Below are positions 1 to 64,000 of a stretch of DNA of 64,000 nt, piece after piece; positions within the stretch are counted from its first letter, which is position 1, and each line of letters opens with the position of its first letter. The DNA comes from Bacillota bacterium (GTDB lineage Bacteria > Bacillota > Clostridia > Peptostreptococcales > Anaerovoracaceae): contig JAFRJI010000012.1 in the NCBI GenBank assembly GCA_017432345.1, positions 62,001 through 126,000 of the forward strand. Direction: 5' to 3'. The notes below the pieces were generated by a model. The model worked only from the letters and a program-made list of their open reading frames with translations, ran no database searches and was not told the DNA's origin. The position numbers and the translations under genes were made by a program.

Positions 1-260
1 TGCGCACGCTGTCCGAATACTGCCTGCCGTTCCTTCGGATCGGCGGGACCTTTATCGCGTACAAGGGACCGGACTGTGACGAAGAAGTAGCAGAGGCGGC
101 AAAAGCGATCGAAATTCTCGGCGGGACAGATACGCTGATCAAGGAGCTCCGCTTCGAGGGAGTGCCGTTTGAACACACACTGGTCCTCATAAAAAAGGAG
201 AACGCTACGCCGAAAGCCTATCCGCGAAAGGCAGGAACACCGTCGAAAAAACCGCTTTAA
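1..260 (+). CDS. rsmG: 16S rRNA (guanine527-N7)-methyltransferase RsmG, C-terminal end (partial)
   Basis: Only the last 85 codons are inside the window (first full codon at 3, TAA at 258-260), so the start is off the left edge. The translated end has the RsmG pattern: a strand ending in GGTFIAYKGP, an acidic helix (EEVAEAAKAIEILGG) and the typical basic tail with YPRKAGTPSKKPL. In the family the enzyme methylates G527 of 16S rRNA with S-adenosylmethionine; the catalytic core is not visible here. Its position directly before parA-parB is the standard origin-proximal arrangement in Firmicutes and is the main reason for placing the window next to oriC. Confidence 0.93.
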   Translation, partial: RTLSEYCLPFLRIGGTFIAYKGPDCDEEVAEAAKAIEILGGTDTLIKELRFEGVPFEHTLVLIKKENATPKAYPRKAGTPSKKPL

Positions 261-303
261 AGAGGCGGTCCGAGACTGCGAAATGTGGAAATATATGGAA
301 ATT

Positions 304-345
304 AAACCGGGAAACGTTTCACGTGAAACATTCTCCCGGTTTTGT
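304..345 (+). terminator. Hairpin terminator of rsmG with a parS site in its loop
   Basis: Nine-base arms AAACCGGGA (304-312) and TCCCGGTTT (334-342) pair perfectly and are followed by a T-rich stretch (TTTTGTCATTTTTATT). The loop is itself the parS-like palindrome at 315-330, which could form an inner stem. Confidence 0.7.
315..330. promoter_or_regulatory. parS-like centromere site 1
   Basis: The 16-mer CGTTTCACGTGAAACA differs only in its first base from the widely conserved parS sequence TGTTTCACGTGAAACA. It lies just upstream of parA, where ParB of this locus would be expected to nucleate and spread. Confidence 0.85.
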
Positions 346-450
346 CATTTTTATTAAAAGTTTATAAGAAAAAGTTGCGCCAAAATGGTAGCGAAAAGAT
401 AAGTGGTAGTATATAATGTTCTTTGTGAAAAGGGTAAGGAGGATACAACC

Positions 451-1224
451 ATGGGAAAGGCAATTGCTATTTTTAATCAGAAGGGCGGCGTTGGCAAGAC
501 GACCACGAACATCAATCTCGCAGCCTGTCTGGCGCTGAAAGGAAAGAAGGTCCTGATCCTGGACATCGACCCGCAAGGCAACACGACAAGCGGCATGGGA
601 ATTGCCAAGCGAGGGCTTGATATTACGACGCATGAGATACTTATCGAAGACAATCACCACCCCGAAGAAGCAGTAATTCCAACGTGTGTAGAGAATCTGG
701 ACATCATGCCTGCCAGTGTTCAGCTTGCAGGGGCAGAAGTAGAACTTATCAATAAAGCAGGTAGAGAAAAACGCTTGAAGATGGCGATTGATATCTTGAA
801 GCCAAGGTATGATTACATCTTTGTCGACTGCCCGCCATCTCTCGGAATATTGACCATCAACTCTCTGACAGCAGTGGATTCTGTGCTGATTCCGATCCAG
901 TGTGAATTCTATGCGCTCGAAGGCGTAAGTCAGCTCATGAGCACGATCGAGATCGTGAAGAAGAATCTGAATCCATCGCTTGAAATCGAAGGAGTTATAC
1001 TGAGCATGTTCGACGGCAGGACGAATCTGTCGATCCAGGTCGTCGAAGAAGTCAAGAAGTATTTCAAGGAAAAAGTATATACGACCGTTATCCCGAGAAA
1101 CGTCAGACTGGCGGAAGCTCCTAGCCATGGCATGCCGGTCATCCAGTACGATCCTAGATCGACTGGAGCCAGAGCATACATGGAATTTGCAGAGGAATTT
1201 CTTGAGTCCGAGGGGGAGATGTAA
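451..1224 (+). CDS. parA: Chromosome partitioning ATPase ParA (Soj)
   Basis: The protein has 257 residues, the usual length for a chromosomal ParA/Soj. It opens with a deviant Walker A box, KGGVGKTT at residues 11-18, carrying the signature lysine at position 11. Further family segments are the Walker A' DIDPQGN and the Walker B region FVDCPPSLG. In the family this MinD-like ATPase binds DNA as an ATP dimer, works with ParB-parS to segregate origins, and influences DnaA. A longer frame is open upstream to 403, but the ATG at 451 is chosen because a strong Shine-Dalgarno (AAGGAGG at 437-443) lies 7 bases before it and the protein then starts like other ParA proteins. The stop codon is followed directly by the parB ATG, so the two are one operon. 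Confidence 0.95.
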   Translation: MGKAIAIFNQKGGVGKTTTNINLAACLALKGKKVLILDIDPQGNTTSGMGIAKRGLDITTHEILIEDNHHPEEAVIPTCVENLDIMPASVQLAGAEVELINKAGREKRLKMAIDILKPRYDYIFVDCPPSLGILTINSLTAVDSVLIPIQCEFYALEGVSQLMSTIEIVKKNLNPSLEIEGVILSMFDGRTNLSIQVVEEVKKYFKEKVYTTVIPRNVRLAEAPSHGMPVIQYDPRSTGARAYMEFAEEFLESEGEM

Positions 1225-2169
1225 ATGGCAGCACAGAAAAAAACAAGAGGTCTGGGCAGGGGCCTGGACGCGCTATTTGGTGATGCGGAAGTAACACCAG
1301 TCTCGTCGGAAAAACCTACAAAGAAAGCAAGAACGGAAGCAGACAGCACAAAGGATAAGGCAGACAAGGAAATGACTCCGGCGGAAGGCGGAGTCATTTA
1401 CGTTGATATCAACAACATCATGCCAAACGCATCACAGCCGAGGAAAGTTTTCGATGAGGAAAAACTACAGGAGTTGGCCGATTCCATCCAGCAGCACGGA
1501 CTGATCCAGCCTATCGTGCTTCGAAAAGCCGGCAAAGGGTATGAGATCGTTGCCGGGGAGCGAAGATGGCGCGCTGCCAGGCTTATCGGGCTGAAGGAGA
1601 TTCCTTCTATTGTTAAGGATCTGACGGATGAAGAGAATATGCTGCTTTCGATCATTGAGAACATGCAGCGGGAAGATCTCAATCCGATCGAAGAGGCGGA
1701 AGGGCTCAAGCAGATGATCGATATGTACGGACTGACGCAGGAGCAGGTTTCCCTTAGCGTGGGGAAAAGCCGTCCGTACATTACGAACAGCCTGCGGCTT
1801 TTGAAACTGTCGGCCCGCGTTCAGGAACTGACGGCGGAGGGAAAGCTCTCCATGGGCCACGCACGGGCGCTGGCGGCTATCGAAGATGAAGACCGTCAGG
1901 TGGAACTGGCTGAAAAGGCAGCCGACGAAGGACTTTCAGTCCGGCAGATCGAAACACTGGCGAAAGAGACCAAGACGCCGGCGAAGAGAAAGCCTGCCCG
2001 CAAAAAAAGAAAGAGCGCTGATGAGAAACGCGTTGAAGAAGATTTGAAGAACGCGCTGGGAACCAGGGTCAATCTCCTGAGGAACGGCAAGCGCGGCAAG
2101 ATCGAGATCGAGTTCTACAGCAAAGAGGAACTGGAACGATTGATAGAACTGTTGAAATCACTGGGGTAG
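1225..2169 (+). CDS. parB: Chromosome partitioning protein ParB (Spo0J)
   Basis: A 314-residue ParB. The N-terminal RGLGRGLDALFG segment is the ParA-stimulating peptide typical of the family and is followed by a charged linker. The CTP-binding ParB/Srx domain (about residues 55-145) shows the GERRWRAARL motif, then a KorB-like helix-turn-helix (about 155-200, with SVGKSRPYITNSLRLLKL) that reads parS, a second basic linker, and a C-terminal dimerisation domain ending EELERLIELLKSLG. Start is the ATG immediately after the parA stop, with a GAGGGGGAG ribosome site inside the parA end. Sites resembling parS occur on both sides of the operon (315 and 2188). Confidence 0.95.
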   Translation: MAAQKKTRGLGRGLDALFGDAEVTPVSSEKPTKKARTEADSTKDKADKEMTPAEGGVIYVDINNIMPNASQPRKVFDEEKLQELADSIQQHGLIQPIVLRKAGKGYEIVAGERRWRAARLIGLKEIPSIVKDLTDEENMLLSIIENMQREDLNPIEEAEGLKQMIDMYGLTQEQVSLSVGKSRPYITNSLRLLKLSARVQELTAEGKLSMGHARALAAIEDEDRQVELAEKAADEGLSVRQIETLAKETKTPAKRKPARKKRKSADEKRVEEDLKNALGTRVNLLRNGKRGKIEIEFYSKEELERLIELLKSLG

Positions 2170-2187
2170 AGGGCCTTGCCTGACAAA

Positions 2188-2203
2188 TGTTCCACGTGAA
2201 ACG
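2188..2203. promoter_or_regulatory. parS-like centromere site 2
   Basis: TGTTCCACGTGAAACG, 18 bases after the parB stop. The Bacillus consensus TGTTNCACGTGAAACA is matched at all positions except the last base. With the site at 315 it brackets the parAB operon. Confidence 0.8.
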
Positions 2204-2252
2204 TTTGGAAAAATTTGTAAATCATGTTAGTTAGCATATAAGGAGAAGCAAT

Positions 2253-3446
2253 ATGGAAAGAAATGTAGGAACCGTATCAAGAGGTATTCGCGGGCCGATC
2301 ATCCGCGAAGGAGACAACATTGCGGACATCGTCGTTGAAAGCGTTCTTAAGGCTGCTTCGACAGACGGGTTTGAGATCCGCGACAGGGACATCGTGTGCG
2401 TGACCGAGTCTGTTGTAGCCAGATCCCAGGGCAATTACGCGTCCATCGACGCCATCGCCAAGGACGTCAAGGACAAGACCGGCGGGGAGACCATCGGCAT
2501 CATCCAGCCGATTCTTTCGAGGAACCGGTTCGCGATCTGTCTCAAGGGTTTTGCCAAAGGTGCCAAAAAAATCGTTCTGATGCTGAATTACCCGAGTGAT
2601 GAGGTCGGAAACGCACTGATCACAATGGATCAAGTCGATGAGGCGGGCGTCAATCCGTACAGCGACGTGCTGACGCTGGAACGCTACAGGGAGCTCTTCG
2701 GAGAGAACAAGCACCAGTTCACCGGCGTGGATTACGTCCAGTATTACAGCGACATCATCAAGGGGGAAGGCGCAGAGGTCGAAGTCATCTTTGCCAACCA
2801 TCCGGAAGACATCCTCAACTATACGAAGACCGTCATCACTTGCGACATCCACACCAGAGAAAGAAGCAAGAGGATCCTGAAGGCCAAAGGCGCTGAAATC
2901 GTGCTCGGCATGGATGATATCCTCAACGCGCCGGTCGACGGAAGCGGCTTCAATTCAAAGTTCGGGCTGCTCGGGTCCAACAAGGCGACCGAAGATTCCA
3001 TCAAGTTGTTCCCGGATGACTGCCAGTATGTTGTGGAGGACATCCAGAAGCAGATCAAGGAAAAGACCGGCAAGCACATCGAAGCCATGATTTACGGCGA
3101 CGGAGCCTTCAAAGACCCGGTCGGCAAGATCTGGGAGCTGGCTGACCCGAAAGTCGGCGTCGCTTATACCGCCGGCCTCGAAGGTACGCCGAACGAACTG
3201 AAGCTGAAGTATCTGGCGGACAATGATTTTGCAGATCTAAGCGGAGATGCGCTGAAGGACGCAATCAAGGACCGGATCAAGGAGAAGGACGGCAGCCTGG
3301 TTGGCAAGATGGAATCCGAAGGGACGACTCCGAGACAGCTGACCGACTTGATTGGATCCCTGTGCGACCTGACCAGCGGCTCCGGAGACAAGGGAACGCC
3401 GATCGTCCACATTCAGGGCTACTTCGATAACTACACCAGCGAATAA
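2253..3446 (+). CDS. Gamma-glutamyl ligase of the CofE (F420-0:L-glutamate ligase) family, possible FolC2
   Basis: A 397-residue protein starting at an ATG preceded by AAGGAG. The N-terminal part has the features of the COG1478/CofE family: a GPIIREGDNIADIVVES start, the segment DGFEIRDRDIVCVTESVVARSQGN, and an acidic metal-site region with GDGAF (about residues 283-287) and a DP.V.K stretch. CofE adds glutamate in gamma linkage to coenzyme F420. No other F420 gene is visible here, and F420 is not usual in Clostridia, so F420 is a doubtful substrate. Homologues have been proposed, and in Chlamydia shown by complementation, to act as alternative folylpolyglutamate synthases (FolC2). Its place just before the folate-dependent hut operon fits that idea, but this is inference. 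The gene is separated from parB by a parS site and is probably a single-gene unit. Confidence 0.75.
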   Translation: MERNVGTVSRGIRGPIIREGDNIADIVVESVLKAASTDGFEIRDRDIVCVTESVVARSQGNYASIDAIAKDVKDKTGGETIGIIQPILSRNRFAICLKGFAKGAKKIVLMLNYPSDEVGNALITMDQVDEAGVNPYSDVLTLERYRELFGENKHQFTGVDYVQYYSDIIKGEGAEVEVIFANHPEDILNYTKTVITCDIHTRERSKRILKAKGAEIVLGMDDILNAPVDGSGFNSKFGLLGSNKATEDSIKLFPDDCQYVVEDIQKQIKEKTGKHIEAMIYGDGAFKDPVGKIWELADPKVGVAYTAGLEGTPNELKLKYLADNDFADLSGDALKDAIKDRIKEKDGSLVGKMESEGTTPRQLTDLIGSLCDLTSGSGDKGTPIVHIQGYFDNYTSE

Positions 3447-3519
3447 GCTGCAAGTCGGACAAATACGTTTTATTCACTGCTGCGTTGACAACACGTCGAC
3501 GCGGCAGTTTTTAAATTTG

Positions 3520-3731
3520 CAACGTATTCGAGCCGGGGCGGGCCGTAACCGGCGATCTCCGCAGGAGCAGTAACAATCGCCAGCGTGACGAGGCAAAGAA
3601 TAGACAAACGCCGGAAACTGTTTGAACGGAGCGAGTTTTTCCGGCGTTCTATTCTTAACGAGTGAGCGTTCGCGATTGTCTGCGACGAGGACAACGCGCC
3701 GTATACTGCCTGCCTCCGGCTCTCTCGTTAC
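3520..3731. repeat. 212-bp imperfect palindrome (MITE-like or relic element)
   Basis: The two halves are inverted copies around a centre near 3626. The innermost arms are AAGAATAGA..ACGCCGGAAA (left) against TTTCCGGCGTTCTATTCTT (right). Outward, ACAATCGC pairs with GCGATTGT, and an AGCCGGGGCGGGCC-like block near 3531 matches the reverse complement of the block near 3700-3720. Matching is imperfect but symmetric to within a few bases over about 106 bp per arm. It fills the gap between the ligase gene and the hut promoter. Open frames crossing it have no recognisable protein pattern. Confidence 0.6.
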
Positions 3732-3807
3732 AAGCACAAAACCCATCGTTCACATCACGTTAACGCATCAAAGCTTTATCTCTTTACCTTGCTGACAAAT
3801 TTTGCCA

Positions 3808-3842
3808 AAACTATAGTATTATCAGAATAGTTTGGGTATAAT
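3808..3842 (+). promoter_or_regulatory. Candidate hut promoter with overlapping operator dyad
   Basis: A perfect -10 box TATAAT lies at 3837-3842. Just upstream is an exact inverted repeat, AAACTAT (3808-3814) and ATAGTTT (3827-3833), separated by 12 bases and covering the -35 area. No good -35 hexamer is visible, as expected for an activated promoter. The first gene downstream is hutH. Confidence 0.5.
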
Positions 3843-3958
3843 AATCACACGGTGAAACAGCATATCAATAATATGTAGCAAACGCGCACCGTAATACAAC
3901 ACCAACCAACACGTAACGAATACGTACAAGCGTTAGAAAATAAAAGGAGAGGATGTAT

Positions 3959-5500
3959 ATGACGATTCGAATTGATGGACACAACTTGACTGTTGAAGAT
4001 ATCATCAAGGTGTGCAGACACGGAGAGAAAGTTGAGCTTACAGAAGGCGCGAAGATCGACATCAAGCGAGCACGCGACTACGTGGAAGACAAGCTGGCCA
4101 AAGACGCAGTCATCTATGGACTGACCACCGGTTTCGGACGGTTCGCCAGCGTCAAGATCTCACAGGAAGAGACCGCACAGCTGCAGAAGAACCTGATCAT
4201 GAGCCACACCTGCGCAATGGGCGACGCTTACCCGAAGCACTATGTCAGAGCGGCCATGCTGCTCCGGTGCAACGCGCTGGCGAGCGGCTATTCCGGTATC
4301 CGGCTTTCAACCGTGCAGACCATGATCGACATGCTGAACGCGGACATTATTCCGATCGTTCCGGAGAAGGGATCCGTCGGATCATCCGGCGACCTGGCAC
4401 CGCTTTCCTGCATCGCGCTCGGACTGATCGGAATGGGCAAAGTAGAATACAAGGGCAAAGTCGTCGACGCACCGGAAGCCTTTGCAGCAGAAGGCCTGCA
4501 GCCGGTGGAACTGGCAGCGAAAGAAGGCCTGGCGCTGAACAACGGCACGCAGATGATGACGGCAGTCGGCGTCAACGTACTGTACGACGCCATGCAGCTT
4601 CTGAAGACGGCCGACATCGCGGCGGCCCTGACCGGAGAAGCGCTTCACGCGATCCGCAAGGCCTACGACCCGAAAGTCCACGCCATCCGCGGACAGGAAG
4701 GACAGATCACGGAAGCGGCGAACATGCGGGATCTGCTGGATGGATCCGACAATGCGAAATGGCTTCACGAAACGAAAGTGCAGGATCCGTATTCGCAGCG
4801 TTGCATGCCACAGATCCACGGCGCATCAAGAGACGCCATCCAATATGTATATGACAAAGTCTCCATCGAGATCAATGCCGTTACCGACAATCCGCTGGTC
4901 TTCGCCGTCAGCGACGAAGTCATCTCCGGCGGAAACTTCCACGGACAGCCGATGGCACTGGCCTTTGACTTCCTAAAGATCGCGATTTCCGAACTGGCGA
5001 ACGTTTCCGAACGCCGAATCGAACGGCTCGTGAACTCGCAGCTTTCCGAAGGACTTCCGGCATTCCTGGTCAAGAAGGGCGGTCTGAACTCCGGGTACAT
5101 GATCGCGCAGTACGCAGCCGCGTCGATGGTTTCCGAAAACAAGGTTTATGACCATCCGGCCTGCGTCGACTCGATCCCGACCTCCGCGAACCAGGAAGAC
5201 CACGTTTCCATGGGAACGACATCCGCCAGAACAGCGGCGCTCGTACTGGACAACGCGCAGAAAGTCTTGGGCATTGAACTTTCCGCAGCGGCACAGGCGA
5301 TCTGGCTCCGTCAGGAACAGGGCGAACACGGCATCGACAATCTGGCGCCGGCGACCAAGGCCGCTTACGATTTCATCCGGACCGTTTCGGATCCGATCGA
5401 AGAAGACATCATCATGCTGCCGGAACTGGCCAAGTTCGACGAGATCGTAAAGAGCTTCGCCATCAACGACGCGGTAGAAAAAATCATCAAACTCAGATAA
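3959..5500 (+). CDS. hutH: Histidine ammonia-lyase (histidase)
   Basis: A 513-residue member of the MIO ammonia-lyase family; deaminates L-histidine to urocanate, the first step of the Hut pathway. With the start at 3959 the catalytic residues fall at the positions known for the Pseudomonas putida enzyme: Tyr53 in YGLTTGFG, His83 in MSHTC, and the MIO triad at 142-144. The triad here reads Ser-Ser-Gly (context GSVGSSGDLAPLS) instead of Ala-Ser-Gly. An in-frame ATG at 3953 abuts the ribosome site AAGGAGAGG (3944-3952), so the ATG at 3959 with a normal gap is preferred. First gene of hutH-hutU-hutI-cyclodeaminase-ftcD, all with short gaps on one strand. Confidence 0.95.
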   Translation: MTIRIDGHNLTVEDIIKVCRHGEKVELTEGAKIDIKRARDYVEDKLAKDAVIYGLTTGFGRFASVKISQEETAQLQKNLIMSHTCAMGDAYPKHYVRAAMLLRCNALASGYSGIRLSTVQTMIDMLNADIIPIVPEKGSVGSSGDLAPLSCIALGLIGMGKVEYKGKVVDAPEAFAAEGLQPVELAAKEGLALNNGTQMMTAVGVNVLYDAMQLLKTADIAAALTGEALHAIRKAYDPKVHAIRGQEGQITEAANMRDLLDGSDNAKWLHETKVQDPYSQRCMPQIHGASRDAIQYVYDKVSIEINAVTDNPLVFAVSDEVISGGNFHGQPMALAFDFLKIAISELANVSERRIERLVNSQLSEGLPAFLVKKGGLNSGYMIAQYAAASMVSENKVYDHPACVDSIPTSANQEDHVSMGTTSARTAALVLDNAQKVLGIELSAAAQAIWLRQEQGEHGIDNLAPATKAAYDFIRTVSDPIEEDIIMLPELAKFDEIVKSFAINDAVEKIIKLR

Positions 5501-5537
5501 TCAGCAAGAACCACTTTGTAATAAGAGGAGGAGAAGC

Positions 5538-7562
5538 ATGTTAGAAAACAAAGCGATCGCAAACGCGATGACCATCAAACTGGACAACGAATACCCAGAC
5601 TATCCTGCCTTCCAGGAAGGCATCCGGAGAGCTCCGGACAGAGGGTTCAGACTGACAAAGGCGCAGGCCAGGATCGCCCTGAAGAATGCGCTGAGATACG
5701 TTCCGGAAGAGCTGCACGAGAAACTCGCGCCGGAATTCATGGAAGAACTCACCACGCTGGGCAGAGTATATGCATACCGTTACCGTCCGGAAGGCCGGAT
5801 CTACGGCAAGCCGATCGACGAATACAAAGGCAACTGCCTGGCCGGCAAAGCGTTCCAGGTCATGATCGACAACAACCTGGACTTCGAAGTCGCGCTTTAT
5901 CCATATGAGCTGGTCACCTACGGCGAGACCGGACAGGTCTGCCAGAACTGGCTCCAGTACAGACTCATCAAGAAATACCTGGAAGAGATGACCGACGAAC
6001 AGACGCTGGTCGTTGAATCCGGACATCCGCTCGGACTCTTCCCGTCCAAACCGGAAGCACCGCGTGTCATCATCACCAACTCCATCATGATCGGCATGTA
6101 TGACAATCTGGAAGACTGGGAAGTCGCCGAAGAAATGGGCGTCGCCAACTACGGACAGATGACGGCCGGCGGCTGGATGTACATCGGACCGCAGGGCATC
6201 GTCCACGGAACATTCAATACGATTCTCAACGCCGGGCGTAAGGAACTGGGCGTTCCGGAAGACGGCGACTTGGCAGGACACACCTTCGTATCCTCCGGTC
6301 TCGGCGGCATGAGCGGCGCGCAGCCAAAGGCAGCTAACATCGCCAACGCGGTCGGCGTCTTTGCGGAAGTCGACAAGTCCAGGATCGAAACGAGACACGA
6401 TCAGGGCTGGGTCGACGTCGTCTGCGAAGATCTCGACGAAGTCTTCAAGCTGGCGGAAGAGAAATTGGCGGCCAAGGAAGGCATCTCCATCGCGTACCAC
6501 GGCAACATCGTCGATCTGCTGGAAGAAGCGGTCAAGAGGGATTTCCACATCGACCTGCTTTCCGACCAGACCTCCTGCCACAACGTATACAACGGCGGCT
6601 ACTGCCCGGTTGGCTACACCTTCGAAGAGCGTACTGAAATGCTCCACGAAGACCGTGCAAAATTCTGCGAAGAGGTCGACAAGACGCTGCACCGTCACTA
6701 CAAGGCGATCAAAGCACTCACCGAGCGCGGAACTTACTTCTTTGACTACGGCAACTCCTTCATGAAGGCCATGTACGATGCCGGCGTCAAGGAAATCTCC
6801 AAGAACGGCATCGACGATAAAGACGGATTCATCTGGCCGTCATACGTAGAAGATATTATGGGACCGGTCCTCTTTGACTATGGCTACGGACCGTTCCGCT
6901 GGGTCTGCCTGTCCGGCAAGCCGGAAGACCTGCGCGCGACCGACCAGGCGGCGATGGACGTCATCGACCCGAACCGCCGCGGTCAGGACAGAGACAACTG
7001 GATCTGGATCCGCGACGCGGAGAAAAACAAGCTGGTCGTCGGAACCCAGGCGAGAATCCTCTATCAGGATGCTGAAGGCAGAAGAGACATCGGTCTGGCC
7101 TTCAATAAGCTGGTCCGCGAAGGAAAGATCGGCCCAGTCATGATGGGAAGAGACCACCACGACGTATCCGGGACCGACTCCCCATTCCGTGAAACATCCA
7201 ACATCAAGGACGGATCGAACGTCATGGCTGATATGGCGGTACAGTGCTACGCCGGAAACGCAGCCAGAGGAATGAGCCTTTGCGCACTGCATAACGGCGG
7301 CGGCGTCGGCATCGGCAAGGCCATCAACGGCGGATTCGGACTGCTGCTGGACGGAAGCGAACGCGTCGACAAGATTCTGCACTCCGCGATGATGTGGGAC
7401 GTCATGGGCGGCGTAGCCAGAAGAAACTGGGCGAGAAACGAGCACGCGGTCGAAACATCTGTTGCGTACAATGCGAACTATGCCGGCAAGGGACACATTA
7501 CGATCCCGTACATTGCGGCGGATGAACTCGTAGACGACGTGGTCGACAAATTCGTAAAATAG
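5538..7562 (+). CDS. hutU: Urocanate hydratase (urocanase)
   Basis: Second Hut enzyme: hydrates urocanate to 4-imidazolone-5-propionate using tightly bound NAD+. The 674-residue product belongs to the longer clostridial form (the E. coli/Pseudomonas type has about 555 residues), with an extra N-terminal segment. Conserved urocanase stretches are visible: GQMTAGGWMYIGPQGIVHGT, HDQGWVDVVC, the cysteine-containing SDQTSCHNVYNGGYCPVGY, and MGRDHHDVSGTDSPFRET followed by the glycine-rich ALHNGGGVGIGKAINGGFG. The start has a strong GAGGAGGAGAAGC leader. It lies 37 bases after hutH. Confidence 0.95.
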   Translation: MLENKAIANAMTIKLDNEYPDYPAFQEGIRRAPDRGFRLTKAQARIALKNALRYVPEELHEKLAPEFMEELTTLGRVYAYRYRPEGRIYGKPIDEYKGNCLAGKAFQVMIDNNLDFEVALYPYELVTYGETGQVCQNWLQYRLIKKYLEEMTDEQTLVVESGHPLGLFPSKPEAPRVIITNSIMIGMYDNLEDWEVAEEMGVANYGQMTAGGWMYIGPQGIVHGTFNTILNAGRKELGVPEDGDLAGHTFVSSGLGGMSGAQPKAANIANAVGVFAEVDKSRIETRHDQGWVDVVCEDLDEVFKLAEEKLAAKEGISIAYHGNIVDLLEEAVKRDFHIDLLSDQTSCHNVYNGGYCPVGYTFEERTEMLHEDRAKFCEEVDKTLHRHYKAIKALTERGTYFFDYGNSFMKAMYDAGVKEISKNGIDDKDGFIWPSYVEDIMGPVLFDYGYGPFRWVCLSGKPEDLRATDQAAMDVIDPNRRGQDRDNWIWIRDAEKNKLVVGTQARILYQDAEGRRDIGLAFNKLVREGKIGPVMMGRDHHDVSGTDSPFRETSNIKDGSNVMADMAVQCYAGNAARGMSLCALHNGGGVGIGKAINGGFGLLLDGSERVDKILHSAMMWDVMGGVARRNWARNEHAVETSVAYNANYAGKGHITIPYIAADELVDDVVDKFVK

Positions 7563-7588
7563 ATGATCCTTTGGGAGAGGAGAATACG

Positions 7589-8818
7589 ATGAAGAAAACA
7601 CTTGTAAAAAACATCGGCTGTCTGCAGACGCCGGTGGGAAGTTACAGCCATAAAGGAAGCAAGCAAGGCGCCAACGAGAAATACAGCAACGTGGAAATCG
7701 TTATCGAAGACGGCATTATCCGCCGGATCGACGCCAGCGGCAAAAACGACGCTGCGCAGTTCGATCAGGTGATCGACGCAGAAGGCAAGCTCGTAACGCC
7801 GGGCCTCGTGGACGGGCACACGCACCTGGTTTTTGGCGGCTACCGGCAGCATGAGCTGGCGATGAAGATCGCAGGCGCAGGGTATCTGGACATCTTGCGT
7901 GCCGGCGGCGGCATCCTGGACACCGTGCGGAAGACGCGGGACGCTTCCGAAGAAGAACTTTACAACAAAAGCGCCGCATTCCTGGATGAGATGCTGGGAT
8001 TCGGCATCACGACCTGCGAGGTCAAGAGCGGCTACGGTCTGACCAAGGAGAGCGAGCTCAAAATGCTTCGAGTGATCGACCGCATGAAGAAGGAACACGC
8101 GATGGATGTCGTGCCGACGTTCATGGGCGCCCACGCCATCCCGCCGGAATACGAGGGCAGGGGAGACGAGTACATCGAATTCCTTTGCAAGGAAGTCATT
8201 CCGGAAGTCAAGGAGCAGGGTCTGGCGGAATTTTGCGATATCTTCTGCGAGGAAGCCGTGTTCGACGCGGGCCAGAGCCGGACATATCTGCAGGCGGCCC
8301 GGGAAACCGGGTTCGATCTGAAGATCCACGCGGATGAGATCGAAGCCATCGGCGGAACGGAACTGGCTGGCGAAATGAAGGCCACCTCGGCGGAGCACCT
8401 GATCGCCATCAAGGAAAGCGGCATGGACGCGATGGCAGAAGGCGGAACGACCGCGATGTGCCTGCCGGCGACCTCGTTCTATCTGGGAGCGACCTACGCA
8501 CCGGCGAAGAGGATGATTGAGAAGGGGATTCCGGTCGCGATCGCCAGCGATTTCAATCCGGGTTCTTGCCCATCGCTCAACCTGCAATTGGCTATCAACC
8601 TGGGATGTCTGAAATACCGGTTGACGCCGGAAGAAGTGCTGACTGCGGTAACGATCAACCCGGCGTGCGCCATCAACCGCGGCGACGTCGTCGGCACCAT
8701 CGAATCGGGCAAGCAGGCGGATATGGTCATCTGGAACGCGCCGGATTTCGAAATGGTCTGCTACCGTTTCGGCTCCAATCTGGCGGACAAAGTCATCAAA
8801 AAAGGCGAATTAGTGTAA
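7589..8818 (+). CDS. hutI: Imidazolonepropionase
   Basis: Third Hut enzyme, a zinc/iron amidohydrolase that opens 4-imidazolone-5-propionate to N-formimino-L-glutamate. The 409-residue length is typical. The metal site H-x-H motif sits in LVDGHTHLVFGG, a further metal histidine in KIHADE, and the family segments LRAGGGILDTVRKTR and ASDFNPGSCPS are present. A TTG at 7571 is in frame, but the ATG at 7589 follows GGGAGAGGAG at the proper distance and gives the usual N-terminus. It is 26 bases after hutU, same operon. Confidence 0.95.
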   Translation: MKKTLVKNIGCLQTPVGSYSHKGSKQGANEKYSNVEIVIEDGIIRRIDASGKNDAAQFDQVIDAEGKLVTPGLVDGHTHLVFGGYRQHELAMKIAGAGYLDILRAGGGILDTVRKTRDASEEELYNKSAAFLDEMLGFGITTCEVKSGYGLTKESELKMLRVIDRMKKEHAMDVVPTFMGAHAIPPEYEGRGDEYIEFLCKEVIPEVKEQGLAEFCDIFCEEAVFDAGQSRTYLQAARETGFDLKIHADEIEAIGGTELAGEMKATSAEHLIAIKESGMDAMAEGGTTAMCLPATSFYLGATYAPAKRMIEKGIPVAIASDFNPGSCPSLNLQLAINLGCLKYRLTPEEVLTAVTINPACAINRGDVVGTIESGKQADMVIWNAPDFEMVCYRFGSNLADKVIKKGELV

Positions 8819-8835
8819 AAAGGAGAATGTAAATC

Positions 8836-9462
8836 ATGAAATTGATCGATCTGAAACTCAATGAATATCTGGATGTTCTGCTGTCGGACGCACCGGCTCC
8901 GGGCGGCGGTTCTGTCAGCGCGCTGGCAGGCGCACAGGGGGCTGCCCTGATGGCCATGGTCTGCGACCTGACCACATCCAAGAAGAAATATGAAGCGGTG
9001 CACGAACACTGCGCGGCCATCAAGGAAGAAGCGACGGCCCTGTACAAAGAACTGGCCGCTTCGATCGACCGTGACACCGACGCGTACAACCTGATCGCAG
9101 CCGCGTTCAAGATGCCGAAGGAAACGCCGGAAGAAAAGGCGCTCCGCAAGAAGGCCATCGCGGACGGCACACTGGAAGCTACGAAAGTTCCGTTCAGCGT
9201 CATGGAATACGCATACAAAGGCCTCGAACTGGCAGACCGCCTTCAGGGCCACTTCAACACGAACTGTGCCAGCGACTTCGGCGTCGGCGTGCTGAACTTT
9301 ATGACGTGCCTGCGCGGCGCATGGCTGAACGTAAAGATCAATCTTCCGGGCGTTAAAGATGAAGTTTTTGCAGCTAAGTGTGAAGAAGAAGGCTTGAAGA
9401 TGATCAAACAGGGCGAAGAGATCGCCCGCCGGCTCTATGGAGAGATCGAAGGCAGCCTGTAA
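8836..9462 (+). CDS. Formimidoyltetrahydrofolate cyclodeaminase
   Basis: A 208-residue, mostly helical protein of the FTCD C-terminal domain/FchA family. The N-terminal nucleotide/folate-binding signature is SDAPAPGGGSVSALAGAQGAAL. In this operon it is expected to convert 5-formimino-THF to 5,10-methenyl-THF with release of ammonia, directly after the formiminotransferase encoded next door. In vertebrates the two activities are fused; here they are separate genes in reversed order. A related protein is encoded at 31337 in the purine operon. The start follows AAAAAGGAG. Confidence 0.88.
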   Translation: MKLIDLKLNEYLDVLLSDAPAPGGGSVSALAGAQGAALMAMVCDLTTSKKKYEAVHEHCAAIKEEATALYKELAASIDRDTDAYNLIAAAFKMPKETPEEKALRKKAIADGTLEATKVPFSVMEYAYKGLELADRLQGHFNTNCASDFGVGVLNFMTCLRGAWLNVKINLPGVKDEVFAAKCEEEGLKMIKQGEEIARRLYGEIEGSL

Positions 9463-9501
9463 AGCCTTTGAAATAGTTAGATGGGAATATAGGAGGAGAA
9501 C

Positions 9502-10398
9502 ATGGCAAAAATTATTGAAAGCGTACCGAACATCAGTGAAGGCAGAAATCAGGAAATCATCGAAGCGTGCGTGGATCAGATCCGGAGCACCCCTGGATGC
9601 ACTCTGCTGGACTATTCATCGGATGAAACACATAACCGTTCCGTCATCACCTACATGGGAGACCCGGATGCGGTCGAAGAAGCAAGCGTCAAGCTGGCCA
9701 AGAAAGCGGTGGAACTCATCGACCTGACGAAGCACGAAGGCGGACATCCGCGCATGGGTTGCGTCGATGTTATGCCGTTCATTCCGATCAAGGAAGCGAC
9801 GACCGAAGACTGTGTAGAACTGTCAAAGAAAGTCGGCGAACGGATCGCGGCTGAAGCGGACCTGCCGGTATTCCTGTATGAGGATTCCGCATCCGCGCCG
9901 CACCGGAAGAATCTGGCCAAGATCCGTAAGGGCCAGTTCGAAGGCATGGCCGAGAAGGTCAAGGAAGACAAGTGGATTCCGGACTTCGGCGGACAGCGGA
10001 TCCATCCGACGGGCGGCGTTGTCGCGGTCGGAGCCAGACCGCCGCTCATCGCGTTCAATATCAACCTGGCGACCGACAATGTCGAGATCGCCAAGAAGAT
10101 CGCGAACATCATCCGCGAGGTAAAGGGCGGATTCAAATGCGTCAAGGCGATGGGGCTTTTGCTGGAAGACCGGAACGTGGCGCAGGTATCCATCAACATG
10201 ACGAACTTCAACGTAACGCCGCTGCACCGCGTACTGGAGCTGGTCCGGCGTGAAGCGGCACGGTACGGCGTCAACGTGATCGGTACGGAAGTGATCGGCC
10301 TGGCACCGATGCAGGCGTTCTTCGACGCTGCGGAATACTATCTGCAGATCGAAGATTTCCATCCGGACGTGCAGGTCATCGAGAACCACCTGTTATAG
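9502..10398 (+). CDS. ftcD: Glutamate formimidoyltransferase
   Basis: A 298-residue protein with the two-lobed formiminotransferase fold. The N-terminal subdomain begins AKIIESVPNISEGRN, and further conserved segments are HEGGHPRMGCVDVMPFIP, with its catalytic-site histidine, and GARPPLIAFNINLATD. It transfers the formimino group of N-formiminoglutamate to tetrahydrofolate and releases glutamate, ending the Hut pathway. The gene has an AGGAGGAGAAC leader and is the last enzyme gene of the operon. The regulator gene follows after 72 bases. Confidence 0.93.
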   Translation: MAKIIESVPNISEGRNQEIIEACVDQIRSTPGCTLLDYSSDETHNRSVITYMGDPDAVEEASVKLAKKAVELIDLTKHEGGHPRMGCVDVMPFIPIKEATTEDCVELSKKVGERIAAEADLPVFLYEDSASAPHRKNLAKIRKGQFEGMAEKVKEDKWIPDFGGQRIHPTGGVVAVGARPPLIAFNINLATDNVEIAKKIANIIREVKGGFKCVKAMGLLLEDRNVAQVSINMTNFNVTPLHRVLELVRREAARYGVNVIGTEVIGLAPMQAFFDAAEYYLQIEDFHPDVQVIENHLL

Positions 10399-10470
10399 AC
10401 CGTATAACAATCAGTATTTCGCAATAAACTGCGCACCGCAGTATCGACTGGGAGAAAGGAAGCGTTTCAA

Positions 10471-11148
10471 GTGCAGCAGCAGGCAATCACAGGAGAAGCA
10501 TCCCTGGCTGAAGAAGTAGCAGAGATCCTTCGGACCAGAATCATCACAGGCGAATACGAAATGGGCGAAAAGCTCGTTGAGAACAAGATCGCGAAAGAGC
10601 TCAAGGTGAGCCGGACTCCGGTCCGGGACGCGTTCAAACAGCTGACGAAAGAGCAACTCATCGAATACATCCCGAACAAGGGTTGCTTCGCGAAGGGTTT
10701 CAGCCAGAAAGACATGGCGGATATCTATGAAGTCCGCAAGGCGGTCGAAGAACTGGCGGTCACCTGGGCCATCGAGAATGCCGACGAGGATAGCATCCGC
10801 GAGCTCAAAGAGCATCTGGATTTGATGAACTTTTACACGGAGCACCGTTTCTATGACAAACTGCTTCAGGCCAACGAAGATTTTCACAACATGATCTATC
10901 AGATGACCGGAAGCCGCTTTATCGTGCAGGTCCTCCGCTCCTATCAGGACTACGTCCACATGGCCCGTAAGAGCACGCTCTCCAAGGAAGAGAACCTGGA
11001 GGAAGTCTACGAGGAGCACGTGCGCATCTTCGAAGCCATCCGGGACCGCGACACGGACCGTGCAAAGGCCGAGACCGCCGGCCATTTGGAAGGGTCCGCC
11101 CGCCGGGCGCGCGAGCGCTGGCTGGAACGCGGCGCCGGAAGGAAATAA
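10471..11148 (+). CDS. GntR family transcriptional regulator, FCD (FadR) subfamily
   Basis: 225 residues starting with GTG behind GGAGAAAGGA. The N-terminal winged helix-turn-helix (about residues 8-75) has the GntR pattern with LVENKIAKELKVSRTPVRDAF. The C-terminal FCD ligand domain has the expected metal histidines in NEDFHNM, EEHVRIFEAI and AGHLEGSARRA. Its position between the hut and his operons makes a histidine-, urocanate- or folate-related ligand possible, but neither ligand nor operator is known. Candidate operators in the window are the dyad before hutH (3808-3833) and TTGTATACAA before korA (42654). A rho-independent terminator follows. Confidence 0.88.
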   Translation: MQQQAITGEASLAEEVAEILRTRIITGEYEMGEKLVENKIAKELKVSRTPVRDAFKQLTKEQLIEYIPNKGCFAKGFSQKDMADIYEVRKAVEELAVTWAIENADEDSIRELKEHLDLMNFYTEHRFYDKLLQANEDFHNMIYQMTGSRFIVQVLRSYQDYVHMARKSTLSKEENLEEVYEEHVRIFEAIRDRDTDRAKAETAGHLEGSARRARERWLERGAGRK

Positions 11149-11176
11149 ACAATCCGAACAGAACGGGCATAGCCCG

Positions 11177-11210
11177 GCAAGAAACCCCGCAACCGCGGGG
11201 TTTTTCTTGC
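11177..11210 (+). terminator. Rho-independent terminator after the GntR gene
   Basis: GC-rich stem AAACCCCGC/GCGGGGTTT (11182-11190 and 11195-11203) with a four-base loop, followed by TTTTTCTTGC. The stem extends outward with GCAAGA and TCTTGC. It separates the hut/GntR unit from the his promoter. Confidence 0.9.
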
Positions 11211-11219
11211 ATAAAACCC

Positions 11220-11248
11220 TTGACTTTCGCGGCAAGGGGTGTTACTGT
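11220..11248 (+). promoter_or_regulatory. Promoter of the histidine biosynthesis operon
   Basis: -35 TTGACT (11220-11225) and -10 TACTGT (11243-11248) with a 17-base spacer, a good sigma-A-type match. The expected transcript start near 11255 leaves a leader of about 130 bases that holds three TTAACG repeats at 8-bp steps (11265-11287) and the His-rich leader ORF. Confidence 0.65.
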
Positions 11249-11298
11249 AGTACATGGATTTGATTTAACGAGTTAACGATTTAACGGGATAAAGTAAA

Positions 11299-11379
11299 AT
11301 GAAGCATCTGCATCATACACATCTGCATCATTGCGGAACAATAAAACAGAAGAAAGAGCGAAAGCGGAGGAAATGGTAA
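11299..11379 (+). CDS. Histidine-rich leader peptide of the his operon
   Basis: A 26-codon ORF (ATG 11299, TAA 11377-11379) whose first twelve residues are M-K-H-L-H-H-T-H-L-H-H-C: six His codons (all CAT) among codons 3-11, built from a duplicated CATCTGCATCAT. It ends with a basic tail. A weak ribosome site GGGA lies at 11286-11289. No intrinsic terminator lies between it and hisZ. Instead its 3' part contains the hisZ Shine-Dalgarno (AGCGGAGGA, 11362-11370), and its stop is 6 bases before the hisZ ATG. Run-length and position argue for a regulatory leader sensing His-tRNA charging. The mechanism is inferred, perhaps by occlusion or freeing of the hisZ ribosome site. Confidence 0.75.
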   Translation: MKHLHHTHLHHCGTIKQKKERKRRKW

Positions 11380-11385
11380 AGACCT

Positions 11386-12375
11386 ATGATTATTGAAGGC
11401 GCAGATCTTAATAACAGGGAAAAGGCCATGTTTGCTTTACGTGCGTTGTACAGCAGTCATGGTTTTTCTTTGTATAGGATGAGTAAATTTGAAGAATTCG
11501 ATCTCTATGCCAGAAACCGTGATTTCATGGATTCGGCATCGATCATTACATTTACGGATACGGACGGCATGCTGATGGCACTCAAGCCGGACGTGACGCT
11601 GTCGGTGGTCAAGAACAACCGGCACATCGGCAACAACATCCGTAAAGTCTATTATTGCGAGAACATCTACCGCGTGTCCCCGAAGACCCACTATTTCAAG
11701 GAGATCATGCAGACGGGGCTGGAGTGTCTGGGCAGGATCGACGACGCGTGCATCTGCGAAGTGCTGCTCATGGCGGCCGAGAGTCTGGATGTGCTGTCGG
11801 ACAGCGCGGTGCTGGACATTTCCAACCTGGACATCCTGTCGCAGATCATCACATCCTGCGACGTTTCCGGCGAAGTCGAAGAGCAGATCACCAAGTGCAT
11901 CGGGGAGAAGAACCTCCATGGCCTTTTGCGCATCTGTGCGGAAAACGGGATCGCCGGCCAGAAACGGGAGCTTTTGAAAAAACTCATCACGCTCTACGGG
12001 GATCCGGAAGAGGTGATCGCGGAACTGGAGGAAGTCCTGCAGAAATACTCCGAGGACATGGATGAGGAGGCGCGGATCGTCTACAACGAGAGCATCCGGA
12101 AGCTGAAGATGATCGTGAAGGCCTTCGAAGGAACCGGGCTGGAGGACATGCTCAACATCGACTTTTCGGTGGTCAGCGACCTGAAGTACTACAACGGGAT
12201 CATTTTCAAAGGCTTCGTCGAGGGCGTGCCGGACGGCGTTCTGTCCGGGGGCCAGTACGACAAGCTGATGGACAACATGAACCGGAATTCCAGAGCCATT
12301 GGCTTTGCGGTATACATGGACGCGTTGGGCAAGCTGTCCAAATTCGATGGAGAGGAGGTCGTGATCCGTGGCTAG
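11386..12375 (+). CDS. hisZ: ATP phosphoribosyltransferase regulatory subunit HisZ
   Basis: 329 residues resembling class II histidyl-tRNA synthetase without the anticodon domain. Visible are the motif-2-like stretch YYCENIYRVSPKTHYFKEIMQTGLE and the late GGQYDKLMDNMNRNSRAIGFAVY segment. HisZ forms the octameric or hetero-octameric ATP phosphoribosyltransferase with the short HisG and gives it allosteric control by histidine. The presence of a 215-residue HisG directly downstream (8-base overlap) confirms the pairing. First structural gene of the his operon; its ribosome site lies inside the leader ORF. Confidence 0.92.
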   Translation: MIIEGADLNNREKAMFALRALYSSHGFSLYRMSKFEEFDLYARNRDFMDSASIITFTDTDGMLMALKPDVTLSVVKNNRHIGNNIRKVYYCENIYRVSPKTHYFKEIMQTGLECLGRIDDACICEVLLMAAESLDVLSDSAVLDISNLDILSQIITSCDVSGEVEEQITKCIGEKNLHGLLRICAENGIAGQKRELLKKLITLYGDPEEVIAELEEVLQKYSEDMDEEARIVYNESIRKLKMIVKAFEGTGLEDMLNIDFSVVSDLKYYNGIIFKGFVEGVPDGVLSGGQYDKLMDNMNRNSRAIGFAVYMDALGKLSKFDGEEVVIRG

Positions 12376-13015
12376 AATGCTTAACATCGCCCTGCCGAAG
12401 GGCAGACTCGGCGACAACGTCTACGATATGTTCGAAAAAGCGGGCTTCGAGTGTCCGTCCATCCGGGAAAAGAACCGCAAGCTCGTCTTCGAGAATAAAG
12501 AGGCCGGCGTCCGATATTTCTGGGTCAAGCCGTCGGACGTCGCCATCTACGTGGAGCGCGGCGCGGCCGACATCGGCGTGGTGGGCAAGGACATCCTGAT
12601 GGAATCCAAGCCGGACGTCTACGAACTGCTGGATCTGGGCACCGGAAAGTGTCGGCTGGCAGTGGCGGCCCCGGAGGGATTTGAAGATGATCCGGAGCAG
12701 ACACTGCGCGTGGCGACGAAGTTCACGAACATGACGCGGCAGTTCTACGCGTCCACCGGACGGGACATCGACATCATCCACCTGAACGGGTCCATCGAAC
12801 TGGCGCCGATCCTGGGGCTGTCCGACGTGATCGTCGACCTGGTCGAGACAGGCAAAACCCTCAAGGACAATCACCTGGAAGTGACACAGATCATCGATTA
12901 CATCAGTGCGCGTCTCATCGCCAACAAGTCCAGCTTCAAATTCCAGAACAAGCAGATCGAGAAGATCCTCGCGGCACTGACACGGGAGCTTGAGAACAGA
13001 GAAGAAACAAACTAA
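12368..13015 (+). CDS. hisG: ATP phosphoribosyltransferase catalytic subunit, short form
   Basis: 215 residues, the short HisG form that lacks the C-terminal regulatory domain and needs HisZ. It begins MARMLNIALPKGRLGD, has the VVGKDILME segment, and ends its second lobe with the PRPP-loop region DLVETGKTLKDN. It catalyses the first committed step, ATP + PRPP to phosphoribosyl-ATP. The start is GTG at 12368, 8 bases after GGAGAGGAGG and overlapping hisZ. An ATG three codons later is a weaker alternative. The next gene would normally be hisD, but hisC follows. Confidence 0.94.
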   Translation: MARMLNIALPKGRLGDNVYDMFEKAGFECPSIREKNRKLVFENKEAGVRYFWVKPSDVAIYVERGAADIGVVGKDILMESKPDVYELLDLGTGKCRLAVAAPEGFEDDPEQTLRVATKFTNMTRQFYASTGRDIDIIHLNGSIELAPILGLSDVIVDLVETGKTLKDNHLEVTQIIDYISARLIANKSSFKFQNKQIEKILAALTRELENREETN

Positions 13016-13034
13016 GAGAGGAAACGAACTAAGA

Positions 13035-14093
13035 ATGAGCCGATTTTTCAGCGAACGGTATGCGGAGCTGACGCCCTACGAACCGGGCGAGCAGCCGCAG
13101 GACCAGACGTATGTGAAACTGAATACCAACGAATCACCGTTCCCGCCATCTGCAAAAGCCATCGAGCGCGCTGCGCAAGCCGCCGGCCGGCTGCAGCTGT
13201 ATTCCGATCCGGACGTTCGGATCCTGGCGAAAAAACTGGCGGACAAGTTCGGCGTGGAGCCGGGCAACATTCTGGTGGGGAACGGATCGGACGAGATCCT
13301 GAATTTTGCATTCATGGCGTTTTGCGATGAGGACACGCCGGCGGTGTTCCCGGACGTGACGTACGGATTCTATCCGGTCTTCGCGCAGATCCACCACATC
13401 CCGTATGTGGAGATGCCGCTGCGGGAGGATTTCTCCGTCGACAAAAAAGACTATTTCGATGCCGGCGGGACGATTTTTCTCGCCAACCCGAACGCGCACA
13501 CCGGCGTGGCGCTGCCGAGAGCGGACATCGAGGAAATCGTGCGCGCCAACCCGGACAACGTGGTCATCATCGATGAGGCGTACGTGGATTTCGGGGCGGA
13601 GACCTGCGTCGACCTGGCGGCGAAATACGACAACGTGCTGGTGGTGCAGACCATGTCCAAATCCCGCTCCCTGGCAGGGGCGCGGCTGGGCTACGGCATC
13701 GCGTGCAAAGCGCTGATCACAGACATGAACACGCTGCGCAATTCTACGAACCCGTACAACATCAATTCCATGACCATGGCCGCCGCGGAGGGAGTCCTCG
13801 AGGACGAGGAATACACCGCGGCGAACTGCCGCAAGGTCATGGAGAACCGGGACTTCACCGTCCGCGAACTGCAAAGGCTCGGGTTCGAGCTGACGGATTC
13901 CGTTGGGAATTTCATCTTCATGAAGCACCCGGACGTGGACGGCGGACACATCTACGAAACGCTCAAAGCAAAAGGCGTTCTGGTCCGGCACTTTACGAAG
14001 GAGCGTATCGCTCAGTATAATAGGGTAACGATCGGAAGCCGCGAGCAGATGGAAGTGTTTATCAGAACATTAGAAGAGATAGTAAATCGCTGA
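13035..14093 (+). CDS. hisC: Histidinol-phosphate aminotransferase
   Basis: 352-residue PLP-dependent class I/II aminotransferase. The N-terminal Y.KLNTNESPFPPS signature, the PLP aspartate region IIDEAYVDFG and the Schiff-base lysine in QTMSKSRSLAGARLGYG are all present. It converts imidazole-acetol phosphate to histidinol phosphate using glutamate. The frame is open from 12990, but the ATG at 13035 has GAGAGGAAA upstream and yields the usual N-terminus (MSRFFSERYAELTPYEP). In related operons hisD lies between hisG and hisC; here the 19-base gap contains nothing. Confidence 0.94.
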   Translation: MSRFFSERYAELTPYEPGEQPQDQTYVKLNTNESPFPPSAKAIERAAQAAGRLQLYSDPDVRILAKKLADKFGVEPGNILVGNGSDEILNFAFMAFCDEDTPAVFPDVTYGFYPVFAQIHHIPYVEMPLREDFSVDKKDYFDAGGTIFLANPNAHTGVALPRADIEEIVRANPDNVVIIDEAYVDFGAETCVDLAAKYDNVLVVQTMSKSRSLAGARLGYGIACKALITDMNTLRNSTNPYNINSMTMAAAEGVLEDEEYTAANCRKVMENRDFTVRELQRLGFELTDSVGNFIFMKHPDVDGGHIYETLKAKGVLVRHFTKERIAQYNRVTIGSREQMEVFIRTLEEIVNR

Positions 14094-14150
14094 TTGGCGA
14101 TATATAGGATCGGGCGTCGAAAGCCGCCGGATCTGCGGAGGAGGTAATCT

Positions 14151-14738
14151 ATGAGAACGGCAGAAATCAACCGAATAACAGGAGAAACCAGCATCACGCT
14201 CAGCCTGGAGCTGGACGGCGCCGGAACGAGCTGCATCGAGACGGGCGTGGGTTTTCTGGATCACATGCTGACGCTGTTTGCCCGGCACGGAAGGTTCGAC
14301 TTGAACATTCAGGCCAGCGGCGACACGCAGGTGGACGACCACCACACCGTCGAAGACATCGGCATCGCGCTGGGGCAGGCCTTTGCCAAAGCCCTCGGTG
14401 AGAAAAAGGGCATCAGCCGCTACGGCAGCACGATCCTGCCGATGGATGAGGCACTGATCCTGACCGCCATCGATTTTTCCGGCCGGAGTTTTCTGGCGTA
14501 TGAAGCGGACATCCCGGCGGCGAAAGTCGGAACGTTTGATACAGAGCTGGCAGAAGAATTCTGGCAGGCATTTGCGCGGAACGCGAACTGCACGCTGCAC
14601 ATCCGCCAGCTGGCCGGCAGGAACTCGCACCACATCATCGAAGGCATGTTCAAGTCGGCAGCCCGGAGCATCCGCGACGCCGTAAAGGTGGAGGAAGCCT
14701 TTGCGGATGAAGTGCCGTCTACGAAAGGGGTGTTATAG
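14151..14738 (+). CDS. hisB: Imidazoleglycerol-phosphate dehydratase
   Basis: 195 residues, the monofunctional HisB found in Firmicutes. Both metal-binding DHHT..E/HH..E motifs are visible (VDDHHTVEDIGIALGQ and SHHIIEGMFKSAAR), as is the N-terminal GVGFLDHMLTLFARHG. The manganese enzyme dehydrates imidazoleglycerol phosphate to imidazole-acetol phosphate. Start behind GGAGGAGGTAATCT. The stop TAG overlaps the GTG start of hisH by one base. Confidence 0.95.
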   Translation: MRTAEINRITGETSITLSLELDGAGTSCIETGVGFLDHMLTLFARHGRFDLNIQASGDTQVDDHHTVEDIGIALGQAFAKALGEKKGISRYGSTILPMDEALILTAIDFSGRSFLAYEADIPAAKVGTFDTELAEEFWQAFARNANCTLHIRQLAGRNSHHIIEGMFKSAARSIRDAVKVEEAFADEVPSTKGVL

Positions 14739-15388
14739 TGATTGCAATCATCGATTACGGTGTGGGGAATCTATTCTCCCTGCAAAGTTCTCTGAAGTAT
14801 CTCGGCGAGGACGCCGAGGTGACCGCCGATGTGGATAAAATCCGCGCGGCAGACCGAATCATCTTGCCGGGCGTCGGTGCGTTCGAAGACGCGGCGGCCA
14901 AGCTGCGCGACTCCGGCATGGCAGAGATCGTCGTGGAGCAGGCGCAGGCCGGCAAACCGCTGATGGGCATTTGCCTCGGCATGCAGCTGCTGCTGGAGAA
15001 GAGCTTTGAGTACGGAGAGCACGAAGGGCTCGGGCTGATCAACGGGCAGGTCGTTCCCATCGCGGATGATGTTCCTGCCGGGTACAAGATCCCGCACATC
15101 GGTTGGAACGCGCTGGAGCTTGTGAAAGACGAAAACGGGCAGCCGGACCGGCTGTTCAAATACATCAATGAAGGGGATCACGTGTATTTCGTGCATTCCT
15201 ATTACGCGAGCCGCTGTGACGAAGCGACCATCGCGCGGACGGAATACGGCGCGCCGCTGACGGCGGCCGTTGCAAACGGCAACGTGTACGGCTGCCAGTT
15301 CCATCCGGAAAAGAGCGGCGACGTGGGGATGAAGATCCTCAAGGCGTTTTGCGAGATAAAGGCGGACGGAGAGGAGGCTGCGGAATGA
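14738..15388 (+). CDS. hisH: Imidazole glycerol phosphate synthase glutaminase subunit
   Basis: 216-residue class I glutamine amidotransferase. It shows the nucleophile elbow MGICLGMQLLLE with catalytic cysteine and the His-Glu pair in CQFHPEKSGDVG. It feeds ammonia through the HisF barrel to make imidazoleglycerol phosphate and AICAR. The AICAR formed here can be reused by the AICAR transformylase encoded at 35900. GTG start, coupled to hisB by a one-base overlap; the end overlaps the hisA start in an ATGA. Confidence 0.95.
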   Translation: MIAIIDYGVGNLFSLQSSLKYLGEDAEVTADVDKIRAADRIILPGVGAFEDAAAKLRDSGMAEIVVEQAQAGKPLMGICLGMQLLLEKSFEYGEHEGLGLINGQVVPIADDVPAGYKIPHIGWNALELVKDENGQPDRLFKYINEGDHVYFVHSYYASRCDEATIARTEYGAPLTAAVANGNVYGCQFHPEKSGDVGMKILKAFCEIKADGEEAAE

Positions 15389-16113
15389 AGATCTTTCCGG
15401 CAATCGACCTCTATGAGGGGAAAGCCGTGCGCCTGTTCAAAGGCAAGTACGACGAAATGACCGTTTACAGCGAGGACCCGCCGCAGATCGGCCGGGACTT
15501 CGCAGCGCAGGGCGCGGAATACATCCACATCGTGGATCTGCAGGGCGCCCGGGACGGAAACACGCCGAATTTCGAAACCGTTTGCCGCATCAAGGAAGCC
15601 AGCGGCCTGTTCTGTGAGATCGGCGGCGGCATCCGCAGCATGGACGTGGTGGACAAATACATCGGTGCCGGATTGGACCGGGTCATTCTCGGGACTGCGG
15701 CCGTTACCGATGAGGCTTTTGCAAAAGCCGCCGTGGAGAAGTACGGCGAGAAGATCGCCATCGGGATCGACCTGAAAGACGGGTATGTGGCCATCAAGGG
15801 GTGGACCGAGAAATCCCAGGAGACCGCTGCAGGGTTTTGCGCAAAGATGCGCGACCTGGGCGTGAAGACCATCATCGTGACGGATATTTCCAAAGACGGC
15901 GCGATGAAGGGAACGAACCACCGGCTGTACGAGGAACTGGCGGCGGATTTCGACATGCAGATCGTCGCTTCGGGCGGCGTGTCCAGCATGGACGACGTGA
16001 AGCGGCTGGCGGCGCAGGATCTGTACGGCGCCATCATCGGCAAAGCGTATTACACGGGAGACATTGATCTGAGAGAAGCGATAGAAATTGCCGCGGCGGA
16101 GGGGGACAGATGA
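15385..16113 (+). CDS. hisA: ProFAR isomerase
   Basis: 242-residue (beta-alpha)8 barrel related to HisF. It starts MKIFPAIDLYEGKAVRLFKG, with the catalytic Asp in the first strand (AIDL). The second catalytic Asp and phosphate sites lie in ITDISKDGAMKGTN-like and ASGGVSSMDD stretches. It isomerises ProFAR to PRFAR. The ATG at 15385 overlaps the hisH stop in ATGA, so translation is coupled. A longer in-frame extension to 15349 exists but would overlap hisH coding without a ribosome site. Confidence 0.95.
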   Translation: MKIFPAIDLYEGKAVRLFKGKYDEMTVYSEDPPQIGRDFAAQGAEYIHIVDLQGARDGNTPNFETVCRIKEASGLFCEIGGGIRSMDVVDKYIGAGLDRVILGTAAVTDEAFAKAAVEKYGEKIAIGIDLKDGYVAIKGWTEKSQETAAGFCAKMRDLGVKTIIVTDISKDGAMKGTNHRLYEELAADFDMQIVASGGVSSMDDVKRLAAQDLYGAIIGKAYYTGDIDLREAIEIAAAEGDR

Positions 16114-16868
16114 TAACGAAACGAATCATTCCATGCTTGGACGTGAAGGATGGCAGAGTCGTCAAAGGCATCAATTTCAAAGGACTTGCTGACGTGTCGT
16201 CGCCGGTCGAACTGGCGGAATACTACACGAAAGCCGGTGCCGACGAGCTGGTGTTCTATGACATCACAGCGTCCAACGAAGGGAGAAAGATATTTACTGA
16301 TATTTTGTGCGAGACAGCCAGCAAGGTGTTCATTCCATTGACTGTCGGAGGAGGTATTGGAACGGTCGCGGACTTTGACCGTGTGCTCAAATGCGGCGCG
16401 GACAAGGTCAGCGTCAACTCAGGCGCCATCCGCAATCCGGGAATCATCGGGGAAGCGGCGAAGCTTTACGGTGATCAGTGCGTGGTGCTGTCGGTGGACA
16501 TTGCCAAGATCGACGGGGTGTACCGGGTCTTTGCAAAAGGCGGTCGTGAAAACACGGGGATGGAAGCCATCGATTGGATCAAGCGCGGCGTGGATAACGG
16601 CGCCGGCGAGATCGTGGTCAACTCCATCGACACCGACGGGGTAAAGCAGGGCTTCGACATCCCGATGCTGCGGGCGGTGTGCGACGCGGTCTCGGTGCCG
16701 GTCATCGCGTCCGGCGGGGCGGGCTGCATCCAGGACTTCCTGGATCTGTTCGAAGCCATTCCGGATATCGACGCAGGACTGGCGGCGTCCATCTTCCACT
16801 TCGGAGAGGTTGCCATCAGCGATCTGAAGCGGGCCATGGCAGATGCCGGCATCCCGGCGCGGCTGTAG
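16110..16868 (+). CDS. hisF: Imidazole glycerol phosphate synthase cyclase subunit
   Basis: 252-residue barrel starting [20 protein letters not shown], with catalytic Asp11 in CLDVKDG and Asp130-equivalent in [12 protein letters not shown]. Phosphate-binding loops VGGGIGT and ASGGAG are present. It forms the IGP synthase complex with HisH. The start overlaps the hisA stop (ATGA). Bases 16260-16380 are noticeably less GC-rich than the rest of the operon, but the protein is intact. Confidence 0.95.
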   Translation: [252 protein letters not shown]

Positions 16869-16894
16869 CATAACACAACACAGAGGAGAGTGAA

Positions 16895-17584
16895 ATGGTC
16901 AACATTGAGGAACTGAAATTTGATGAAAAGGGTCTGATTCCGGCGATCGTGGTCGATACGAACACGAAGAGGGTGCTGACTCTGGCATATATGAATGAGG
17001 AGAGTCTGCGGATCTCCATGGAGCGCAAGCTGACTTGTTTTTGGAGCCGGTCCCGGCAGGAACTGTGGCTCAAGGGTGAGACCAGCGGCAATTACCAGCA
17101 CATCGTTTCGATCACGGCAGACTGTGACCGGGACGCGTTGGTCGTGGAGGTCATCCCGGACGGGCCGGCCTGCCACCTGGGGACGGAGTCCTGCTTCGAG
17201 TACCCGGTGCTGGAGGCGGACAATGCAGGAGCCGGCAAGGCGGACGGCGCAGCGCCGGACTTCGACAGCACGTTTTCTTACGAAGGCTTGATGGAGCTCA
17301 TCGAAGGCCGCAAGACCGAGAAGAAAGAGGGCTCCTACACGACGTATCTGTTCGAGAAGGGGCTCGACAAGATCCTGAAGAAAGTCGGCGAGGAATCCAC
17401 CGAAGTCATCATCGCCGCCAAAGCCGAAGACAAGGCCGAGACGATTTACGAGATCGCCGATCTGGCGTACCACGTCATGGTGCTCATGGTGGAAGCCGGC
17501 ATCAGCCTGGACGACATCACCGATGAGCTGGCATCGCGCCACGTCATCGACCACAAAGTCAAACAGGAGAAAATGACGAAGTAA
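16895..17584 (+). CDS. hisIE: Bifunctional phosphoribosyl-AMP cyclohydrolase / phosphoribosyl-ATP pyrophosphatase
   Basis: 229 residues with two domains. Residues 1-110 form the HisI cyclohydrolase ([22 protein letters not shown], the metal ligands in ADCDRDALV, and [12 protein letters not shown]). Residues about 127-225 form the HisE pyrophosphohydrolase, an all-alpha NTP-PPase with [12 protein letters not shown] and the [14 protein letters not shown] metal helix. They carry out steps 3 and 2 of the pathway. The linker is rich in Ala and Gly. Start follows GAGGAGAG, 26 bases after hisF. Confidence 0.95.
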
Positions 17585-17596
17585 CGGGAGAAGAAA

Positions 17597-18442
17597 ATGA
17601 GACAAATCATTTTGCAGCTTGCCGAAGACGGGTCGCTGCGGAAAGATCTACATGTTCATACAAAGTTCTGCGACGGCAGCGGCACGCCGGACGAGATCGT
17701 CCGGGCGGCCATCGGCAAAAGGCTGGATGTCATCGGTTTTTCCGGACACGCCCACACGCCGTTCGACGAAGAAGTCTGCATGTCGGTAGAAGGGATGGAG
17801 GAGTACGAAAAAGCCGTCCGCGCGGCGGCAGAGAAGTACGCCGGCGAGATACGAGTACTTTGCGGCACTGAGCAGGATTATTATTCTGACCAGCCGACGG
17901 ACCGTTGGGATTACGTCATCGGTTCCGTGCACTACATAGAAATGCCGGCGGATGACCAGGCGGCGGATGATCCGTGCGCCCGGGCCGGGAATTTTGCATA
18001 TCCTTCCGTCGACGATACGCCGGAGATCTTTGAGGACGCCGTCGAACGGTATTTCGGCGGAGATGTGTATGCCTTTGCGGAGGCGTATTACACCGTTCTT
18101 TCTGATGTCGTGCAAAAAACCGGCGCCGACATCATCGGACATTTCGACCTCATCAGCAAATTCAACGCCGGCGGTGAGAACGGCGGCAAGGGCAAGTACT
18201 TTGACGAGAGCCATCCGCGCTACGTGGCGGCATGGCAAAAAGCAGCAGACGCGCTGCTTGAGACAGGGACTTTGTTTGAAATCAATTACGGCGGGATGAA
18301 CCGGGGCCGCAGAAGCGAGCCGTATCCGTCAAAACCGATCCGCGACTATATCGAAGCCCGCGGCGGCAAGTTCATCCGTTCCAGCGACAGTCATGTTCCG
18401 GAGACACTGGCCTGCTGGGAGTCATTCAGACAAGATCGTTAG
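17597..18442 (+). CDS. hisK: Histidinol-phosphatase, PHP family (HisK/HisJ)
   Basis: 281-residue PHP-domain phosphoesterase. The first metal motif H-x-H occurs in DLHVHTKFCDGSG; further metal ligands are in GFSGHAHTPF, CGTEQDYY, IGSVHYIE, IIGHFDLISKFN and SSDSHVPE. Such enzymes dephosphorylate histidinol phosphate in Firmicutes and replace the HAD phosphatase domain of proteobacterial HisB. Last gene of the his operon. Its final 17 bases overlap the convergent vapC gene. Confidence 0.92.
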   Translation: MRQIILQLAEDGSLRKDLHVHTKFCDGSGTPDEIVRAAIGKRLDVIGFSGHAHTPFDEEVCMSVEGMEEYEKAVRAAAEKYAGEIRVLCGTEQDYYSDQPTDRWDYVIGSVHYIEMPADDQAADDPCARAGNFAYPSVDDTPEIFEDAVERYFGGDVYAFAEAYYTVLSDVVQKTGADIIGHFDLISKFNAGGENGGKGKYFDESHPRYVAAWQKAADALLETGTLFEINYGGMNRGRRSEPYPSKPIRDYIEARGGKFIRSSDSHVPETLACWESFRQDR

Positions 18443-18845
18443 GAGCTCTCCAATTTTCGAGCTTGAGCCCATCGATATCAATAAAATCTTTCGTATTATC
18501 ACTGACCAGGACGAAATCCAATGATCTGGCATGGGCCGCGATCATTTTATCTCGATCCTGGTTTTGCTTATCTTTGTGTTTCTGTTTTAGTTCCGCGAGG
18601 ATATCGCCGAAGTGCATTGCTGCGTTCATGTCAAAATCCAGGATCTTGATGCCTGCAAGAAAGAAACTGATCGCTTCCCGGTTGCGCACAGGATCGCTGC
18701 TGTTCATGATGCCGTATTCAAGTTCCGCGTAGGTCACGACAGAGAGGCATACGTCCTTGCCAAGATGAGCGGCAAGCTTGGCGGCGCAGGCAGAATCCGG
18801 ATGGCGGATACAGAAGATGATAATATTCGTATCAAGCATGAACAT
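18426..18845 (-). CDS. vapC: VapC-type PIN-domain toxin
   Basis: 139-residue PIN ribonuclease. The N-terminal catalytic aspartate lies in MLDTNIIIF, the conserved acidic residue in VVTYAELEYG, and the C-terminal aspartates in QDRDKMIAAHA and LVSDNTKDF. Family members cleave initiator tRNA or other structured RNA. The start ATG overlaps the antitoxin stop as TAATG; an alternative ATG lies two codons in (MLDTN). Convergent with hisK. Confidence 0.88.
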   Translation of the reverse strand: MFMLDTNIIIFCIRHPDSACAAKLAAHLGKDVCLSVVTYAELEYGIMNSSDPVRNREAISFFLAGIKILDFDMNAAMHFGDILAELKQKHKDKQNQDRDKMIAAHARSLDFVLVSDNTKDFIDIDGLKLENWRAPNDLV

Positions 18846-19093
18846 TACAGTTTCACCCTCTTATTCTCTGTTTCTTCCGGCCTGCCGTCTTCCATAAAAT
18901 CGTCGGTCATCAGGGAAAGCCCATAGTAGAACACCCGCTGGAGCGCATCCTTCGGTGTGATGATGAGAGATTCGCCGACTTTGTTGATGACGATTTCTTC
19001 GCTTTCCAGCCGGTATTCTTTAGGGACTCTGATGGCTTGGCTCCGGCCGCTCATGAAAGGTTTGGTCGTGTAGAATTTTGTTTCAGTACTCAT
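18845..19093 (-). CDS. vapB: VapB-type antitoxin (AbrB/SpoVT fold)
   Basis: 82-residue partner of the PIN toxin. The N-terminal half has the swapped-hairpin DNA-binding pattern GRSQAIRVPKEYRL followed by EEIVINKVGESLIITPK. The C-terminal part is the toxin-neutralising tail. The frame is open 15 codons further upstream, but the ATG at 19093 follows GGGAGGT at the right spacing. Located one base before vapC, with a palindrome in its promoter suitable for autoregulation. Confidence 0.87.
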   Translation of the reverse strand: MSTETKFYTTKPFMSGRSQAIRVPKEYRLESEEIVINKVGESLIITPKDALQRVFYYGLSLMTDDFMEDGRPEETENKRVKL

Positions 19094-19104
19094 GACATAC
19101 CTCC

Positions 19105-19144
19105 CTTGACCATAAGGATATATCATGATATATCTCAAGTCAAG
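19105..19144 (-). promoter_or_regulatory. vapBC promoter with palindromic operator
   Basis: A perfect 18-bp palindrome GATATATCATGATATATC (19117-19134) is framed by CTTGAC (19105-19110) and GTCAAG (19139-19144). On the minus strand TTGACT and TATCCT are 17 bases apart, placing the palindrome in the spacer of the vapBC promoter. This is the usual layout for VapB(C) autorepression. Confidence 0.7.
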
Positions 19145-19241
19145 AGAAACGACAGGAAAATAAATCGGGGTTGATTTTCTGTTGGAAAGAAGGCAAGATA
19201 GAATAAGAATTCAAAGAAGAAACCAAACGGGGAGGAACAAC

Positions 19242-20387
19242 ATGCGGGAAATCATCATGAATCCGGAACTGCACAAGTTCGGAACATTTAAGGAGTTTGC
19301 AGAAGAATTTGGTCTGGGAGAGGGCGACCTGCTCCTGACGACCAAGCCGGTCTACGACGGCGTGATCAAGGGCGCGCTGGCCGGCGGGGAACAGTGCATC
19401 GTGCAGGAAGACTTCGGCAAGGGCGAACCGACCGAGGAAATGATCGAGAAGATCTTTGCGGCGGTCGACTATGACAGCTACAAACGCGTCATCGCGGTCG
19501 GCGGCGGCACGATCATGGACATCGGCAAGCTGCTGGTGTTAAAACGCCCATCGTCTGTAAACGATCTGTTTTTCGGACGTGAGCCGATCGTCCGTGAAAA
19601 GAAACTGATCGCCATCCCGACAACATGCGGTACAGGATCCGAGGTCACCAAGACATCGGTCGCGATCGTCAGCGACGGTCAGGGCGGAACCACCAAGCTG
19701 GGGCTTTTGGATGAAGATCTGATCGCCGACGCGGCCTGCCTGATTCCGGAATTCCTAGAGAACCTGCCGCACCGGCCGTTTGCGGAATCGCTGATCGACG
19801 CGCTGATCCACGCGGTGGAATCCTACCTGTCACCATCCAAAGCGACAATGACATCCGATCTCTTCGGCGAAGGCGCTATCCGGACGATCACCAAGGCGCT
19901 CAAAGCCATGCAGGACGGCGTCGACATCAAGCACGAGTACGCCGACGAACTGCTGACAGCGGCATGCTACGCGGGACTCGCATTCCTGCAGGCAGGCTGC
20001 GGCATCATCCACGGCGTGTCCTACCCGATGAGCGGCAAATACTTCGTTACCCACGGCGCGGCCAACTACGTATTCTTCGAGGAGACGATGAAGATGTACA
20101 ACGACACGGATCCGGAGGGTAAGATCAGCAGCGTGCGGCGGATGATCACCGATGCGTTCGTGGACGGGCCGGCGACCGCTGAAGACGATGCAAAAGCCTT
20201 CGACACGCTTTTCGCGGCCATCACACAGCTTCTGCCGCCGAAGAAAATGCATGAATACGGCGTGACCGAGGAGGATGTGACCCTGTTTACCGAGTCTGTC
20301 TTCCAGAACCAGATGCGTCTGGTCGACAACGCGTACATAAAAATGACGCCGGAACTCGTCCGACGTCTTTACGAAGCAGTATTGTAA
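19242..20387 (+). CDS. Iron-containing alcohol dehydrogenase, 4-hydroxybutyrate dehydrogenase-like
   Basis: 381-residue type III dehydrogenase. NAD(P) loop VGGGTIMDIGK (about 87-96), PTTCGTGSEVT (126-136), and the iron ligands Asp186, His190, His257 and His271 (SLIDALIHAVE, IIHGVSYP, VTHGAANY). The sequence follows clostridial 4-hydroxybutyrate dehydrogenase along its whole length, for example GKGEPTEEMI, LIPEFLENLP, ANYVFFEE and the end MHEYGVTEED. That enzyme interconverts succinate semialdehyde and 4-hydroxybutyrate. The ATG at 19242 is chosen for its GGGGAGGAACAAC leader. The gene is a monocistron, convergent with an aldehyde dehydrogenase. A 3-sulfopropanal or sulfoacetaldehyde reductase role is possible given the importer and glycyl radical enzyme nearby, but is not shown. 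Confidence 0.85.
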   Translation: MREIIMNPELHKFGTFKEFAEEFGLGEGDLLLTTKPVYDGVIKGALAGGEQCIVQEDFGKGEPTEEMIEKIFAAVDYDSYKRVIAVGGGTIMDIGKLLVLKRPSSVNDLFFGREPIVREKKLIAIPTTCGTGSEVTKTSVAIVSDGQGGTTKLGLLDEDLIADAACLIPEFLENLPHRPFAESLIDALIHAVESYLSPSKATMTSDLFGEGAIRTITKALKAMQDGVDIKHEYADELLTAACYAGLAFLQAGCGIIHGVSYPMSGKYFVTHGAANYVFFEETMKMYNDTDPEGKISSVRRMITDAFVDGPATAEDDAKAFDTLFAAITQLLPPKKMHEYGVTEEDVTLFTESVFQNQMRLVDNAYIKMTPELVRRLYEAVL

Positions 20388-20392
20388 GCGGC

Positions 20393-20414
20393 GCGGCGGC
20401 TCAGGAGCCGCGCA
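20393..20414. terminator. GC-rich hairpin between convergent genes
   Basis: GCGGCTC (20396-20402) and GAGCCGC (20405-20411) are exact inverted copies in the 32-base gap between the two convergent dehydrogenase genes. There is no T-tract, so its efficiency as terminator is doubtful. Confidence 0.4.
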
Positions 20415-20419
20415 GCGCG

Positions 20420-21844
20420 CTATACCATATCTTTGAGGATGACGACTTTGGTCCTGGTCATTTCATCGAAGGTGCACATGACGCCTTCCGTACCGAGACC
20501 GCTCATCTTCCATCCGCCGAACGGCATTTCAAAAGTCCGGAGGCGGGATGCTCCATTCACAATTACATCACCAGCTTCCAGGCGGGTTGCCATCCGGGCG
20601 ATCCGCCTGCTGTTTTCGGTGAAGATGCAGCTGGCCAGACCATAAATGGAATTGTTGGCGATCGCCAGCGCCTCTTCTTCTGTATCGAACGGAATGATCG
20701 GAATGACCGGTCCGAACACTTCCATGTCTTTCGCGATATCCATGTCCGGCGTCACATCTGCCAGGACCGTCGCTTCGAACTTCGTCCCGTCGCGGTGGCC
20801 GCCGACCAGAACACGCGCGCCCTGATCCACCGTCATTTGCACCTGCCGCTCGACCTCAATGGCCGCTTTCTCATTGATCAGGCAGGTGAATTTTGTGTCC
20901 GGAAGCATCGGATCGGCCGATGACAGACCTTCAGCGATGGCGCAGACGCCCTTCGTGAACTCTTCGAGACGAGACCGGTGGATGATGAAACGCTTGCACG
21001 CGCAGCAGATCTGACCCGCGTTGACGAGCCGGCCCGGGAACACTTCGCCGAGGACGGTGTCCATATCCGCGTCTTCAAAGACGATGAACGGATCGTTGCC
21101 ACCCAGCTCCAGAGCGCATGGCGTCAGATTCTGTGCCGCCAGTTCCGCCACGTGAACGCCCACCGGGGTGCTGCCCGTCAGGGAAATGAACCCGATGCGC
21201 GGATCGGTGACTGCCGCTTCCTTGACTGCGCCCGGCGCTGTGACGCACTGGATCGCGCCGGCCGGAACGCCGGCCTCCGAAAGCAGCTGGCAAAGACGCA
21301 TATTAGTGAGAGGATTTCCCGACGGCGGCAGAACGAGCGCCGCGTTGCCCATCAGCAGCGCCGGGATCGCTTTCTGGCTCATCAGGTTCGACGGGAAGTT
21401 GAACGGGATGATGCAAAGCACCACGCCCACCGGCTCCCGCTTCACGTACTGAAGCGTGTGCTCCTGCCCCGGTTCCTGGCCGGTCGGAATGACCTGCTCG
21501 TAATAGTGCTTAGCCTTCTCGCAAAACGCCGGAACGGAAACGAACAGATTCCCGATCTCCCCATAAGCCTGCGCGTACGGTTTGCCGTTGTCTCGGCAGA
21601 GCGTCTCCGCCAGCGACGCGTGGTTCTCGCGCACCAGCTCCACGAACTTTAGCAGCACCTTGACACGTTCATGCAAAGGCACCGCAGCCCAAACCTTCTG
21701 TCCTTCGCATGCGGCCGTGATGGCGATATCGAGATCTTCGGCCGTTGCTTTTGGTACGGAATCGATAATTTCTCCGAAATACGGATCTTTTACTTCCATG
21801 GTTTCTCCGCTGACACTGTCTGTGAGCGTACCATTGATGAGCAT
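20420..21844 (-). CDS. NAD(P)-dependent aldehyde dehydrogenase, succinate-semialdehyde dehydrogenase-like
   Basis: 474-residue aldehyde dehydrogenase. Catalytic Asn149 (IIPFNFP), general base Glu246 (LELGGND) and nucleophile Cys280 (NAGQICCACKR) are in place, as is the EVFGPV motif. The coenzyme segment usually written L-K-P-S-E reads L-P-P-S-G (172-176), so both the ribose-binding lysine and glutamate are replaced. The gene starts at ATG 21844 behind GGAGGGAAA; an in-frame TTG further upstream lies in that ribosome site. Divergent from the transporter operon at 22091 with a shared AT-rich promoter region. Likely oxidises a small acidic aldehyde; substrate unknown. Confidence 0.85.
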   Translation of the reverse strand: MLINGTLTDSVSGETMEVKDPYFGEIIDSVPKATAEDLDIAITAACEGQKVWAAVPLHERVKVLLKFVELVRENHASLAETLCRDNGKPYAQAYGEIGNLFVSVPAFCEKAKHYYEQVIPTGQEPGQEHTLQYVKREPVGVVLCIIPFNFPSNLMSQKAIPALLMGNAALVLPPSGNPLTNMRLCQLLSEAGVPAGAIQCVTAPGAVKEAAVTDPRIGFISLTGSTPVGVHVAELAAQNLTPCALELGGNDPFIVFEDADMDTVLGEVFPGRLVNAGQICCACKRFIIHRSRLEEFTKGVCAIAEGLSSADPMLPDTKFTCLINEKAAIEVERQVQMTVDQGARVLVGGHRDGTKFEATVLADVTPDMDIAKDMEVFGPVIPIIPFDTEEEALAIANNSIYGLASCIFTENSRRIARMATRLEAGDVIVNGASRLRTFEMPFGGWKMSGLGTEGVMCTFDEMTRTKVVILKDMV

Positions 21845-21921
21845 TTTCACGGATTTTCCCTCCAATTATCAAAAAATACTACATATTATCAATTATTAAT
21901 GTGAAATTTTAAAATTAATAC

Positions 21922-21950
21922 TTGAAAAATTCCACGGAATAGAATAACAT
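21922..21950 (+). promoter_or_regulatory. Promoter of the importer/glycyl radical operon
   Basis: -35 TTGAAA (21922-21927) and -10 TAACAT (21945-21950), 17-base spacer, in the AT-rich gap between divergent genes. A perfect palindrome AATTTTAAAATT lies just upstream at 21905-21916 and could be an operator for both directions. Confidence 0.5.
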
Positions 21951-22090
21951 TACTGAGGATATTTGTAAATGGTTATGGAGATATATTTAAAAATTTATAG
22001 TAGGAGTGAGTGAACATTATGATGGCAAAACCACTCGTGTCTGTTCAAAGGCAATCATTTTTTAGAAATAATAGAGGTGAGAAAAGCGAT

Positions 22091-22897
22091 ATGATGGCAA
22101 AACAGAACCTACCGGCAACAAAAGGAAAAAGGAAGAAAAGTTCGATTCTGATTTCTTGTTGCTCCGTTGGTATCATTCTGGCGGTGTGGACGATCGCATC
22201 CGTTTCCGGCGCTCTGAGCTCCGGAATGGTTCCGACGATCCAGTCCGTCATCGCGGCGCTGGTCGACATCAGCGTTAACGGATATAAAGGAAGTACTTTG
22301 TTACAGCATCTGGGCGCCAGCTTTTACAGATTGCTGACAGCCTTCGGACTGGCGATCCTGACAGCCATTCCACTGGGACTGCTCAGTGGACAGAATGCGA
22401 AGGTCAGAGCTGCGCTGGAGCCTTTGGTCGAATTTGTCAGACCGCTGCCGCCACTGGCATATTACACGATCCTCGTCCTCTGGATGGGTATCGGCAACGG
22501 ATCGAAGATCATGCTTCTTTATCTGGCATGCTTCGCGCCGATCTACGTTGCATGCGTTGCTGCAGTTACGAAGATCCCTGCTTCTTATACAGATGTAGCG
22601 GCCACTCTTGGCGCGAATCACCAGCAGATCTTCTGGAGAGTCATTCTCCCTTATGCGGCACCGGATATTTTTACAGGCGTTCGTACCGCTTTTGGACATG
22701 GTTACAGCACCCTGGTCGCGGCCGAAATGGTTGCGGCGGCATCCGGCATAGGCTGGATGGTACTGGATGCCAGTAACTGGCTCAGAAGCGACGTAATATT
22801 TGCAGGCATCATTGTTATGGGAGCGACCGGAATCATCATCGACCAACTGTTGAGGACGACGGAGAGGAAGCTCGTTCCATGGAAGGGTAAGTTATAA
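22091..22897 (+). CDS. TauC/SsuC-type ABC transporter permease
   Basis: 268 residues, six predicted hydrophobic segments, of the nitrate/sulfonate/taurine permease family. The EAA-type loop is visible in ATLGANHQQIFWRVILPYAAPDIF-like sequence, and GHGYSTLVAAEMVAA is typical of SsuC/TauC. The frame can be extended to a GTG at 22010 or ATG at 22019, and both starts begin with the same Met-Met-Ala-Lys. The ATG at 22091 is chosen because GAGGTGAG precedes it by 8 bases and the protein then has the normal length. First gene of a five-gene operon. Confidence 0.85.
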   Translation: MMAKQNLPATKGKRKKSSILISCCSVGIILAVWTIASVSGALSSGMVPTIQSVIAALVDISVNGYKGSTLLQHLGASFYRLLTAFGLAILTAIPLGLLSGQNAKVRAALEPLVEFVRPLPPLAYYTILVLWMGIGNGSKIMLLYLACFAPIYVACVAAVTKIPASYTDVAATLGANHQQIFWRVILPYAAPDIFTGVRTAFGHGYSTLVAAEMVAAASGIGWMVLDASNWLRSDVIFAGIIVMGATGIIIDQLLRTTERKLVPWKGKL

Positions 22898-22948
22898 GTT
22901 AATGAAGTTAATGCATGATTTTGAAGGAGAATTTTGAAGGAGAAAAGG

Positions 22949-23986
22949 ATGAAAATGAGAAAAACAATTATTGCATTGCTGCTGTCATTCGTTACAGTAT
23001 TTGCATTTGTCGGATGTGGTGACAGCGGTTCATCAGAAGAACCTGCTGCTGATGAAGGCGCAGCAGTAAGCGCTGTTATCGCAACACAGGATCTGACCGA
23101 CGTTGCAGCCGTTGCAAAGGGCGCAGGCTACTTCAACGAGCAGATGGGTGAAGGAGTCGAAGTCAGCAGAATGGCTGCCGGAAGAGACATGATCACCGCT
23201 ATGAAATCCGGTGACGCCAACTTCGCAGGCCCTCTGGGAATCTGCCCGACGATTGTTGGTCTTACCACAGGAACCGACTATAAAGTAATTTACGTTGCCA
23301 GCCTGATCCGCGGGACGGAAGGTCTGGTAGTCCGTGAGAGTACCGGCTTCGAAACCGTTGCTGACCTGAAGGGTCAGAAGATCGGCGTTACGCTGGCATC
23401 CAGCGGACACTATGGCATGCTTTGCGCACTGGAAGATGCCGGTCTGACAACAGACGATGTTGAGATCCTCGACATGGCTCCGGACGCAATCAACTCCGCA
23501 TGGGAGAGAGGCGACATCGACGTAGCTTACACCTGGAACCCGACGCTGACCAACATCGCCAACAAGGACGGCAAGATCATCCTCACCGCTGCTGACCTCG
23601 CAAAGGCAGGACACCAGACTATCAACTTCCACATCGTAAGAAGTGACTTCGCTGAAGCAAATCCGGAAGCTGTTACGAACTATGTAAGAGCGCTGGCACA
23701 GGCCAATGACCTCTATGACAACAGCAAGGAAGAAGCGCAGGAAATCGTCGGCGAATATCTGGAGATGGATCTGGATGTCGTTGAACAGCAGATGTCTGAC
23801 GACTATCCGGGACTGGAAAGACAGCTGAATGATGATGTACTTGGAAACGACAATGCGGCTGCCGCTATGCTGCAGGTTGCTGAGTTCCTCCAGAAGGCTG
23901 GACAGATCGATGATGCAAAAGACCTTGACTTTTTCAAGAATGCGATTGATACTACTTATATAGAGCAAGTTCTCAGCGAGAAGTAG
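22949..23986 (+). CDS. TauA/SsuA-like substrate-binding lipoprotein
   Basis: 345 residues with a lipoprotein signal peptide (basic start, hydrophobic stretch, lipobox FVGC at about residue 26). The mature part follows the taurine/aliphatic-sulfonate binding protein pattern: DMITAMKSGDANFAG, ASLIRGTEGLVVRES, DLKGQKIGVTLASSGHYGML, WERGDIDVAYTWNP, IVRSDFAEANPEAV. Binding proteins of this group present taurine or alkanesulfonates to TauBC/SsuBC, so a small sulfonate or a close anionic analogue is the likely ligand. ATG chosen 6 bases after AAGGAG. Operon with permease (51 bases upstream) and ATPase (30 bases downstream). Confidence 0.85.
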   Translation: MKMRKTIIALLLSFVTVFAFVGCGDSGSSEEPAADEGAAVSAVIATQDLTDVAAVAKGAGYFNEQMGEGVEVSRMAAGRDMITAMKSGDANFAGPLGICPTIVGLTTGTDYKVIYVASLIRGTEGLVVRESTGFETVADLKGQKIGVTLASSGHYGMLCALEDAGLTTDDVEILDMAPDAINSAWERGDIDVAYTWNPTLTNIANKDGKIILTAADLAKAGHQTINFHIVRSDFAEANPEAVTNYVRALAQANDLYDNSKEEAQEIVGEYLEMDLDVVEQQMSDDYPGLERQLNDDVLGNDNAAAAMLQVAEFLQKAGQIDDAKDLDFFKNAIDTTYIEQVLSEK

Positions 23987-24016
23987 TATATAAGGAAAAG
24001 CAAGGATAAGACAAAC

Positions 24017-24811
24017 ATGAATGATAAAACTGTTCAAATGACTGTCAATTCATTATCACTGAGATACAAGGGTGCCAATGAGTCTCCGGACACATTGGCA
24101 CTTGATAATGTTAATTTGACAGTATATGAAGGGGATTTTGTGTGCATTCTGGGACCGTCCGGCTGCGGTAAGAGTACACTGCTCAATATTATGGCGGGAC
24201 TTTTGAAGCAGACCAGCGGTACGATCGAGATGCGCGGTGAGCCGATCAACGGCGTGGATCCGAGCAGAGCCGTCGTATTCCAGACTCCAACACTTTACCC
24301 TTGGACAAATGTGTATAACAACATCGCATTCGGACCGACTGTCAGAAAAGTCGATAAAGCGGAGATCCAGAGACGTACCAAAGAATATCTGGAGCTGGTA
24401 GGGCTGAAGGATTTTGCGAACGCGAAACCATATGAGCTTTCCGGCGGCATGCGTCAGAGAGTGGCGCTTGCCAGAGCGTTGGTAAACGATCCGACCATGA
24501 TCCTGTTGGATGAGCCATTCGGCGCGTTGGACGCCTTTACCAGAAACTCCATGCAGGACCTGATCCGGAGGATTTGGAAGGCAACGAAGCCGACGATCAT
24601 CATGATCACCCACGATGTCGACGAAGCGCTGACACTGGCGACCCGCGTCATTGCCATGTCTCCGTCTCCGGGAAGGATCGTCAAGGAGTACGAAGTCGAT
24701 TTTACGATGAAGATGGAAGACAGCCAGGAGGATGCGAGATATACGCCGGAATACATTGAACTGCGTAAGCAGATTTTAGGGTTGATGCATATTGAACGGG
24801 ATTATCTTTAA
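24017..24811 (+). CDS. TauB/SsuB-type ABC transporter ATPase
   Basis: 264-residue ABC ATPase: Walker A GPSGCGKST, Q-loop in VVFQTPTLYPWTNV, signature LSGGMRQRVALARAL, Walker B MILLDEPFGALD, and the switch histidine in ITHDVDEAL. The PTLYPWTNVYNNIAFG region is typical for nitrate/sulfonate/taurine importers. It overlaps the start of the activase gene by 20 bases, tying the importer to the glycyl radical enzyme. Confidence 0.9.
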   Translation: MNDKTVQMTVNSLSLRYKGANESPDTLALDNVNLTVYEGDFVCILGPSGCGKSTLLNIMAGLLKQTSGTIEMRGEPINGVDPSRAVVFQTPTLYPWTNVYNNIAFGPTVRKVDKAEIQRRTKEYLELVGLKDFANAKPYELSGGMRQRVALARALVNDPTMILLDEPFGALDAFTRNSMQDLIRRIWKATKPTIIMITHDVDEALTLATRVIAMSPSPGRIVKEYEVDFTMKMEDSQEDARYTPEYIELRKQILGLMHIERDYL

Positions 24812-25742
24812 TATTCAACATTATACGATCCATGACGGTCCGGGCATCCGCACGGAACTGTTCATGAAGGGATGCGCGCTCCGCTGTCCATGGTGCAGCA
24901 ATCCGGAAGGACAATCCTCCCGGATCCAGCCGGGGGTCTATCAGAGCAAGTGCATTTCAGATAGCGTTTGCGGCCTCTGCAGGACGGTATGTCCGCAGGA
25001 GGGCGCATTGCTTTTTGCAGACGGAAAACTGACCGCCATCGACCGGGCGAAATGCACCGGCTGCATGGCCTGCGCGGATGCTTGTCCGGCCGACGCCATC
25101 AAGCCGTGGGGCAGAGAGATCTCCGTGGAAGAGGCGATGCGTGAGATCCGCCGGGACAAGGGTTACTATGACCGGTCCGGCGGCGGTGTCACCGTGTCCG
25201 GAGGCGAACCGCTGCAGCAGGCGGGCTTTGTGGAAGAGCTGCTCCGCGCATGTAAAGAGGAAGGTATCCACACCTGCTGCGAATCGACGCTGAACGTTCC
25301 GTGGGAAAAGGTGGAACAGATCCTCCCTTGGACAGACCTGTTCATTACGGACATCAAACACATGGACAGCGCGGTACACAAGGATTTTTCCGGCGGAGGG
25401 AACGAGCGGATCATCGAAAACCAGAAGAAGCTCGTCCGCACGGGAAAGGATATCATCGCACGCATTCCGGTGATCCCGGGGGTCAATGACGATGCGGCGA
25501 ACATCGAGGCAACGGCGGACTATATCCTAGAGGATCTTGAGGGAAAGGTCCGTACGCTGCAACTGCTCAGTTTCATGCGCCTCGGAGAAGAAAAATACCG
25601 GTCACTGGGAATGCCATACGGTATGGCAGACCTGAAGATCGACCGGCCGGAATTCCAGGCTCATGTTTCTGAGATCGCGGACTATTTCAACAGCCGCGGG
25701 ATCCACTGCCTGGTGGGAACGCGGGAAAAGGAAGAATCATGA
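24792..25742 (+). CDS. Glycyl radical enzyme activase (radical SAM)
   Basis: 316 residues beginning with a TTG codon (M-N-G-I-I-F-N-I-Q-H-Y). This is the canonical activase N-terminus, so TTG is accepted although the ribosome site is weak. The radical SAM motif Cys28-x3-Cys32-x2-Cys35 is followed by two ferredoxin-type cysteine clusters (about residues 54-70 and 84-98), and then VTVSGGEPLQQ. Two extra 4Fe-4S clusters are typical of activases for diol dehydratase, choline lyase and isethionate lyase types, not of the pyruvate formate-lyase activase. It installs the glycyl radical on the enzyme encoded immediately downstream (ATGA overlap). Confidence 0.9.
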   Translation: MNGIIFNIQHYTIHDGPGIRTELFMKGCALRCPWCSNPEGQSSRIQPGVYQSKCISDSVCGLCRTVCPQEGALLFADGKLTAIDRAKCTGCMACADACPADAIKPWGREISVEEAMREIRRDKGYYDRSGGGVTVSGGEPLQQAGFVEELLRACKEEGIHTCCESTLNVPWEKVEQILPWTDLFITDIKHMDSAVHKDFSGGGNERIIENQKKLVRTGKDIIARIPVIPGVNDDAANIEATADYILEDLEGKVRTLQLLSFMRLGEEKYRSLGMPYGMADLKIDRPEFQAHVSEIADYFNSRGIHCLVGTREKEES

Positions 25743-28264
25743 TAAATCAGACGGTACATACAAACGCACGCGGGCTGGAGCCTTTTGATCAGGTATACAG
25801 TCTGGGCTATGAAGTGGGACACGGCGACTGGTCCCCGTTTCCGCGGGTCAACCGGCTTCGCCAGACGTTCCTGGATCGGCCTTTCAATATCGATATCGAG
25901 CGGTTCCGCAACGTGACGGAAGCGTATCAGGTATATGAGAGAGAACCGGTGAAGCTTCGCTGTGCAAAGGCTTTCGAAAGCATCCTGATGAACGCAACGC
26001 TGTACATCTACGACGAGGACCTGATCCTGGGCGAGATCGCGGCGCCGGCCAAGGCCTCCCCGCAGTATCCGGAGTTTTCGGTGAACTGGATGCTCTACGA
26101 AGCGCTTTATGAGCCTTTTGAAGAACGGGAGCACGATCAGTTCTATTTCGTCAGCGAAGAGGACCGGCAGGAATTCATCGAGCTTTGCAAATGGTGGCAG
26201 GGCAAAGCGGTGGACGATCAGGTGGACGCGTATCTGGACGACGACCAGCTGAAGGGATCCCAGTCGGGGAAGAAGATCTTCCAGACGAACCTGTACCACT
26301 ACGGCGGCGTGGGTCATTACGTCATGAACTATGAGAAGATCCTGCGTGTGGGTTTTGCGGGAATGGCAGCAGAGGCAAAGGCCGGAATGGCGCGCCTCTC
26401 GAAGAAAGACCCGGACTACGCCGAGAAAAAAGTCTTTTATGAAGCGGTGATCATTTGCCATGAAGCCGCGATCAAATACATCCAGCGTTACGCGAAATTA
26501 GCCGAAGAAATGGCGGCGGACTGCACAGATCCTGCCCGGAAGCAGGAACTGGAGCAGATGGCGGCGAACTGTCGGCAGGTCGCGGGCGGCCCGGCCAAAA
26601 CGTTCTGGCAGGCGCTGCAGCTGTTCAATTTCGCGACCACGCTGACCCAGATCGAAAGCAACGGCCACTCCGTGTCCTACGGACGCATGGACCAGTGGCT
26701 GTATCCATATTATGAAGCGGACATGCAGAGCGGGGAGATCACGAAGGATTTTGCGCAGGAACTGTTGGAAGTCACCTACGTGAAGATGAACAACCCAACG
26801 AAGATCCGCGACGGCGGGACGGCGAAAGTCCGCCAGGGCAGGGGCTTTGGCGGCGAATGCCTGACCATCGGCGGCGTCGACCGGGATGGGAACGACGCCA
26901 CCAACGACCTGACCATGATGCTGCTGGATGCATCCGTGCACACGCGGATGATGTGTCCGTGGCTCTTGGTGCGCATGCACGAGAACACGCCGTATGAACT
27001 GAAGGTCAAGACGGTGGAATGCATCCGCGCCGGGTATGGCCATCCGAAGATCTTTAACGACGCGCCGACCATCGCCGCGCAGATGAGCAAAGGCATGCCG
27101 CTGGAGGAAGCGCGGGATTACGCCATCGTCGGCTGCGTGGAGCCGAATTCTCCGGGCAGGGAGTACGGTTGGCACGACGGTTCCTACATCAACACCGTCA
27201 AATTCATGGAGATGGTCCTCAACGGCGGACGCTGTCTGGACTGCGGTCCGCACTGCGCGCGCTGGGAGAAGTGCGGCGCCCTGGGCAAAGCCCTCGGACC
27301 GGATACCGGCAGCCTGGAAACCTATCAGAGTTTTGATGAAGTATTGGAGAGCGTGGACAAGCAGTTCGACTACTGGGTCGATCAGATGTGCAGCACGATG
27401 AATATCGTTGACCGCGCCCACAGAGACCGCAAGCCGTTGCCATACGCGTCCGCATTCTTTGACGGATGCCTGGAAGACGGCGTCGACGTGACGGCGGGCG
27501 GAACCGTGTACAACGGAATCGGCCCGCAGGCCTCGGGTCTGGCCACCTGCGCCGACTCGCTGGCAGTCATCAAGCAGCTCGTCTTTGACGAAAAGCGCTT
27601 CACGGGAGCGCAGCTTTTGCAGGCGGTCAAGGATAACTGGGAAGGCCACGAAATCCTGTACGCACTGGTCAACAGCTCGAAGGTGCACCACTTTGGAAAC
27701 GACGATGATTACGCTGATGAACTGTTCCGGTTCATGTTCGAGTGCTACTGCAGACACTTGTCTGGCCGGCCGACTATCCGCGGCGGCGAATTCACGCCGG
27801 GGGTCTACTCGGTCAGCGCCAACGTCGGCATGGGGCTCAACACCAACGCGTCTCTGGATGGACGCAAGGCGGGCGAGGCGATCTCCGACAATATGGGACC
27901 GGTCCACACGAGAGTCGGCTCCCATGATATCTGCGGTCCGATCGCGGTCGCGCACTCCGTCTCCAAAGTCGACCACTCGCTGGCCACCAACGGGACGCTG
28001 CTGAACATGAAGTTCCCGCAGGATGCCGTCGCCGGCGTCGAAGGCAGGGACAATCTGGTCAGCTTCATCGACGAGTACCTCTCCGGGGACCCGATGCACA
28101 TCCAGTTCAACATCATGAGCTCGGAGACCATGCGGGCCGCGCAGAAGCACCCGGAACATTATAAGGACATGCTGGTCCGTGTCGCAGGCTACAGCGCCTA
28201 CTTCGTGGAACTGGGCAAAGCCCTGCAGGAAGACCTGATCAACCGGACGGAGCTGTCGTTCTAG
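25739..28264 (+). CDS. Glycyl radical enzyme, diol dehydratase-like, substrate unassigned
   Basis: 841 residues. The C-terminal radical site is Gly817 in VRVAGYSAYF, and the thiyl cysteine is Cys466 with Glu468 in YAIVGCVEPN. Residues expected in 1,2-diol/glycerol dehydratases are also present: Asp480 fourteen after the cysteine (GWHD), His193 in GGVGHYV, and a serine in ESNGHSVSYGR (306-316). Isethionate lyase instead uses Gln/Arg near the His position according to published structures, so dehydration of a vicinal diol is more likely than C-S cleavage. No microcompartment signal or shell gene is seen. Translationally coupled to its activase. The TauABC-like importer upstream suggests a sulfonated diol such as dihydroxypropanesulfonate; this is inference. 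Confidence 0.85.
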   Translation: MINQTVHTNARGLEPFDQVYSLGYEVGHGDWSPFPRVNRLRQTFLDRPFNIDIERFRNVTEAYQVYEREPVKLRCAKAFESILMNATLYIYDEDLILGEIAAPAKASPQYPEFSVNWMLYEALYEPFEEREHDQFYFVSEEDRQEFIELCKWWQGKAVDDQVDAYLDDDQLKGSQSGKKIFQTNLYHYGGVGHYVMNYEKILRVGFAGMAAEAKAGMARLSKKDPDYAEKKVFYEAVIICHEAAIKYIQRYAKLAEEMAADCTDPARKQELEQMAANCRQVAGGPAKTFWQALQLFNFATTLTQIESNGHSVSYGRMDQWLYPYYEADMQSGEITKDFAQELLEVTYVKMNNPTKIRDGGTAKVRQGRGFGGECLTIGGVDRDGNDATNDLTMMLLDASVHTRMMCPWLLVRMHENTPYELKVKTVECIRAGYGHPKIFNDAPTIAAQMSKGMPLEEARDYAIVGCVEPNSPGREYGWHDGSYINTVKFMEMVLNGGRCLDCGPHCARWEKCGALGKALGPDTGSLETYQSFDEVLESVDKQFDYWVDQMCSTMNIVDRAHRDRKPLPYASAFFDGCLEDGVDVTAGGTVYNGIGPQASGLATCADSLAVIKQLVFDEKRFTGAQLLQAVKDNWEGHEILYALVNSSKVHHFGNDDDYADELFRFMFECYCRHLSGRPTIRGGEFTPGVYSVSANVGMGLNTNASLDGRKAGEAISDNMGPVHTRVGSHDICGPIAVAHSVSKVDHSLATNGTLLNMKFPQDAVAGVEGRDNLVSFIDEYLSGDPMHIQFNIMSSETMRAAQKHPEHYKDMLVRVAGYSAYFVELGKALQEDLINRTELSF

Positions 28265-28322
28265 CTGGTTTACGTGTGTTTCGTCTGCGCTCGCGCGTCG
28301 TAGCATCCGCAACGCTCGCTTG

Positions 28323-28364
28323 CCGCAACGCGGTGCGGGGCCTGTTTACCGCAGCGCGGTGCGG
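28323..28364. repeat. Two tandem 16-bp hairpin repeats
   Basis: CCGCAACGCGGTGCGG (28323-28338) and CCGCAGCGCGGTGCGG (28349-28364) differ by one base, lie 26 bp apart, and each can fold as a CCGCA/TGCGG hairpin. Located in the gap after the glycyl radical enzyme gene. Confidence 0.6.
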
Positions 28365-28380
28365 AGCTTTTGCATGATAA

Positions 28381-29289
28381 TCAAACGCGTGGCAAGACTC
28401 TGGTTTCCAGAGTCTTTTTTAATTGACCGGAACTGGTAAGATCGCACTCGAAGGTCGTAATGAGATTTTCGGCAGATACGGTTCCTGTTTCACGTAGCAC
28501 AAAAACCCGGTCTGAAGCGGTGCACCGATATAACGGATTGCTGGCGACGCCTTCATGTTCGTGATAGATGATTTTATTATCGCAAGTCAATGTCGAATAA
28601 TCGGGATAAATGATTACTGTTCCGGTTCTTGGATCAAAGCTGCGCCAAATAGATCCGCGCATATTCATCCAGCTCAGTTCCGGCGGCACATTCCAGAAAC
28701 ACATACCGGAAGAATAATGAAACAACCCTTTGCCGTTGCGAAATGCGGCAGTGTACTTCTCCAGTTCCGGAAGCAATGAAGAGAGATCCACTTCAAGCGC
28801 CATCTCGTAACGTGTAGGAATCCCCAGCAATTCATATTGGTTGAGAATTTCCCGTTCCGATTTGGATCTGGTTTTCACACCGGAGATGGATGCGTATTTT
28901 TTGTCCTCTGGACGGAACGGGTTCATAGGGTATTTATCATGAATCCATTTATACTGCATTGGTGTCAGTGTGATTCTGGAAATGTCCAAACCAGCCTTTG
29001 CGTATTTCGTCAAAAGGCGATCGAGCTCGCTCCGATCGCATCCTTTTAGTACAGGGATGTATAGCGACAGATACTTTTTTCGGGCAAGCAGATAGACTAG
29101 ATCCATATTGCGGTTGATATTTCGCTCCACTCCGCTCGAAGCGGTGTTGCTCGCAGGACCGCTGCTTCTAGCGACATCCTTCACGGGGGTATACTGGACG
29201 AAAGCGGTATATCTCGGCCCCTGTTTCAAGTAAAGCGTCCCTTCTGGAAGCCGCCGCAACTCGCGGCTCAGCACATAAAGTTTATCCAT
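28381..29289 (-). CDS. Orphan protein with PD-(D/E)XK nuclease-like motif pattern
   Basis: 302 residues, not a protein I can name. The middle (about 140-165) has the pattern TRSKSEREILNQYELLGIPTRYE, which resembles the start of Clostridia proteins with a restriction-endonuclease-like fold (SKSE..IA..L...GI.Y.YE). About 100 residues later IIYPDYSTLT...IIYHEHEG resembles their PDF....YWEH.G active-site part. The lysine-type residue of a standard PD-(D/E)XK core is not evident, so activity is uncertain. Start at 29289 follows GTAGGAGC; an open extension to 29325 lacks a ribosome site. Less GC-rich than its neighbours. Transcribed away from the 63-bp repeat array that lies just upstream. Confidence 0.6.
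   Translation of the reverse strand: MDKLYVLSRELRRLPEGTLYLKQGPRYTAFVQYTPVKDVARSSGPASNTASSGVERNINRNMDLVYLLARKKYLSLYIPVLKGCDRSELDRLLTKYAKAGLDISRITLTPMQYKWIHDKYPMNPFRPEDKKYASISGVKTRSKSEREILNQYELLGIPTRYEMALEVDLSSLLPELEKYTAAFRNGKGLFHYSSGMCFWNVPPELSWMNMRGSIWRSFDPRTGTVIIYPDYSTLTCDNKIIYHEHEGVASNPLYRCTASDRVFVLRETGTVSAENLITTFECDLTSSGQLKKTLETRVLPRV
28395..28420 (+). terminator. Rho-independent terminator of the glycyl radical operon
   Basis: Perfect stem AGACTCTGG/CCAGAGTCT with a TTT loop, followed by TTTTT on the plus strand. The hairpin lies inside the last codons of the convergent gene at 28381-29289. Confidence 0.92.
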
Positions 29290-29377
29290 ATTGATCGCAG
29301 CTCCTACAGTCGGTTGAATTACCAAATATTACCATTTATTTGTGTGCCTGTCAACTGATTTTTCTCCGCTGCCGATC

Positions 29378-29736
29378 GATGGTAACGAAAAACTTAGCAT
29401 ATGCAGGTTTCTCGTTATCACAAAGTCCTTGCACCTGATAAATGTTAACGAAACCGAGCTCTTTCGCGCATCTTTCGTTATCAAAAGGCTTTGCCCCTGA
29501 TTGATGTTAACGATAATTGGCGCTGGAAGAGAGCTTTCGTTATCATAAAGACATTGGCCATCCACAGGTGTTAACGAGAAATGAGTTAGTCGGGAGATTT
29601 TTCGTTAACACATGATTCTTGCCGCTCGGTAATGCTAACGATAATAGGAAATGCGGGGCATTTTTCGTTAACACAAAGCCCTTACGCTGGAAGAATGTTA
29701 ACGAAAGCTAGTTAACAAGGCGGTTTTTCGTTAACA
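29378..29736. repeat. Tandem array of twelve 9-bp motifs in alternating orientation, about 32 bp apart
   Basis: Forward motif TGTTAACGA (or one-base variants) starts at 29378, 29443, 29505, 29569, 29633 and 29696. Its reverse complement TCGTTAACA (or TCGTTATCA) starts at 29412, 29475, 29537, 29602, 29665 and 29728. Successive starts are 30-34 bp apart, average about 32, close to three helical turns, so the whole unit repeats about every 63 bp. Sequences between motifs vary. The array sits between the divergent genes at 29289 (minus) and purE (30087), upstream of the purE promoter. Spurious short open frames cross it. Confidence 0.9.
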
Positions 29737-29844
29737 ATGATTTTGCACTAGGAAAAAGAATAATCGCTCCCTGGATTGGAGACATAACTTGTAACGAATC
29801 AAACACCTTTTATAAATCCGAAAAAGAACTTTACTTTTCACCCT

Positions 29845-29874
29845 CAACTGTGTAGTATGGAAGTGTAATATAAT
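29845..29874 (+). promoter_or_regulatory. Promoter of the purine operon
   Basis: A perfect -10 TATAAT at 29869-29874 directly upstream of the riboswitch aptamer. The -35 region (CAACTG at 29845-29850, 18-base spacing) is a weak match. Confidence 0.55.
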
Positions 29875-29881
29875 ATCAGTA

Positions 29882-29948
29882 ACTAATATAAATTCAGTAT
29901 GATGGCCTGAACGTTTCTACCACGCGCCGAAAAAAAGTGACTATTAGT
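29882..29948 (+). ncRNA. Purine (guanine-type) riboswitch aptamer
   Basis: P1 arms ACTAATA (29882-29888) and TATTAGT (29942-29948) pair perfectly. P2 is TTCAG/CTGAA enclosing a TATGATGG loop. The junction GTTTCTACC (29913-29921) is identical to the family consensus. The J3/1 segment GACTAT carries a cytosine at the position that pairs with the ligand, which indicates guanine/hypoxanthine instead of adenine. P3 (CAC/GTG) is short. A terminator follows, so guanine should switch the operon off. Confidence 0.88.
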
Positions 29949-29994
29949 GAGAACAATGCGAAGATCTAGTATTTTTTGTTTTTTTGTAAATGAT

Positions 29995-30050
29995 GGCAGA
30001 AGAATCGACCATGAGTCTACTCATGAAGATTTCTCTGCCTTTTGTTATTT
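29995..30050 (+). terminator. Riboswitch-controlled terminator before purE
   Basis: GGCAGA (29995-30000) pairs with TCTGCC (30034-30039), with an inner perfect hairpin CATGAGT/ACTCATG, followed by TTTTGTTATTT. It lies between the guanine aptamer and the purE ribosome site, the position of an expression platform. Confidence 0.82.
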
Positions 30051-30086
30051 AAAAAGAAAAGTCAAGCGTAACAAGGAGAATCAAGC

Positions 30087-30569
30087 ATGAAAAAAGTCGG
30101 AATCGTAATGGGAAGCGACAGCGATATGCCGGTCGCGGAGAAGGCGATCCAGCGCCTCGACAAATACGGCATCCCGTATGAAGTACACATCTATTCAGCG
30201 CACCGGACTCCGGAAGCAGCCCGCGCGTTTTCTGCAAAGGCCGCCGAGAACGGATTCGGCGTGATCATCGCCCTGGCGGGCAAAGCCGCGCATCTGGCCG
30301 GCAGCCTGGCGGCGAACACCGTCATTCCGGTCATCGGCGTACCGGTGAAGTCCTCGACTCTGGACGGGCTGGACGCGCTGCTATCCACCGTGCAGATGCC
30401 ATCCGGGATCCCGGTCGCGACCGTTGCCATCGACGGGGCAGCCAACGCAGCGATCCTGGCCGCGCAGATCATCGCGCTCGGCGATGAGGAACTCGCGCAA
30501 AAGCTGAAGGACGAGAGAAAAGCCGCGGAAGCGGAAGTGTTGGCCAAAGACGCCAAGCTGAACGCGTAA
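30087..30569 (+). CDS. purE: N5-carboxyaminoimidazole ribonucleotide mutase
   Basis: 160 residues with the PurE signature GIVMGSDSDMPVAEKA and SAHRTPEAARAF. The segment ALAGKAAHLAGSLAANT and VQMPSGIPVATVAIDGAANAAILA fit class I PurE, which uses N5-CAIR made by PurK. No purK is in the window. The tail beyond residue 150 is a short charged helix. Start behind AAGGAGAATCAAGC. First gene of the purine operon, downstream of the riboswitch terminator. Confidence 0.93.
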   Translation: MKKVGIVMGSDSDMPVAEKAIQRLDKYGIPYEVHIYSAHRTPEAARAFSAKAAENGFGVIIALAGKAAHLAGSLAANTVIPVIGVPVKSSTLDGLDALLSTVQMPSGIPVATVAIDGAANAAILAAQIIALGDEELAQKLKDERKAAEAEVLAKDAKLNA

Positions 30570-30638
30570 GAGATGCGGCGCAGGCGCCGCGCACGGACCA
30601 AGTTAAACAATGCATTGCACATACGCAGGAGGAACAAA

Positions 30639-31322
30639 ATGGAGTTAGTTTACACAGGAAAGACAAAAAACGTATACGCACTGGACAACGGCAATTATCT
30701 GCTCAAGTTCAAGGATGATGTGACCGGTAAGGACGGCGTGTTCGATCCGGGCATGAACGAAGTCGGCTTGAGCATCGAAGGCGTCGGCGACGTCAATCTG
30801 AGAATGTCGATCTACTTTTTTGAGAAGATCAACGCGGCCGGGATCCTGACGCACTATGTCAGCGCCGACCTGGAGAACACGACGATGGAAGTCAAACCGG
30901 CGACCGTTTTCGGACATGGTCTGGAGGTCATTTGCCGTCACAAGGCGGTCGGGTCGTTCATCCGCAGATACGGCGAATACATCGAGGAAGGCGCGGACCT
31001 GCCGGCCTACGTCGAGACGACCTTCAAGAACGACGAAAAGGAAGACCCGCTCGTCACGAAGGACGGCCTGCTCGTACTGGGCATCATGACCGACGAACAG
31101 TACGAAGACCTGAAGGTCATGACACAGAAGATCACCCAGATCGTAGCGGATGACCTGCTCGAAAAGGGTCTCGTGCTGTATGACATCAAGTTCGAATTCG
31201 GATACGACGCAGACGGCAACGTCATGCTGATCGACGAAATCGCATCCGGCAACATGAGAGTATACAAGGACGGCGAGTACATCGAGCCGATGGAACTGTC
31301 CAAGCTGTTCTTTGCGGAATAA
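30639..31322 (+). CDS. purC: SAICAR synthase
   Basis: 227 residues of the ATP-grasp-like SAICAR synthetase family, starting [30 protein letters not shown]. Substrate-binding segments include [17 protein letters not shown] and the metal/ATP region [25 protein letters not shown]. It ligates aspartate to CAIR. The frame is open from 30573, but the ATG at 30639 follows CGCAGGAGGAACAAA. A GC-rich hairpin (GCGGCGC/GCGCCGC) lies in the 69-base gap after purE. Confidence 0.93.
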
Positions 31323-31336
31323 AATGGAGAAATAAT

Positions 31337-31996
31337 ATGGATTACACAGATAAAACATGTCGGGAATTCGTGGAATGCGTCGCGATGAAGACACCGATTC
31401 CGGGTGGCGGATCTGTCGCCGCGCTGGTCGGTGCGCTGGGCGCGTCCCTGAGCACGATGGTAGCGTCCCTGACCCTCGGCAAGAAGAAATTCATCGCCGT
31501 GGAAGTGGAGATGGAAAAGAACATCGAAGAGATCTACAAGATCCAGAACGAGCTACTGTCGCTCGTCCAGAAGGACATCGACAACTTCGAACCGCTTTCC
31601 AAGCTTTACAAGAAAAAAGCATCCACGCCGGAAGAGAAAAAGATCCTCTCCGAACAGAAGCAAAACGCCCTGTACGAGGCCTGCCTCGTGCCGATGGAGA
31701 TCATTCAGAAATGCGGCCGCGCCATCGAACTGGCACAGGAATTCGCGACCAAAGGCAACAAAGTCGTCATCGCGGACTCCGGATCCAGCGCCGTTCTCTG
31801 CAAGGCGGCTATGCAGGCGGCCAGCTTCAACATCTACATCAACACCAACATGATGAAAGACAAGGATCTGGCAAAGAAGATCAACGGCGAGACCACCGCG
31901 CGAATCGTCTATTACGGCGCGCTGGCGGACGCGGTCTTCGGATACACGACCAATACGCTGATCAACACGGTCATCGAAACGGAAAACACGATCTAA
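31337..31996 (+). CDS. Cyclodeaminase/cyclohydrolase family protein (FchA-like) in the purine operon
   Basis: 219 residues of the same family as the product of 8836-9462, with the N-terminal signature KTPIPGGGSVAALVGALGASLSTMVASLTLGKK and a long helical body. Family members are formimino-THF cyclodeaminases or methenyl-THF cyclohydrolases (FchA). Because its neighbours need 10-formyl-THF (PurN, AICAR transformylase), the cyclohydrolase role is more likely here: hydrolysis of methenyl-THF to 10-formyl-THF. It lies 14 bases after purC with AATGGAGAAAT as ribosome site. The choice between the two activities cannot be made from sequence alone. Confidence 0.82.
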   Translation: MDYTDKTCREFVECVAMKTPIPGGGSVAALVGALGASLSTMVASLTLGKKKFIAVEVEMEKNIEEIYKIQNELLSLVQKDIDNFEPLSKLYKKKASTPEEKKILSEQKQNALYEACLVPMEIIQKCGRAIELAQEFATKGNKVVIADSGSSAVLCKAAMQAASFNIYINTNMMKDKDLAKKINGETTARIVYYGALADAVFGYTTNTLINTVIETENTI

Positions 31997-32081
31997 ACAG
32001 ATCGATCGGATCGACGATTATCGATAATACAAACGCACGCCGGCAGCAATGAATGCCGGCAGCACCAGAAAGGATACTAAT

Positions 32082-33506
32082 ATGGGCGGATATTTTGGAG
32101 CCGTTTCCTCCAGAGATGTCGTCATGGACGTCTTTTACGGAACGGACTATCACTCTCACCTCGGGACACGGCGGGGCGGAATGGCGGTTATGGACGATGA
32201 AGCGGGATTCAAGCGCGAGATCCACAACATCGAAAGCTCCCCATTCCGGACGAAATTTGAAGACACGATCCAGCACATGTCCGGCAAAGCCGGCATTGGC
32301 TGCATCAGCGATACGGATCCGATGCCGTTGCTGATCCACTCCAACATCGGCACGTACGCGATCGTCTTTGTAGGAAGGATCAACAATCAGGACTCGCTGA
32401 TCAAGCAGTATCTGGCATTCAGCGGCGGGCACTTCGAAGCGCTCAGCGGCGGGCGGGTCAATTCCACGGAATTGATCGCGTCCCTCATCGACCAGAAGAG
32501 CGATTACACGGACGGTCTCAAATTTGCGCAAAGCATGATCGAAGGATCCGCGTCCATCCTACTGCTTAAAGAGGACGGCAAGATCATCGCCTCTCGTGAC
32601 AAGCTGGGCAGAACGCCGATGCTGATCGGCAAAGACGAAGAGGGATACAGCGTATCGTTTGAGTCGTTTGCATATGAGAAGCTGGGATACGAAACGGTCT
32701 ACGAGCTTGGACCGGGCGAGATCGTGGAAATCTCGAAGGACGGATACAAAACGCTGGCGCCGGCCGGCAAGAAAACATGCATCTGCGCGTTCCTGTGGTC
32801 GTATTACGGATACCCGAACTCCACGTACGAGAACGTCAACGTGGAAGAGATGCGTAACAAAAACGGCCGGATCCTGGCCAGGACCGATGCGGAAGCCGGA
32901 CGGATCCCGGAACTGGATTACGTCTGCGGCGTTCCGGATTCCGGCGTCGCGCACGCCATCGGATACGCCAACGAATGCGGCATCGATTACGCCAGACCGT
33001 TCATCAAATACACGCCGACCTGGCCGCGCAGCTTCATGCCGGTCAACCAGAGCGAACGGAACCGCGTCGCGAAGATGAAGCTGGTCCCGGTGCACAACCT
33101 GATCAAAGGCAAAAAGCTCCTCTTCGTGGACGACAGCATCGTCCGGGGAACGCAGATGCGGGAAACGGTCGAGTTCCTCTATGAGAACGGCGCTGAAGAA
33201 GTCCATATGCGGTCAGCCTGCCCGCCGATCATGTATGGGTGCAAATATATCAACTTCTCCAGGCAGACTTCCGACATGGATCTGATTGCACGTCGGACCA
33301 TCATCGAACTGGAAGGCGAAGAAGGAGAGAAATACATCGAAGAATACAGCGACGGAAGAACGGAGAGAGGCCGGAAGCTGCGGGACTGCATCTGCGGCAA
33401 GCTGCACCTGGACTCCCTCGAGTTCCAGAACGTCGAAGGAATATTGGAAGCTATCGGACTTGATGAATCCAGCGTTTGCACATACTGCTGGAACGGAAAG
33501 GAATAG
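32082..33506 (+). CDS. purF: Amidophosphoribosyltransferase-like protein lacking the N-terminal catalytic cysteine
   Basis: 474 residues. The phosphoribosyltransferase half is intact, with the PRPP motif KLLFVDDSIVRGTQMRETV (about 345-363). The N-terminal half keeps the Ntn-glutaminase layout (SHLGTRRGGMAV) but begins M-G-G-Y-F-G where normal PurF has Cys-Gly-Ile, so the nucleophile is missing. Four cysteines at positions matching the 4Fe-4S ligands of the Bacillus enzyme are retained (C235 or C233, C387, C466, C469). It may make phosphoribosylamine from free ammonia, or have another role. The frame is open to 32049 without a cysteine; the ATG at 32082 follows AGAAAGGA. Confidence 0.85.
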   Translation: MGGYFGAVSSRDVVMDVFYGTDYHSHLGTRRGGMAVMDDEAGFKREIHNIESSPFRTKFEDTIQHMSGKAGIGCISDTDPMPLLIHSNIGTYAIVFVGRINNQDSLIKQYLAFSGGHFEALSGGRVNSTELIASLIDQKSDYTDGLKFAQSMIEGSASILLLKEDGKIIASRDKLGRTPMLIGKDEEGYSVSFESFAYEKLGYETVYELGPGEIVEISKDGYKTLAPAGKKTCICAFLWSYYGYPNSTYENVNVEEMRNKNGRILARTDAEAGRIPELDYVCGVPDSGVAHAIGYANECGIDYARPFIKYTPTWPRSFMPVNQSERNRVAKMKLVPVHNLIKGKKLLFVDDSIVRGTQMRETVEFLYENGAEEVHMRSACPPIMYGCKYINFSRQTSDMDLIARRTIIELEGEEGEKYIEEYSDGRTERGRKLRDCICGKLHLDSLEFQNVEGILEAIGLDESSVCTYCWNGKE

Positions 33507-33509
33507 AGC

Positions 33510-34550
33510 ATGAACAATTCCAGATCAGACGCCTACGCCGCATCCGGCGTAGACATCACGGCAGGCTATCAATCCGTCAAGCTGATGAAGGAACACGTCG
33601 CACGGACGATGACCGACGGCGTGCTGTCCGACGTCGGCGGATTCGGCGGCTTGTTCGGGCCGAACATGACAGGGATCGAGGAACCGGTCCTCGTCAGCGG
33701 AACGGACGGCGTCGGCACCAAGCTGAAGTTGGCTTTCCTGATGGACAAGCACGACACCATCGGCATCGACTGCGTCGCCATGTGCGTCAACGATATCATC
33801 TGTTGCGGCGCGAAGCCTTTGTTCTTCCTGGATTACATCGCCTGCGGCAAGAACTATCCGGAGAAGATCGCGCAGATCGTGAAAGGCGTGGCCGAAGGGT
33901 GCGTCCAGTCCGGCGCGGCCCTCATCGGCGGCGAAACGGCGGAAATGCCGGGCTTCTATGACGAAGACGAATACGACCTGGCCGGCTTTGCGGTGGGCAT
34001 GGTCGACAAGAGCAAAATTCTGGACAAGGAAAGCGTCAAGGAGGGCGACGTGATCATCGCGCTGCCGTCCAGCGGCGTCCACTCCAACGGGTTCTCTCTC
34101 GTAAGAAAAGTCTTTGATGTGGAGAACGCGGACCTGAACGCGCCGGTAGAGGCGCTGGACGGAAAGAGCCTGGGCGAGACCCTGCTGACGCCGACCAAGA
34201 TCTACGTGAAACCGATGCTGGCGCTGATGGAGATCGTCAACGTCAAATCCGTCGCCCACATCACCGGCGGCGGCTTCTACGAAAACATCCCGCGGAGTCT
34301 TCCGGAAGGGATGACGGCCAAGATCAAAAAGGAAGACGTCCGCGTCCTGCCGATTTTTGAACATCTGGCGGAAACAGGCGGCATCTCCGAACGTGACATG
34401 TTCAACACGTTCAACATGGGCGTCGGCATGATCTGCATCATCGATCGTGACGACGTCTATGAAGCGGTCAGCTGCCTCAAGGAAAACGGCGAAGACGCCT
34501 ACATCCTCGGCGAGATCGTGGCTGGAGACGAGGGGGTGCAGCTATGGTAA
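33510..34550 (+). CDS. purM: Phosphoribosylformylglycinamidine cyclo-ligase (AIR synthetase)
   Basis: 346 residues, typical length. The PurM features are [20 protein letters not shown], the ATP-binding [34 protein letters not shown] and [11 protein letters not shown]. It closes the imidazole ring of FGAM to AIR. It starts 4 bases after the purF stop and overlaps the purN-purO start by 7 bases, so translation is coupled on both sides. Confidence 0.95.
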
Positions 34551-35881
34551 AGACAAGGATCGCCGTCCTGATTTCCGGGAACGGCACCAACCTGCAGGCT
34601 TTGATCGACGCCCAGAAAGACGGCGTGATCAAACACGGCCGCATCGTTCTGGTGGTTTCCTCCAACTCCATCGCCTACGGGCTGAAACGGGCGGAAGCGG
34701 CAGGCATCGAAACGGCCATCGTTACGAAGAAACAATGCGGCAGCGAGGAAGCCTTTGAGAAAAAGCTGCGCGAAGTCCTCGAAGAGCACAACATCGAAAT
34801 GATCGTGCTGGCGGGCTTCATGAAGATCCTGAGCAAAGACTTCACCGCGGCCTACCGGAACCGCATCATCAATGTGCATCCGTCCCTGATCCCGGCGTTT
34901 TGCGGGAAGGGCTGCTACGGACTGAAAGTCCACGAGAAAGCGCTGGAATACGGCGTGAAAGTGACCGGCGCCACCGTCCACTACGTCAACGAAGTGCCGG
35001 ACGGCGGCAAGATCATCATGCAAAAGCCGGTGCGCGTGAAAAAAGGCGACACTCCGGCGGTTTTGCAAAAGCGCGTCATGGCGGAAGCCGAGTGGCAGAT
35101 CCTGCCGAAGGCGACGGAAAAGGTAGCATGGAAGCTGATGAAAGAAAAGGCGGCGAAAATGGAACAATACGAAATCAACGATATCGGAAAACTGATCGAA
35201 GACAACACGTATCCCGGCAGGGGCATCGTGATCGGCCGGACCAAAGGCCAGGGCAAAGCGGCGGTCGCCTACTTCATCATGGGGCGCAGCGACAACAGCC
35301 GCAACCGTGTCTTCACCATCAAAGACGGCGAGGTGTTCACGGAACCGTTCGACGCGAGCAAGGTCGAGGATCCGTCCCTGATCATCTACGCAGCGCTGCG
35401 GCAGTTTGAAAACAAGCTGATCGTCACCAACGGCGACCAGACCGACACCATATACAAACATCTGGAGGCAGGCAAGGGCTTTGAGGATGCGCTGGCCACC
35501 CGGTCCTTCGAACCGGACGAACCGAACTACACGCCGCGCATCAGCGGTCTGGTGGAGCTGGGCGAAGAAGAGTTCACGTACAAGATGAGCATCCTCAAGA
35601 GCCAGAGCAAGGACGGCTCCCGGACGGGACGCTACTATTTCCACTACGAATCGGAGCCTGGCCTCGGACATTTCATCCACACATACGAATGCGACGGAGA
35701 TCCGCTGCCGACGTTCCACGGGGAGCCGGAGCGCGTCGAGATCCCGGATGACATCGACGACTTCACGAACCATCTCTGGAAGTACCTCGATGAGAACAAC
35801 AAGATCTCGCTGTACGTCCGCTACATCGATGTGAAGACGGGCGAATACGAAGAGCGGATCATCAACAAGAGAGAGGCGTAA
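34544..35881 (+). CDS. Fused GAR transformylase (PurN) and PurO-type IMP cyclohydrolase
   Basis: 445 residues with two domains. Residues 1-200 are Pur[16 protein letters not shown], catalytic Asn110 and His112 in [11 protein letters not shown], and Asp153 in EVPDGGKII. It formylates GAR using 10-formyl-THF. Residues about 206-445 match the archaeal-type IMP cyclohydrolase family: [28 protein letters not shown], and [14 protein letters not shown]. This type closes the inosine ring and has no similarity to PurH. No stop or frameshift separates the parts. An ATG at 35159 with a modest AAAAGG site could also permit internal initiation of the second domain. The next gene encodes the AICAR transformylase without its usual cyclohydrolase partner domain, so the fusion completes the pathway. 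Confidence 0.9.
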
Positions 35882-35899
35882 GGCCGGAGGAAGAAGACA

Positions 35900-37084
35900 A
35901 TGAACGAACTGAAACTGAAATACGGGTGCAATCCGAACCAGGCCCAGGCCAGGATCTACATGGAAGACGGAAGCGAACTGCCGATCAAGATCCTTGGCGG
36001 ACGCCCGGGATACATCAACTTCCTGGACGCCTTCAATTCCTGGCAGCTGGTCAGGGAACTGAAGGAAGCCACGGGATTGCCGGCGGCGACCTCTTTTAAG
36101 CACGTCAGCCCGACCTCCGCGGCGGTTGGCAAAGTGCTGCCGGAGAACATGAAGAAAGCCTATTTCGTCGACGACATCAAAGGTCTCGACGATTCCCTCA
36201 TCGCCTGCGCCTACGCTCGGGCCAGAGGGACCGACCGCCTGTGCTCCTTCGGCGATTTCATCGCGCTGTCGGATACTTGCGACGAAGTGACGGCGCGGAT
36301 CATCAAGAGGGAAGTCTCTGATGGCGTCATCGCGCCGGGATACACGGACGAAGCGCTGGAGCTTTTGCGCGGAAAGAAAAAGGGCAATTACAACATCATC
36401 GAGATCGATCCGGACTACCGCGCGCCGGAGATCGAACGCCGCCAGGTATTCGGCGTGACGTTCGAGCAAAGCCACAACGAGATGAAGATCGATAAGTCGC
36501 TCACGGAGAACATCGTGACGGCGAACAAGGATCTTCCGGAGAGCGCGAAGATGGACATGATCATCGCGATGATCGCGCTGAAATACACCCAGTCCAATTC
36601 CGTCTGCTTCGCGGAGGACGGACAGTGCATCGGCATCGGCGCCGGGCAGCAGTCCAGGATCCACTGCACGAGGCTGGCAGCGGGCAAGGCCGACACCTGG
36701 CACCTGCGGCAGCATGAGAAAGTGCTGAACCTTCCGTTCAAGAAGGGCATCGCCAGAGCGGTCCGCGACAACGCGATCGACGGATACATCAACGAATACG
36801 AAGAAGACGTCTGCGCAGAAGGAAACTGGCAGAAGTACTTCAGCGAGCAGCCGGAACCGCTGACCAAAGAGGAGAAGACGGCCTATCTGTCATCCCTCAA
36901 AGGCGGCGTGCTGGCGTCGGATGCGTTCTTCCCGTTCAGCGACAGCATCGAGCGGGCGCGCATGAGCGGCGCGGACTACGTGGTCCAGCCGGGCGGATCC
37001 GTCCGGGACGACGAAGTCATCAGCGGCTGTGATAAATATGGAATGGTCATGGTATGCAACGGTGTACGGCTGTTCCACCATTAA
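35900..37084 (+). CDS. Stand-alone AICAR transformylase (PurH C-terminal domain only)
   Basis: 394 residues covering only the formyltransferase part of PurH. It begins ELKLKYGCNPNQAQARIY, has the catalytic Lys-His pair in TSFKHVSPTSAAVGK, and ends with DYVVQPGGSVRDDEVI and VMVCNGVRLFHH as PurH proteins do. The N-terminal methylglyoxal-synthase-like IMP cyclohydrolase domain (about 200 residues) is absent. The missing activity is supplied by the PurO domain encoded just upstream. It converts AICAR to FAICAR with 10-formyl-THF, and could also use AICAR released by HisHF. Confidence 0.9.
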   Translation: MNELKLKYGCNPNQAQARIYMEDGSELPIKILGGRPGYINFLDAFNSWQLVRELKEATGLPAATSFKHVSPTSAAVGKVLPENMKKAYFVDDIKGLDDSLIACAYARARGTDRLCSFGDFIALSDTCDEVTARIIKREVSDGVIAPGYTDEALELLRGKKKGNYNIIEIDPDYRAPEIERRQVFGVTFEQSHNEMKIDKSLTENIVTANKDLPESAKMDMIIAMIALKYTQSNSVCFAEDGQCIGIGAGQQSRIHCTRLAAGKADTWHLRQHEKVLNLPFKKGIARAVRDNAIDGYINEYEEDVCAEGNWQKYFSEQPEPLTKEEKTAYLSSLKGGVLASDAFFPFSDSIERARMSGADYVVQPGGSVRDDEVISGCDKYGMVMVCNGVRLFHH

Positions 37085-37105
37085 GAAACGAGGGGGAAAC
37101 GAGTC

Positions 37106-38380
37106 ATGAACATCATGGTAATCGGCGGCGGCGGCCGGGAACACGCCATCATCAAGAAACTGGCGGAAAATGAAGCGGTCACGAAGATCTACGCGCTTCC
37201 GGGCAACGGAGGCATCGCGGCGGACGCGGAATGCGTCGACGTCAAAGCGACCGACATCGACGGGATCGAGGCTTTTGCAAAAGAAAGCGGCGACATTGAT
37301 TACGCGGTAGTCGCGCCGGACGATCCGCTGGCTATGGGCTGCGTGGACCGGCTTCAGGAGATCGGCATCCCGTGCTTCGGACCGGTCGCAAAAGCAGCGG
37401 TCATCGAGAGCAGCAAGGTTTTTGCAAAAGATCTGATGAAAAAATACGGCATTCCGACCGCGACCTACGAGACGTTTGACGATATGGACGCGGCGCTGGC
37501 ATACCTGGACGACGCGCCGATCCCGACAGTCATCAAAGCCGACGGTCTGGCGCTGGGCAAGGGCGTTATCATCGCCGAGACCCGCGACGAAGCCAAGGCA
37601 GCCGTCCGCAAGATGATGGAGGAGAAGGCCTTTGGGGAAAGCGGCAGCCGGATCGTCATCGAGGAATTCCTGACAGGTCCGGAAGTGTCGGTGCTTTCGT
37701 TCACCGACGGCCGGACGGTAGTGCCGATGATCTCATCGCAGGATCACAAGCGCGCGCTGGACGGCGACCAGGGGCTCAACACGGGCGGCATGGGAACCGT
37801 CGCGCCGAACCCGTACTATACGGAAGACGTGGCCAGAGAGTGCATGGAGACAATTTTCCTGCCGACGATGGAAGCTATGAACGAAGAGGGCAGGACCTTC
37901 CAGGGCTGCCTCTACTTCGGCCTGATGCTGACGGAGAACGGCCCGAAGGTCATCGAATACAACTGCCGGTTCGGCGATCCGGAGACGCAGGTGGTGCTGC
38001 CGTTACTGAAGAGCGACCTGCTCACCATCATGCAGGCGGTCACCGAGCAAAGGCTGGCGGAAGTGGACGTGGAGTTTTCCAGCGAGAACGCCTGCTGCGT
38101 GGTCGTGGCATCCGGCGGCTACCCGGCTTCTTACGAGAAAGGCAAAGAGATGACCATCGGCGAGATGGAAGGCAAGACCGACATCTTCATCGCCGGCGCC
38201 AAGCTGGAAGACGGCGTGCTGAAGACCAGCGGAGGCCGCGTACTGGGCGTGACGTCCGTGGCGGACACGCTGGAGGAAGCCATAGCGCTGGCATATAGGA
38301 ATGTAGAAAAAGTGCAGTTCGACAAGGCGTATCACCGGACGGACATCGGCCGCCGGGCCCTGGAGGTTGCAAAAGGCTGA
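37106..38380 (+). CDS. purD: Phosphoribosylamine-glycine ligase
   Basis: 424-residue ATP-grasp enzyme starting MNIMVIGGGGREHAIIKKL. Typical motifs: VAPDDPLAMGCVDRL, the ATP-binding KADGLALGKGVIIAET, SQDHKRALDGDQGLNTGGMGTVAPNP, and the metal region YNCRFGDPETQVVLP. It joins glycine to phosphoribosylamine, the product of the PurF step. A ribosome site GAGGGGGAAACGAGTC precedes it. 21 bases after the AICAR transformylase gene. Confidence 0.95.
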   Translation: MNIMVIGGGGREHAIIKKLAENEAVTKIYALPGNGGIAADAECVDVKATDIDGIEAFAKESGDIDYAVVAPDDPLAMGCVDRLQEIGIPCFGPVAKAAVIESSKVFAKDLMKKYGIPTATYETFDDMDAALAYLDDAPIPTVIKADGLALGKGVIIAETRDEAKAAVRKMMEEKAFGESGSRIVIEEFLTGPEVSVLSFTDGRTVVPMISSQDHKRALDGDQGLNTGGMGTVAPNPYYTEDVARECMETIFLPTMEAMNEEGRTFQGCLYFGLMLTENGPKVIEYNCRFGDPETQVVLPLLKSDLLTIMQAVTEQRLAEVDVEFSSENACCVVVASGGYPASYEKGKEMTIGEMEGKTDIFIAGAKLEDGVLKTSGGRVLGVTSVADTLEEAIALAYRNVEKVQFDKAYHRTDIGRRALEVAKG

Positions 38381-38397
38381 CGCAGAAAGGAGCGGAC

Positions 38398-41300
38398 ATG
38401 GTATATAGAATTTTTGTCGAGAAAAAGGATGCGGTCGCCAGCGAGGCGAAGGCGCTCCGGTCCGAGATCCGGACCTTCCTCGGCATCGAAAAACTGGACG
38501 GCTTAAGAATCATCAACCGGTATGATGTGGAAGGCATCGAAGAAGAGCTCTTCGAACAATGCGTCGGGACCGTGTTCTCCGAACCGCAGGTCGACGATGT
38601 GTACCGCGAGCTGGATGCGGACGGTGCCGGCAGCGCCGGAACGAAGAATTTTGTATTCGCGGTGGAAGCGTTGCCGGGACAGTACGATCAGCGGGCGGAC
38701 TCCGCGGCGCAGTGCATCCAGATCATCTCGCAGCAGGAGCGGCCGATGGTGAAGTGCGCCAAGGTCTACATCCTGTACGGAGACCTGACGGAGGCCGACG
38801 TCGAGGCGATCAAAAAGCACGTCATCAACCCGGTGGAAATGCGGGAAGCCTCGCTGGAACTGCCGGAAACACTGAAAATGGAATACGACCAGCCGGAAAC
38901 CGTTGCTATAGTCGAAGGATTCACTGCGATGGACGAAGCGCAGCTCAAAGCCTTCATCGCGGACAATGGTCTGGCGATGGATTACGACGACATCCTCGTC
39001 TGCCAGGAGTATTTCCGCAGCGAGGACCGGGATCCGACGATCACGGAGATCAAGATGATCGACACATACTGGTCGGATCACTGCCGTCACACGACGTTCA
39101 ATACCGTCATCGACAGCGTGACGTTCGCGGATGAAACGCTGCAGAAGGCGTACGACGACTATTTGAAGACGCGGCAGGAACTGGGACGGACCAAGCCGAT
39201 CACGCTGATGGACATTGGCACCATCGCGGCCAAGGCGCTGAAGGCGCAGGGCAAGATGGAGGGGCTGGACGAGTCCGAGGAGATCAACGCCTGCACGGTA
39301 AAGATCAAGGCAGAAGCCGGCGGCGAGTTGGAAGACTGGCTGCTGCTGTTCAAGAACGAAACACACAATCACCCGACGGAGATCGAGCCGTTCGGCGGTG
39401 CGGCGACCTGTATCGGCGGCGCCATCCGCGACCCGCTCTCGGGGAGGGCATACGTATATACCGCCATGCGCATCACCGGCGCGGCGGATCCATTGCGGCC
39501 GCTCGATCAGACGATCAAGGGCAAGTTGCCGCAGCGTAAACTGGTCACCTCCGCGGCCGACGGGTATTCTTCCTACGGCAACCAGATCGGCGTTTCCACC
39601 GGACTGGTGCAGGAAATTTACCACGACGGCTATGCAGCCAAGCGAATGGAACTGGGCGCGGTCGTCGGCGCAGCGCCGGCGGAGAACGTCGTCCGGGAAC
39701 GCCCGGAGCCGGGAGACATCATCTTCCTGCTGGGCGGACGGACAGGCCGTGACGGTATAGGCGGAGCGACGGGATCCTCGAAATCCCACGATGTGAGCTC
39801 CCTGGAAACCTGCGGCGCCGAAGTCCAGAAGGGCAACGCGCCGGAAGAGCGGAAACTGCAGCGGCTGTTCCGGAACGGCGAAGCGTCCCGCATGATCAAG
39901 CGGTGCAATGACTTTGGAGCGGGCGGCGTTTCCGTTGCCATCGGCGAACTGGCGGATGGACTGGACATCAACCTGGATGTCGTGCCGAAGAAATACGAAG
40001 GCCTTGACGGGACGGAGCTGGCCATCAGCGAATCCCAGGAGAGAATGGCGGTCGTCGTCGCGGCGGCTGACCGTGAGCGGTTCGAAGAACTGGCGGCCAA
40101 GGAGAATCTGGAATGCACCGTCGTCGCGACGGTCACCGAAGAGCCGCGGCTGGTCATGCACTGGAAGGGCAATACCATCGTGGATATCGCCCGGTCCTTC
40201 CTGGATTCCAACGGTGCCGAAAAGCACATCACGGTGGAAGCACCTGTAGCAACGCTTCCGATCTGCGACGTTACCGGCGGCTTTACCGAGAATTACAAAG
40301 CCCTCGCAAGCGATATCAACATCTGCTCGCAGAAGGGACTTTCCGAGAAATTCGATTCGACCATCGGCGCGGGCACGGTCGTCATGCCGTTCGGCGGCAA
40401 GTACCAGATGACGCCGGCGCAGACGATGGTCCAGAAAGTATCTATGCAGGACAAGAACTCCCGGACGTGCTCGATCATGTCCTGGGGTTACGACCCATAC
40501 ATCACCGAGCAAAGCCCTTATCACGGAGCCTATCTGGCGGTGGCCGACTCCATGTGCAAGCTGGCGGCTTCCGGCGGCGGCAAAGAGGCCGCATACCTGA
40601 GTTTCCAGGAATACTTCGAGAAGCTGGGCAAGGACAGCAAGCGCTGGGGCAAGCCGTTCGCGGCGCTCCTCGGAGCTTATGAAGCGCAGATGGGACTGGA
40701 CGTGGCAGCCATCGGTGGCAAGGATTCCATGAGCGGATCCTTCGAAGACATCGACGTCCCGCCGACGCTGGTATCCTTCGCGATCACCACGGCCGACGTG
40801 GATGACATCGTAACGAACGAATTCAAAGGCGCCGGACATAAGGTGCTTCTGCTGGAGCCGGAAGTCAATGAACAGGGGCTGCCGACGGCGGAATCCCTGA
40901 AGAAGATTTTTGCTAGGATCCGTGATATCAATGAAGCGGGCAACCTGCTGGCGGCCTACACGCCGGGCATCGGCGGGATCGCGGAAGCGGTCATGAAGAT
41001 GTGCTTCGGAAATATGATCGGGTTCGAATACAACGAAGAAGCGCTTGGTGCCGCGGCGGTGCAGAAACTGTTCGGGCGTGCTTATGGCAGCTTTGTGCTG
41101 GAAGTCGCGGACGGCACCTGTAAGTGCTCCGGAACTTGTGATGAAGACCATGCGGACGGATTCAACTGCTCCGTTCTGGGCAAGACCACGGAAGAGGCGG
41201 CAATCAAGCTTGGCGGCGAAGCCGTGCAGCTTGCGGAGCTTTTGCAGGATTATGAGGCGAAACTCGAACCGGTCTATCCGTGCAACATCGATGCGACGAA

Positions 41301-42180
41301 GCAGCAGATCCCGGATCTCAGCTATGTGGCGGCAGGATGTGTGAAGCGGGAAGACTTCGGTGCTGCGGCCGTTGCGACGGCGAAACCAAAGGTCCTGATT
41401 CCGGCGTTCCCGGGCACCAACTGCGAGTGGGATTCTGCAAAGGCCTTTGAAGCGGCCGGCGCGGAAGCAGAGATCATCGTCATCCGGAACCTGACGGCGG
41501 ATGCCATCGCTTCTTCGGTCAGCGAATTTGCGGGCAAACTGGCGCAGGCGCAGATGGCGTTCATTCCGGGTGGATTCTCCGGCGGAGATGAACCGGACGG
41601 ATCTGGCAAATTCATCACCGCGTTCTTCCGCAATCCGGAAGTCAAGGAAGCGGTCACGGAACTGCTCGATCAGAGAGGCGGCCTGATGGCCGGCATCTGC
41701 AACGGATTCCAGGCACTGATCAAGTTGGGCCTTGTCCCTTACGGCAAGATCATCGACACCGTTGACACCTGTCCGACACTGACGCTCAACGAGATCGGAC
41801 GGCATCAGTCCAGACTGGTGCGGATCCGCGTCACCTCCGACAAGTCGCCATGGCTGGCGCAGACGAAGGTCGGCGAGATCTACACGGTGCCGGTATCCCA
41901 CGGCGAAGGCCGGCTCCTGGCCAGCGAAGAACTTCTGAAAGAGCTGGGCGCGAACGGACAGATCGCTACGCAGTATGTGGACTTCGACGGAAATCCGGCG
42001 GATGACATCCGGTTCAATCCGAACGGATCCATCTACGCGGTCGAGGGCATGACCTCACCGGACGGACGCGTCTTCGGCAAGATGGGCCATGCGGAACGTA
42101 CCGGCTACGGGTTATACAAGAACGTCCCGGGCAAGTACGACATGAAGATGTTCGAATCCGCCGTGCAGTACTTCAAATAG
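38398..42180 (+). CDS. purL: Single-chain phosphoribosylformylglycinamidine synthase
   Basis: 1260 residues, the clostridial single-chain FGAM synthase. An N-terminal PurS-like domain (about 1-150) is followed by the linker and the two synthetase halves: SDHCRHTTFNTVI, FKNETHNHPTEIEPFGGAATCIGGAIRDP, and later GSFEDIDVPPTLVSFAITT. The C-terminal glutaminase domain (from about 1000) starts VLIPAFPGTNCEWDSAKAFEAAGAE, has the nucleophile cysteine in AGICNGFQALIKLG and the His in VSHGEGR. It converts FGAR to FGAM with glutamine. Last gene of the operon. A very long antisense frame across it is a codon-bias artefact. Confidence 0.95.
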   Translation: MVYRIFVEKKDAVASEAKALRSEIRTFLGIEKLDGLRIINRYDVEGIEEELFEQCVGTVFSEPQVDDVYRELDADGAGSAGTKNFVFAVEALPGQYDQRADSAAQCIQIISQQERPMVKCAKVYILYGDLTEADVEAIKKHVINPVEMREASLELPETLKMEYDQPETVAIVEGFTAMDEAQLKAFIADNGLAMDYDDILVCQEYFRSEDRDPTITEIKMIDTYWSDHCRHTTFNTVIDSVTFADETLQKAYDDYLKTRQELGRTKPITLMDIGTIAAKALKAQGKMEGLDESEEINACTVKIKAEAGGELEDWLLLFKNETHNHPTEIEPFGGAATCIGGAIRDPLSGRAYVYTAMRITGAADPLRPLDQTIKGKLPQRKLVTSAADGYSSYGNQIGVSTGLVQEIYHDGYAAKRMELGAVVGAAPAENVVRERPEPGDIIFLLGGRTGRDGIGGATGSSKSHDVSSLETCGAEVQKGNAPEERKLQRLFRNGEASRMIKRCNDFGAGGVSVAIGELADGLDINLDVVPKKYEGLDGTELAISESQERMAVVVAAADRERFEELAAKENLECTVVATVTEEPRLVMHWKGNTIVDIARSFLDSNGAEKHITVEAPVATLPICDVTGGFTENYKALASDINICSQKGLSEKFDSTIGAGTVVMPFGGKYQMTPAQTMVQKVSMQDKNSRTCSIMSWGYDPYITEQSPYHGAYLAVADSMCKLAASGGGKEAAYLSFQEYFEKLGKDSKRWGKPFAALLGAYEAQMGLDVAAIGGKDSMSGSFEDIDVPPTLVSFAITTADVDDIVTNEFKGAGHKVLLLEPEVNEQGLPTAESLKKIFARIRDINEAGNLLAAYTPGIGGIAEAVMKMCFGNMIGFEYNEEALGAAAVQKLFGRAYGSFVLEVADGTCKCSGTCDEDHADGFNCSVLGKTTEEAAIKLGGEAVQLAELLQDYEAKLEPVYPCNIDATKQQIPDLSYVAAGCVKREDFGAAAVATAKPKVLIPAFPGTNCEWDSAKAFEAAGAEAEIIVIRNLTADAIASSVSEFAGKLAQAQMAFIPGGFSGGDEPDGSGKFITAFFRNPEVKEAVTELLDQRGGLMAGICNGFQALIKLGLVPYGKIIDTVDTCPTLTLNEIGRHQSRLVRIRVTSDKSPWLAQTKVGEIYTVPVSHGEGRLLASEELLKELGANGQIATQYVDFDGNPADDIRFNPNGSIYAVEGMTSPDGRVFGKMGHAERTGYGLYKNVPGKYDMKMFESAVQYFK

Positions 42181-42205
42181 ACGAAGAACGACTTAAGCTC
42201 TTGGA

Positions 42206-42449
42206 CTTGAACAAATTGGCAGTACGGGAACGTTTGTCAAGTTTCTAAATAGCTTGAACGCCTGTGCTTGAACAAATTGATGGAACGGAAAACGTTTGTC
42301 AAGTGTGCTATAAGGATTTAAGCGCTTGTGCTTGAACAAACTGGCGGAGCAGAAAACGTTTGTCAAGTTTTGACCCAAAACTGAGTAGAAAATGGATGAA
42401 AAATAGCGATGTGCTTGAACAATTCGTTCTGTAGAACATGCTTTGTCAA
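42206..42449. repeat. Second array of inverted motifs after the purine operon
   Basis: CTTGAACAA(A) starts at 42206, 42267, 42331 and 42414, and TTTGTCAA(G) at 42233, 42295, 42359 and 42442. Each pair is 27-28 bp apart and the pairs recur after 61, 64 and 83 bp. The two motifs are near reverse complements (one-base indel), so each unit can form a CTTGA(A)CAAA hairpin. The spacer often contains GGAACGGAAAACG-like sequence. Further degenerate halves occur to about 42505. The geometry resembles the 29378-29736 array, but the motif is different. No gene lies here. Confidence 0.85.
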
Positions 42450-42527
42450 TGCATTTGTTGGAATTACTTGACGAGGCAGAGGATCCATAGGCAAGTGTTC
42501 AAGTGCAAATGGGAAAAGAAATGCTCT

Positions 42528-42575
42528 GATGAACGACCAACCAGAATTGGTGCGTCGTTCATCGGGGCTTTTTTA
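42528..42575 (+). terminator. Rho-independent terminator of the purine operon
   Basis: Perfect ten-base arms GATGAACGAC (42528-42537) and GTCGTTCATC (42554-42563), with an inner CCAA/TTGG, then GGGGCTTTTTT. The transcript would include the repeat array at 42206-42449. Confidence 0.88.
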
Positions 42576-42653
42576 AAGCACAGCTCCTCCACACGTTCCC
42601 AATAGGACCGTCACATTATCCCAAAAATGGGGCAAAGTTTTAATGTGCTAAAG

Positions 42654-42740
42654 TTGTATACAATAATACAAAGACCGATATTAGAACAACTCAAAGCTTG
42701 TAATTTCAACGGATGGCTGTTGAAGTGGATGGTATACAAT
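42654..42740 (+). promoter_or_regulatory. Pair of TATACAA motifs upstream of the ferredoxin oxidoreductase operon
   Basis: A perfect palindrome TTGTATACAA at 42654-42663 and a half-matching GGTATACAAT at 42731-42740, about seven helical turns apart. Such palindromes are typical of GntR-family operators. They lie in the 218-base gap between the purine terminator and korA. No clear -35/-10 pair was found. Confidence 0.4.
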
Positions 42741-42793
42741 GTTAAGATGAAGACGTAGATGGGTTAATTTTTTATCAAAAAAATGAGGGAAAA

Positions 42794-44014
42794 ATGGCAG
42801 CAAAATCAGGGAAATTAAACGAGGTCGTGTTGCAGGGCAACGAGGCCTGTGCTAAGGGCGCACTTTATGCCGGATGCAGATTTTTTGCCGGTTATCCGAT
42901 CACTCCTTCCACGGAGATCATCGAGATGATGTCGGGCGAAATGCAGAAGGCAGGGGGCGCTTTTATTCAAATGGAAGACGAAATCGGCTCCGCCTGCGCC
43001 ATCATCGGCGCCAGATGGGGCGGCAGCAAGGCGATGACCGCAACATCCGGTCCGGGCTATACGCTCATGCAGGAAGCGATCGGATTCGCCGCGGTCACAG
43101 AGACGCCGATCGTCATCGTGAACGTACAGAGAGGCGGCCCGTCCACCGGACAGCCGACACTGAGCTCCCAGCAGGATATTTATCAGGCCCGGTACGGCAG
43201 CCACGGTGACTACGAGATCATCGTGCTGGCGCCGTCTTCCGTGCAGGAGATGTATGATTTCACGATCAAAGCTTTTGAATTGTCGGAGCAGTTCCGGACA
43301 CCGGTCATCCTTCTGGCGGACGAAGTCGTCGGCCACATGCGTGAAAAGATCACGATCCGGGACGGCAGCAAAACCATCAAGGCCGAAAGACAGAAATACG
43401 TCGTCTCCCCGCAGGCGGACTTTTTCCAGGGTGCCTTCACCACCGTGGAAGGGCAGCTTCACGACGAGCAGGGACGGCGGATCGGACACATCGCCCACAA
43501 GAGCGGTGAGTTCATCTATAATCTGAACAAGAAGATCACGGACAACGTGGACGTGATTTCCGACATCTCCACCTACTGCATGGAAGATGCGGACGTCGCG
43601 ATCGTTGCGTACGGTTCCGTCGCGCGGCCGTCGCTCAACGCGGTCAAGCACGCGAGGGGCATCAAGGATGCCCGGATCGCGCCGAAGTTCAAGATCGTGC
43701 GCGACATCATGAAGCGGGGCATTCAGAAGACGATCCAGACGGACTACAGCCACCTGAAGGTCGGCCTGGTCAAGGTCAACACCGTATGGCCGTTCCCGGA
43801 AGAGCTTTTGAAACAGGCTACCGAGCGGGTCGACACGGTCATCGTACCGGAGATGAACGTCGGCAAATACAGCCGGGAAGTGGAACGCGTGCTCAAAGAC
43901 AAGAACGTCGTTCCGATGTCAAAGTGCGGCGGTGACATCCACACGCCGATCGAGATCCTGGACAAGATTATGGAAGTGACAGGACTGGACGAGGAGGTGG
44001 AAATCAATGAATAA
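42794..44014 (+). CDS. korA: 2-oxoacid:ferredoxin oxidoreductase subunit alpha
   Basis: 406 residues of the pyruvate/2-oxoacid:ferredoxin oxidoreductase alpha family. N-terminal domain: LQGNEACAKGALYAGCRFFAGYPITPSTEI, then ATSGPGYTLMQEAIGFAAVTETPIVIVNVQRGGPSTGQPT, the usual KorA/VorA pattern. The C-terminal domain II has VAIVAYGSVARPS and ends with VVPEMN-like and KCGGDIHTP segments. The four-gene order alpha-beta-ferredoxin-gamma is that of 2-oxoglutarate or branched-chain 2-oxoacid oxidoreductases; the substrate is not decided by sequence. ATG behind GAGGG, overlapping korB by 8 bases. Confidence 0.88.
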   Translation: MAAKSGKLNEVVLQGNEACAKGALYAGCRFFAGYPITPSTEIIEMMSGEMQKAGGAFIQMEDEIGSACAIIGARWGGSKAMTATSGPGYTLMQEAIGFAAVTETPIVIVNVQRGGPSTGQPTLSSQQDIYQARYGSHGDYEIIVLAPSSVQEMYDFTIKAFELSEQFRTPVILLADEVVGHMREKITIRDGSKTIKAERQKYVVSPQADFFQGAFTTVEGQLHDEQGRRIGHIAHKSGEFIYNLNKKITDNVDVISDISTYCMEDADVAIVAYGSVARPSLNAVKHARGIKDARIAPKFKIVRDIMKRGIQKTIQTDYSHLKVGLVKVNTVWPFPEELLKQATERVDTVIVPEMNVGKYSREVERVLKDKNVVPMSKCGGDIHTPIEILDKIMEVTGLDEEVEINE

Positions 44015-44843
44015 GCTGTACGAGAAATACATCAAGAAAGAATCCCTCCCGACTCTGTTCTGCCCGGGCTGCGGCAATGGGATCATTCAGATCGCGGCCA
44101 TGGAAGCCATGGAGAAACTGAACTGCAAGGACGACGTCGCGTGCGTCAGCGGCATCGGCTGTTCCTCCTGGATTCCTTGTTACTATAAACTGGACGTCAT
44201 CCACACCATGCACGGCCGGGCAATCGCCTTTGCAGAAGGCCTGAAACTGGCGCGGCCGGACAAGAAGATCATGGTATTCACCGGCGACGGCGACTGCATG
44301 GCCATCGGCGGCAACCACCTGCTTCACGCGGCGCAGCGGAACATCGACCTGACCGTCGTCATGGTCAACAACTACATCTACGGCATGACCGGCGGGCAAA
44401 AATCCCCGACCACGCCGATTGGCGCGCAGACGAAGACATCCCCGTTCGGCTGCATCGACGAACCGATGAACGCCTGCAAACTCGTGATGTCCCTCGGCGC
44501 CAGCTACGTCGCGCGCTGGACGACCGCCCACCCGGTGCAGCTTGCAAAATCCATCGCCGAAGGATTGGACCACAAGGGCTTTTCGTTCATCGAGGTCCTG
44601 TCGCAGTGTCCGGTACAGGCGGGCAAAAACGTCTGGGGCGAAAAAGAGCCGGCCAAGATCATGGAGAAATACAAAGAATACACCTATCTGTACAAGATGG
44701 GTTCCGCCGACCCGACAGGTGCCATGGCCGAACGGAACGCGGACGGCCTGATTCCGATCGGACTGTTCAAGCATGACGACGACGCCAAGGAATATCTCGA
44801 ACGCGTCGAAGAGAAGCTGGCGGAAATCGGGATCGCGAGATAG
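44007..44843 (+). CDS. korB: 2-oxoacid:ferredoxin oxidoreductase subunit beta (TPP-binding)
   Basis: 278 residues with cluster-binding CPGCGNGI and SGIGCSSWIPCYY. The thiamine diphosphate motif is seen as GDGDCMAIGGNHLLHAAQRNIDLTVVMVNNYIYGMTGGQ. The region GAQTKTSPFGCIDEPMNACKL is typical of Kor/Vor beta subunits. It catalyses decarboxylation of the 2-oxoacid and passes electrons to ferredoxin. Start inside the korA end; the ferredoxin-like subunit follows 19 bases later. Confidence 0.92.
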   Translation: MNKLYEKYIKKESLPTLFCPGCGNGIIQIAAMEAMEKLNCKDDVACVSGIGCSSWIPCYYKLDVIHTMHGRAIAFAEGLKLARPDKKIMVFTGDGDCMAIGGNHLLHAAQRNIDLTVVMVNNYIYGMTGGQKSPTTPIGAQTKTSPFGCIDEPMNACKLVMSLGASYVARWTTAHPVQLAKSIAEGLDHKGFSFIEVLSQCPVQAGKNVWGEKEPAKIMEKYKEYTYLYKMGSADPTGAMAERNADGLIPIGLFKHDDDAKEYLERVEEKLAEIGIAR

Positions 44844-44862
44844 AGAGTAAGAGGTAACAGGA

Positions 44863-45066
44863 ATGGCAAACATTACGATCGATAAAGCATGCTGCAAAGG
44901 CTGTAACATCTGCCTGTCGGTGTGCCCGAAGAAGATTTTTGCAAAGTCAAGACAGAGAAACAACTACGGAACGGCCATGCCGGCCGTCGAGAATCCGGAC
45001 GACTGCATCGTTTGCAGGATGTGTGAGCGGATGTGCCCGGACGGAGCGATCAACGTAGAGAAATAA
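44863..45066 (+). CDS. korD: 2-oxoacid:ferredoxin oxidoreductase ferredoxin-like (delta) subunit
   Basis: 67-residue protein with two complete 4Fe-4S motifs, CCKGCNICLSVCP near residues 10-22 and CIVCRMCERMCP near 48-59, separated by a short basic insert. Such a subunit accepts electrons from the TPP subunit. GAGGTAACAGG precedes the ATG. It lies between the beta and gamma genes of the complex. Confidence 0.92.
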   Translation: MANITIDKACCKGCNICLSVCPKKIFAKSRQRNNYGTAMPAVENPDDCIVCRMCERMCPDGAINVEK

Positions 45067-45100
45067 AAATGGGAACAGACTGAAGGAGAAGGGATACAAC

Positions 45101-45673
45101 ATGAGACTGAACATCAGATTCGCAGGTTCCGGAGGACAGGGCGTGATCCTGGCTTCGGTACTGCTCTCCAAGGCATATGGCCTGGGAGAAAACTACAACA
45201 TCGCGCAGACGCAGAGCTACGGGCCGGAAGCCAGAGGCGGCGCCTGCAAGGCGGAAGTCGTCGTTTCCGATGAAGAGATCGACTACATGAAAGTCACCAA
45301 GGCGGACGTCTTCGTCGCGCTGAACCAGGTCGGCTACGACAAGTACATCGACACCGTGAAAGACGATGCGATCGTGCTCATCAACAGCACGCTGGTCGAG
45401 TCCGACCGGCCGAACGTCTACCGCATTCAGGCCACGCAAAGGGCTGAGGACATGGGCAAGCCGTTCGTAGTCAACATCATCGCGCTGGGCGCACTGACCA
45501 GACTGATGCCGAAGATCCACTATCCGGCCGTTGAAGAGGAGATCAAGAACAACTTCAACGCCAGTATCGCGGCCTCCAACCTGGATGCCTATAAGATGGG
45601 CTACGACATCATGGATGCGGATCTGAAAGAGCTGGGATATAAGACCGGCTTCGGCGATTCCAGACAGTGGTAG
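45101..45673 (+). CDS. korC: 2-oxoacid:ferredoxin oxidoreductase subunit gamma
   Basis: 190 residues. The gamma-domain signature is RFAGSGGQGVILASVLLSKA, then QTQSYGPEARGGACKAEVVVSDEEIDY and ADVFVALNQ. This subunit binds coenzyme A in related enzymes. Start behind GAAGGAGAAGGGATACAAC. Last gene of the four-gene unit. A 78-base gap follows before a separately expressed lipoprotein. Confidence 0.92.
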   Translation: MRLNIRFAGSGGQGVILASVLLSKAYGLGENYNIAQTQSYGPEARGGACKAEVVVSDEEIDYMKVTKADVFVALNQVGYDKYIDTVKDDAIVLINSTLVESDRPNVYRIQATQRAEDMGKPFVVNIIALGALTRLMPKIHYPAVEEEIKNNFNASIAASNLDAYKMGYDIMDADLKELGYKTGFGDSRQW

Positions 45674-45751
45674 GATAACGCGGCAAAAAACAAACTTCTT
45701 TATTCGCAGCCTTTATTCTGCTAAAATGACGATATAAAGGAGGAAGGAACG

Positions 45752-46435
45752 ATGAAGAAGAAATTCTTATGCATAATCGCGGCACTGGCGCTTTTGCTCA
45801 TATTCCCGCTCAGCGGATGCGGCGGCAGTGATGATACCGCGGAGATCGAGGCTACCGTTAATGGATTCATGACGGCGATGCAGGAAGGCGATCTCGAAGG
45901 AATGAAGGAATACGCCGATCCGGCGATCTTTGAAGAGAACGGCTCGCTGAGCGAGTTCTCGACCATTGAAAACATGGACGAAGAGCTGGCGGAAGCCGTT
46001 GGAGTCGACGTGTCCGCGCTTTCGGACACGACCAAGGACGCTGTCAATAAGTATGTGAACAAGATGCTGCAGAATCTCGTAACAGCGTATGAGATCACGG
46101 AAGTCACGGAGACGGATGACGGCGTAGGCAAAGTCAAGGTCACCACGACGTATGGGTTCGATCCGGAAAAGGGCGAAGAAATCGATGTCAATGACGAGAT
46201 CGAGGCCATGACGACGGAATACATGACAGAGAACATGTCGGAACTGACGCAGATCTACAGCACCGGCGGTCAGGAAGCATTGATGTCAAAGGTGCTGGAT
46301 GATATGGCAGGGCAGATCCTGGATCTGTATGCCGACGCCATCATGCAGACCGGCGAAGTAACGCAGGACAGCGTCTTTACCGTTGAGAACAAGGACGGAA
46401 AGTGGCTGATCACAGCGGAGGATGCCTTGGAATAA
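45752..46435 (+). CDS. Putative lipoprotein, DUF4878/DUF5105-like
   Basis: 227 residues with a lipoprotein signal peptide (KKK start, about 18 hydrophobic residues, lipobox LSGC near residue 23). The mature part, very acidic, looks like the secreted NTF2-like Firmicutes domain: VNGFMTAMQEGDLEGMKEYADP, a long central helix region, and a final strand TVENKDGKWLITAEDALE. No enzymatic motif is visible. Start follows AAAGGAGGAAGGAACG. A strong bidirectional terminator lies just downstream. Confidence 0.75.
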   Translation: MKKKFLCIIAALALLLIFPLSGCGGSDDTAEIEATVNGFMTAMQEGDLEGMKEYADPAIFEENGSLSEFSTIENMDEELAEAVGVDVSALSDTTKDAVNKYVNKMLQNLVTAYEITEVTETDDGVGKVKVTTTYGFDPEKGEEIDVNDEIEAMTTEYMTENMSELTQIYSTGGQEALMSKVLDDMAGQILDLYADAIMQTGEVTQDSVFTVENKDGKWLITAEDALE

Positions 46436-46453
46436 GAAAAGAAACACAAGAAA

Positions 46454-46477
46454 ACGGGCCATATGGCCCGTTTTTTA
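46454..46477. terminator. Bidirectional rho-independent terminator
   Basis: Palindrome ACGGGCCATATGGCCCGT (46454-46471) flanked by AAAA on the left and TTTTTT on the right. It serves the lipoprotein gene (plus) and the hyd-azl operon (minus). Confidence 0.92.
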
Positions 46478-46482
46478 TTGCG

Positions 46483-46815
46483 TCACACGAACACCATCTG
46501 CAAAAGCACCATGTACACGGCTGTCCCGAGGACGACGCTCACGATGGTGTTGCGTTTCCATAGATATGACGCGACGACGACGGCCATGGCGATGAGTTCC
46601 GGTACGCCGTGGGTGCCGCCCAGGATCGAAATGTCGCGAAAGCAGTATACAATCAAAAGCCCCATTGCGGTGTATGGGATGACTTTACCCAGGTAAAGAA
46701 TAAATTCCGGAATTTGCTCGCTCCACCCGAAGATGACGACCGGCAGTACGCGGGTGAGAATAACGCAGCCGCCCATGACGAGCAGGATGATCAGTGCGTG
46801 GGTGTAATCAGGCAT
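46483..46815 (-). CDS. azlD: AzlD-type branched-chain amino acid exporter subunit
   Basis: 110 residues with about four hydrophobic segments, starting MPDYTHALIILLVMGGCVILTRVLPVVIFG, the AzlD pattern with an R-V-L/R-x-x-P motif in the first helix. AzlC and AzlD together export branched-chain amino acids in Firmicutes. The ATG at 46815 follows GGAGGTGACGGCG and overlaps the azlC stop by 8 bases. Last gene of the minus-strand operon. Confidence 0.88.
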   Translation of the reverse strand: MPDYTHALIILLVMGGCVILTRVLPVVIFGWSEQIPEFILYLGKVIPYTAMGLLIVYCFRDISILGGTHGVPELIAMAVVVASYLWKRNTIVSVVLGTAVYMVLLQMVFV

Positions 46816-47557
46816 CGCCGTCACCTCCTGCAGGTTCGTGGGTCGGCTCTGCCGATTCCACCGGTTCCGCCGCCTCGATACGACGGCGCATGGCGGTCAT
46901 GGTGATGACGATGATGATCATAGCTGGAATCAGAAAAAGATCCCGCCCGAAGATAAGCCGGCAGACTAGCGTCGCCAACAGACCGGTGATCGCCGGGATA
47001 TGATTCTTCGTATCGATCCACTGCTGGAGAAACACGGTGGTGAACAGGGCCACCATGGCGAAGTCGATGCCCGTGGAATTGAAGCTGAGAAGCGTTCCAA
47101 CGCAGCCGCCGAGCACGCAGCCGAAGAGCCAGGATAGCTGATCGAACAGCGTCACCAGCAGCCGGTACCCGCTGACATTGACACCTTCCGGCGTATCGTC
47201 TTTGCTCAGCATGGCGTAAGTCTCATCACAAAGCGCATAGTAAAGATACCACTTCCGCGGACCTTCCGTACTGTATCGTCCGATCATGGAAATGCTGAAG
47301 AAGAGGTGCCTGGCGGACACCATGAGCGCGGTCAGCCCGGCCATCAGAACAGAGCCGGTGCTCATCAGAGCGATGCTGACGAACTGCACCGTGCCGCTGT
47401 AAATAATAATCCCCGACGCCAGAGACCAAAGCGGGCCGAACCCGTGCTTTTGCATGAGCAGCCCGAAGCCGATCCCGAGCACGATGAAGGTCACCATGAT
47501 TGGAAACGACGTCCGCAGCGCCGAAGATATTTCTCGCCTTGTGATTTTAAGCTTCAT
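46808..47557 (-). CDS. azlC: AzlC-type branched-chain amino acid exporter subunit
   Basis: 249-residue membrane protein of the AzlC family. Conserved stretches are LGIGFGLLMQKHGFGPLWSLASGIIIYSGTVQFV and SARHLFFSISMIGRY, with DETYAMLS. The C-terminus is a Glu/Pro-rich tail. It starts 8 bases after the hydF stop with no clear Shine-Dalgarno, so it probably depends on translation of hydF. This physically couples an amino acid exporter to hydrogenase maturation genes. Confidence 0.88.
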   Translation of the reverse strand: MKLKITRREISSALRTSFPIMVTFIVLGIGFGLLMQKHGFGPLWSLASGIIIYSGTVQFVSIALMSTGSVLMAGLTALMVSARHLFFSISMIGRYSTEGPRKWYLYYALCDETYAMLSKDDTPEGVNVSGYRLLVTLFDQLSWLFGCVLGGCVGTLLSFNSTGIDFAMVALFTTVFLQQWIDTKNHIPAITGLLATLVCRLIFGRDLFLIPAMIIIVITMTAMRRRIEAAEPVESAEPTHEPAGGDGDA

Positions 47558-47565
47558 CTTTATCT

Positions 47566-48957
47566 TTATCGGTTGCTTGGTAGGCTGACTTTGTCCAGGA
47601 TGCCTGTCATTTTCGCCAGGAAGATGCCGTAGTTGGTGATCGGCACGCCGGCTTCCTGCGCCGCCGCGATCCGGCTCATGACATGGCGCCGGTTGAACAT
47701 GCAGGCGCCGCAGTGGATGATGAGATCGTACTGTTTCAGGCCACTGGCATCCGGGAAATCGCCGCCGCGTACCGATGTGATGTCGACGCGGTCTCCGAAT
47801 GTCTTTTGCAAAAGCCTCGGAATCTTGATGGTTCCGATGTCTTCGTTGAGCGGAACGTGGGTGCAGGCTTCCGCGATCAGTACGCGGAACAGGGCGGATT
47901 CAGCGCTCGGTGACTCCTGTTGTTCAGCCGCTTTCTGTAACGCATCGTCTATCGCAGATACGCCATCAGCAAAAACATGGATGTCGCCCTTTGACGCTGC
48001 CATCAGAATCGAAAACGAGGTGAGGGCACTGGACTCCGGCTTTTGCGCATAGACCTCGCCGAAGCACTGGGAATCCGTGATGATCAGATCCGGCGCGCGG
48101 TTCAGCGCGGCCAAAGCCTTTGCATAACCGTCCGTTGTGGTGGACATGACGGTGCACTTACGGTCCAGCAGTTCGCGGAGCGTCTGGACTTGCGGCAAGA
48201 TGAGACGGCCCTTTGGCGCCTGGATGTCTTGCGGCATGACCAGCAGAACGAGGCTGCCGTCTTCCAGCAGTTCGCCGAGGATCTTGTCCTGCATGTATTC
48301 TTCCGGGAGCGCGTCCTGCAGCGCACGGCGAAGGGCATCGATGCCGTCGCCGGTCTTGGCGCTGAGCGGGATCACGATCTCGCCGCCGGTATTTGAAGTG
48401 CCGGACTGGGACTTAGAACCGCTGCCCGCGGAATCAGGACCGGCAGCAGTTGATTTTGATTTGCCGGTTGCGATACCAGAGTGAGTGTCCGCCGCACCAA
48501 ACAGGTTTTCTGCAGACAGAATGTTCCGGGCCGTTCGAAGAATCTCCGCGCGCTTTTCATCATCTGGCGCGTCCCATTTATTGATGACCGTGATGGTCGG
48601 GATTTTCGCGTTTTTCAGCTGCGTCATCCAGCTCCGCTCGTATTCCAGTTCCAGTAAAGGAGCCGTGCCGTCAATGACCATGATGGCCACATCCGTGCGG
48701 CTGATGATGCCGCGCGTTTTCTCGACGCGCAGTTGTCCCAGTTCGCCTTCGTCATCGAAGCCGGCCGTGTCGATGAAGACCACCGGCCCGATCGGGTGCA
48801 GTTCCATGGATTTATAGACAGGATCCGCCGTCGTGCCCGGCGTATCGGAAACGATGGCCAGCTTCTGCCCGGTCAATGCGTTGATCAGGGAAGACTTGCC
48901 GGCGTTGCGCCGCCCGAAGATCCCGATATGCAGTCGGTTTGCTCGTGGTGTGTTCAT
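47566..48957 (-). CDS. hydF: [FeFe]-hydrogenase maturation GTPase HydF
   Basis: 463 residues. N-terminal GTPase domain with P-loop GIFGRRNAGKSSLINAL, switch DTPGTTADPV, DTAGFDDEGELG and NKWD. The C-terminal domain carries the cluster-binding residues in EACTHVP and HCGACMFNRR. HydF is the scaffold that delivers the 2Fe subcluster to HydA. A low-complexity Ser/Gly/Ala insert (residues about 165-190, around SKSTAAGPDSAGSGSKSQSG) lies between the GTPase and dimerisation parts. Starts 25 bases after hydE, with GAAAGGG upstream. Confidence 0.93.
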   Translation of the reverse strand: MNTPRANRLHIGIFGRRNAGKSSLINALTGQKLAIVSDTPGTTADPVYKSMELHPIGPVVFIDTAGFDDEGELGQLRVEKTRGIISRTDVAIMVIDGTAPLLELEYERSWMTQLKNAKIPTITVINKWDAPDDEKRAEILRTARNILSAENLFGAADTHSGIATGKSKSTAAGPDSAGSGSKSQSGTSNTGGEIVIPLSAKTGDGIDALRRALQDALPEEYMQDKILGELLEDGSLVLLVMPQDIQAPKGRLILPQVQTLRELLDRKCTVMSTTTDGYAKALAALNRAPDLIITDSQCFGEVYAQKPESSALTSFSILMAASKGDIHVFADGVSAIDDALQKAAEQQESPSAESALFRVLIAEACTHVPLNEDIGTIKIPRLLQKTFGDRVDITSVRGGDFPDASGLKQYDLIIHCGACMFNRRHVMSRIAAAQEAGVPITNYGIFLAKMTGILDKVSLPSNR

Positions 48958-48982
48958 AAAAACCCTTTCTCAGTATCTATTC

Positions 48983-50008
48983 TCAGCGCTTAACATCGCC
49001 GATATCCGTAACGATCCGGTACCCCGCGGAAAAAACGCGCATCTCCAGACAGGACTTACACTGCGCGGATTCTTCGCCAGTACAGATCTTGTTATCATAT
49101 AGTTCATAGTTTTCCCGCACTTCCACCGGTGACAGGTTCGGCATGACGACGTTCGCGCCGACCTGCAGTCCCAGCTCGCGGCCTTGCGGATCGATGGTCC
49201 CAAGTGCCGTTGTCGATGGGATAAGCGCGTACGGAAACAGGATTCGCAAAACCCCTAGAAGCCGTAACGTGAGCTGCATGCTCCCGTCCGGCTGGTCGCG
49301 GAACGGCGTGTCCTTGTGACGCAGGTACGGGCCGACGCCGATCATGTCCGGCTGGAGCTTTTGCATGAAGCGGATGTCTTCGACCAGATGCTCCAGCGTC
49401 TGTCCCGGTGCGCCGACCATGAGCCCGGCGCCGACCTGGTAGCCGATCTCCTTGAGGTCGAACAGGCAGCGCTTGCGTGTCTCCAACTTCATCTCGGCCG
49501 GATGGAGGGACCGGTACAGTTCCTCCGAAGCCGCTTCGTGCCGCAGCAGATAGCGGCGTGCGCCGGCGTCGAACAGGCGCAGGTAGCTCTCGCGGGAGCG
49601 CTCGCCGACGGACAGCGTAACGGCGCAATCAGGAAACTCCCCGTGGATGGCCGAGACGATATCGCAAAGCCGCGCATCGCCAGCCTCTCCTTCGAAGTAC
49701 GGATCCTCGCCGCCCTGCAGCACAAAGGTCCGGAAGCCCAGACCATAGCCTTCGCGGCAACAGTTCAGGATCGTCTCCTTGTCCAGCCGGTACCGTACCA
49801 GATTCCGGTTGCTGGCCCGGATGCCGCAGTAATAGCAGTTGTTTTTGCAGTAATTGGTGAATTCGATCAGCCCGCGCAAATAGACCGCATCGCCGTAGAC
49901 TTCTCTGCGAATGCGGTCTGCCTCTCGGAACAGGTCCTCGTCCGGACAATCTCCGGACAGGATCTGCATGAGTTGTTCGTCGTTAAAATCGGAAGTCGCG
50001 GTTACCAT
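48983..50008 (-). CDS. hydE: [FeFe]-hydrogenase maturation radical SAM enzyme HydE
   Basis: 341 residues, BioB-like radical SAM. Cluster motif CKNNCYYC near residues 54-61 in FTNYCKNNCYYCGIRASN; LQGGEDP and VGAPGQT follow; a C-terminal CKSC in ESAQCKSCLEMR. HydE works with HydG and HydF to build the H-cluster 2Fe unit, using a cysteine-derived Fe complex. The start lies inside the hydG end (26-base overlap) behind AAGGAAATCG. Confidence 0.93.
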   Translation of the reverse strand: MVTATSDFNDEQLMQILSGDCPDEDLFREADRIRREVYGDAVYLRGLIEFTNYCKNNCYYCGIRASNRNLVRYRLDKETILNCCREGYGLGFRTFVLQGGEDPYFEGEAGDARLCDIVSAIHGEFPDCAVTLSVGERSRESYLRLFDAGARRYLLRHEAASEELYRSLHPAEMKLETRKRCLFDLKEIGYQVGAGLMVGAPGQTLEHLVEDIRFMQKLQPDMIGVGPYLRHKDTPFRDQPDGSMQLTLRLLGVLRILFPYALIPSTTALGTIDPQGRELGLQVGANVVMPNLSPVEVRENYELYDNKICTGEESAQCKSCLEMRVFSAGYRIVTDIGDVKR

Positions 50009-51428
50009 TTTCGATTTCCTTCAGGTGTTCGCGGCAAATCTCGCGGACCTTGTCGCTTGGGATCAGCGACAACTTTTCCTCGATCAGAGCGTCGCCCTTG
50101 GCCCTCGTCTCTTCGCTGGCGTAGTCCATGAGGAATTCTTTGAGGGTCATCATGGCGTTCGGCTGGCAGCAGTTGGCGATCTGCCCGGATTTCAGCAGGC
50201 TCATGAAACGGTCGCCGGTGCGGCCTTCCCGGTAGCACGCCGTGCAAAAGCTCGGGACATAGCCCAGGTCAATGAGCCAGTCGACGACTTCGGCGAGGGT
50301 ACGCCGGTCTTCGACGTCAAACTGCGCGGTGTCTTCCGAATCGAAACCGCCCTGTTCATCCAGCTCGTCGACGTATCCGCCGACACTGGTGCGGCTGCCG
50401 CCGCTGATCTGGGTGATGCCGATCTCCAGACATTCACGCCGGGTCTTGGCGCTTTCGCGGGTCGACATGATCATGCCGGTGTACGGAACGGCGATCCGGA
50501 GGACCGCGACGATCCGCTTGAAGATGTCGTCCGGCACGCCGTTGCCCACAGCCTCCGGATCGATGTCGTCCGCCGGACGGACACGCGGAACGCTGATGGT
50601 GTGCGGGCCGCAGCCGTACGTCTTCTCCAGATGGTGGGCGTGCATCAGCATGCCGACGAAATCGTATTTGTAATTGTTCAGTCCGAACAGAACCCCGCAG
50701 CCGACATCATCGATGCCTGCTTCCATGGCGCGGTCCATAGCCTCGGTGTGATAGGCGTAGTCGCTCTTCGGGCCGGACGGATGGAGCTGTTCGTAAGCTT
50801 CCTTATTATACGTCTCCTGGAACAGGATGTACGTGCCGATGCCGGCATCCTTGAGCCTTTTGTAATTCTCAACGGTGGTCGCCGCGATGTTGACGTTGAC
50901 GCGGCGAATCGCGCCGTTCTTATGCTTGACGCTGTAGATGGTCTTGATGCACTCCAGAATGTATTCGATCGGGTTCTCTTTCGGATGCTCGCCGGCTTCA
51001 ATGGCAAGGCGCTTGTGGCCCATATCCTGGAGGGCGATGACCTCTTCGCGGACTTCTTCCTGTGTGAGCTTCTTACGCGGGATGTGCTTGTTCTGTCCGT
51101 GGTATGGGCAGTACACACAGCCGTTGATACAGTAATTGGAAAGATACAGCGGAGCGAACATGACAATGCGGTTGCCGTAGAAATGCTCCTTGATCTCCTT
51201 GCCCAGATCAAAGATCTGCTGGATGATGTTCGGATCCTCGCATTCCAGAAGCGTCGCTGCCTCGGCATAGGAAAGGCCCTTGTACTCGCGGCCCTTCTCC
51301 AGGATCGTGTTCATCAGTTCCAGATCGTCCTTGTGCGCTTCCGCAAAGGCCAGCGTCTCCTTGATCTTCTTGTCGTTGATAAATTCTTCTGCTTTTTTGG
51401 ATGTGCTGTTGTATTGATAGTCTGCCAT
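49983..51428 (-). CDS. hydG: [FeFe]-hydrogenase maturation tyrosine lyase HydG
   Basis: 481 residues, ThiH-like radical SAM. The SAM cluster motif is CINGCVYC in LSNYCINGCVYCPYHGQN. The C-terminal auxiliary cluster cysteines lie in SFCTACYREGRTGDRFM and IANCCQPNAMMTLKEF, which distinguish HydG from ThiH. It cleaves tyrosine to give the CO and CN ligands of the H-cluster. First gene of hydG-hydE-hydF-azlC-azlD. Start follows GAGGTAACGA. No hydrogenase structural gene is in the window. Confidence 0.94.
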   Translation of the reverse strand: MADYQYNSTSKKAEEFINDKKIKETLAFAEAHKDDLELMNTILEKGREYKGLSYAEAATLLECEDPNIIQQIFDLGKEIKEHFYGNRIVMFAPLYLSNYCINGCVYCPYHGQNKHIPRKKLTQEEVREEVIALQDMGHKRLAIEAGEHPKENPIEYILECIKTIYSVKHKNGAIRRVNVNIAATTVENYKRLKDAGIGTYILFQETYNKEAYEQLHPSGPKSDYAYHTEAMDRAMEAGIDDVGCGVLFGLNNYKYDFVGMLMHAHHLEKTYGCGPHTISVPRVRPADDIDPEAVGNGVPDDIFKRIVAVLRIAVPYTGMIMSTRESAKTRRECLEIGITQISGGSRTSVGGYVDELDEQGGFDSEDTAQFDVEDRRTLAEVVDWLIDLGYVPSFCTACYREGRTGDRFMSLLKSGQIANCCQPNAMMTLKEFLMDYASEETRAKGDALIEEKLSLIPSDKVREICREHLKEIENGNRDFRF

Positions 51429-51532
51429 TCGTTACCTCGAATCTGTGTCGTTGGTTGTATATTGATACCGGGACAATGCCGGGGCATCGTCCCGATATGC
51501 TAACTATAACGCAAGGATGAACCGCATAGCAA
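51429..51532 (-). promoter_or_regulatory. hydG promoter and leader hairpin
   Basis: On the minus strand TTGCTA (51527-51532) and TATAGT (51503-51508), 18-base spacer. The leader contains a strong hairpin, CGGGAC (51469-51474) against GTCCCG (51489-51494) with inner ATGCC/GGCAT, not followed by a T-tract. The rest of the 319-base gap up to 51747 holds the divergent promoter region of the next gene and no other recognisable element. Confidence 0.5.
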
Positions 51533-51747
51533 GAGGTTCTTTGAGATGAAAACAGTTTCATCGAAAATATTTTTGATCCATGGCGACGCAGCACAAATAT
51601 ACGTCATGAGGTGACGCAAGGGAACTGGCAAAACAGTTGAATCTTGGAGAGGAGATTGATAGAATATAAACAGATCATTACGTCCGATTTAAAGCGATAA
51701 AATGAGGACGAAACTGAAAAGAATAGAAGAGAACAAGGAGAACTGAT

Positions 51748-52200
51748 ATGGACAGAATCAAAGACGGGTTTATAGAAGTTGATGGTTTCGTGATCGGGCC
51801 GGATACAACGGCCGAAGAACTGGTCGATCTCAGCATTGACAAGGCGACACAGCGGTTCCATCCGCATGGCTATCTGGAGGTCTTTTTCAAGAAGCCGATC
51901 GTTTCCGACGATGTGGAATTTCAGGTTTCGGTCCGGATCACCAGAAATGGCGAAAACAAAGTCATCCTGCTGGATCCGAAACTCAAGATGCCGATCCGGA
52001 ATATCTTGGACGAAAACCGCATGAAGCAGGAGATTTGCGAGGAATGGCTGAAGCGGAACATGGACGTTGAGCCGACCAGAGATACGGACGAAGGGATCTT
52101 TTATGATTTTCCGTGGGGACATATCTACAGTTCCGCCCCGACGCACATCAACTTCGGCAATCTGGAAGGCTGCATCCTCATGTTCTACGGAAAGGTGTAG
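51748..52200 (+). CDS. Hypothetical protein, 150 residues
   Basis: I do not recognise this protein. It is a soluble, acidic protein with alternating strands (EVDGFVIGPDTTAEELVDL, YLEVFFKKPIVSDDVEFQVSVRITRNG) and a C-terminal part rich in aromatic residues (FYDFPWGHIYSSAPTHINFGN). No signal peptide, membrane segment or catalytic motif stands out. It starts behind AACAAGGAGAACTGAT, and a 48-base gap separates it from the amidohydrolase gene, so it may be co-transcribed with the amidohydrolase and the antiporter. Confidence 0.7.
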   Translation: MDRIKDGFIEVDGFVIGPDTTAEELVDLSIDKATQRFHPHGYLEVFFKKPIVSDDVEFQVSVRITRNGENKVILLDPKLKMPIRNILDENRMKQEICEEWLKRNMDVEPTRDTDEGIFYDFPWGHIYSSAPTHINFGNLEGCILMFYGKV

Positions 52201-52248
52201 AGAAGGATTGAAGCGTAAGCACGAAGAACAGATAGTGAGGGACAATAA

Positions 52249-53880
52249 ATGAACGCAGACATCGTTCTGAAAAGCAATGTAATATATGATGGGCGACGCC
52301 GGGATGTGTTCCCGGGCGGCGTGGCCATCACCGGAAACCGGATCACGGCCGTTGGAAGCGCGGAGGAAATCGACGCGCTGATCGGTCCGGAGACGAGGGT
52401 TTTAGAGTATGAGGATAAGCTCATCATGCCGGGGATCATCGACAATCATGTCCACGTGACGATGGGCGCGATGATCCACAGCAACGACATCGAGCTGACG
52501 GGGACCCGCTCCGCGGAGGAATGCGTGGAGATGGTGCGGGACTATCTGGCCAGAGTGCCGGACGCCCCGATGGTCTACGCCCAGGGATGGATGCTGAACG
52601 TGTGGGACAATAAGAAAGACTATCCGACCAAGCAGATGCTGGACGCGATCTCGACGGAGATCCCGATCTGCCTCGGCACGGCCGACGGGTGGAACTTCTG
52701 GGTCAACTCGAAAGCGCTGGAGACGTTTGGCTACACGAAGGAAAGCGTCGACGAAGCCCAGTCCTGGTACGTCAAGAAGGACAAGGACGGCGAACTGACC
52801 GGGATCCTTTACAACCTGGGCTGCACCCCGGCGTATTTCTGCATGCTGGACCTGGATCCGGAAGAAGCCAAACCGATGATATTGAGTTCCCTGGAAAAGT
52901 ACAACCAGTACGGGATCACGGCCGCCGGCGATGTGTCCAACGAGTGGGTCATCGAGCGGGAGCCGGCCGGCTTCAAGCTCTATCGCGACCTGGAGCAGGC
53001 AGGCAAGCTGAACGTGCGGATCTACGTCTACCCGTCCATCGGCAAAACGACGGATTTCAGTAAAGCCCACGAACTGCAAAAGCAATATAGCGATGGTTAC
53101 GTCAGAATGCTTGGCCTGAAGGCCTATCAGGACGGCGTCATCGATAGCTACACCGGCGTGATGGTCGACCCGTATCTGGATGATCCAGAGCAGCCGGACC
53201 GGAACGGCGAGCCGATGTTCACGCAGGAAGCGCTGAACGAGATCGTGACGGCGGCGAACGCGGACGGATTCCCGGTCCGCATCCACTGCACAGGGGACGG
53301 CTCCACCAGAATGAGCCTGAACGCTTTCGAAGCGTCCATCAAAGCGAACGGCAGGCACGGCCTGCGCAACGGCATCGAGCACATCGAAGCCTGTAAGCCA
53401 GTGGACCGGCCGCGGTTCGCGGAGCTCGAGGTCATGGCCAACAAACAGCCGGGACACTTCCTGCTTTGCGATGAGGATTGGTATATCGAGGCGCTCGGCC
53501 AAGAAAACTGGCACGAGATCCATCCGTTCAAGTGCCTGCTGGACGCAGGCGCGCCGATGTCGCTCAGCACGGACTTCCCGATCATCGAGATCAATCCGTT
53601 CAGCAACATCTACGCGGCAGTCACCCGGCGCCTTTTTGACGGGACACCGCTGGGGGACAATCCGGAAGACTGTCTGGATATCTACGACGCGCTGTACGGA
53701 TATACGTATATGGGCGCCTACGGAATGGGCCTGGAAGATTCGCTCGGCAGCCTGGAAGCAGGCAAGCTGGCGGACGTGGCTGTCATCAACGGCCGCGTGG
53801 TGGACGAAGCTCCGGAGGAGCTCCTGGATCGAAAGGCTTTGCTTGCCATCATGGATGGGAAGATCGTATATGAAGCATGA
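52249..53880 (+). CDS. YtcJ-like metal-dependent amidohydrolase
   Basis: 543 residues of the amidohydrolase superfamily, subgroup with YtcJ. The metal H-x-H motif is in MPGIIDNHVHVTMGA, a further metal histidine lies in RIHCTGDGS, another in GIEHIEACKP, and the late Asp in LSTDFPI. The C-terminal strand DSLGSLEAGKLADVAVINGRVV is typical. Substrates of this group include N-acyl amino acids and formamides; this one is not predictable. Start follows TAGTGAGGGACAATAA-type sequence, moderate ribosome site. 54 bases before an antiporter gene, which may import or exchange its substrate. Confidence 0.85.
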   Translation: MNADIVLKSNVIYDGRRRDVFPGGVAITGNRITAVGSAEEIDALIGPETRVLEYEDKLIMPGIIDNHVHVTMGAMIHSNDIELTGTRSAEECVEMVRDYLARVPDAPMVYAQGWMLNVWDNKKDYPTKQMLDAISTEIPICLGTADGWNFWVNSKALETFGYTKESVDEAQSWYVKKDKDGELTGILYNLGCTPAYFCMLDLDPEEAKPMILSSLEKYNQYGITAAGDVSNEWVIEREPAGFKLYRDLEQAGKLNVRIYVYPSIGKTTDFSKAHELQKQYSDGYVRMLGLKAYQDGVIDSYTGVMVDPYLDDPEQPDRNGEPMFTQEALNEIVTAANADGFPVRIHCTGDGSTRMSLNAFEASIKANGRHGLRNGIEHIEACKPVDRPRFAELEVMANKQPGHFLLCDEDWYIEALGQENWHEIHPFKCLLDAGAPMSLSTDFPIIEINPFSNIYAAVTRRLFDGTPLGDNPEDCLDIYDALYGYTYMGAYGMGLEDSLGSLEAGKLADVAVINGRVVDEAPEELLDRKALLAIMDGKIVYEA

Positions 53881-53934
53881 GGCATGCTTGATAGATCCGT
53901 TATTGCTAAGGATTAAAATGAGAAAGGAGAAAAA

Positions 53935-55320
53935 ATGGAAGAATATGTTTCTTACGGTATCGTAAGCGTTTTGCCGGTCATCACGATCCTGGTAATCGCG
54001 GTCGCGACCAGAAGAACACTTTTCGCGATGTGCTGCGGTCTTACTGTGGCGGTGATCATTCTTACCGAGAAGGCGATCGATACGCCGAGCTTGTGGTTTG
54101 ATTACTGCTGCCGGAGCATGGCCAACGAAACGGCGCAATGGCTGATCCTGATCATTGCGATGTTCGGTGTGCTGATCAAGCTCTTCGAGAAATCAAATGC
54201 GGTAATCGACTTCGGTAATTGGGTCACGAAATACATCAAGACCAAAAAACAGGCGTTGATCTGCACCGCGCTCATGGGAATCATCATTTTCTTAGAGGAC
54301 TACCTCAACAACCTGACGGTCGGCACAACGATGAAGAGTGTAACAGACAGACTCGCTATTCCGAGAACGCAGCTCGCACTGATTGTCAACGGAATGGCTG
54401 CACCGGTTTGCCTGCTGATCCCGATGTCTTCCTGGGCCGTCTTCTATGGCGCGCTGCTGGAAGATCAGGGCGTTCTCGTGAATGGCACCGGAATGGGAGC
54501 CTACATTGCCGGCATCCCTTACGCATTCTATGCGTGGATCATCGTTATTATCGTGATCCTGCAGCTTCTGGGCGTCTTCCCGAAGATCGGAAGAGTCAAG
54601 AGAGATACGATCCGCGCGGAGGAAACGGGCAACGTCATGCCGGAAGATATGGAGCCTTTGTTTGCGCATGAATCGGTCGACGAGGTCGAAGAAGGCTACA
54701 ATCCGAAGCCATGGAACTTCCTGATTCCACTGGCTGTCATGGTCGCGGTAACGATCGTGATGGACATCAACGTACTGCTCGGTTCCGCGGCTGGCGCTCT
54801 CGTAGCGATCATCCTGTACTTGGCGGAAAGGAAGTTCACGTTCAAGGAAATGTGCCAGTACTCCTTCGAAGGACTGCTGGATATGGGCTTTGTATTTGCC
54901 CTGACGGTTCTCGCGTTTGCAGTCGTTACGGCGAACGAAGATCTGGGCCTGGCGAACTTCATTATCTCGATCACATTGCCGATCATGAAGGGTTCGTTCC
55001 TCCCAGCAGTCGTATTCCTGGTCTGCGGCGTTTACGCGTACGCGACGGGCTGCTTCTGGGATCTGGCGGCGATCATTACGCCAATCGTTATTCCGCTTGC
55101 CATCGCGATGGATGTTGATCCGATCATCGCTGCTGCGGCGATCTTCTCCGGAACAGCATTCGGTTCGAACACCTGCCTGTATGGTGACGGCGTCATCCTC
55201 TGTTCACAGGGTTGCGGCATCCAGCCTTATCACCTGATGACAACGACGCTGCCATACGCGATCACGGCCGGCGTAATCACCGAGATCCTGTATCTGATCG
55301 TTGGATTTGTATTCATGTAA
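53935..55320 (+). CDS. NhaC-family Na+/H+ or organic-acid antiporter
   Basis: 461-residue membrane protein with about 11-12 hydrophobic segments. NhaC-type features: FLEDYLNNLTVGTTMKSVTDRLAIPR, LLIPMSSWAVFYGALLEDQG and, near the end, GTAFGSNTCLYGDGVILCSQGCGIQPYHL. NhaC members exchange Na+/H+ or, in related groups, malate/lactate or other organic anions. Placement after the amidohydrolase suggests a catabolic transport role. ATG behind GAAAGGAGAAAAA. A strong terminator follows. Confidence 0.85.
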   Translation: MEEYVSYGIVSVLPVITILVIAVATRRTLFAMCCGLTVAVIILTEKAIDTPSLWFDYCCRSMANETAQWLILIIAMFGVLIKLFEKSNAVIDFGNWVTKYIKTKKQALICTALMGIIIFLEDYLNNLTVGTTMKSVTDRLAIPRTQLALIVNGMAAPVCLLIPMSSWAVFYGALLEDQGVLVNGTGMGAYIAGIPYAFYAWIIVIIVILQLLGVFPKIGRVKRDTIRAEETGNVMPEDMEPLFAHESVDEVEEGYNPKPWNFLIPLAVMVAVTIVMDINVLLGSAAGALVAIILYLAERKFTFKEMCQYSFEGLLDMGFVFALTVLAFAVVTANEDLGLANFIISITLPIMKGSFLPAVVFLVCGVYAYATGCFWDLAAIITPIVIPLAIAMDVDPIIAAAAIFSGTAFGSNTCLYGDGVILCSQGCGIQPYHLMTTTLPYAITAGVITEILYLIVGFVFM

Positions 55321-55373
55321 ATCGGCGATCGGAGACGGATCGGTCGATGGAACCCGATCCAATAGCAACAACG

Positions 55374-55414
55374 AAAAAAGGCTGTCGCACGAATTTGGTG
55401 CGGCAGTCTTTTTG
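55374..55414. terminator. Rho-independent terminator between convergent genes
   Basis: AAAAAAGGCTGTCGCAC pairs with GTGCGGCAGTCTTTTT around a GAATTTG loop (one mismatch). A/T tracts on both sides allow function for the antiporter gene and the convergent Hsp70-like operon. Confidence 0.85.
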
Positions 55415-55452
55415 CTTGCGGTTGATTCTTATATTGTCTATTGTCCCGGTTT

Positions 55453-57366
55453 TTACCCCAACGGGATTTCAACGACTTCGGCCATCTTGACAAGGGTGTT
55501 CGTGATTTGCGCGGAGATCTCTTCGACCATGCGCGTCCGGATCTCGTCGTTCTTTTCCGTCTCCAGGCTCTTGTAGAATTCCTCCTTAACGCTGGCGCTG
55601 ATGTTGTCCATGCGCGAGCTGAACGCGCCCTTCGGCACGAGCCGCCGCATAGCCTTTGGAATATCGGCGGACAGCATCTTCTCCTGCATCTTGTCCTTTC
55701 CCAGGAAGAGGAGAACGACGGAGGTGATGATGCCGACCATGATGCCGCTCGGATCAGCGAAGAACGGAATGAAGCTGAATGTGGACAGCAGGATCGCCAG
55801 CAGTGCCGTCACGATGGAGTCGATCAGGATGGTCATCTCCTTGATGGCGAACAGCTCCTTCGCGTCCACTTTGATGTCGATATCGGAAACGCTCAGGTAG
55901 GATTTCAGGCTGAGCGCGGTATACGGTATGCGGTGCTTGATGCAGATCGGAACGGTGTATTCCTCGAGTTCCTCGACCACCGGCCGCAGCCACGATGTGA
56001 TCGGTCCCGCCAGCAGTTCCCGGGCCTCGTCCTCACTGAGGAACGCGCCGATCTCCTGCTGCAGGATCACGTCTGTATCGGATAGCTTGCTGATTTCGCC
56101 GGACCGCCACTTCTCAAAGATCGGCAAAGCGACTTTGGAAACGATCGGATCCACCAGCGTGTCGACCGCGTCCCGGTAAAGGGTGGTGATGTGCCGGCCG
56201 ACGATCTCCTCGATCGTGTTGGACCGGACCAGTTTATCGAGGTCTTCCTTAAATTCTTTCAGATCTTCGTCGATCCGTCCGCAGTAGGCCAGCCCCCTGG
56301 CCACGGAGAACTCCGGATCAGTCGCCGTGATGATGACGGCATCCGGGAATACTTCACTGCACCACTGGCGGATCGCCGGCATTTTACTGACGCCGCCCGT
56401 CAGGAAAATCAGTTCCGGCTGCTTGCCGGTGATGCTGTCCCGTACGTCTTCCAGCGATGCGCTGAACACTTCGTGGAACGAACGGCCGCCCAGCTTGTCG
56501 GTCTTGCGGTTCACCAGTTTGTCGGCGATATCCCGGTCCATCTTCAGCGTCAGCTTGACCGGCAGATTGTAGTGGAGCACGATGCTCTCGACGCATTTGT
56601 TCCGGCTCCAGTAGTCTTCGTCCGAGAAGTATTTCTCCTTGAGCCGCCGCGCCGCGAATTCCGCATAGGTGCGCCACGGGTCGCTCTCGTCAAAAACGGA
56701 CTGGATCTTTTTCCGGAACATGCCGGCCGACGCCACAGATTCCTCCAGCAGGATTTCGTCCATCAGCCCGCCACCCAGCTTCACTTCGCCGGCAGTGCGC
56801 ATCTCGACTTCCTTCCCGCCCATGATATATGCAAAATCCGTCGTCGATGATCCGATGTCCACAACGAGGACCGGTTTGGACAGGATGTCCACGCCGATCT
56901 GCAGGTGTTTTGATTGACAGGCGCTGACCATCGCCGCCCGGGATTCCGAAATGATCCGGACCGGTGGATATCCCGCGCGCTCAAAGATCTCACGGTAATG
57001 CTCGCGGGCGTTTTTGTCCCAGCCCGCCGGGCATCCCACGTAGACGCTGGTTTCCTCATTCTGAATGAGGTCGCCGCTGCCGTACAGCTCGCCCAAAACC
57101 CCCGCTGCAAAGCTCCGGATGTCGGAGGCGCTGGAGCTGTCGGTCAGGAAATGGCTCTTGAAGCGGATCCTTCGCTTGGTGACGTTGTCCGCATAGCAGG
57201 CCTTTTCCCCGATCAGAAGTTCGCCGGAATTGAGCTGCGCGTACGCGGTGATAAAGCTCTTTTCCCCGGCAACGGGAATCATCTCAGGGACGACCTGGTC
57301 TTCTTTGTATAATCTGGCGATGGCGCTTTCGGCATCGCCCAGGTCAAATCCAAAAAATCGATCCAT
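55453..57366 (-). CDS. Hsp70/actin-fold ATPase with C-terminal membrane hairpin
   Basis: 637 residues. The N-terminal half has the actin/Hsp70 nucleotide motifs: phosphate 1 FFGFDLGDAESAIARL, phosphate 2 LVVDIGSSTTDFAYI, and the adenosine motif LIFLTGGVSKMPAIRQW. A canonical DnaK substrate domain is absent. Instead there is a helical middle (about 345-500), two adjacent hydrophobic segments at about 505-555, and a charged helical tail. The protein is thus probably membrane-anchored, with the ATPase in the cytoplasm. GGAGG precedes the start. Last gene of a three-gene unit; I know no described function. Confidence 0.8.
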   Translation of the reverse strand: MDRFFGFDLGDAESAIARLYKEDQVVPEMIPVAGEKSFITAYAQLNSGELLIGEKACYADNVTKRRIRFKSHFLTDSSSASDIRSFAAGVLGELYGSGDLIQNEETSVYVGCPAGWDKNAREHYREIFERAGYPPVRIISESRAAMVSACQSKHLQIGVDILSKPVLVVDIGSSTTDFAYIMGGKEVEMRTAGEVKLGGGLMDEILLEESVASAGMFRKKIQSVFDESDPWRTYAEFAARRLKEKYFSDEDYWSRNKCVESIVLHYNLPVKLTLKMDRDIADKLVNRKTDKLGGRSFHEVFSASLEDVRDSITGKQPELIFLTGGVSKMPAIRQWCSEVFPDAVIITATDPEFSVARGLAYCGRIDEDLKEFKEDLDKLVRSNTIEEIVGRHITTLYRDAVDTLVDPIVSKVALPIFEKWRSGEISKLSDTDVILQQEIGAFLSEDEARELLAGPITSWLRPVVEELEEYTVPICIKHRIPYTALSLKSYLSVSDIDIKVDAKELFAIKEMTILIDSIVTALLAILLSTFSFIPFFADPSGIMVGIITSVVLLFLGKDKMQEKMLSADIPKAMRRLVPKGAFSSRMDNISASVKEEFYKSLETEKNDEIRTRMVEEISAQITNTLVKMAEVVEIPLG

Positions 57367-57380
57367 TGAGCGGTACCTCC

Positions 57381-58274
57381 TTATCTCGAACCTGTCGAAG
57401 CCATGCCCTTGCGGAGCAGCCTGCCGTCCGCCACCAGCGCCGGCCGGATCGTTCCGGCACGCTGCGACGGCATCATATCGAAGAAGGCCGCATTCTCTTC
57501 ACTGTAATCGACCGCTTCGATCTGCTGCTTGTGCAGGTAATACTTGATCTCTTCGATTTTCTCAAGCGCGAACTCCGGATCCTGACTGTAGGAAGCCGCG
57601 AGCAGATCGGAGAACAGATCCAGTTCGGAAGCAGATACTTCGTGCCCGTCGATTTGACCGGCCGTATCCCGCTTGTCCCAGCGCTCCATGGCCCGGATCT
57701 CATCCAGATTCTGATCCACCGAGAGGATCGCGTTCCGGAAACTCCGGTAGATCTTGTTCGCATCCATCTGGACCTCAACACGCTGGTTGCGCCGGGTCTC
57801 TTTTTGTTTGGAGTACTTGGCGAGCAGTCCCGCAATCAAAGCGGCGGCCAGTCCGCCAAGTTCCAGTCCGGCCAATCGGATGAAGTCGATTTCACGACCG
57901 GCATCCAAGGTTCCATCGACCAGAGGCATCAACCCCCAGCCGCAGAGTACCAGCCCGATAATGATAAGCAAAAATGCCAGCGGGTTTACCCGGCCTTTGC
58001 TTTGGCTTGCACTTCCGGTCTCCCAGAGCTTCGTTTCACCGGCGGAATCGATGAGTGGCAGGGAAAGCCGGATCGCCTGCATCATGTACGCGGCAGCACT
58101 CCTTTCCCGTTCGTTGCTGCACTGCTCATTGTACGTCAGGAGAAGCTTGTCCAGTTCGTTCTCCAGGATCATGACGGCTTTGCCCGCTGCCTTCGAAGCC
58201 GCCAGCTCCGTCAGCAGATTTTCTTTGTCTTTATCTAATAATTCAATCAGTTTCATACCCATATTATACGGCAT
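57381..58274 (-). CDS. Hypothetical two-helix membrane protein with coiled-coil flanks
   Basis: 297 residues, family not recognised. Residues 1-70 are a charged helical region (LIELLDKDKENLLTELAASKAAGKA), two membrane segments lie at about 97-117 and 133-152, and the remainder (KQKETRRNQRVEVQMDANKIYRSF onward) is helical and cytoplasmic-like. The start is uncertain: ATG at 58274 or 58256, with no good ribosome site; GAGGA at the end of the upstream gene lies 30 bases away. It ends 14 bases before the Hsp70-like gene and probably works with it at the membrane. Confidence 0.7.
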   Translation of the reverse strand: MPYNMGMKLIELLDKDKENLLTELAASKAAGKAVMILENELDKLLLTYNEQCSNERERSAAAYMMQAIRLSLPLIDSAGETKLWETGSASQSKGRVNPLAFLLIIIGLVLCGWGLMPLVDGTLDAGREIDFIRLAGLELGGLAAALIAGLLAKYSKQKETRRNQRVEVQMDANKIYRSFRNAILSVDQNLDEIRAMERWDKRDTAGQIDGHEVSASELDLFSDLLAASYSQDPEFALEKIEEIKYYLHKQQIEAVDYSEENAAFFDMMPSQRAGTIRPALVADGRLLRKGMASTGSR

Positions 58275-58301
58275 TCGCGCGGATATGGAAACTGCATAGT
58301 T

Positions 58302-58625
58302 TTATTCCTCTTCCTGCGGCTCGCTCTCTTCCTGCGGCCAGTAAACGCAGTAGCACGGATAGACTTCGCCCAGATAGACCCAGACCGTGTCGCCCATCTC
58401 CAGCTTTTCCTTCTTGTCTTCGAAGTACAGATCCGGGATCATCAGTTTGAGGCTGGTCCGCTTCTTGCCCTTGAGCATGACGCCTTCCTTGACCGGGTTC
58501 TGCTTGAACTCTTCCAGCTTTCTTCTGAAATCTTCGACTCCGGTCTCCTTGCCGAAGTACTCCGCGAACTCATTCACGTCAGCGTAAATCACGTTTTCCG
58601 GATCCTTAAACCATGCAAATCTCAT
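58302..58625 (-). CDS. Hypothetical small acidic-tailed protein
   Basis: 107 residues, not recognised. It starts MRFAWFKDPENVIYADVNEFAEYFGKE, has a central basic stretch (KGKKRTSLKLMIPDLYFEDKKEK) and ends with a strand-like MGDTVWVYLGEVYPCYCVYWP followed by a glutamate-rich tail. No signal peptide or membrane segment. The ATG at 58625 follows AGAAAGGATG; longer open frames upstream cross a terminator hairpin and are unlikely. First gene of the unit with the two membrane proteins downstream. Confidence 0.7.
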   Translation of the reverse strand: MRFAWFKDPENVIYADVNEFAEYFGKETGVEDFRRKLEEFKQNPVKEGVMLKGKKRTSLKLMIPDLYFEDKKEKLEMGDTVWVYLGEVYPCYCVYWPQEESEPQEEE

Positions 58626-58644
58626 CTTTTCATCCTTTCTTCTT

Positions 58645-58850
58645 TTAATAAAAATCACCCGGTCTCCGGGTGCATCGATCAGGCGCATAAAAAAGAACGC
58701 AGTCACACCTCAGAAGACTTTACGGTCACGAAACTGATCCGACCCGACTTATCTCCAAGGCGAGAGCGATCTCACAAGAGCTTCACGGTTGCTGAGACAC
58801 AGTGCCGGCTTTCCGGCTTCCGATCTGTTCCGCATTGCGATATGTTACTG
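58645..58850 (-). ncRNA. Structured leader ending in a terminator (attenuator or small RNA)
   Basis: From a minus-strand promoter (TTGACA at 58879-58884, TAACAT at 58856-58861, 17-base spacer) about 200 bases of leader run to a perfect hairpin CACCCGG-AGA-CCGGGTG (58672-58656) followed by ATTTTTATT, ending some 20 bases before the small gene. The leader has several other stems (GCCGG/CCGGC, TCTCA/TGAGA). The 5' part (CGGAAGCCGGAAAGCCGGCACTG, then GCAACCGTGAAG) resembles the P3-J3/4 core of cobalamin riboswitches, but the rest does not fit clearly. Class unassigned. Confidence 0.55.
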
Positions 58851-58908
58851 GTAATATGTTATAGTTTGCCCCTGCGAATGTCAAGGTCGCGCGCTGGCAA
58901 TTAAAAAA

Positions 58909-58935
58909 AGATCCCGGAGAATTACTCCGGGATCT
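58909..58935. terminator. Rho-independent terminator of the opp operon
   Basis: Perfect eleven-base arms AGATCCCGGAG and CTCCGGGATCT around AATTA. On the minus strand it is followed by TTTTTTT, on the plus strand by CAGGTTTTTT. Confidence 0.93.
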
Positions 58936-58988
58936 TCAGGTTTTTTCTATTGCACCGCGTGCCTTCGTTTCATCTCAAATCGGTGAGA

Positions 58989-60680
58989 TTATTCTACAGG
59001 CTGTGCGTACTGCAGGAAGTAGTAACCCATTGTCGTGTAGCCAATGTTCTTCATTGTCTTGTTGCAGTACATGTTGGTGTAGTAGTAGATCGGGCATACT
59101 GGGAATCCGCCTTCGCCGAACAGAATCTCTTCAGCATTGTAGAGAGTCTTGTCACGGTCAGCGCCGGCATCCATGGTCTTAGCTTCCTTGATGGCTGCAT
59201 CAAAGTCTTCGTTGCTGAACAGACCATAGTTGTAGGAGTTTCCGGTTACCATCAGCTCGAGGTAAGTGATAGGGTCATTGTAGTCTGCGATCCAGCCGAG
59301 ACGTGCAACGCCGAACTTGTGCTCACCAAGACCGTTGGTGTAAGTGTTCCACTCCTGGTTAGCCAGAGTGATGTCGATTCCGAGAACGTTCTTCCAGTCC
59401 TGTCCGCAAGCTTCTGCGATAGCCTTGTGAGCATCATCTGTGTTGAAGTTGTAAACGATCGTTTCCTTAGGATCGAACGCACCTTCAGCTACAGCTTCGT
59501 CGAAGAGCTTCTTAGCCAGGTCGCACTTGCCTTCATAAGTGGTCAGGTCATAATCTGGATATTCCTCAGAAAGCCATGCATACATAGCACCGTTTTCGGA
59601 TGAACCGAATGCAAAGTCATTGCCTTCGGAGTCAAGGATTCCGGATGCTACAAAGCCGGTAGCCGGAGTCTGTCCGCCCTGAGCAACGTTTTCTACGATG
59701 TTGTCTCTGTCAACGCTGAGTACCATAGCAGCTCTGACTCTCCAATCCTTGATCTTGTCGCAGTTGAGGTAGAGATAGTAAGTACCAACGTAAGGGTCGA
59801 TGAAGCAGTCACCGGATTCCTGCAGAGATGAAATCATGTCTGTCGGGAATGATTCGATGAACGCCCAGTCGCCGGACTGATAAGCAGACAGGATAGCTGT
59901 CTCGTCTGCAGACAGATACCAGTCGATTTCGGAAGGTCCGAGGTTAGCAGCATCATAGTACTGTTCGTTCGGAACCATCTTGATGACGGAGTCGTGTGTC
60001 CATTCGGAAATGATGTACGGTCCGTTAACAACGATGTTCTCCGGGTCAGTCCAGTTGTCATTACCTTCAACGATGTCCTCTCTCAGTGGCATCAGTGAAG
60101 CAAATGCGCACATCTCGAGGAAGTAAGGAGTATCCTGGCAAAGAGTGATCTCAAGAGTTGAATCATCAACAGCCTTGATTCCCAGTTCGCTAGCATCCTT
60201 CTCACCAGCCTGGATCTCAGCAGCATTTACAACGATGCCGTCGAGGAAGTATCCATAGTCAGATGCTGTGTCAGGGTTGACCAGTCTCTGCCATGAATAT
60301 ACCCAGTCCTGAGCCTTTACGGCTTCTCCGTCAGACCAAACAGCGTCAGGTCTGATTTTGAACGTGTAAACCAGTCCATCATCAGATACTTCATAGCTTT
60401 CGGCCTGACCAAGGTCAATTTTGGTCATCATTACGTTTCCGCTGTCATCAGCCGTCTCGTCAGTCGGGACGTACTTCATGAGGTTCTCAAACATGTGGTT
60501 AGCATATGTGGAACCGTCAACGGAAGAGATGAGACCCGGGTCAATGGTTTCAGGTTCAGACGCGATACAAGCTGTTGCAACAAAGCCGTCGCCGCCGTCA
60601 CTGCTACCACCGCCTCCGCATGCTGTGAACGCTAATGCTACAGTCACGCAGAGGATCAGAGCAATAATCTTCTTCTTCAT
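58989..60680 (-). CDS. oppA: Oligopeptide ABC transporter substrate-binding lipoprotein
   Basis: 563-residue SBP of the peptide/nickel (SBP_bac_5) family. Signal peptide with lipobox FTACG at about residue 20, followed by a Gly/Ser linker (GGGGSSDGG). Family segments: YTFKIRPDAVWSDGEAVKAQDWVYSWQRLV and later VRAAMVLSVDRDNIVENVAQGGQTPATGFV. It captures peptides for OppBCDF. It is encoded last, after oppF, with its own extended -10 promoter. This suggests higher expression of the binding protein than of the membrane parts. Confidence 0.92.
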   Translation of the reverse strand: MKKKIIALILCVTVALAFTACGGGGSSDGGDGFVATACIASEPETIDPGLISSVDGSTYANHMFENLMKYVPTDETADDSGNVMMTKIDLGQAESYEVSDDGLVYTFKIRPDAVWSDGEAVKAQDWVYSWQRLVNPDTASDYGYFLDGIVVNAAEIQAGEKDASELGIKAVDDSTLEITLCQDTPYFLEMCAFASLMPLREDIVEGNDNWTDPENIVVNGPYIISEWTHDSVIKMVPNEQYYDAANLGPSEIDWYLSADETAILSAYQSGDWAFIESFPTDMISSLQESGDCFIDPYVGTYYLYLNCDKIKDWRVRAAMVLSVDRDNIVENVAQGGQTPATGFVASGILDSEGNDFAFGSSENGAMYAWLSEEYPDYDLTTYEGKCDLAKKLFDEAVAEGAFDPKETIVYNFNTDDAHKAIAEACGQDWKNVLGIDITLANQEWNTYTNGLGEHKFGVARLGWIADYNDPITYLELMVTGNSYNYGLFSNEDFDAAIKEAKTMDAGADRDKTLYNAEEILFGEGGFPVCPIYYYTNMYCNKTMKNIGYTTMGYYFLQYAQPVE

Positions 60681-60711
60681 AAATTCGCCTCCTTAATTAA
60701 TTAAGTACGTT

Positions 60712-60720
60712 ATTATATCA
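60712..60720 (-). promoter_or_regulatory. Extended -10 promoter of oppA
   Basis: On the minus strand TGATATAAT, a perfect TATAAT (60712-60717) with the extended TGn element, 32 bases before the oppA ATG. No good -35 is visible. It lies in the 98-base gap between oppF and oppA. Confidence 0.5.
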
Positions 60721-60778
60721 TATTTACGCAGCATAGTGTTACATAAATAATCAATCAAGTTGTGATCTGTGCCGGATA

Positions 60779-61771
60779 TTACTTTTCAAGCAGGTGGCAC
60801 GCTGCGAAGTGTCCGCTGCCGTAATCCTTGAAGGCAGGAACCTCTTCCTTGCAGCGCTCCGTCGCGTACGGGCATCTAGTGTGGAATTTGCACCCTGATG
60901 GCGGGTTGATTGGACTCGGGATATCTCCCTCGAGGATCAGCCGCTCTCTGGAGCGCGTGACGTTCGGGTCCGGAATAGGGACCGCGCTCATCAGCGTCTT
61001 GGTGTACGGGTGGATCGGATTCTTGTAGAGCTCAAAGGATTCCGCAAGTTCCACCACGTTGCCAAGGTACATAACGCCGATACGGTTCGAAATGTGACGT
61101 ACGACGGAGATGTCGTGGGCGATAAACAGGTAGGTGAGTCCTCTTTCTTCCTGAAGGTCTTCCAGCATGTTTACGACCTGTGACTGAATCGATACGTCAA
61201 GCGCTGAAATAGGTTCGTCGCATACGATGAACTCCGGCTCGACAGCCAGGGCTCTCGCGATTCCGATTCTCTGCTGTTGTCCACCTGAGAACTCATGAGG
61301 GAAACGGTTCGCATGTTCTGTGTTAAGTCCTACCGCCTTGAGAAGGCCTTTGATCCGCTCGGATCTGTCCTTCTTATTCTCGAACAGCTTATGGATGTCA
61401 AGCGCTTCGCCAACGATTTCGCCGACGGTCATACGCGGGTCCAGCGATGCCGATGGATCCTGGAAGATGATCTGCATCTTACGCCGGTATGGAAGCATCT
61501 TTTCCGCGATCTTCGCTTCCGAGTCATAGATCGGCTTTCCGTCGTAGATGATCGATCCCGAAGTCGGTTCATACAGCCGGATGATCGTACGTCCAAGCGT
61601 TGTCTTACCGCAGCCGGATTCGCCTACGAGTCCAAGGGTTTCTCCCTTGAAGATGTGCAGGGAAACGCCATCTACCGCTTTAACGGTCTGCTTGTTTCTG
61701 AAGCCGCCGCCTTTGATATTGAAGTGTTTCTTTAAGTCTTTTATTTCCAGGAGTTTCGTTTGTTCTGCCAT
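60779..61771 (-). CDS. oppF: Oligopeptide ABC transporter ATPase OppF
   Basis: 330 residues: Walker [11 protein letters not shown]-loop in [17 protein letters not shown] (typical OppF), signature [15 protein letters not shown], Walker [14 protein letters not shown], switch histidine FIAHDISVV. The C-terminal oligopeptide/dipeptide domain includes [16 protein letters not shown] with its cysteine cluster, known to bind 4Fe-4S in related transporters. Start overlaps the oppD stop as TAATG. Confidence 0.93.
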
Positions 61772-62865
61772 TATTCACTCACCTCCTGTTCTTTTTCTTC
61801 TGCAAAAGCCTGAGCCTCTGCTTCGGCTTCTGCTTCGGCCTGCGCCTTTGCCGCAGCCAGAGCCTTTTCGCCTTCCTCGCCCATGAAGTGCAGCCAGCAT
61901 GCGGAGACGTGTTCGTCGCCGAGGTCCGCATAAGGCGGTTCCTTAGTCAGGCACACCTTCATGCAGTGCGAGCATCTCGGGCCAAAGTGGCAGCCCTGCG
62001 GTGGGTTCAGCAGGTCGACCGGCGTTCCTTCGATCGGGATCAGCCGCTCGTGCTGGTCCGCGTCAAGTCTAGGCATGGACGCGAGCAGTCCCATGGTGTA
62101 CGGGTGAGCCGGTTTATAGAAGATATCTTCAATGGTTCCCTGTTCCACGATCTTGCCGGCGTACATGACAGATACTCTGTCACACATCTCAGCTACAACG
62201 CCCAGGTTGTGCGTGATGAAGATGATGGCCGAGCCGACTTTCTTTTGGATTTCCTTCATCAGGTCAAGGATCTGAGCCTGAATGGTTACGTCCAGAGCCG
62301 TGGTCGGTTCATCGGCGATCAGAAGCTTCGGTTCGCATATGAGCGCCATGGCGATCATCGCACGCTGACGCATTCCTCCGGAATGCTCATGCGGATACTG
62401 ATCAACACGTTTCTCCGGGTTGGTCATTCCTACCAGCCGCAGCATCTCTATGGCGCGTTCTTTTGCCTTTTCCTTCGGATAGTTTTTGTCGTGGCAGAGA
62501 ATCGCTTCCATCAGTTGGTTTCCGATCGTGTATACCGGATTCAGGCAGGTCATAGGATTCTGGAAAATCATACTGACCTTGTTGCCCCGGAAGTCTCTCA
62601 TCTGCTCTGCGTCATATTCCAGGATGTTCTCGCCGTCGAAGATGATCTCTCCACCGACGACTTTGCCCGGATTCTGGAGAAGTCCCATGATCGAGTACGC
62701 CTCGACGGACTTTCCGGAACCGGATTCACCTACGATACCCATTACTTCATTTTCCTTCAGGGTGTAGCTGATGCCGTCGACGGCTTTTACTTCACCTGCC
62801 GGAGTGAAGAAGGATACCTTCAGATCTTTTACTTCAAGTAAGTTCTTTCTTTCTTCTGACATCAT
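61771..62865 (-). CDS. oppD: Oligopeptide ABC transporter ATPase OppD with Ala/Glu-rich tail
   Basis: 364 residues: Walker [27 protein letters not shown], signature [15 protein letters not shown], Walker [17 protein letters not shown], and the [15 protein letters not shown] cysteine cluster. The last ~35 residues are a low-complexity Ala/Glu/Lys stretch ([18 protein letters not shown]) absent from most OppD proteins. It pairs with OppF. Located 9 bases after oppC. Confidence 0.93.
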
Positions 62866-62874
62866 TCCACCTCC

Positions 62875-64000
62875 CTACTTCTTAAGACGAGGATCGAGCG
62901 CGTCTCTCAGGCCGTCACCGACCAAGTTCAGTGAAAGCAGTATGATCGTAAGTATGGCACCTGGGAACAGCAGTCTGTAAGGGAAGATCGTAAGAGTTCC
63001 CAATGCGTCCGAACAAAGCGATCCGAGGGAAGCCATCGGTGCCGAAACGCCCAGTCCCAGGAAGGACAGGAATGATTCGAGGAAGATGGCTGACGGAATC
63101 TGCAGGCAGGTCATGATGACCAGCTGTCCAACGCAGTTCGGAAGCAGATGCCGCTTGATGATTCTGCCGTTCGAAGCTCCCAGAGCGGTAGCCGCAGTAA
63201 CGAACTCCTGCTTCTTCAGCATAAGCACCTGACCACGGACGACTCGCGACATGCTGATCCAGTAGAGCAGACCGAACGTAATGAAGATACTGACGATGCC
63301 TGCGCCCAATGTAGAAAGTGCATTAGCGAACCAGGTGTCAGAGGAGTCGAACCACGCTTGCAGCGGATCCTTCAGAACGACCTGGAGAAGCAGTACGATC
63401 AGTACCTCAGGCACCGAGTAGATGAGGTCGACGAAACGCATCATTACGAAGTCGACCGCACCGCCGCAAAGTCCTGAAATGGATCCGTACAGCGACCCGA
63501 TGATCAGAACGATGAAGGCGGCGATGATACCGACGATCAGCGATACTCTCGCGCCGTACATAGTTCTGGCAAGAAGGTCACGTCCCTGGGAGTCGGTTCC
63601 TACCATATGCGGGAATACGCTCTTGACGACATCCAGTTCCTTTGCGCTGTCGCTCGGTTCGCTTGTGTAAGAGAGCGGCGTCGAACCTGTGATCGTGCCA
63701 TTATTGATCTGCGACTCCTTCACGATGGAAAGCTTGTCGCCCTGCAGGATGATTACAGCGTCAGCGAGCTTTTCATCGAGCGTGAAAGCGTAAGTGTCAC
63801 CCTTGAATTTGAAGTAGTAGTCGCGCGCATCGAGCGCTGTCATGGAACCCGGCTGAAGTGCCGTGGCATACATGCAGTCCACATCGTCCTCGATACTCTT
63901 GACGAGAGCCTCCTGCTGTGAGAATTCGCCAGGGCCGAGCTTTTGCGCGCTTCGGTATTGTTTTGAATAGTCGTAAGGAATGAGAGCCGGTCCCAGGAAT
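62875..64000 (-). CDS. oppC: Oligopeptide ABC transporter permease OppC (5' end outside window)
   Basis: The minus-strand frame is open to the right edge, so at least 370 residues are present and the N-terminus with its first membrane helix is missing. Visible are HMVGTDSQGRDLLARTMYGARVSL, the usual OppC segment before the second helix, then five further hydrophobic segments. The EAA loop is in KQEFVTAATALGASNGRIIKRHLLPN, and the end is VGDGLRDALDPRLKK. An extracellular region of more than 130 residues lies before the GTDSQGRD segment, longer than in most OppC proteins. Internal GTG/ATG codons near 63882 are not the true start. Confidence 0.9.
   Translation of the reverse strand, partial: FLGPALIPYDYSKQYRSAQKLGPGEFSQQEALVKSIEDDVDCMYATALQPGSMTALDARDYYFKFKGDTYAFTLDEKLADAVIILQGDKLSIVKESQINNGTITGSTPLSYTSEPSDSAKELDVVKSVFPHMVGTDSQGRDLLARTMYGARVSLIVGIIAAFIVLIIGSLYGSISGLCGGAVDFVMMRFVDLIYSVPEVLIVLLLQVVLKDPLQAWFDSSDTWFANALSTLGAGIVSIFITFGLLYWISMSRVVRGQVLMLKKQEFVTAATALGASNGRIIKRHLLPNCVGQLVIMTCLQIPSAIFLESFLSFLGLGVSAPMASLGSLCSDALGTLTIFPYRLLFPGAILTIILLSLNLVGDGLRDALDPRLKK

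Follow-up and report, generated by a model that had tools for sequence, protein, structure and literature searches.

The window analysed here, a 64,000-nucleotide stretch of contig JAFRJI010000012.1 from a Bacillota bacterium of the Anaerovoracaceae whose genome is 82% complete, carries seven genes between positions 19242 and 28264. All seven had been predicted, and their positions agree with the earlier ones to within a few bases. An iron-containing alcohol dehydrogenase (Fe-ADH, 19242–20387, plus strand; PF00465/PF25137) is followed by an aldehyde dehydrogenase (ALDH, 20420–21865, minus strand), whose PF00171 score of 465 bits is far beyond chance. The ALDH gene is divergent from the operon, as had been proposed, and convergent with the Fe-ADH gene. 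Between ALDH and tauC lies an AT-rich stretch (21866–22018) with promoter-like matches on both strands, which are probable promoters for both genes; the whole scanned region holds 26 such matches versus 7.8 in shuffled sequences. The plus strand continues with a TauC-like ABC permease (22019–22897, starting at 22019 or 22091; PF00528), a TauA-like substrate-binding protein (22949–23986), a TauB-like ABC ATPase (24017–24811), the radical-SAM activase HpfH (24792–25742, TTG start) and the glycyl radical enzyme (GRE) HpfG (25739–28264). The operon is joined by overlaps, as originally described, with 20 bases shared by tauB and hpfH and 4 by hpfH and hpfG. A hairpin with a T run (28394–28416, plus strand) is the probable operon end, although terminator-like matches are no commoner here than in shuffles (12 observed, 11.9 expected in the scanned region). 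For a gene of no assigned function adjoining HpfG, PHROGs and plasmid searches gave no match.

By curated models and residues, the GRE and its activase are the dehydratase pair for 2,3-dihydroxypropane-1-sulfonate (DHPS). The GRE scores 1599 bits with the NCBIfam HpfG equivalog NF048009 (cut-off 1000) and the activase 526 bits with the HpfH equivalog NF048008 (cut-off 500); the GRE domains PF02901 (688 bits) and PF01228 (94 bits) are likewise far beyond chance. The DHPS sulfolyase HpsG is rejected by 512 bits with NF048011 versus a cut-off of 1000, and choline (CutC), hydroxyproline (HYPD) and arylacetate/decarboxylase chemistries by NCBIfam cut-offs that are not reached. Ten positions of glycerol dehydratase were compared, which we take to be the active-site and radical set, with the His, Ser, Cys, CxE Glu, Asp, Tyr and radical Gly among them. 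Seven are identical in the alignment (H193, S311, C466, E468, D480, Y690 and G817 of the GRE, equivalent to H164, S282, C433, E435, D447, Y640 and G763), and Y339, P641 and S642 differ. From 109 relatives, 80 were kept (L002–L074 as HpfG rows, L075–L081 as outgroup), and the tree was built without the fragments L064, L065, L070, L072 and L073 and without glycerol dehydratase. The seven catalytic residues are present in all 69 full-length HpfG rows, save that G817 is found in 68 and falls in a gap in one. Arg365 and Arg368 are also Arg in 69 of 69, yet neither glycerol dehydratase nor any of the seven outgroup rows has Arg there. Clustering with a non-sulfonate class, which the original prediction had named as speaking against it, is seen neither in profile scores nor in residues nor in the tree. 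DHPS dehydration by an HpfG-type enzyme, as first proposed, thus agrees with both equivalog cut-offs and with the HpfG-invariant residues, and DHPS as the substrate of the GRE appears well supported.

The importer is of the TauABC family, and the binding protein, with a lipobox-like N-terminus (judged by eye), has TauA (6ssy) as its nearest solved relative. The NCBIfam Tau equivalog cut-offs are not reached: the two TauA models give 134 and 176 bits (the latter TIGR01729) versus 490 and 304, the TauB taurine ATPase model 255 versus 357, and the TauC model 219 versus 342. The 6ssy numbering fits 10 of the 13 residues named in the TauA paper; Asn55, Asp84 and Ser109 do not fit and are unused. 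Q30, G61, G79, E106 and W176 are kept, T132 is replaced by Ser and D205 by Asn. Gln30, Gly61 and Gly79 are the sulfonate contacts, shared with the taurine importer of E. coli, whereas Asp205, which holds the taurine amine in E. coli TauA, is Asn in the window protein. The same pattern, sulfonate contacts kept and Asn at 205, is found in all five different cassette binding proteins (window, L009, L071, L153 and L154); Asn at this position also occurs in three of six aligned binding proteins with no HpfG adjacent. A second ABC subfamily that adjoins HpfG has Tyr in place of TauA Glu106. The family match and the retained Gln/Gly/Gly contacts suggest that the predicted sulfonate-type importer is indeed of that type.

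The two dehydrogenase genes supply the expected reductive and oxidative candidates for 3-sulfopropanal near the GRE, and the two are distinct from HpfD and HpfX. Among solved chains, Cvir-Hbd2 (30sm, 266 bits) is the closest to the Fe-ADH, and none of 13 matches to NCBIfam Fe-ADH models reaches its own cut-off. Identity to the ADHs that adjoin HpfG elsewhere is 23–33% (27–33% without L003 and L006). In the ADH tree, which includes eight HpfD-type rows from HpfG loci (the blast cluster comprises 30 loci including L009, and L006 forms a very long branch), the Fe-ADH groups with L009, L153 and L154 (support 95/100), and a long branch separates this group from the eight rows. Assignment as HpfD is rejected by this identity and tree position, and the enzyme is a candidate 3-sulfopropanal reductase, a functional stand-in for HpfD. 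A second ADH in the same genome, 41% similar, could perform the reduction instead.

The ALDH carries the Glu of LELGGN and the Cys of GQIC, which we take as a non-acylating signature. Two arginines of succinate-semialdehyde dehydrogenase (SSADH), presumably the contacts of the substrate carboxylate, are Val and Gln in the window protein when aligned with 3ek1 and 8of1. The original label of an SSADH-like enzyme therefore holds for the ALDH family and is too specific beyond it, SSADH being one of several similar families and its arginines absent; TIGR01780 gives 331 bits versus a cut-off of 646, and none of the best 25 of 43 matches to NCBIfam ALDH models reaches its cut-off. The missing arginines do not point to sulfonate, since a sister group (55–58% to the window ALDH) lacks them too; its gene adjoins a FIST-domain gene in eight of eight genomes, seven of which have no HpfG match. 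HpfX is likewise rejected, with no blastp match at 1e-8 between the window ALDH and the HpfX-type cluster, whose members in L025, L028, L038, L043, L054 and L056 were compared (the Pfam check for the ligase pair covers L025 alone). In a tree without the partial L070 and without repeat extracts, the window ALDH falls in a clade of six rows (support 98/99), each taken from an HpfG locus or from a genome that has HpfG, and members of this clade are again neighbours of HpfG on contigs whose titles name Lachnospiraceae. Class-wide, an ALDH match at E<=1e-150 is found in one of 391 genomes, the window's own, and an HpfG match at E<=1e-200 in eight, above the model cut-off in three.

The arrangement recurs in part. 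The cassette, traced by its binding protein at E<=1e-30, occurs in three of 15 genomes of the genus, all within the five that have HpfG (hypergeometric 0.022, not corrected for relatedness). Two of these genomes, G261 and G268, have importer, ADH and ALDH with no adjacent HpfGH. For instance, window positions 19237–24792 and 29820–39760 align with a G261 contig (L153) that keeps the same order on either flank but has no HpfGH segment (24793–29819 does not align), and positions 24807–28263 align with L093, a different contig of G261. In G268 the ADH gene comes immediately after tauB and is read in the same direction. Both genomes have HpfGH on other contigs, so partners of HpfG can lie on another contig. 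At L071 the order tauCAB-hpfH-hpfG is repeated, with a LysR gene and an ALDH; no ADH was found near HpfG there. L046, L047 and L049 also have an ALDH and no ADH in view, as does L059, where the ALDH adjoins HpfG on a contig too short for the presence of an importer to be read either way. Within the window's HpfG subclade, L009 is the one locus among 22 others (some on short contigs) with the cassette nearby, and there the ALDH is present as well.

Radical sulfonate dehydration and a bifurcated fate of its product are already known. In HpfGHDE of Klebsiella oxytoca (HpfD also in Hungatella hathewayi), DHPS is converted to 3-sulfopropanal, which an iron ADH reduces (PMC11489063, PMC12890257); the window shares the HpfG and HpfH families and has a TauABC-type importer instead. 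In Hungatella effluvii (locus L021), the genes that come after HpfG encode a TauE-type protein, an HpfD-type ADH and a protein of the sodium:sulfate-symporter type. The bifurcated route from 3-sulfopropanal to 3-hydroxypropanesulfonate (3-HPS) and 3-sulfopropionate (3-SP) was published in 2024 for Enterococcus gilvus (Chen et al., PMC11489063), and according to the available text it uses HpfD and a CoA-acylating HpfX that works with the ADP-forming, ATP-making HpfYZ. A reductive and an oxidative branch beside HpfG, predicted in the case of the window, are common to both systems, whereas the window ALDH is of the non-acylating type and no PF08442 (succinyl-CoA ligase) match was found in its 82%-complete genome. 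A non-acylating NAD(P)-dependent conversion of 3-sulfopropanal to 3-SP belongs to homotaurine degradation in Cupriavidus necator (as cited in PMC11489063) and is likened to the window by description; there the aldehyde arises via an aminotransferase, whereas here it would come from HpfG. The DHPS importer of Ruegeria is described as hpsKLM, not tauABC (PMC10130141). A TauABC-type importer or non-acylating ALDH tied to HpfG was not found in the available portions of PMC11489063, PMC12890257, PMC12330013, PMC11659671, PMC13219744, PMC9594981, PMC6906117, PMC10507020, PMC10130141, PMC10675870 and PMC12421959, although this does not show that no such link has been published. The original prediction of a different version of the pathway holds for the importer and the type of ALDH, and the reductase differs as well; the added aldehyde dehydrogenase is less supported as a novelty because the bifurcated pathway with HpfX is in print. 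What differs here are the TauABC-type importer, the non-acylating-type ALDH without SSADH arginines and the Fe-ADH outside the HpfD group. With a known HpfG and different partners, the locus appears to vary a known biochemical theme rather than to add a new kind.

We consider it probable that the locus is a module for DHPS uptake and dismutation. The TauABC-type importer would take up DHPS, HpfH would activate HpfG, and HpfG would use its glycyl radical to dehydrate DHPS, giving 3-sulfopropanal. The Fe-ADH would reduce part of it with NADH to 3-HPS as an electron sink, and the ALDH, presumably co-expressed, would oxidise the other part, or overflow aldehyde, to 3-SP with no use of CoA and no ATP made; both products would then be exported. 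A search of the 82%-complete genome for a TauE exporter domain gave no match, and the same holds for PF08442, GH31 (PF01055) and transaldolase (PF00923). The genome thus shows no sign of HpfYZ or of a sulfoquinovose route via GH31 and transaldolase, and DHPS is probably imported, not made by sulfoglycolysis in the same cell. Such absences are weak, the genome being 82% complete. It is odd for an electron sink that an ABC importer with a non-acylating dehydrogenase spends ATP and gains none.

This layout could also arise if tauABC, ADH and ALDH formed an independent module for another small sulfonate or omega-hydroxy acid, in which an alcohol is imported and oxidised to the acid, with hpfGH having simply arrived behind tauB in this lineage. 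The cassettes of G261 and G268 stand without adjacent hpfGH, and ADH and ALDH could directly oxidise an imported alcohol. Nevertheless, both genomes have HpfG elsewhere, the ALDH clade and tauCAB again adjoin HpfG in L071 (and the ALDH does so in L059), and tauB shares 20 bases with hpfH; we regard such an independent module as unlikely.

A carboxylate version, the alternative substrate of the original prediction, would turn 3,4-dihydroxybutyrate into succinate semialdehyde, with 4-hydroxybutyrate as the product of its reduction and succinate as that of its oxidation. The ADH does lie in a wider group with Cvir-Hbd2 and others that we take to be 4-hydroxybutyrate-type dehydrogenases, but the HpfG equivalog score and HpfG-invariant residues, the sulfonate-type residues of the binding protein and the absence of both SSADH arginines make this version very improbable. 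We give slightly less credence still to DHPS as a source of sulfur or an electron acceptor, with 3-SP split to sulfite in the cell. Importers of the TauABC class usually serve sulfur scavenging. In Bilophila, 3-SP but not 3-HPS could act as an electron acceptor (PMC11489063). Yet the 82%-complete genome yielded no sulfite/nitrite reductase domain (PF01077) and no further PFL-like GRE of the IslA or HpsG kind.

Uptake and dismutation of DHPS bears on sulfur cycling. Diatoms and the breakdown of sulfoquinovose are sources of DHPS, and Bilophila wadsworthia can respire 3-SP and not 3-HPS (PMC11489063), so whether anaerobes release 3-HPS or 3-SP bears on the share of sulfur able to become H2S. Many HpfG loci have neither HpfD nor HpfXYZ adjoining HpfG, and the cassette genes are candidates for the importer, reductase and dehydrogenase that serve some of them. 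More tentatively, there may be a second, ABC-fed regime of HpfG with direct non-acylating formation of 3-SP, in which ABC importers and non-acylating-type ALDHs joined HpfG more than once. The loci with an ALDH and no ADH in view (L071, L046, L047, L049 and L059) may then make 3-SP only, unlike the published HpfXYZ clusters, all of which contain HpfD in the available text of PMC11489063. If true, this regime would convert DHPS to a compound respirable by Bilophila-like sulfidogens.

The seven genes named by the original prediction are all present in the stated order. Permease, binding protein, ATPase, activase (24792–25742) and glycyl radical enzyme (GRE, 25739–28264) form a single compact plus-strand operon, with overlaps of 20 bases between the tauB-like and activase genes and 4 bases between activase and GRE, and a terminator-like hairpin (28394–28416) lies 3′ of it. 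The aldehyde dehydrogenase gene (ALDH, 20420–21865, minus) is divergent from the operon; beyond it lies the iron alcohol dehydrogenase gene (ADH, 19242–20387, plus), convergent on the ALDH. Just upstream of the ADH, on the minus strand, are a PIN-domain gene (PF01850) and a small gene ahead of it (18429–19093). The latter has a weak MazE-antitoxin-like match (22.8 bits, below the cut-off of 24.7), and the two are probably a toxin-antitoxin pair. On the other side, a purine riboswitch (RF00167, 52.8 bits, 29864–29963) stands ahead of genes read as purE and purC.

The predicted dihydroxypropanesulfonate (DHPS)-type substrate was largely right, as the GRE reaches the NCBIfam cut-off of Klebsiella-type HpfG (1599 bits against 1000) and the activase that of HpfH (526 against 500). 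Assignment as HpsG was rejected (512 bits against 1000), and the cut-offs for CutC, HYPD and decarboxylase were not reached. Ten positions of glycerol dehydratase (1r8w) were compared. Seven are identical in the GRE (Cys, the CxE Glu, His164, Ser282, Asp447, Tyr640 and the radical Gly), and Tyr339, Pro641 and Ser642 differ. The HpfG alignment held the window and 74 further rows, namely 73 loci (L002–L074, drawn from the 80 of 109 relatives retained) and one row from genome G268; 69 of the 74 are full-length. In these 69 the seven residues are invariant (Gly817 in 68, with a gap in one), as are Arg365 and Arg368, positions without Arg in seven outgroup rows or glycerol dehydratase. We infer that these two arginines would hold the sulfonate. 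All eight relatives checked (L009, L071, L059, L046, L052, L021, L025 and L002) exceed the HpfG cut-off. Two genomes (G473:C1 and G006:C12) carry two HpfG copies, each above it.

All three importer subunits are closest to TauABC, yet fall below the NCBIfam Tau equivalog cut-offs. According to PMC6906117, TauA contacts the sulfonate through Gln30, Gly61, Gly79 and Thr132, and the amine through Glu106, Thr132 and Asp205. The window protein aligns Gln, Gly, Gly and Ser with the sulfonate contacts and Glu and Asn with Glu106 and Asp205. Sulfonate contacts kept with an amine contact changed would be compatible with an amine-free sulfonate such as DHPS. The Asn at 205 is common to five different proteins of the cassette (TauABC-type importer, ADH and ALDH), from the window, L009, L071, L153 and L154. 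It also occurs in 8/8 binding proteins aligned from a second ABC subfamily that adjoins HpfG, where Glu106 is Tyr. As a marker of ligand it is suggestive only, because it is also found in three of six aligned relatives not beside HpfG (present in L169, L170 and L150; absent from L168, L171 and L172).

Both the catalytic Cys and the Glu typical of non-acylating enzymes are present in the window ALDH. Alignments, including one of the cassette ALDHs, place Val and Gln at the two positions where succinate-semialdehyde dehydrogenase (SSADH) has its carboxylate-binding arginines; the SSADH-like label was too specific. No blastp match at 1e-8 was found between it and HpfX-type cluster members of L025, L028, L038, L043, L054 and L056; in L025 the HpfX-type gene precedes a succinyl-CoA-ligase-like pair. 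The ALDHs of the window, L009, L153, L154, L071 and L059 form one clade (support 98/99). Its sister, likewise lacking both arginines, adjoins a FIST-domain gene in 8/8 genomes (Pfam in L159; the others 65–99% alike by blastp). These ALDHs (L155–L162) are 55–58% identical to that of the window, and all eight genomes belong to the window's family. No FIST match at 1e-20 was found in L001–L081. The nearest solved relative of the window ADH is Cvir-Hbd2. Cassette ADHs form a clade of four (support 95/100), remote from the ADHs adjoining HpfG elsewhere. The clade lies beside a group (L163–L167) whose L163 member has acyl-CoA dehydrogenase and class-III aminotransferase genes as neighbours. The window's genome encodes another ADH belonging to the wider group (41%).

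The binding protein occurs at 52% or above in 3 of 297 genomes of the order, namely the window's own (G000), G261 and G268, which all belong to one genus; a threshold of E≤1e-30 gives eight genomes, the other five at 31–36%. HpfG is found in 9/297 genomes; five of the 15 genomes in the genus have it, including all three cassette genomes (hypergeometric 0.022, relatedness not corrected); G193 and G291 have HpfG without the cassette. G261 is collinear with window 19237–24792 and 29820–39760. The segment between (24793–29819), with HpfH, HpfG and a 314-aa gene (28381–29325, minus), is missing there, and HpfGH lies on another contig. In G268, too, HpfGH is on another contig, and the order is tauC-tauA-tauB-ADH with ALDH divergent. 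Cassette and HpfGH can thus be separate. The 314-aa gene may be part of what moved with HpfGH. It has no match in Pfam, NCBIfam, PHROGs or a plasmid search; a homolog is present in L009 (62%), and none was found in L153, L154, L093, L094 or L071. Outside the genus, L071 combines tauCAB (72, 53 and 62%), HpfH and HpfG with a LysR gene and an ALDH of the cassette type (60%), and L059 has HpfG then ALDH (59%). Both carry Lachnospiraceae titles, and the cassette-type ALDH beside HpfG likely spans two families.

A Tau/Ssu-type ABC importer is near HpfG in 11 of 73 loci. TauE, sodium-symporter-like, LuxR and HpfX cluster genes are in view in none of these 11 versus 15, 14, 34 and 6, respectively, among the remaining 62 loci, and the blast cluster containing HpfD in one (L009, its cassette ADH) versus 29, counts that are descriptive since rows are related and contigs unequal in length. 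Clusters are named by Pfam of one member apiece (TauE and symporter-like, L021; LuxR, L012; HpfX, L025); of two symporter-like clusters, one got its name from inspection by eye. The presence of an ABC importer and that of an ALDH each require at least four changes on the GRE tree, which was built quickly and has 14 open forks. Among the 22 other loci of the window's HpfG subclade, this importer is nearby only in L009, LuxR genes occur in 11, and no TauE gene was found near HpfG. The HpfGs nearest the window's (L002–L020 and relatives) are mostly beside HpfH.

Another ABC and ALDH set, of different subfamilies, adjoins HpfG in L046, L047 and L049. L046 4550–13874 encodes, in a row, an AMP-binding ligase, an ABC importer of another kind, HpfH, HpfG and a non-acylating-type ALDH, with L047 and L049 similar, although the ligase was identified by Pfam in L046 alone; no ADH is in view in the three loci, and oxidative-only DHPS use is possible there. 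The second ABC subfamily is divergent from HpfH-HpfG in L050, L052, L053, L055, L057 and L063, where neither an ALDH nor an ADH match is in view. Behind HpfG in L055 and L063, on the other strand, is an acetyl-CoA hydrolase/transferase-type gene (Pfam in L063 only).

In PMC11489063, PMC12890257 and PMC12330013, reduction to 3-hydroxypropanesulfonate (3-HPS) by HpfD and oxidation to 3-sulfopropionate (3-SP) by HpfX and HpfYZ are described; the novelty predicted for the oxidative branch was overstated, the latter route being published (PMC11489063). Chen et al. (PMC11489063) report growth of Bilophila with 3-SP but not with 3-HPS, and the presence of HpfD in every HpfXYZ cluster; they also cite a 3-sulfopropanal dehydrogenase of non-acylating type from Cupriavidus. 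Compared with published HpfG pathways, the key enzyme is the same, whereas transport and redox partners differ; unlike the HpfXYZ route, the window locus has no ATP-conserving step in view. Paying ATP for ABC import with no ATP-yielding step in view would be odd for an electron sink. Because no TauABC-type importer or non-acylating ALDH was found linked to HpfG in the portions of the literature examined, the window locus, as predicted from its genes, adds a variant to known HpfG chemistry.
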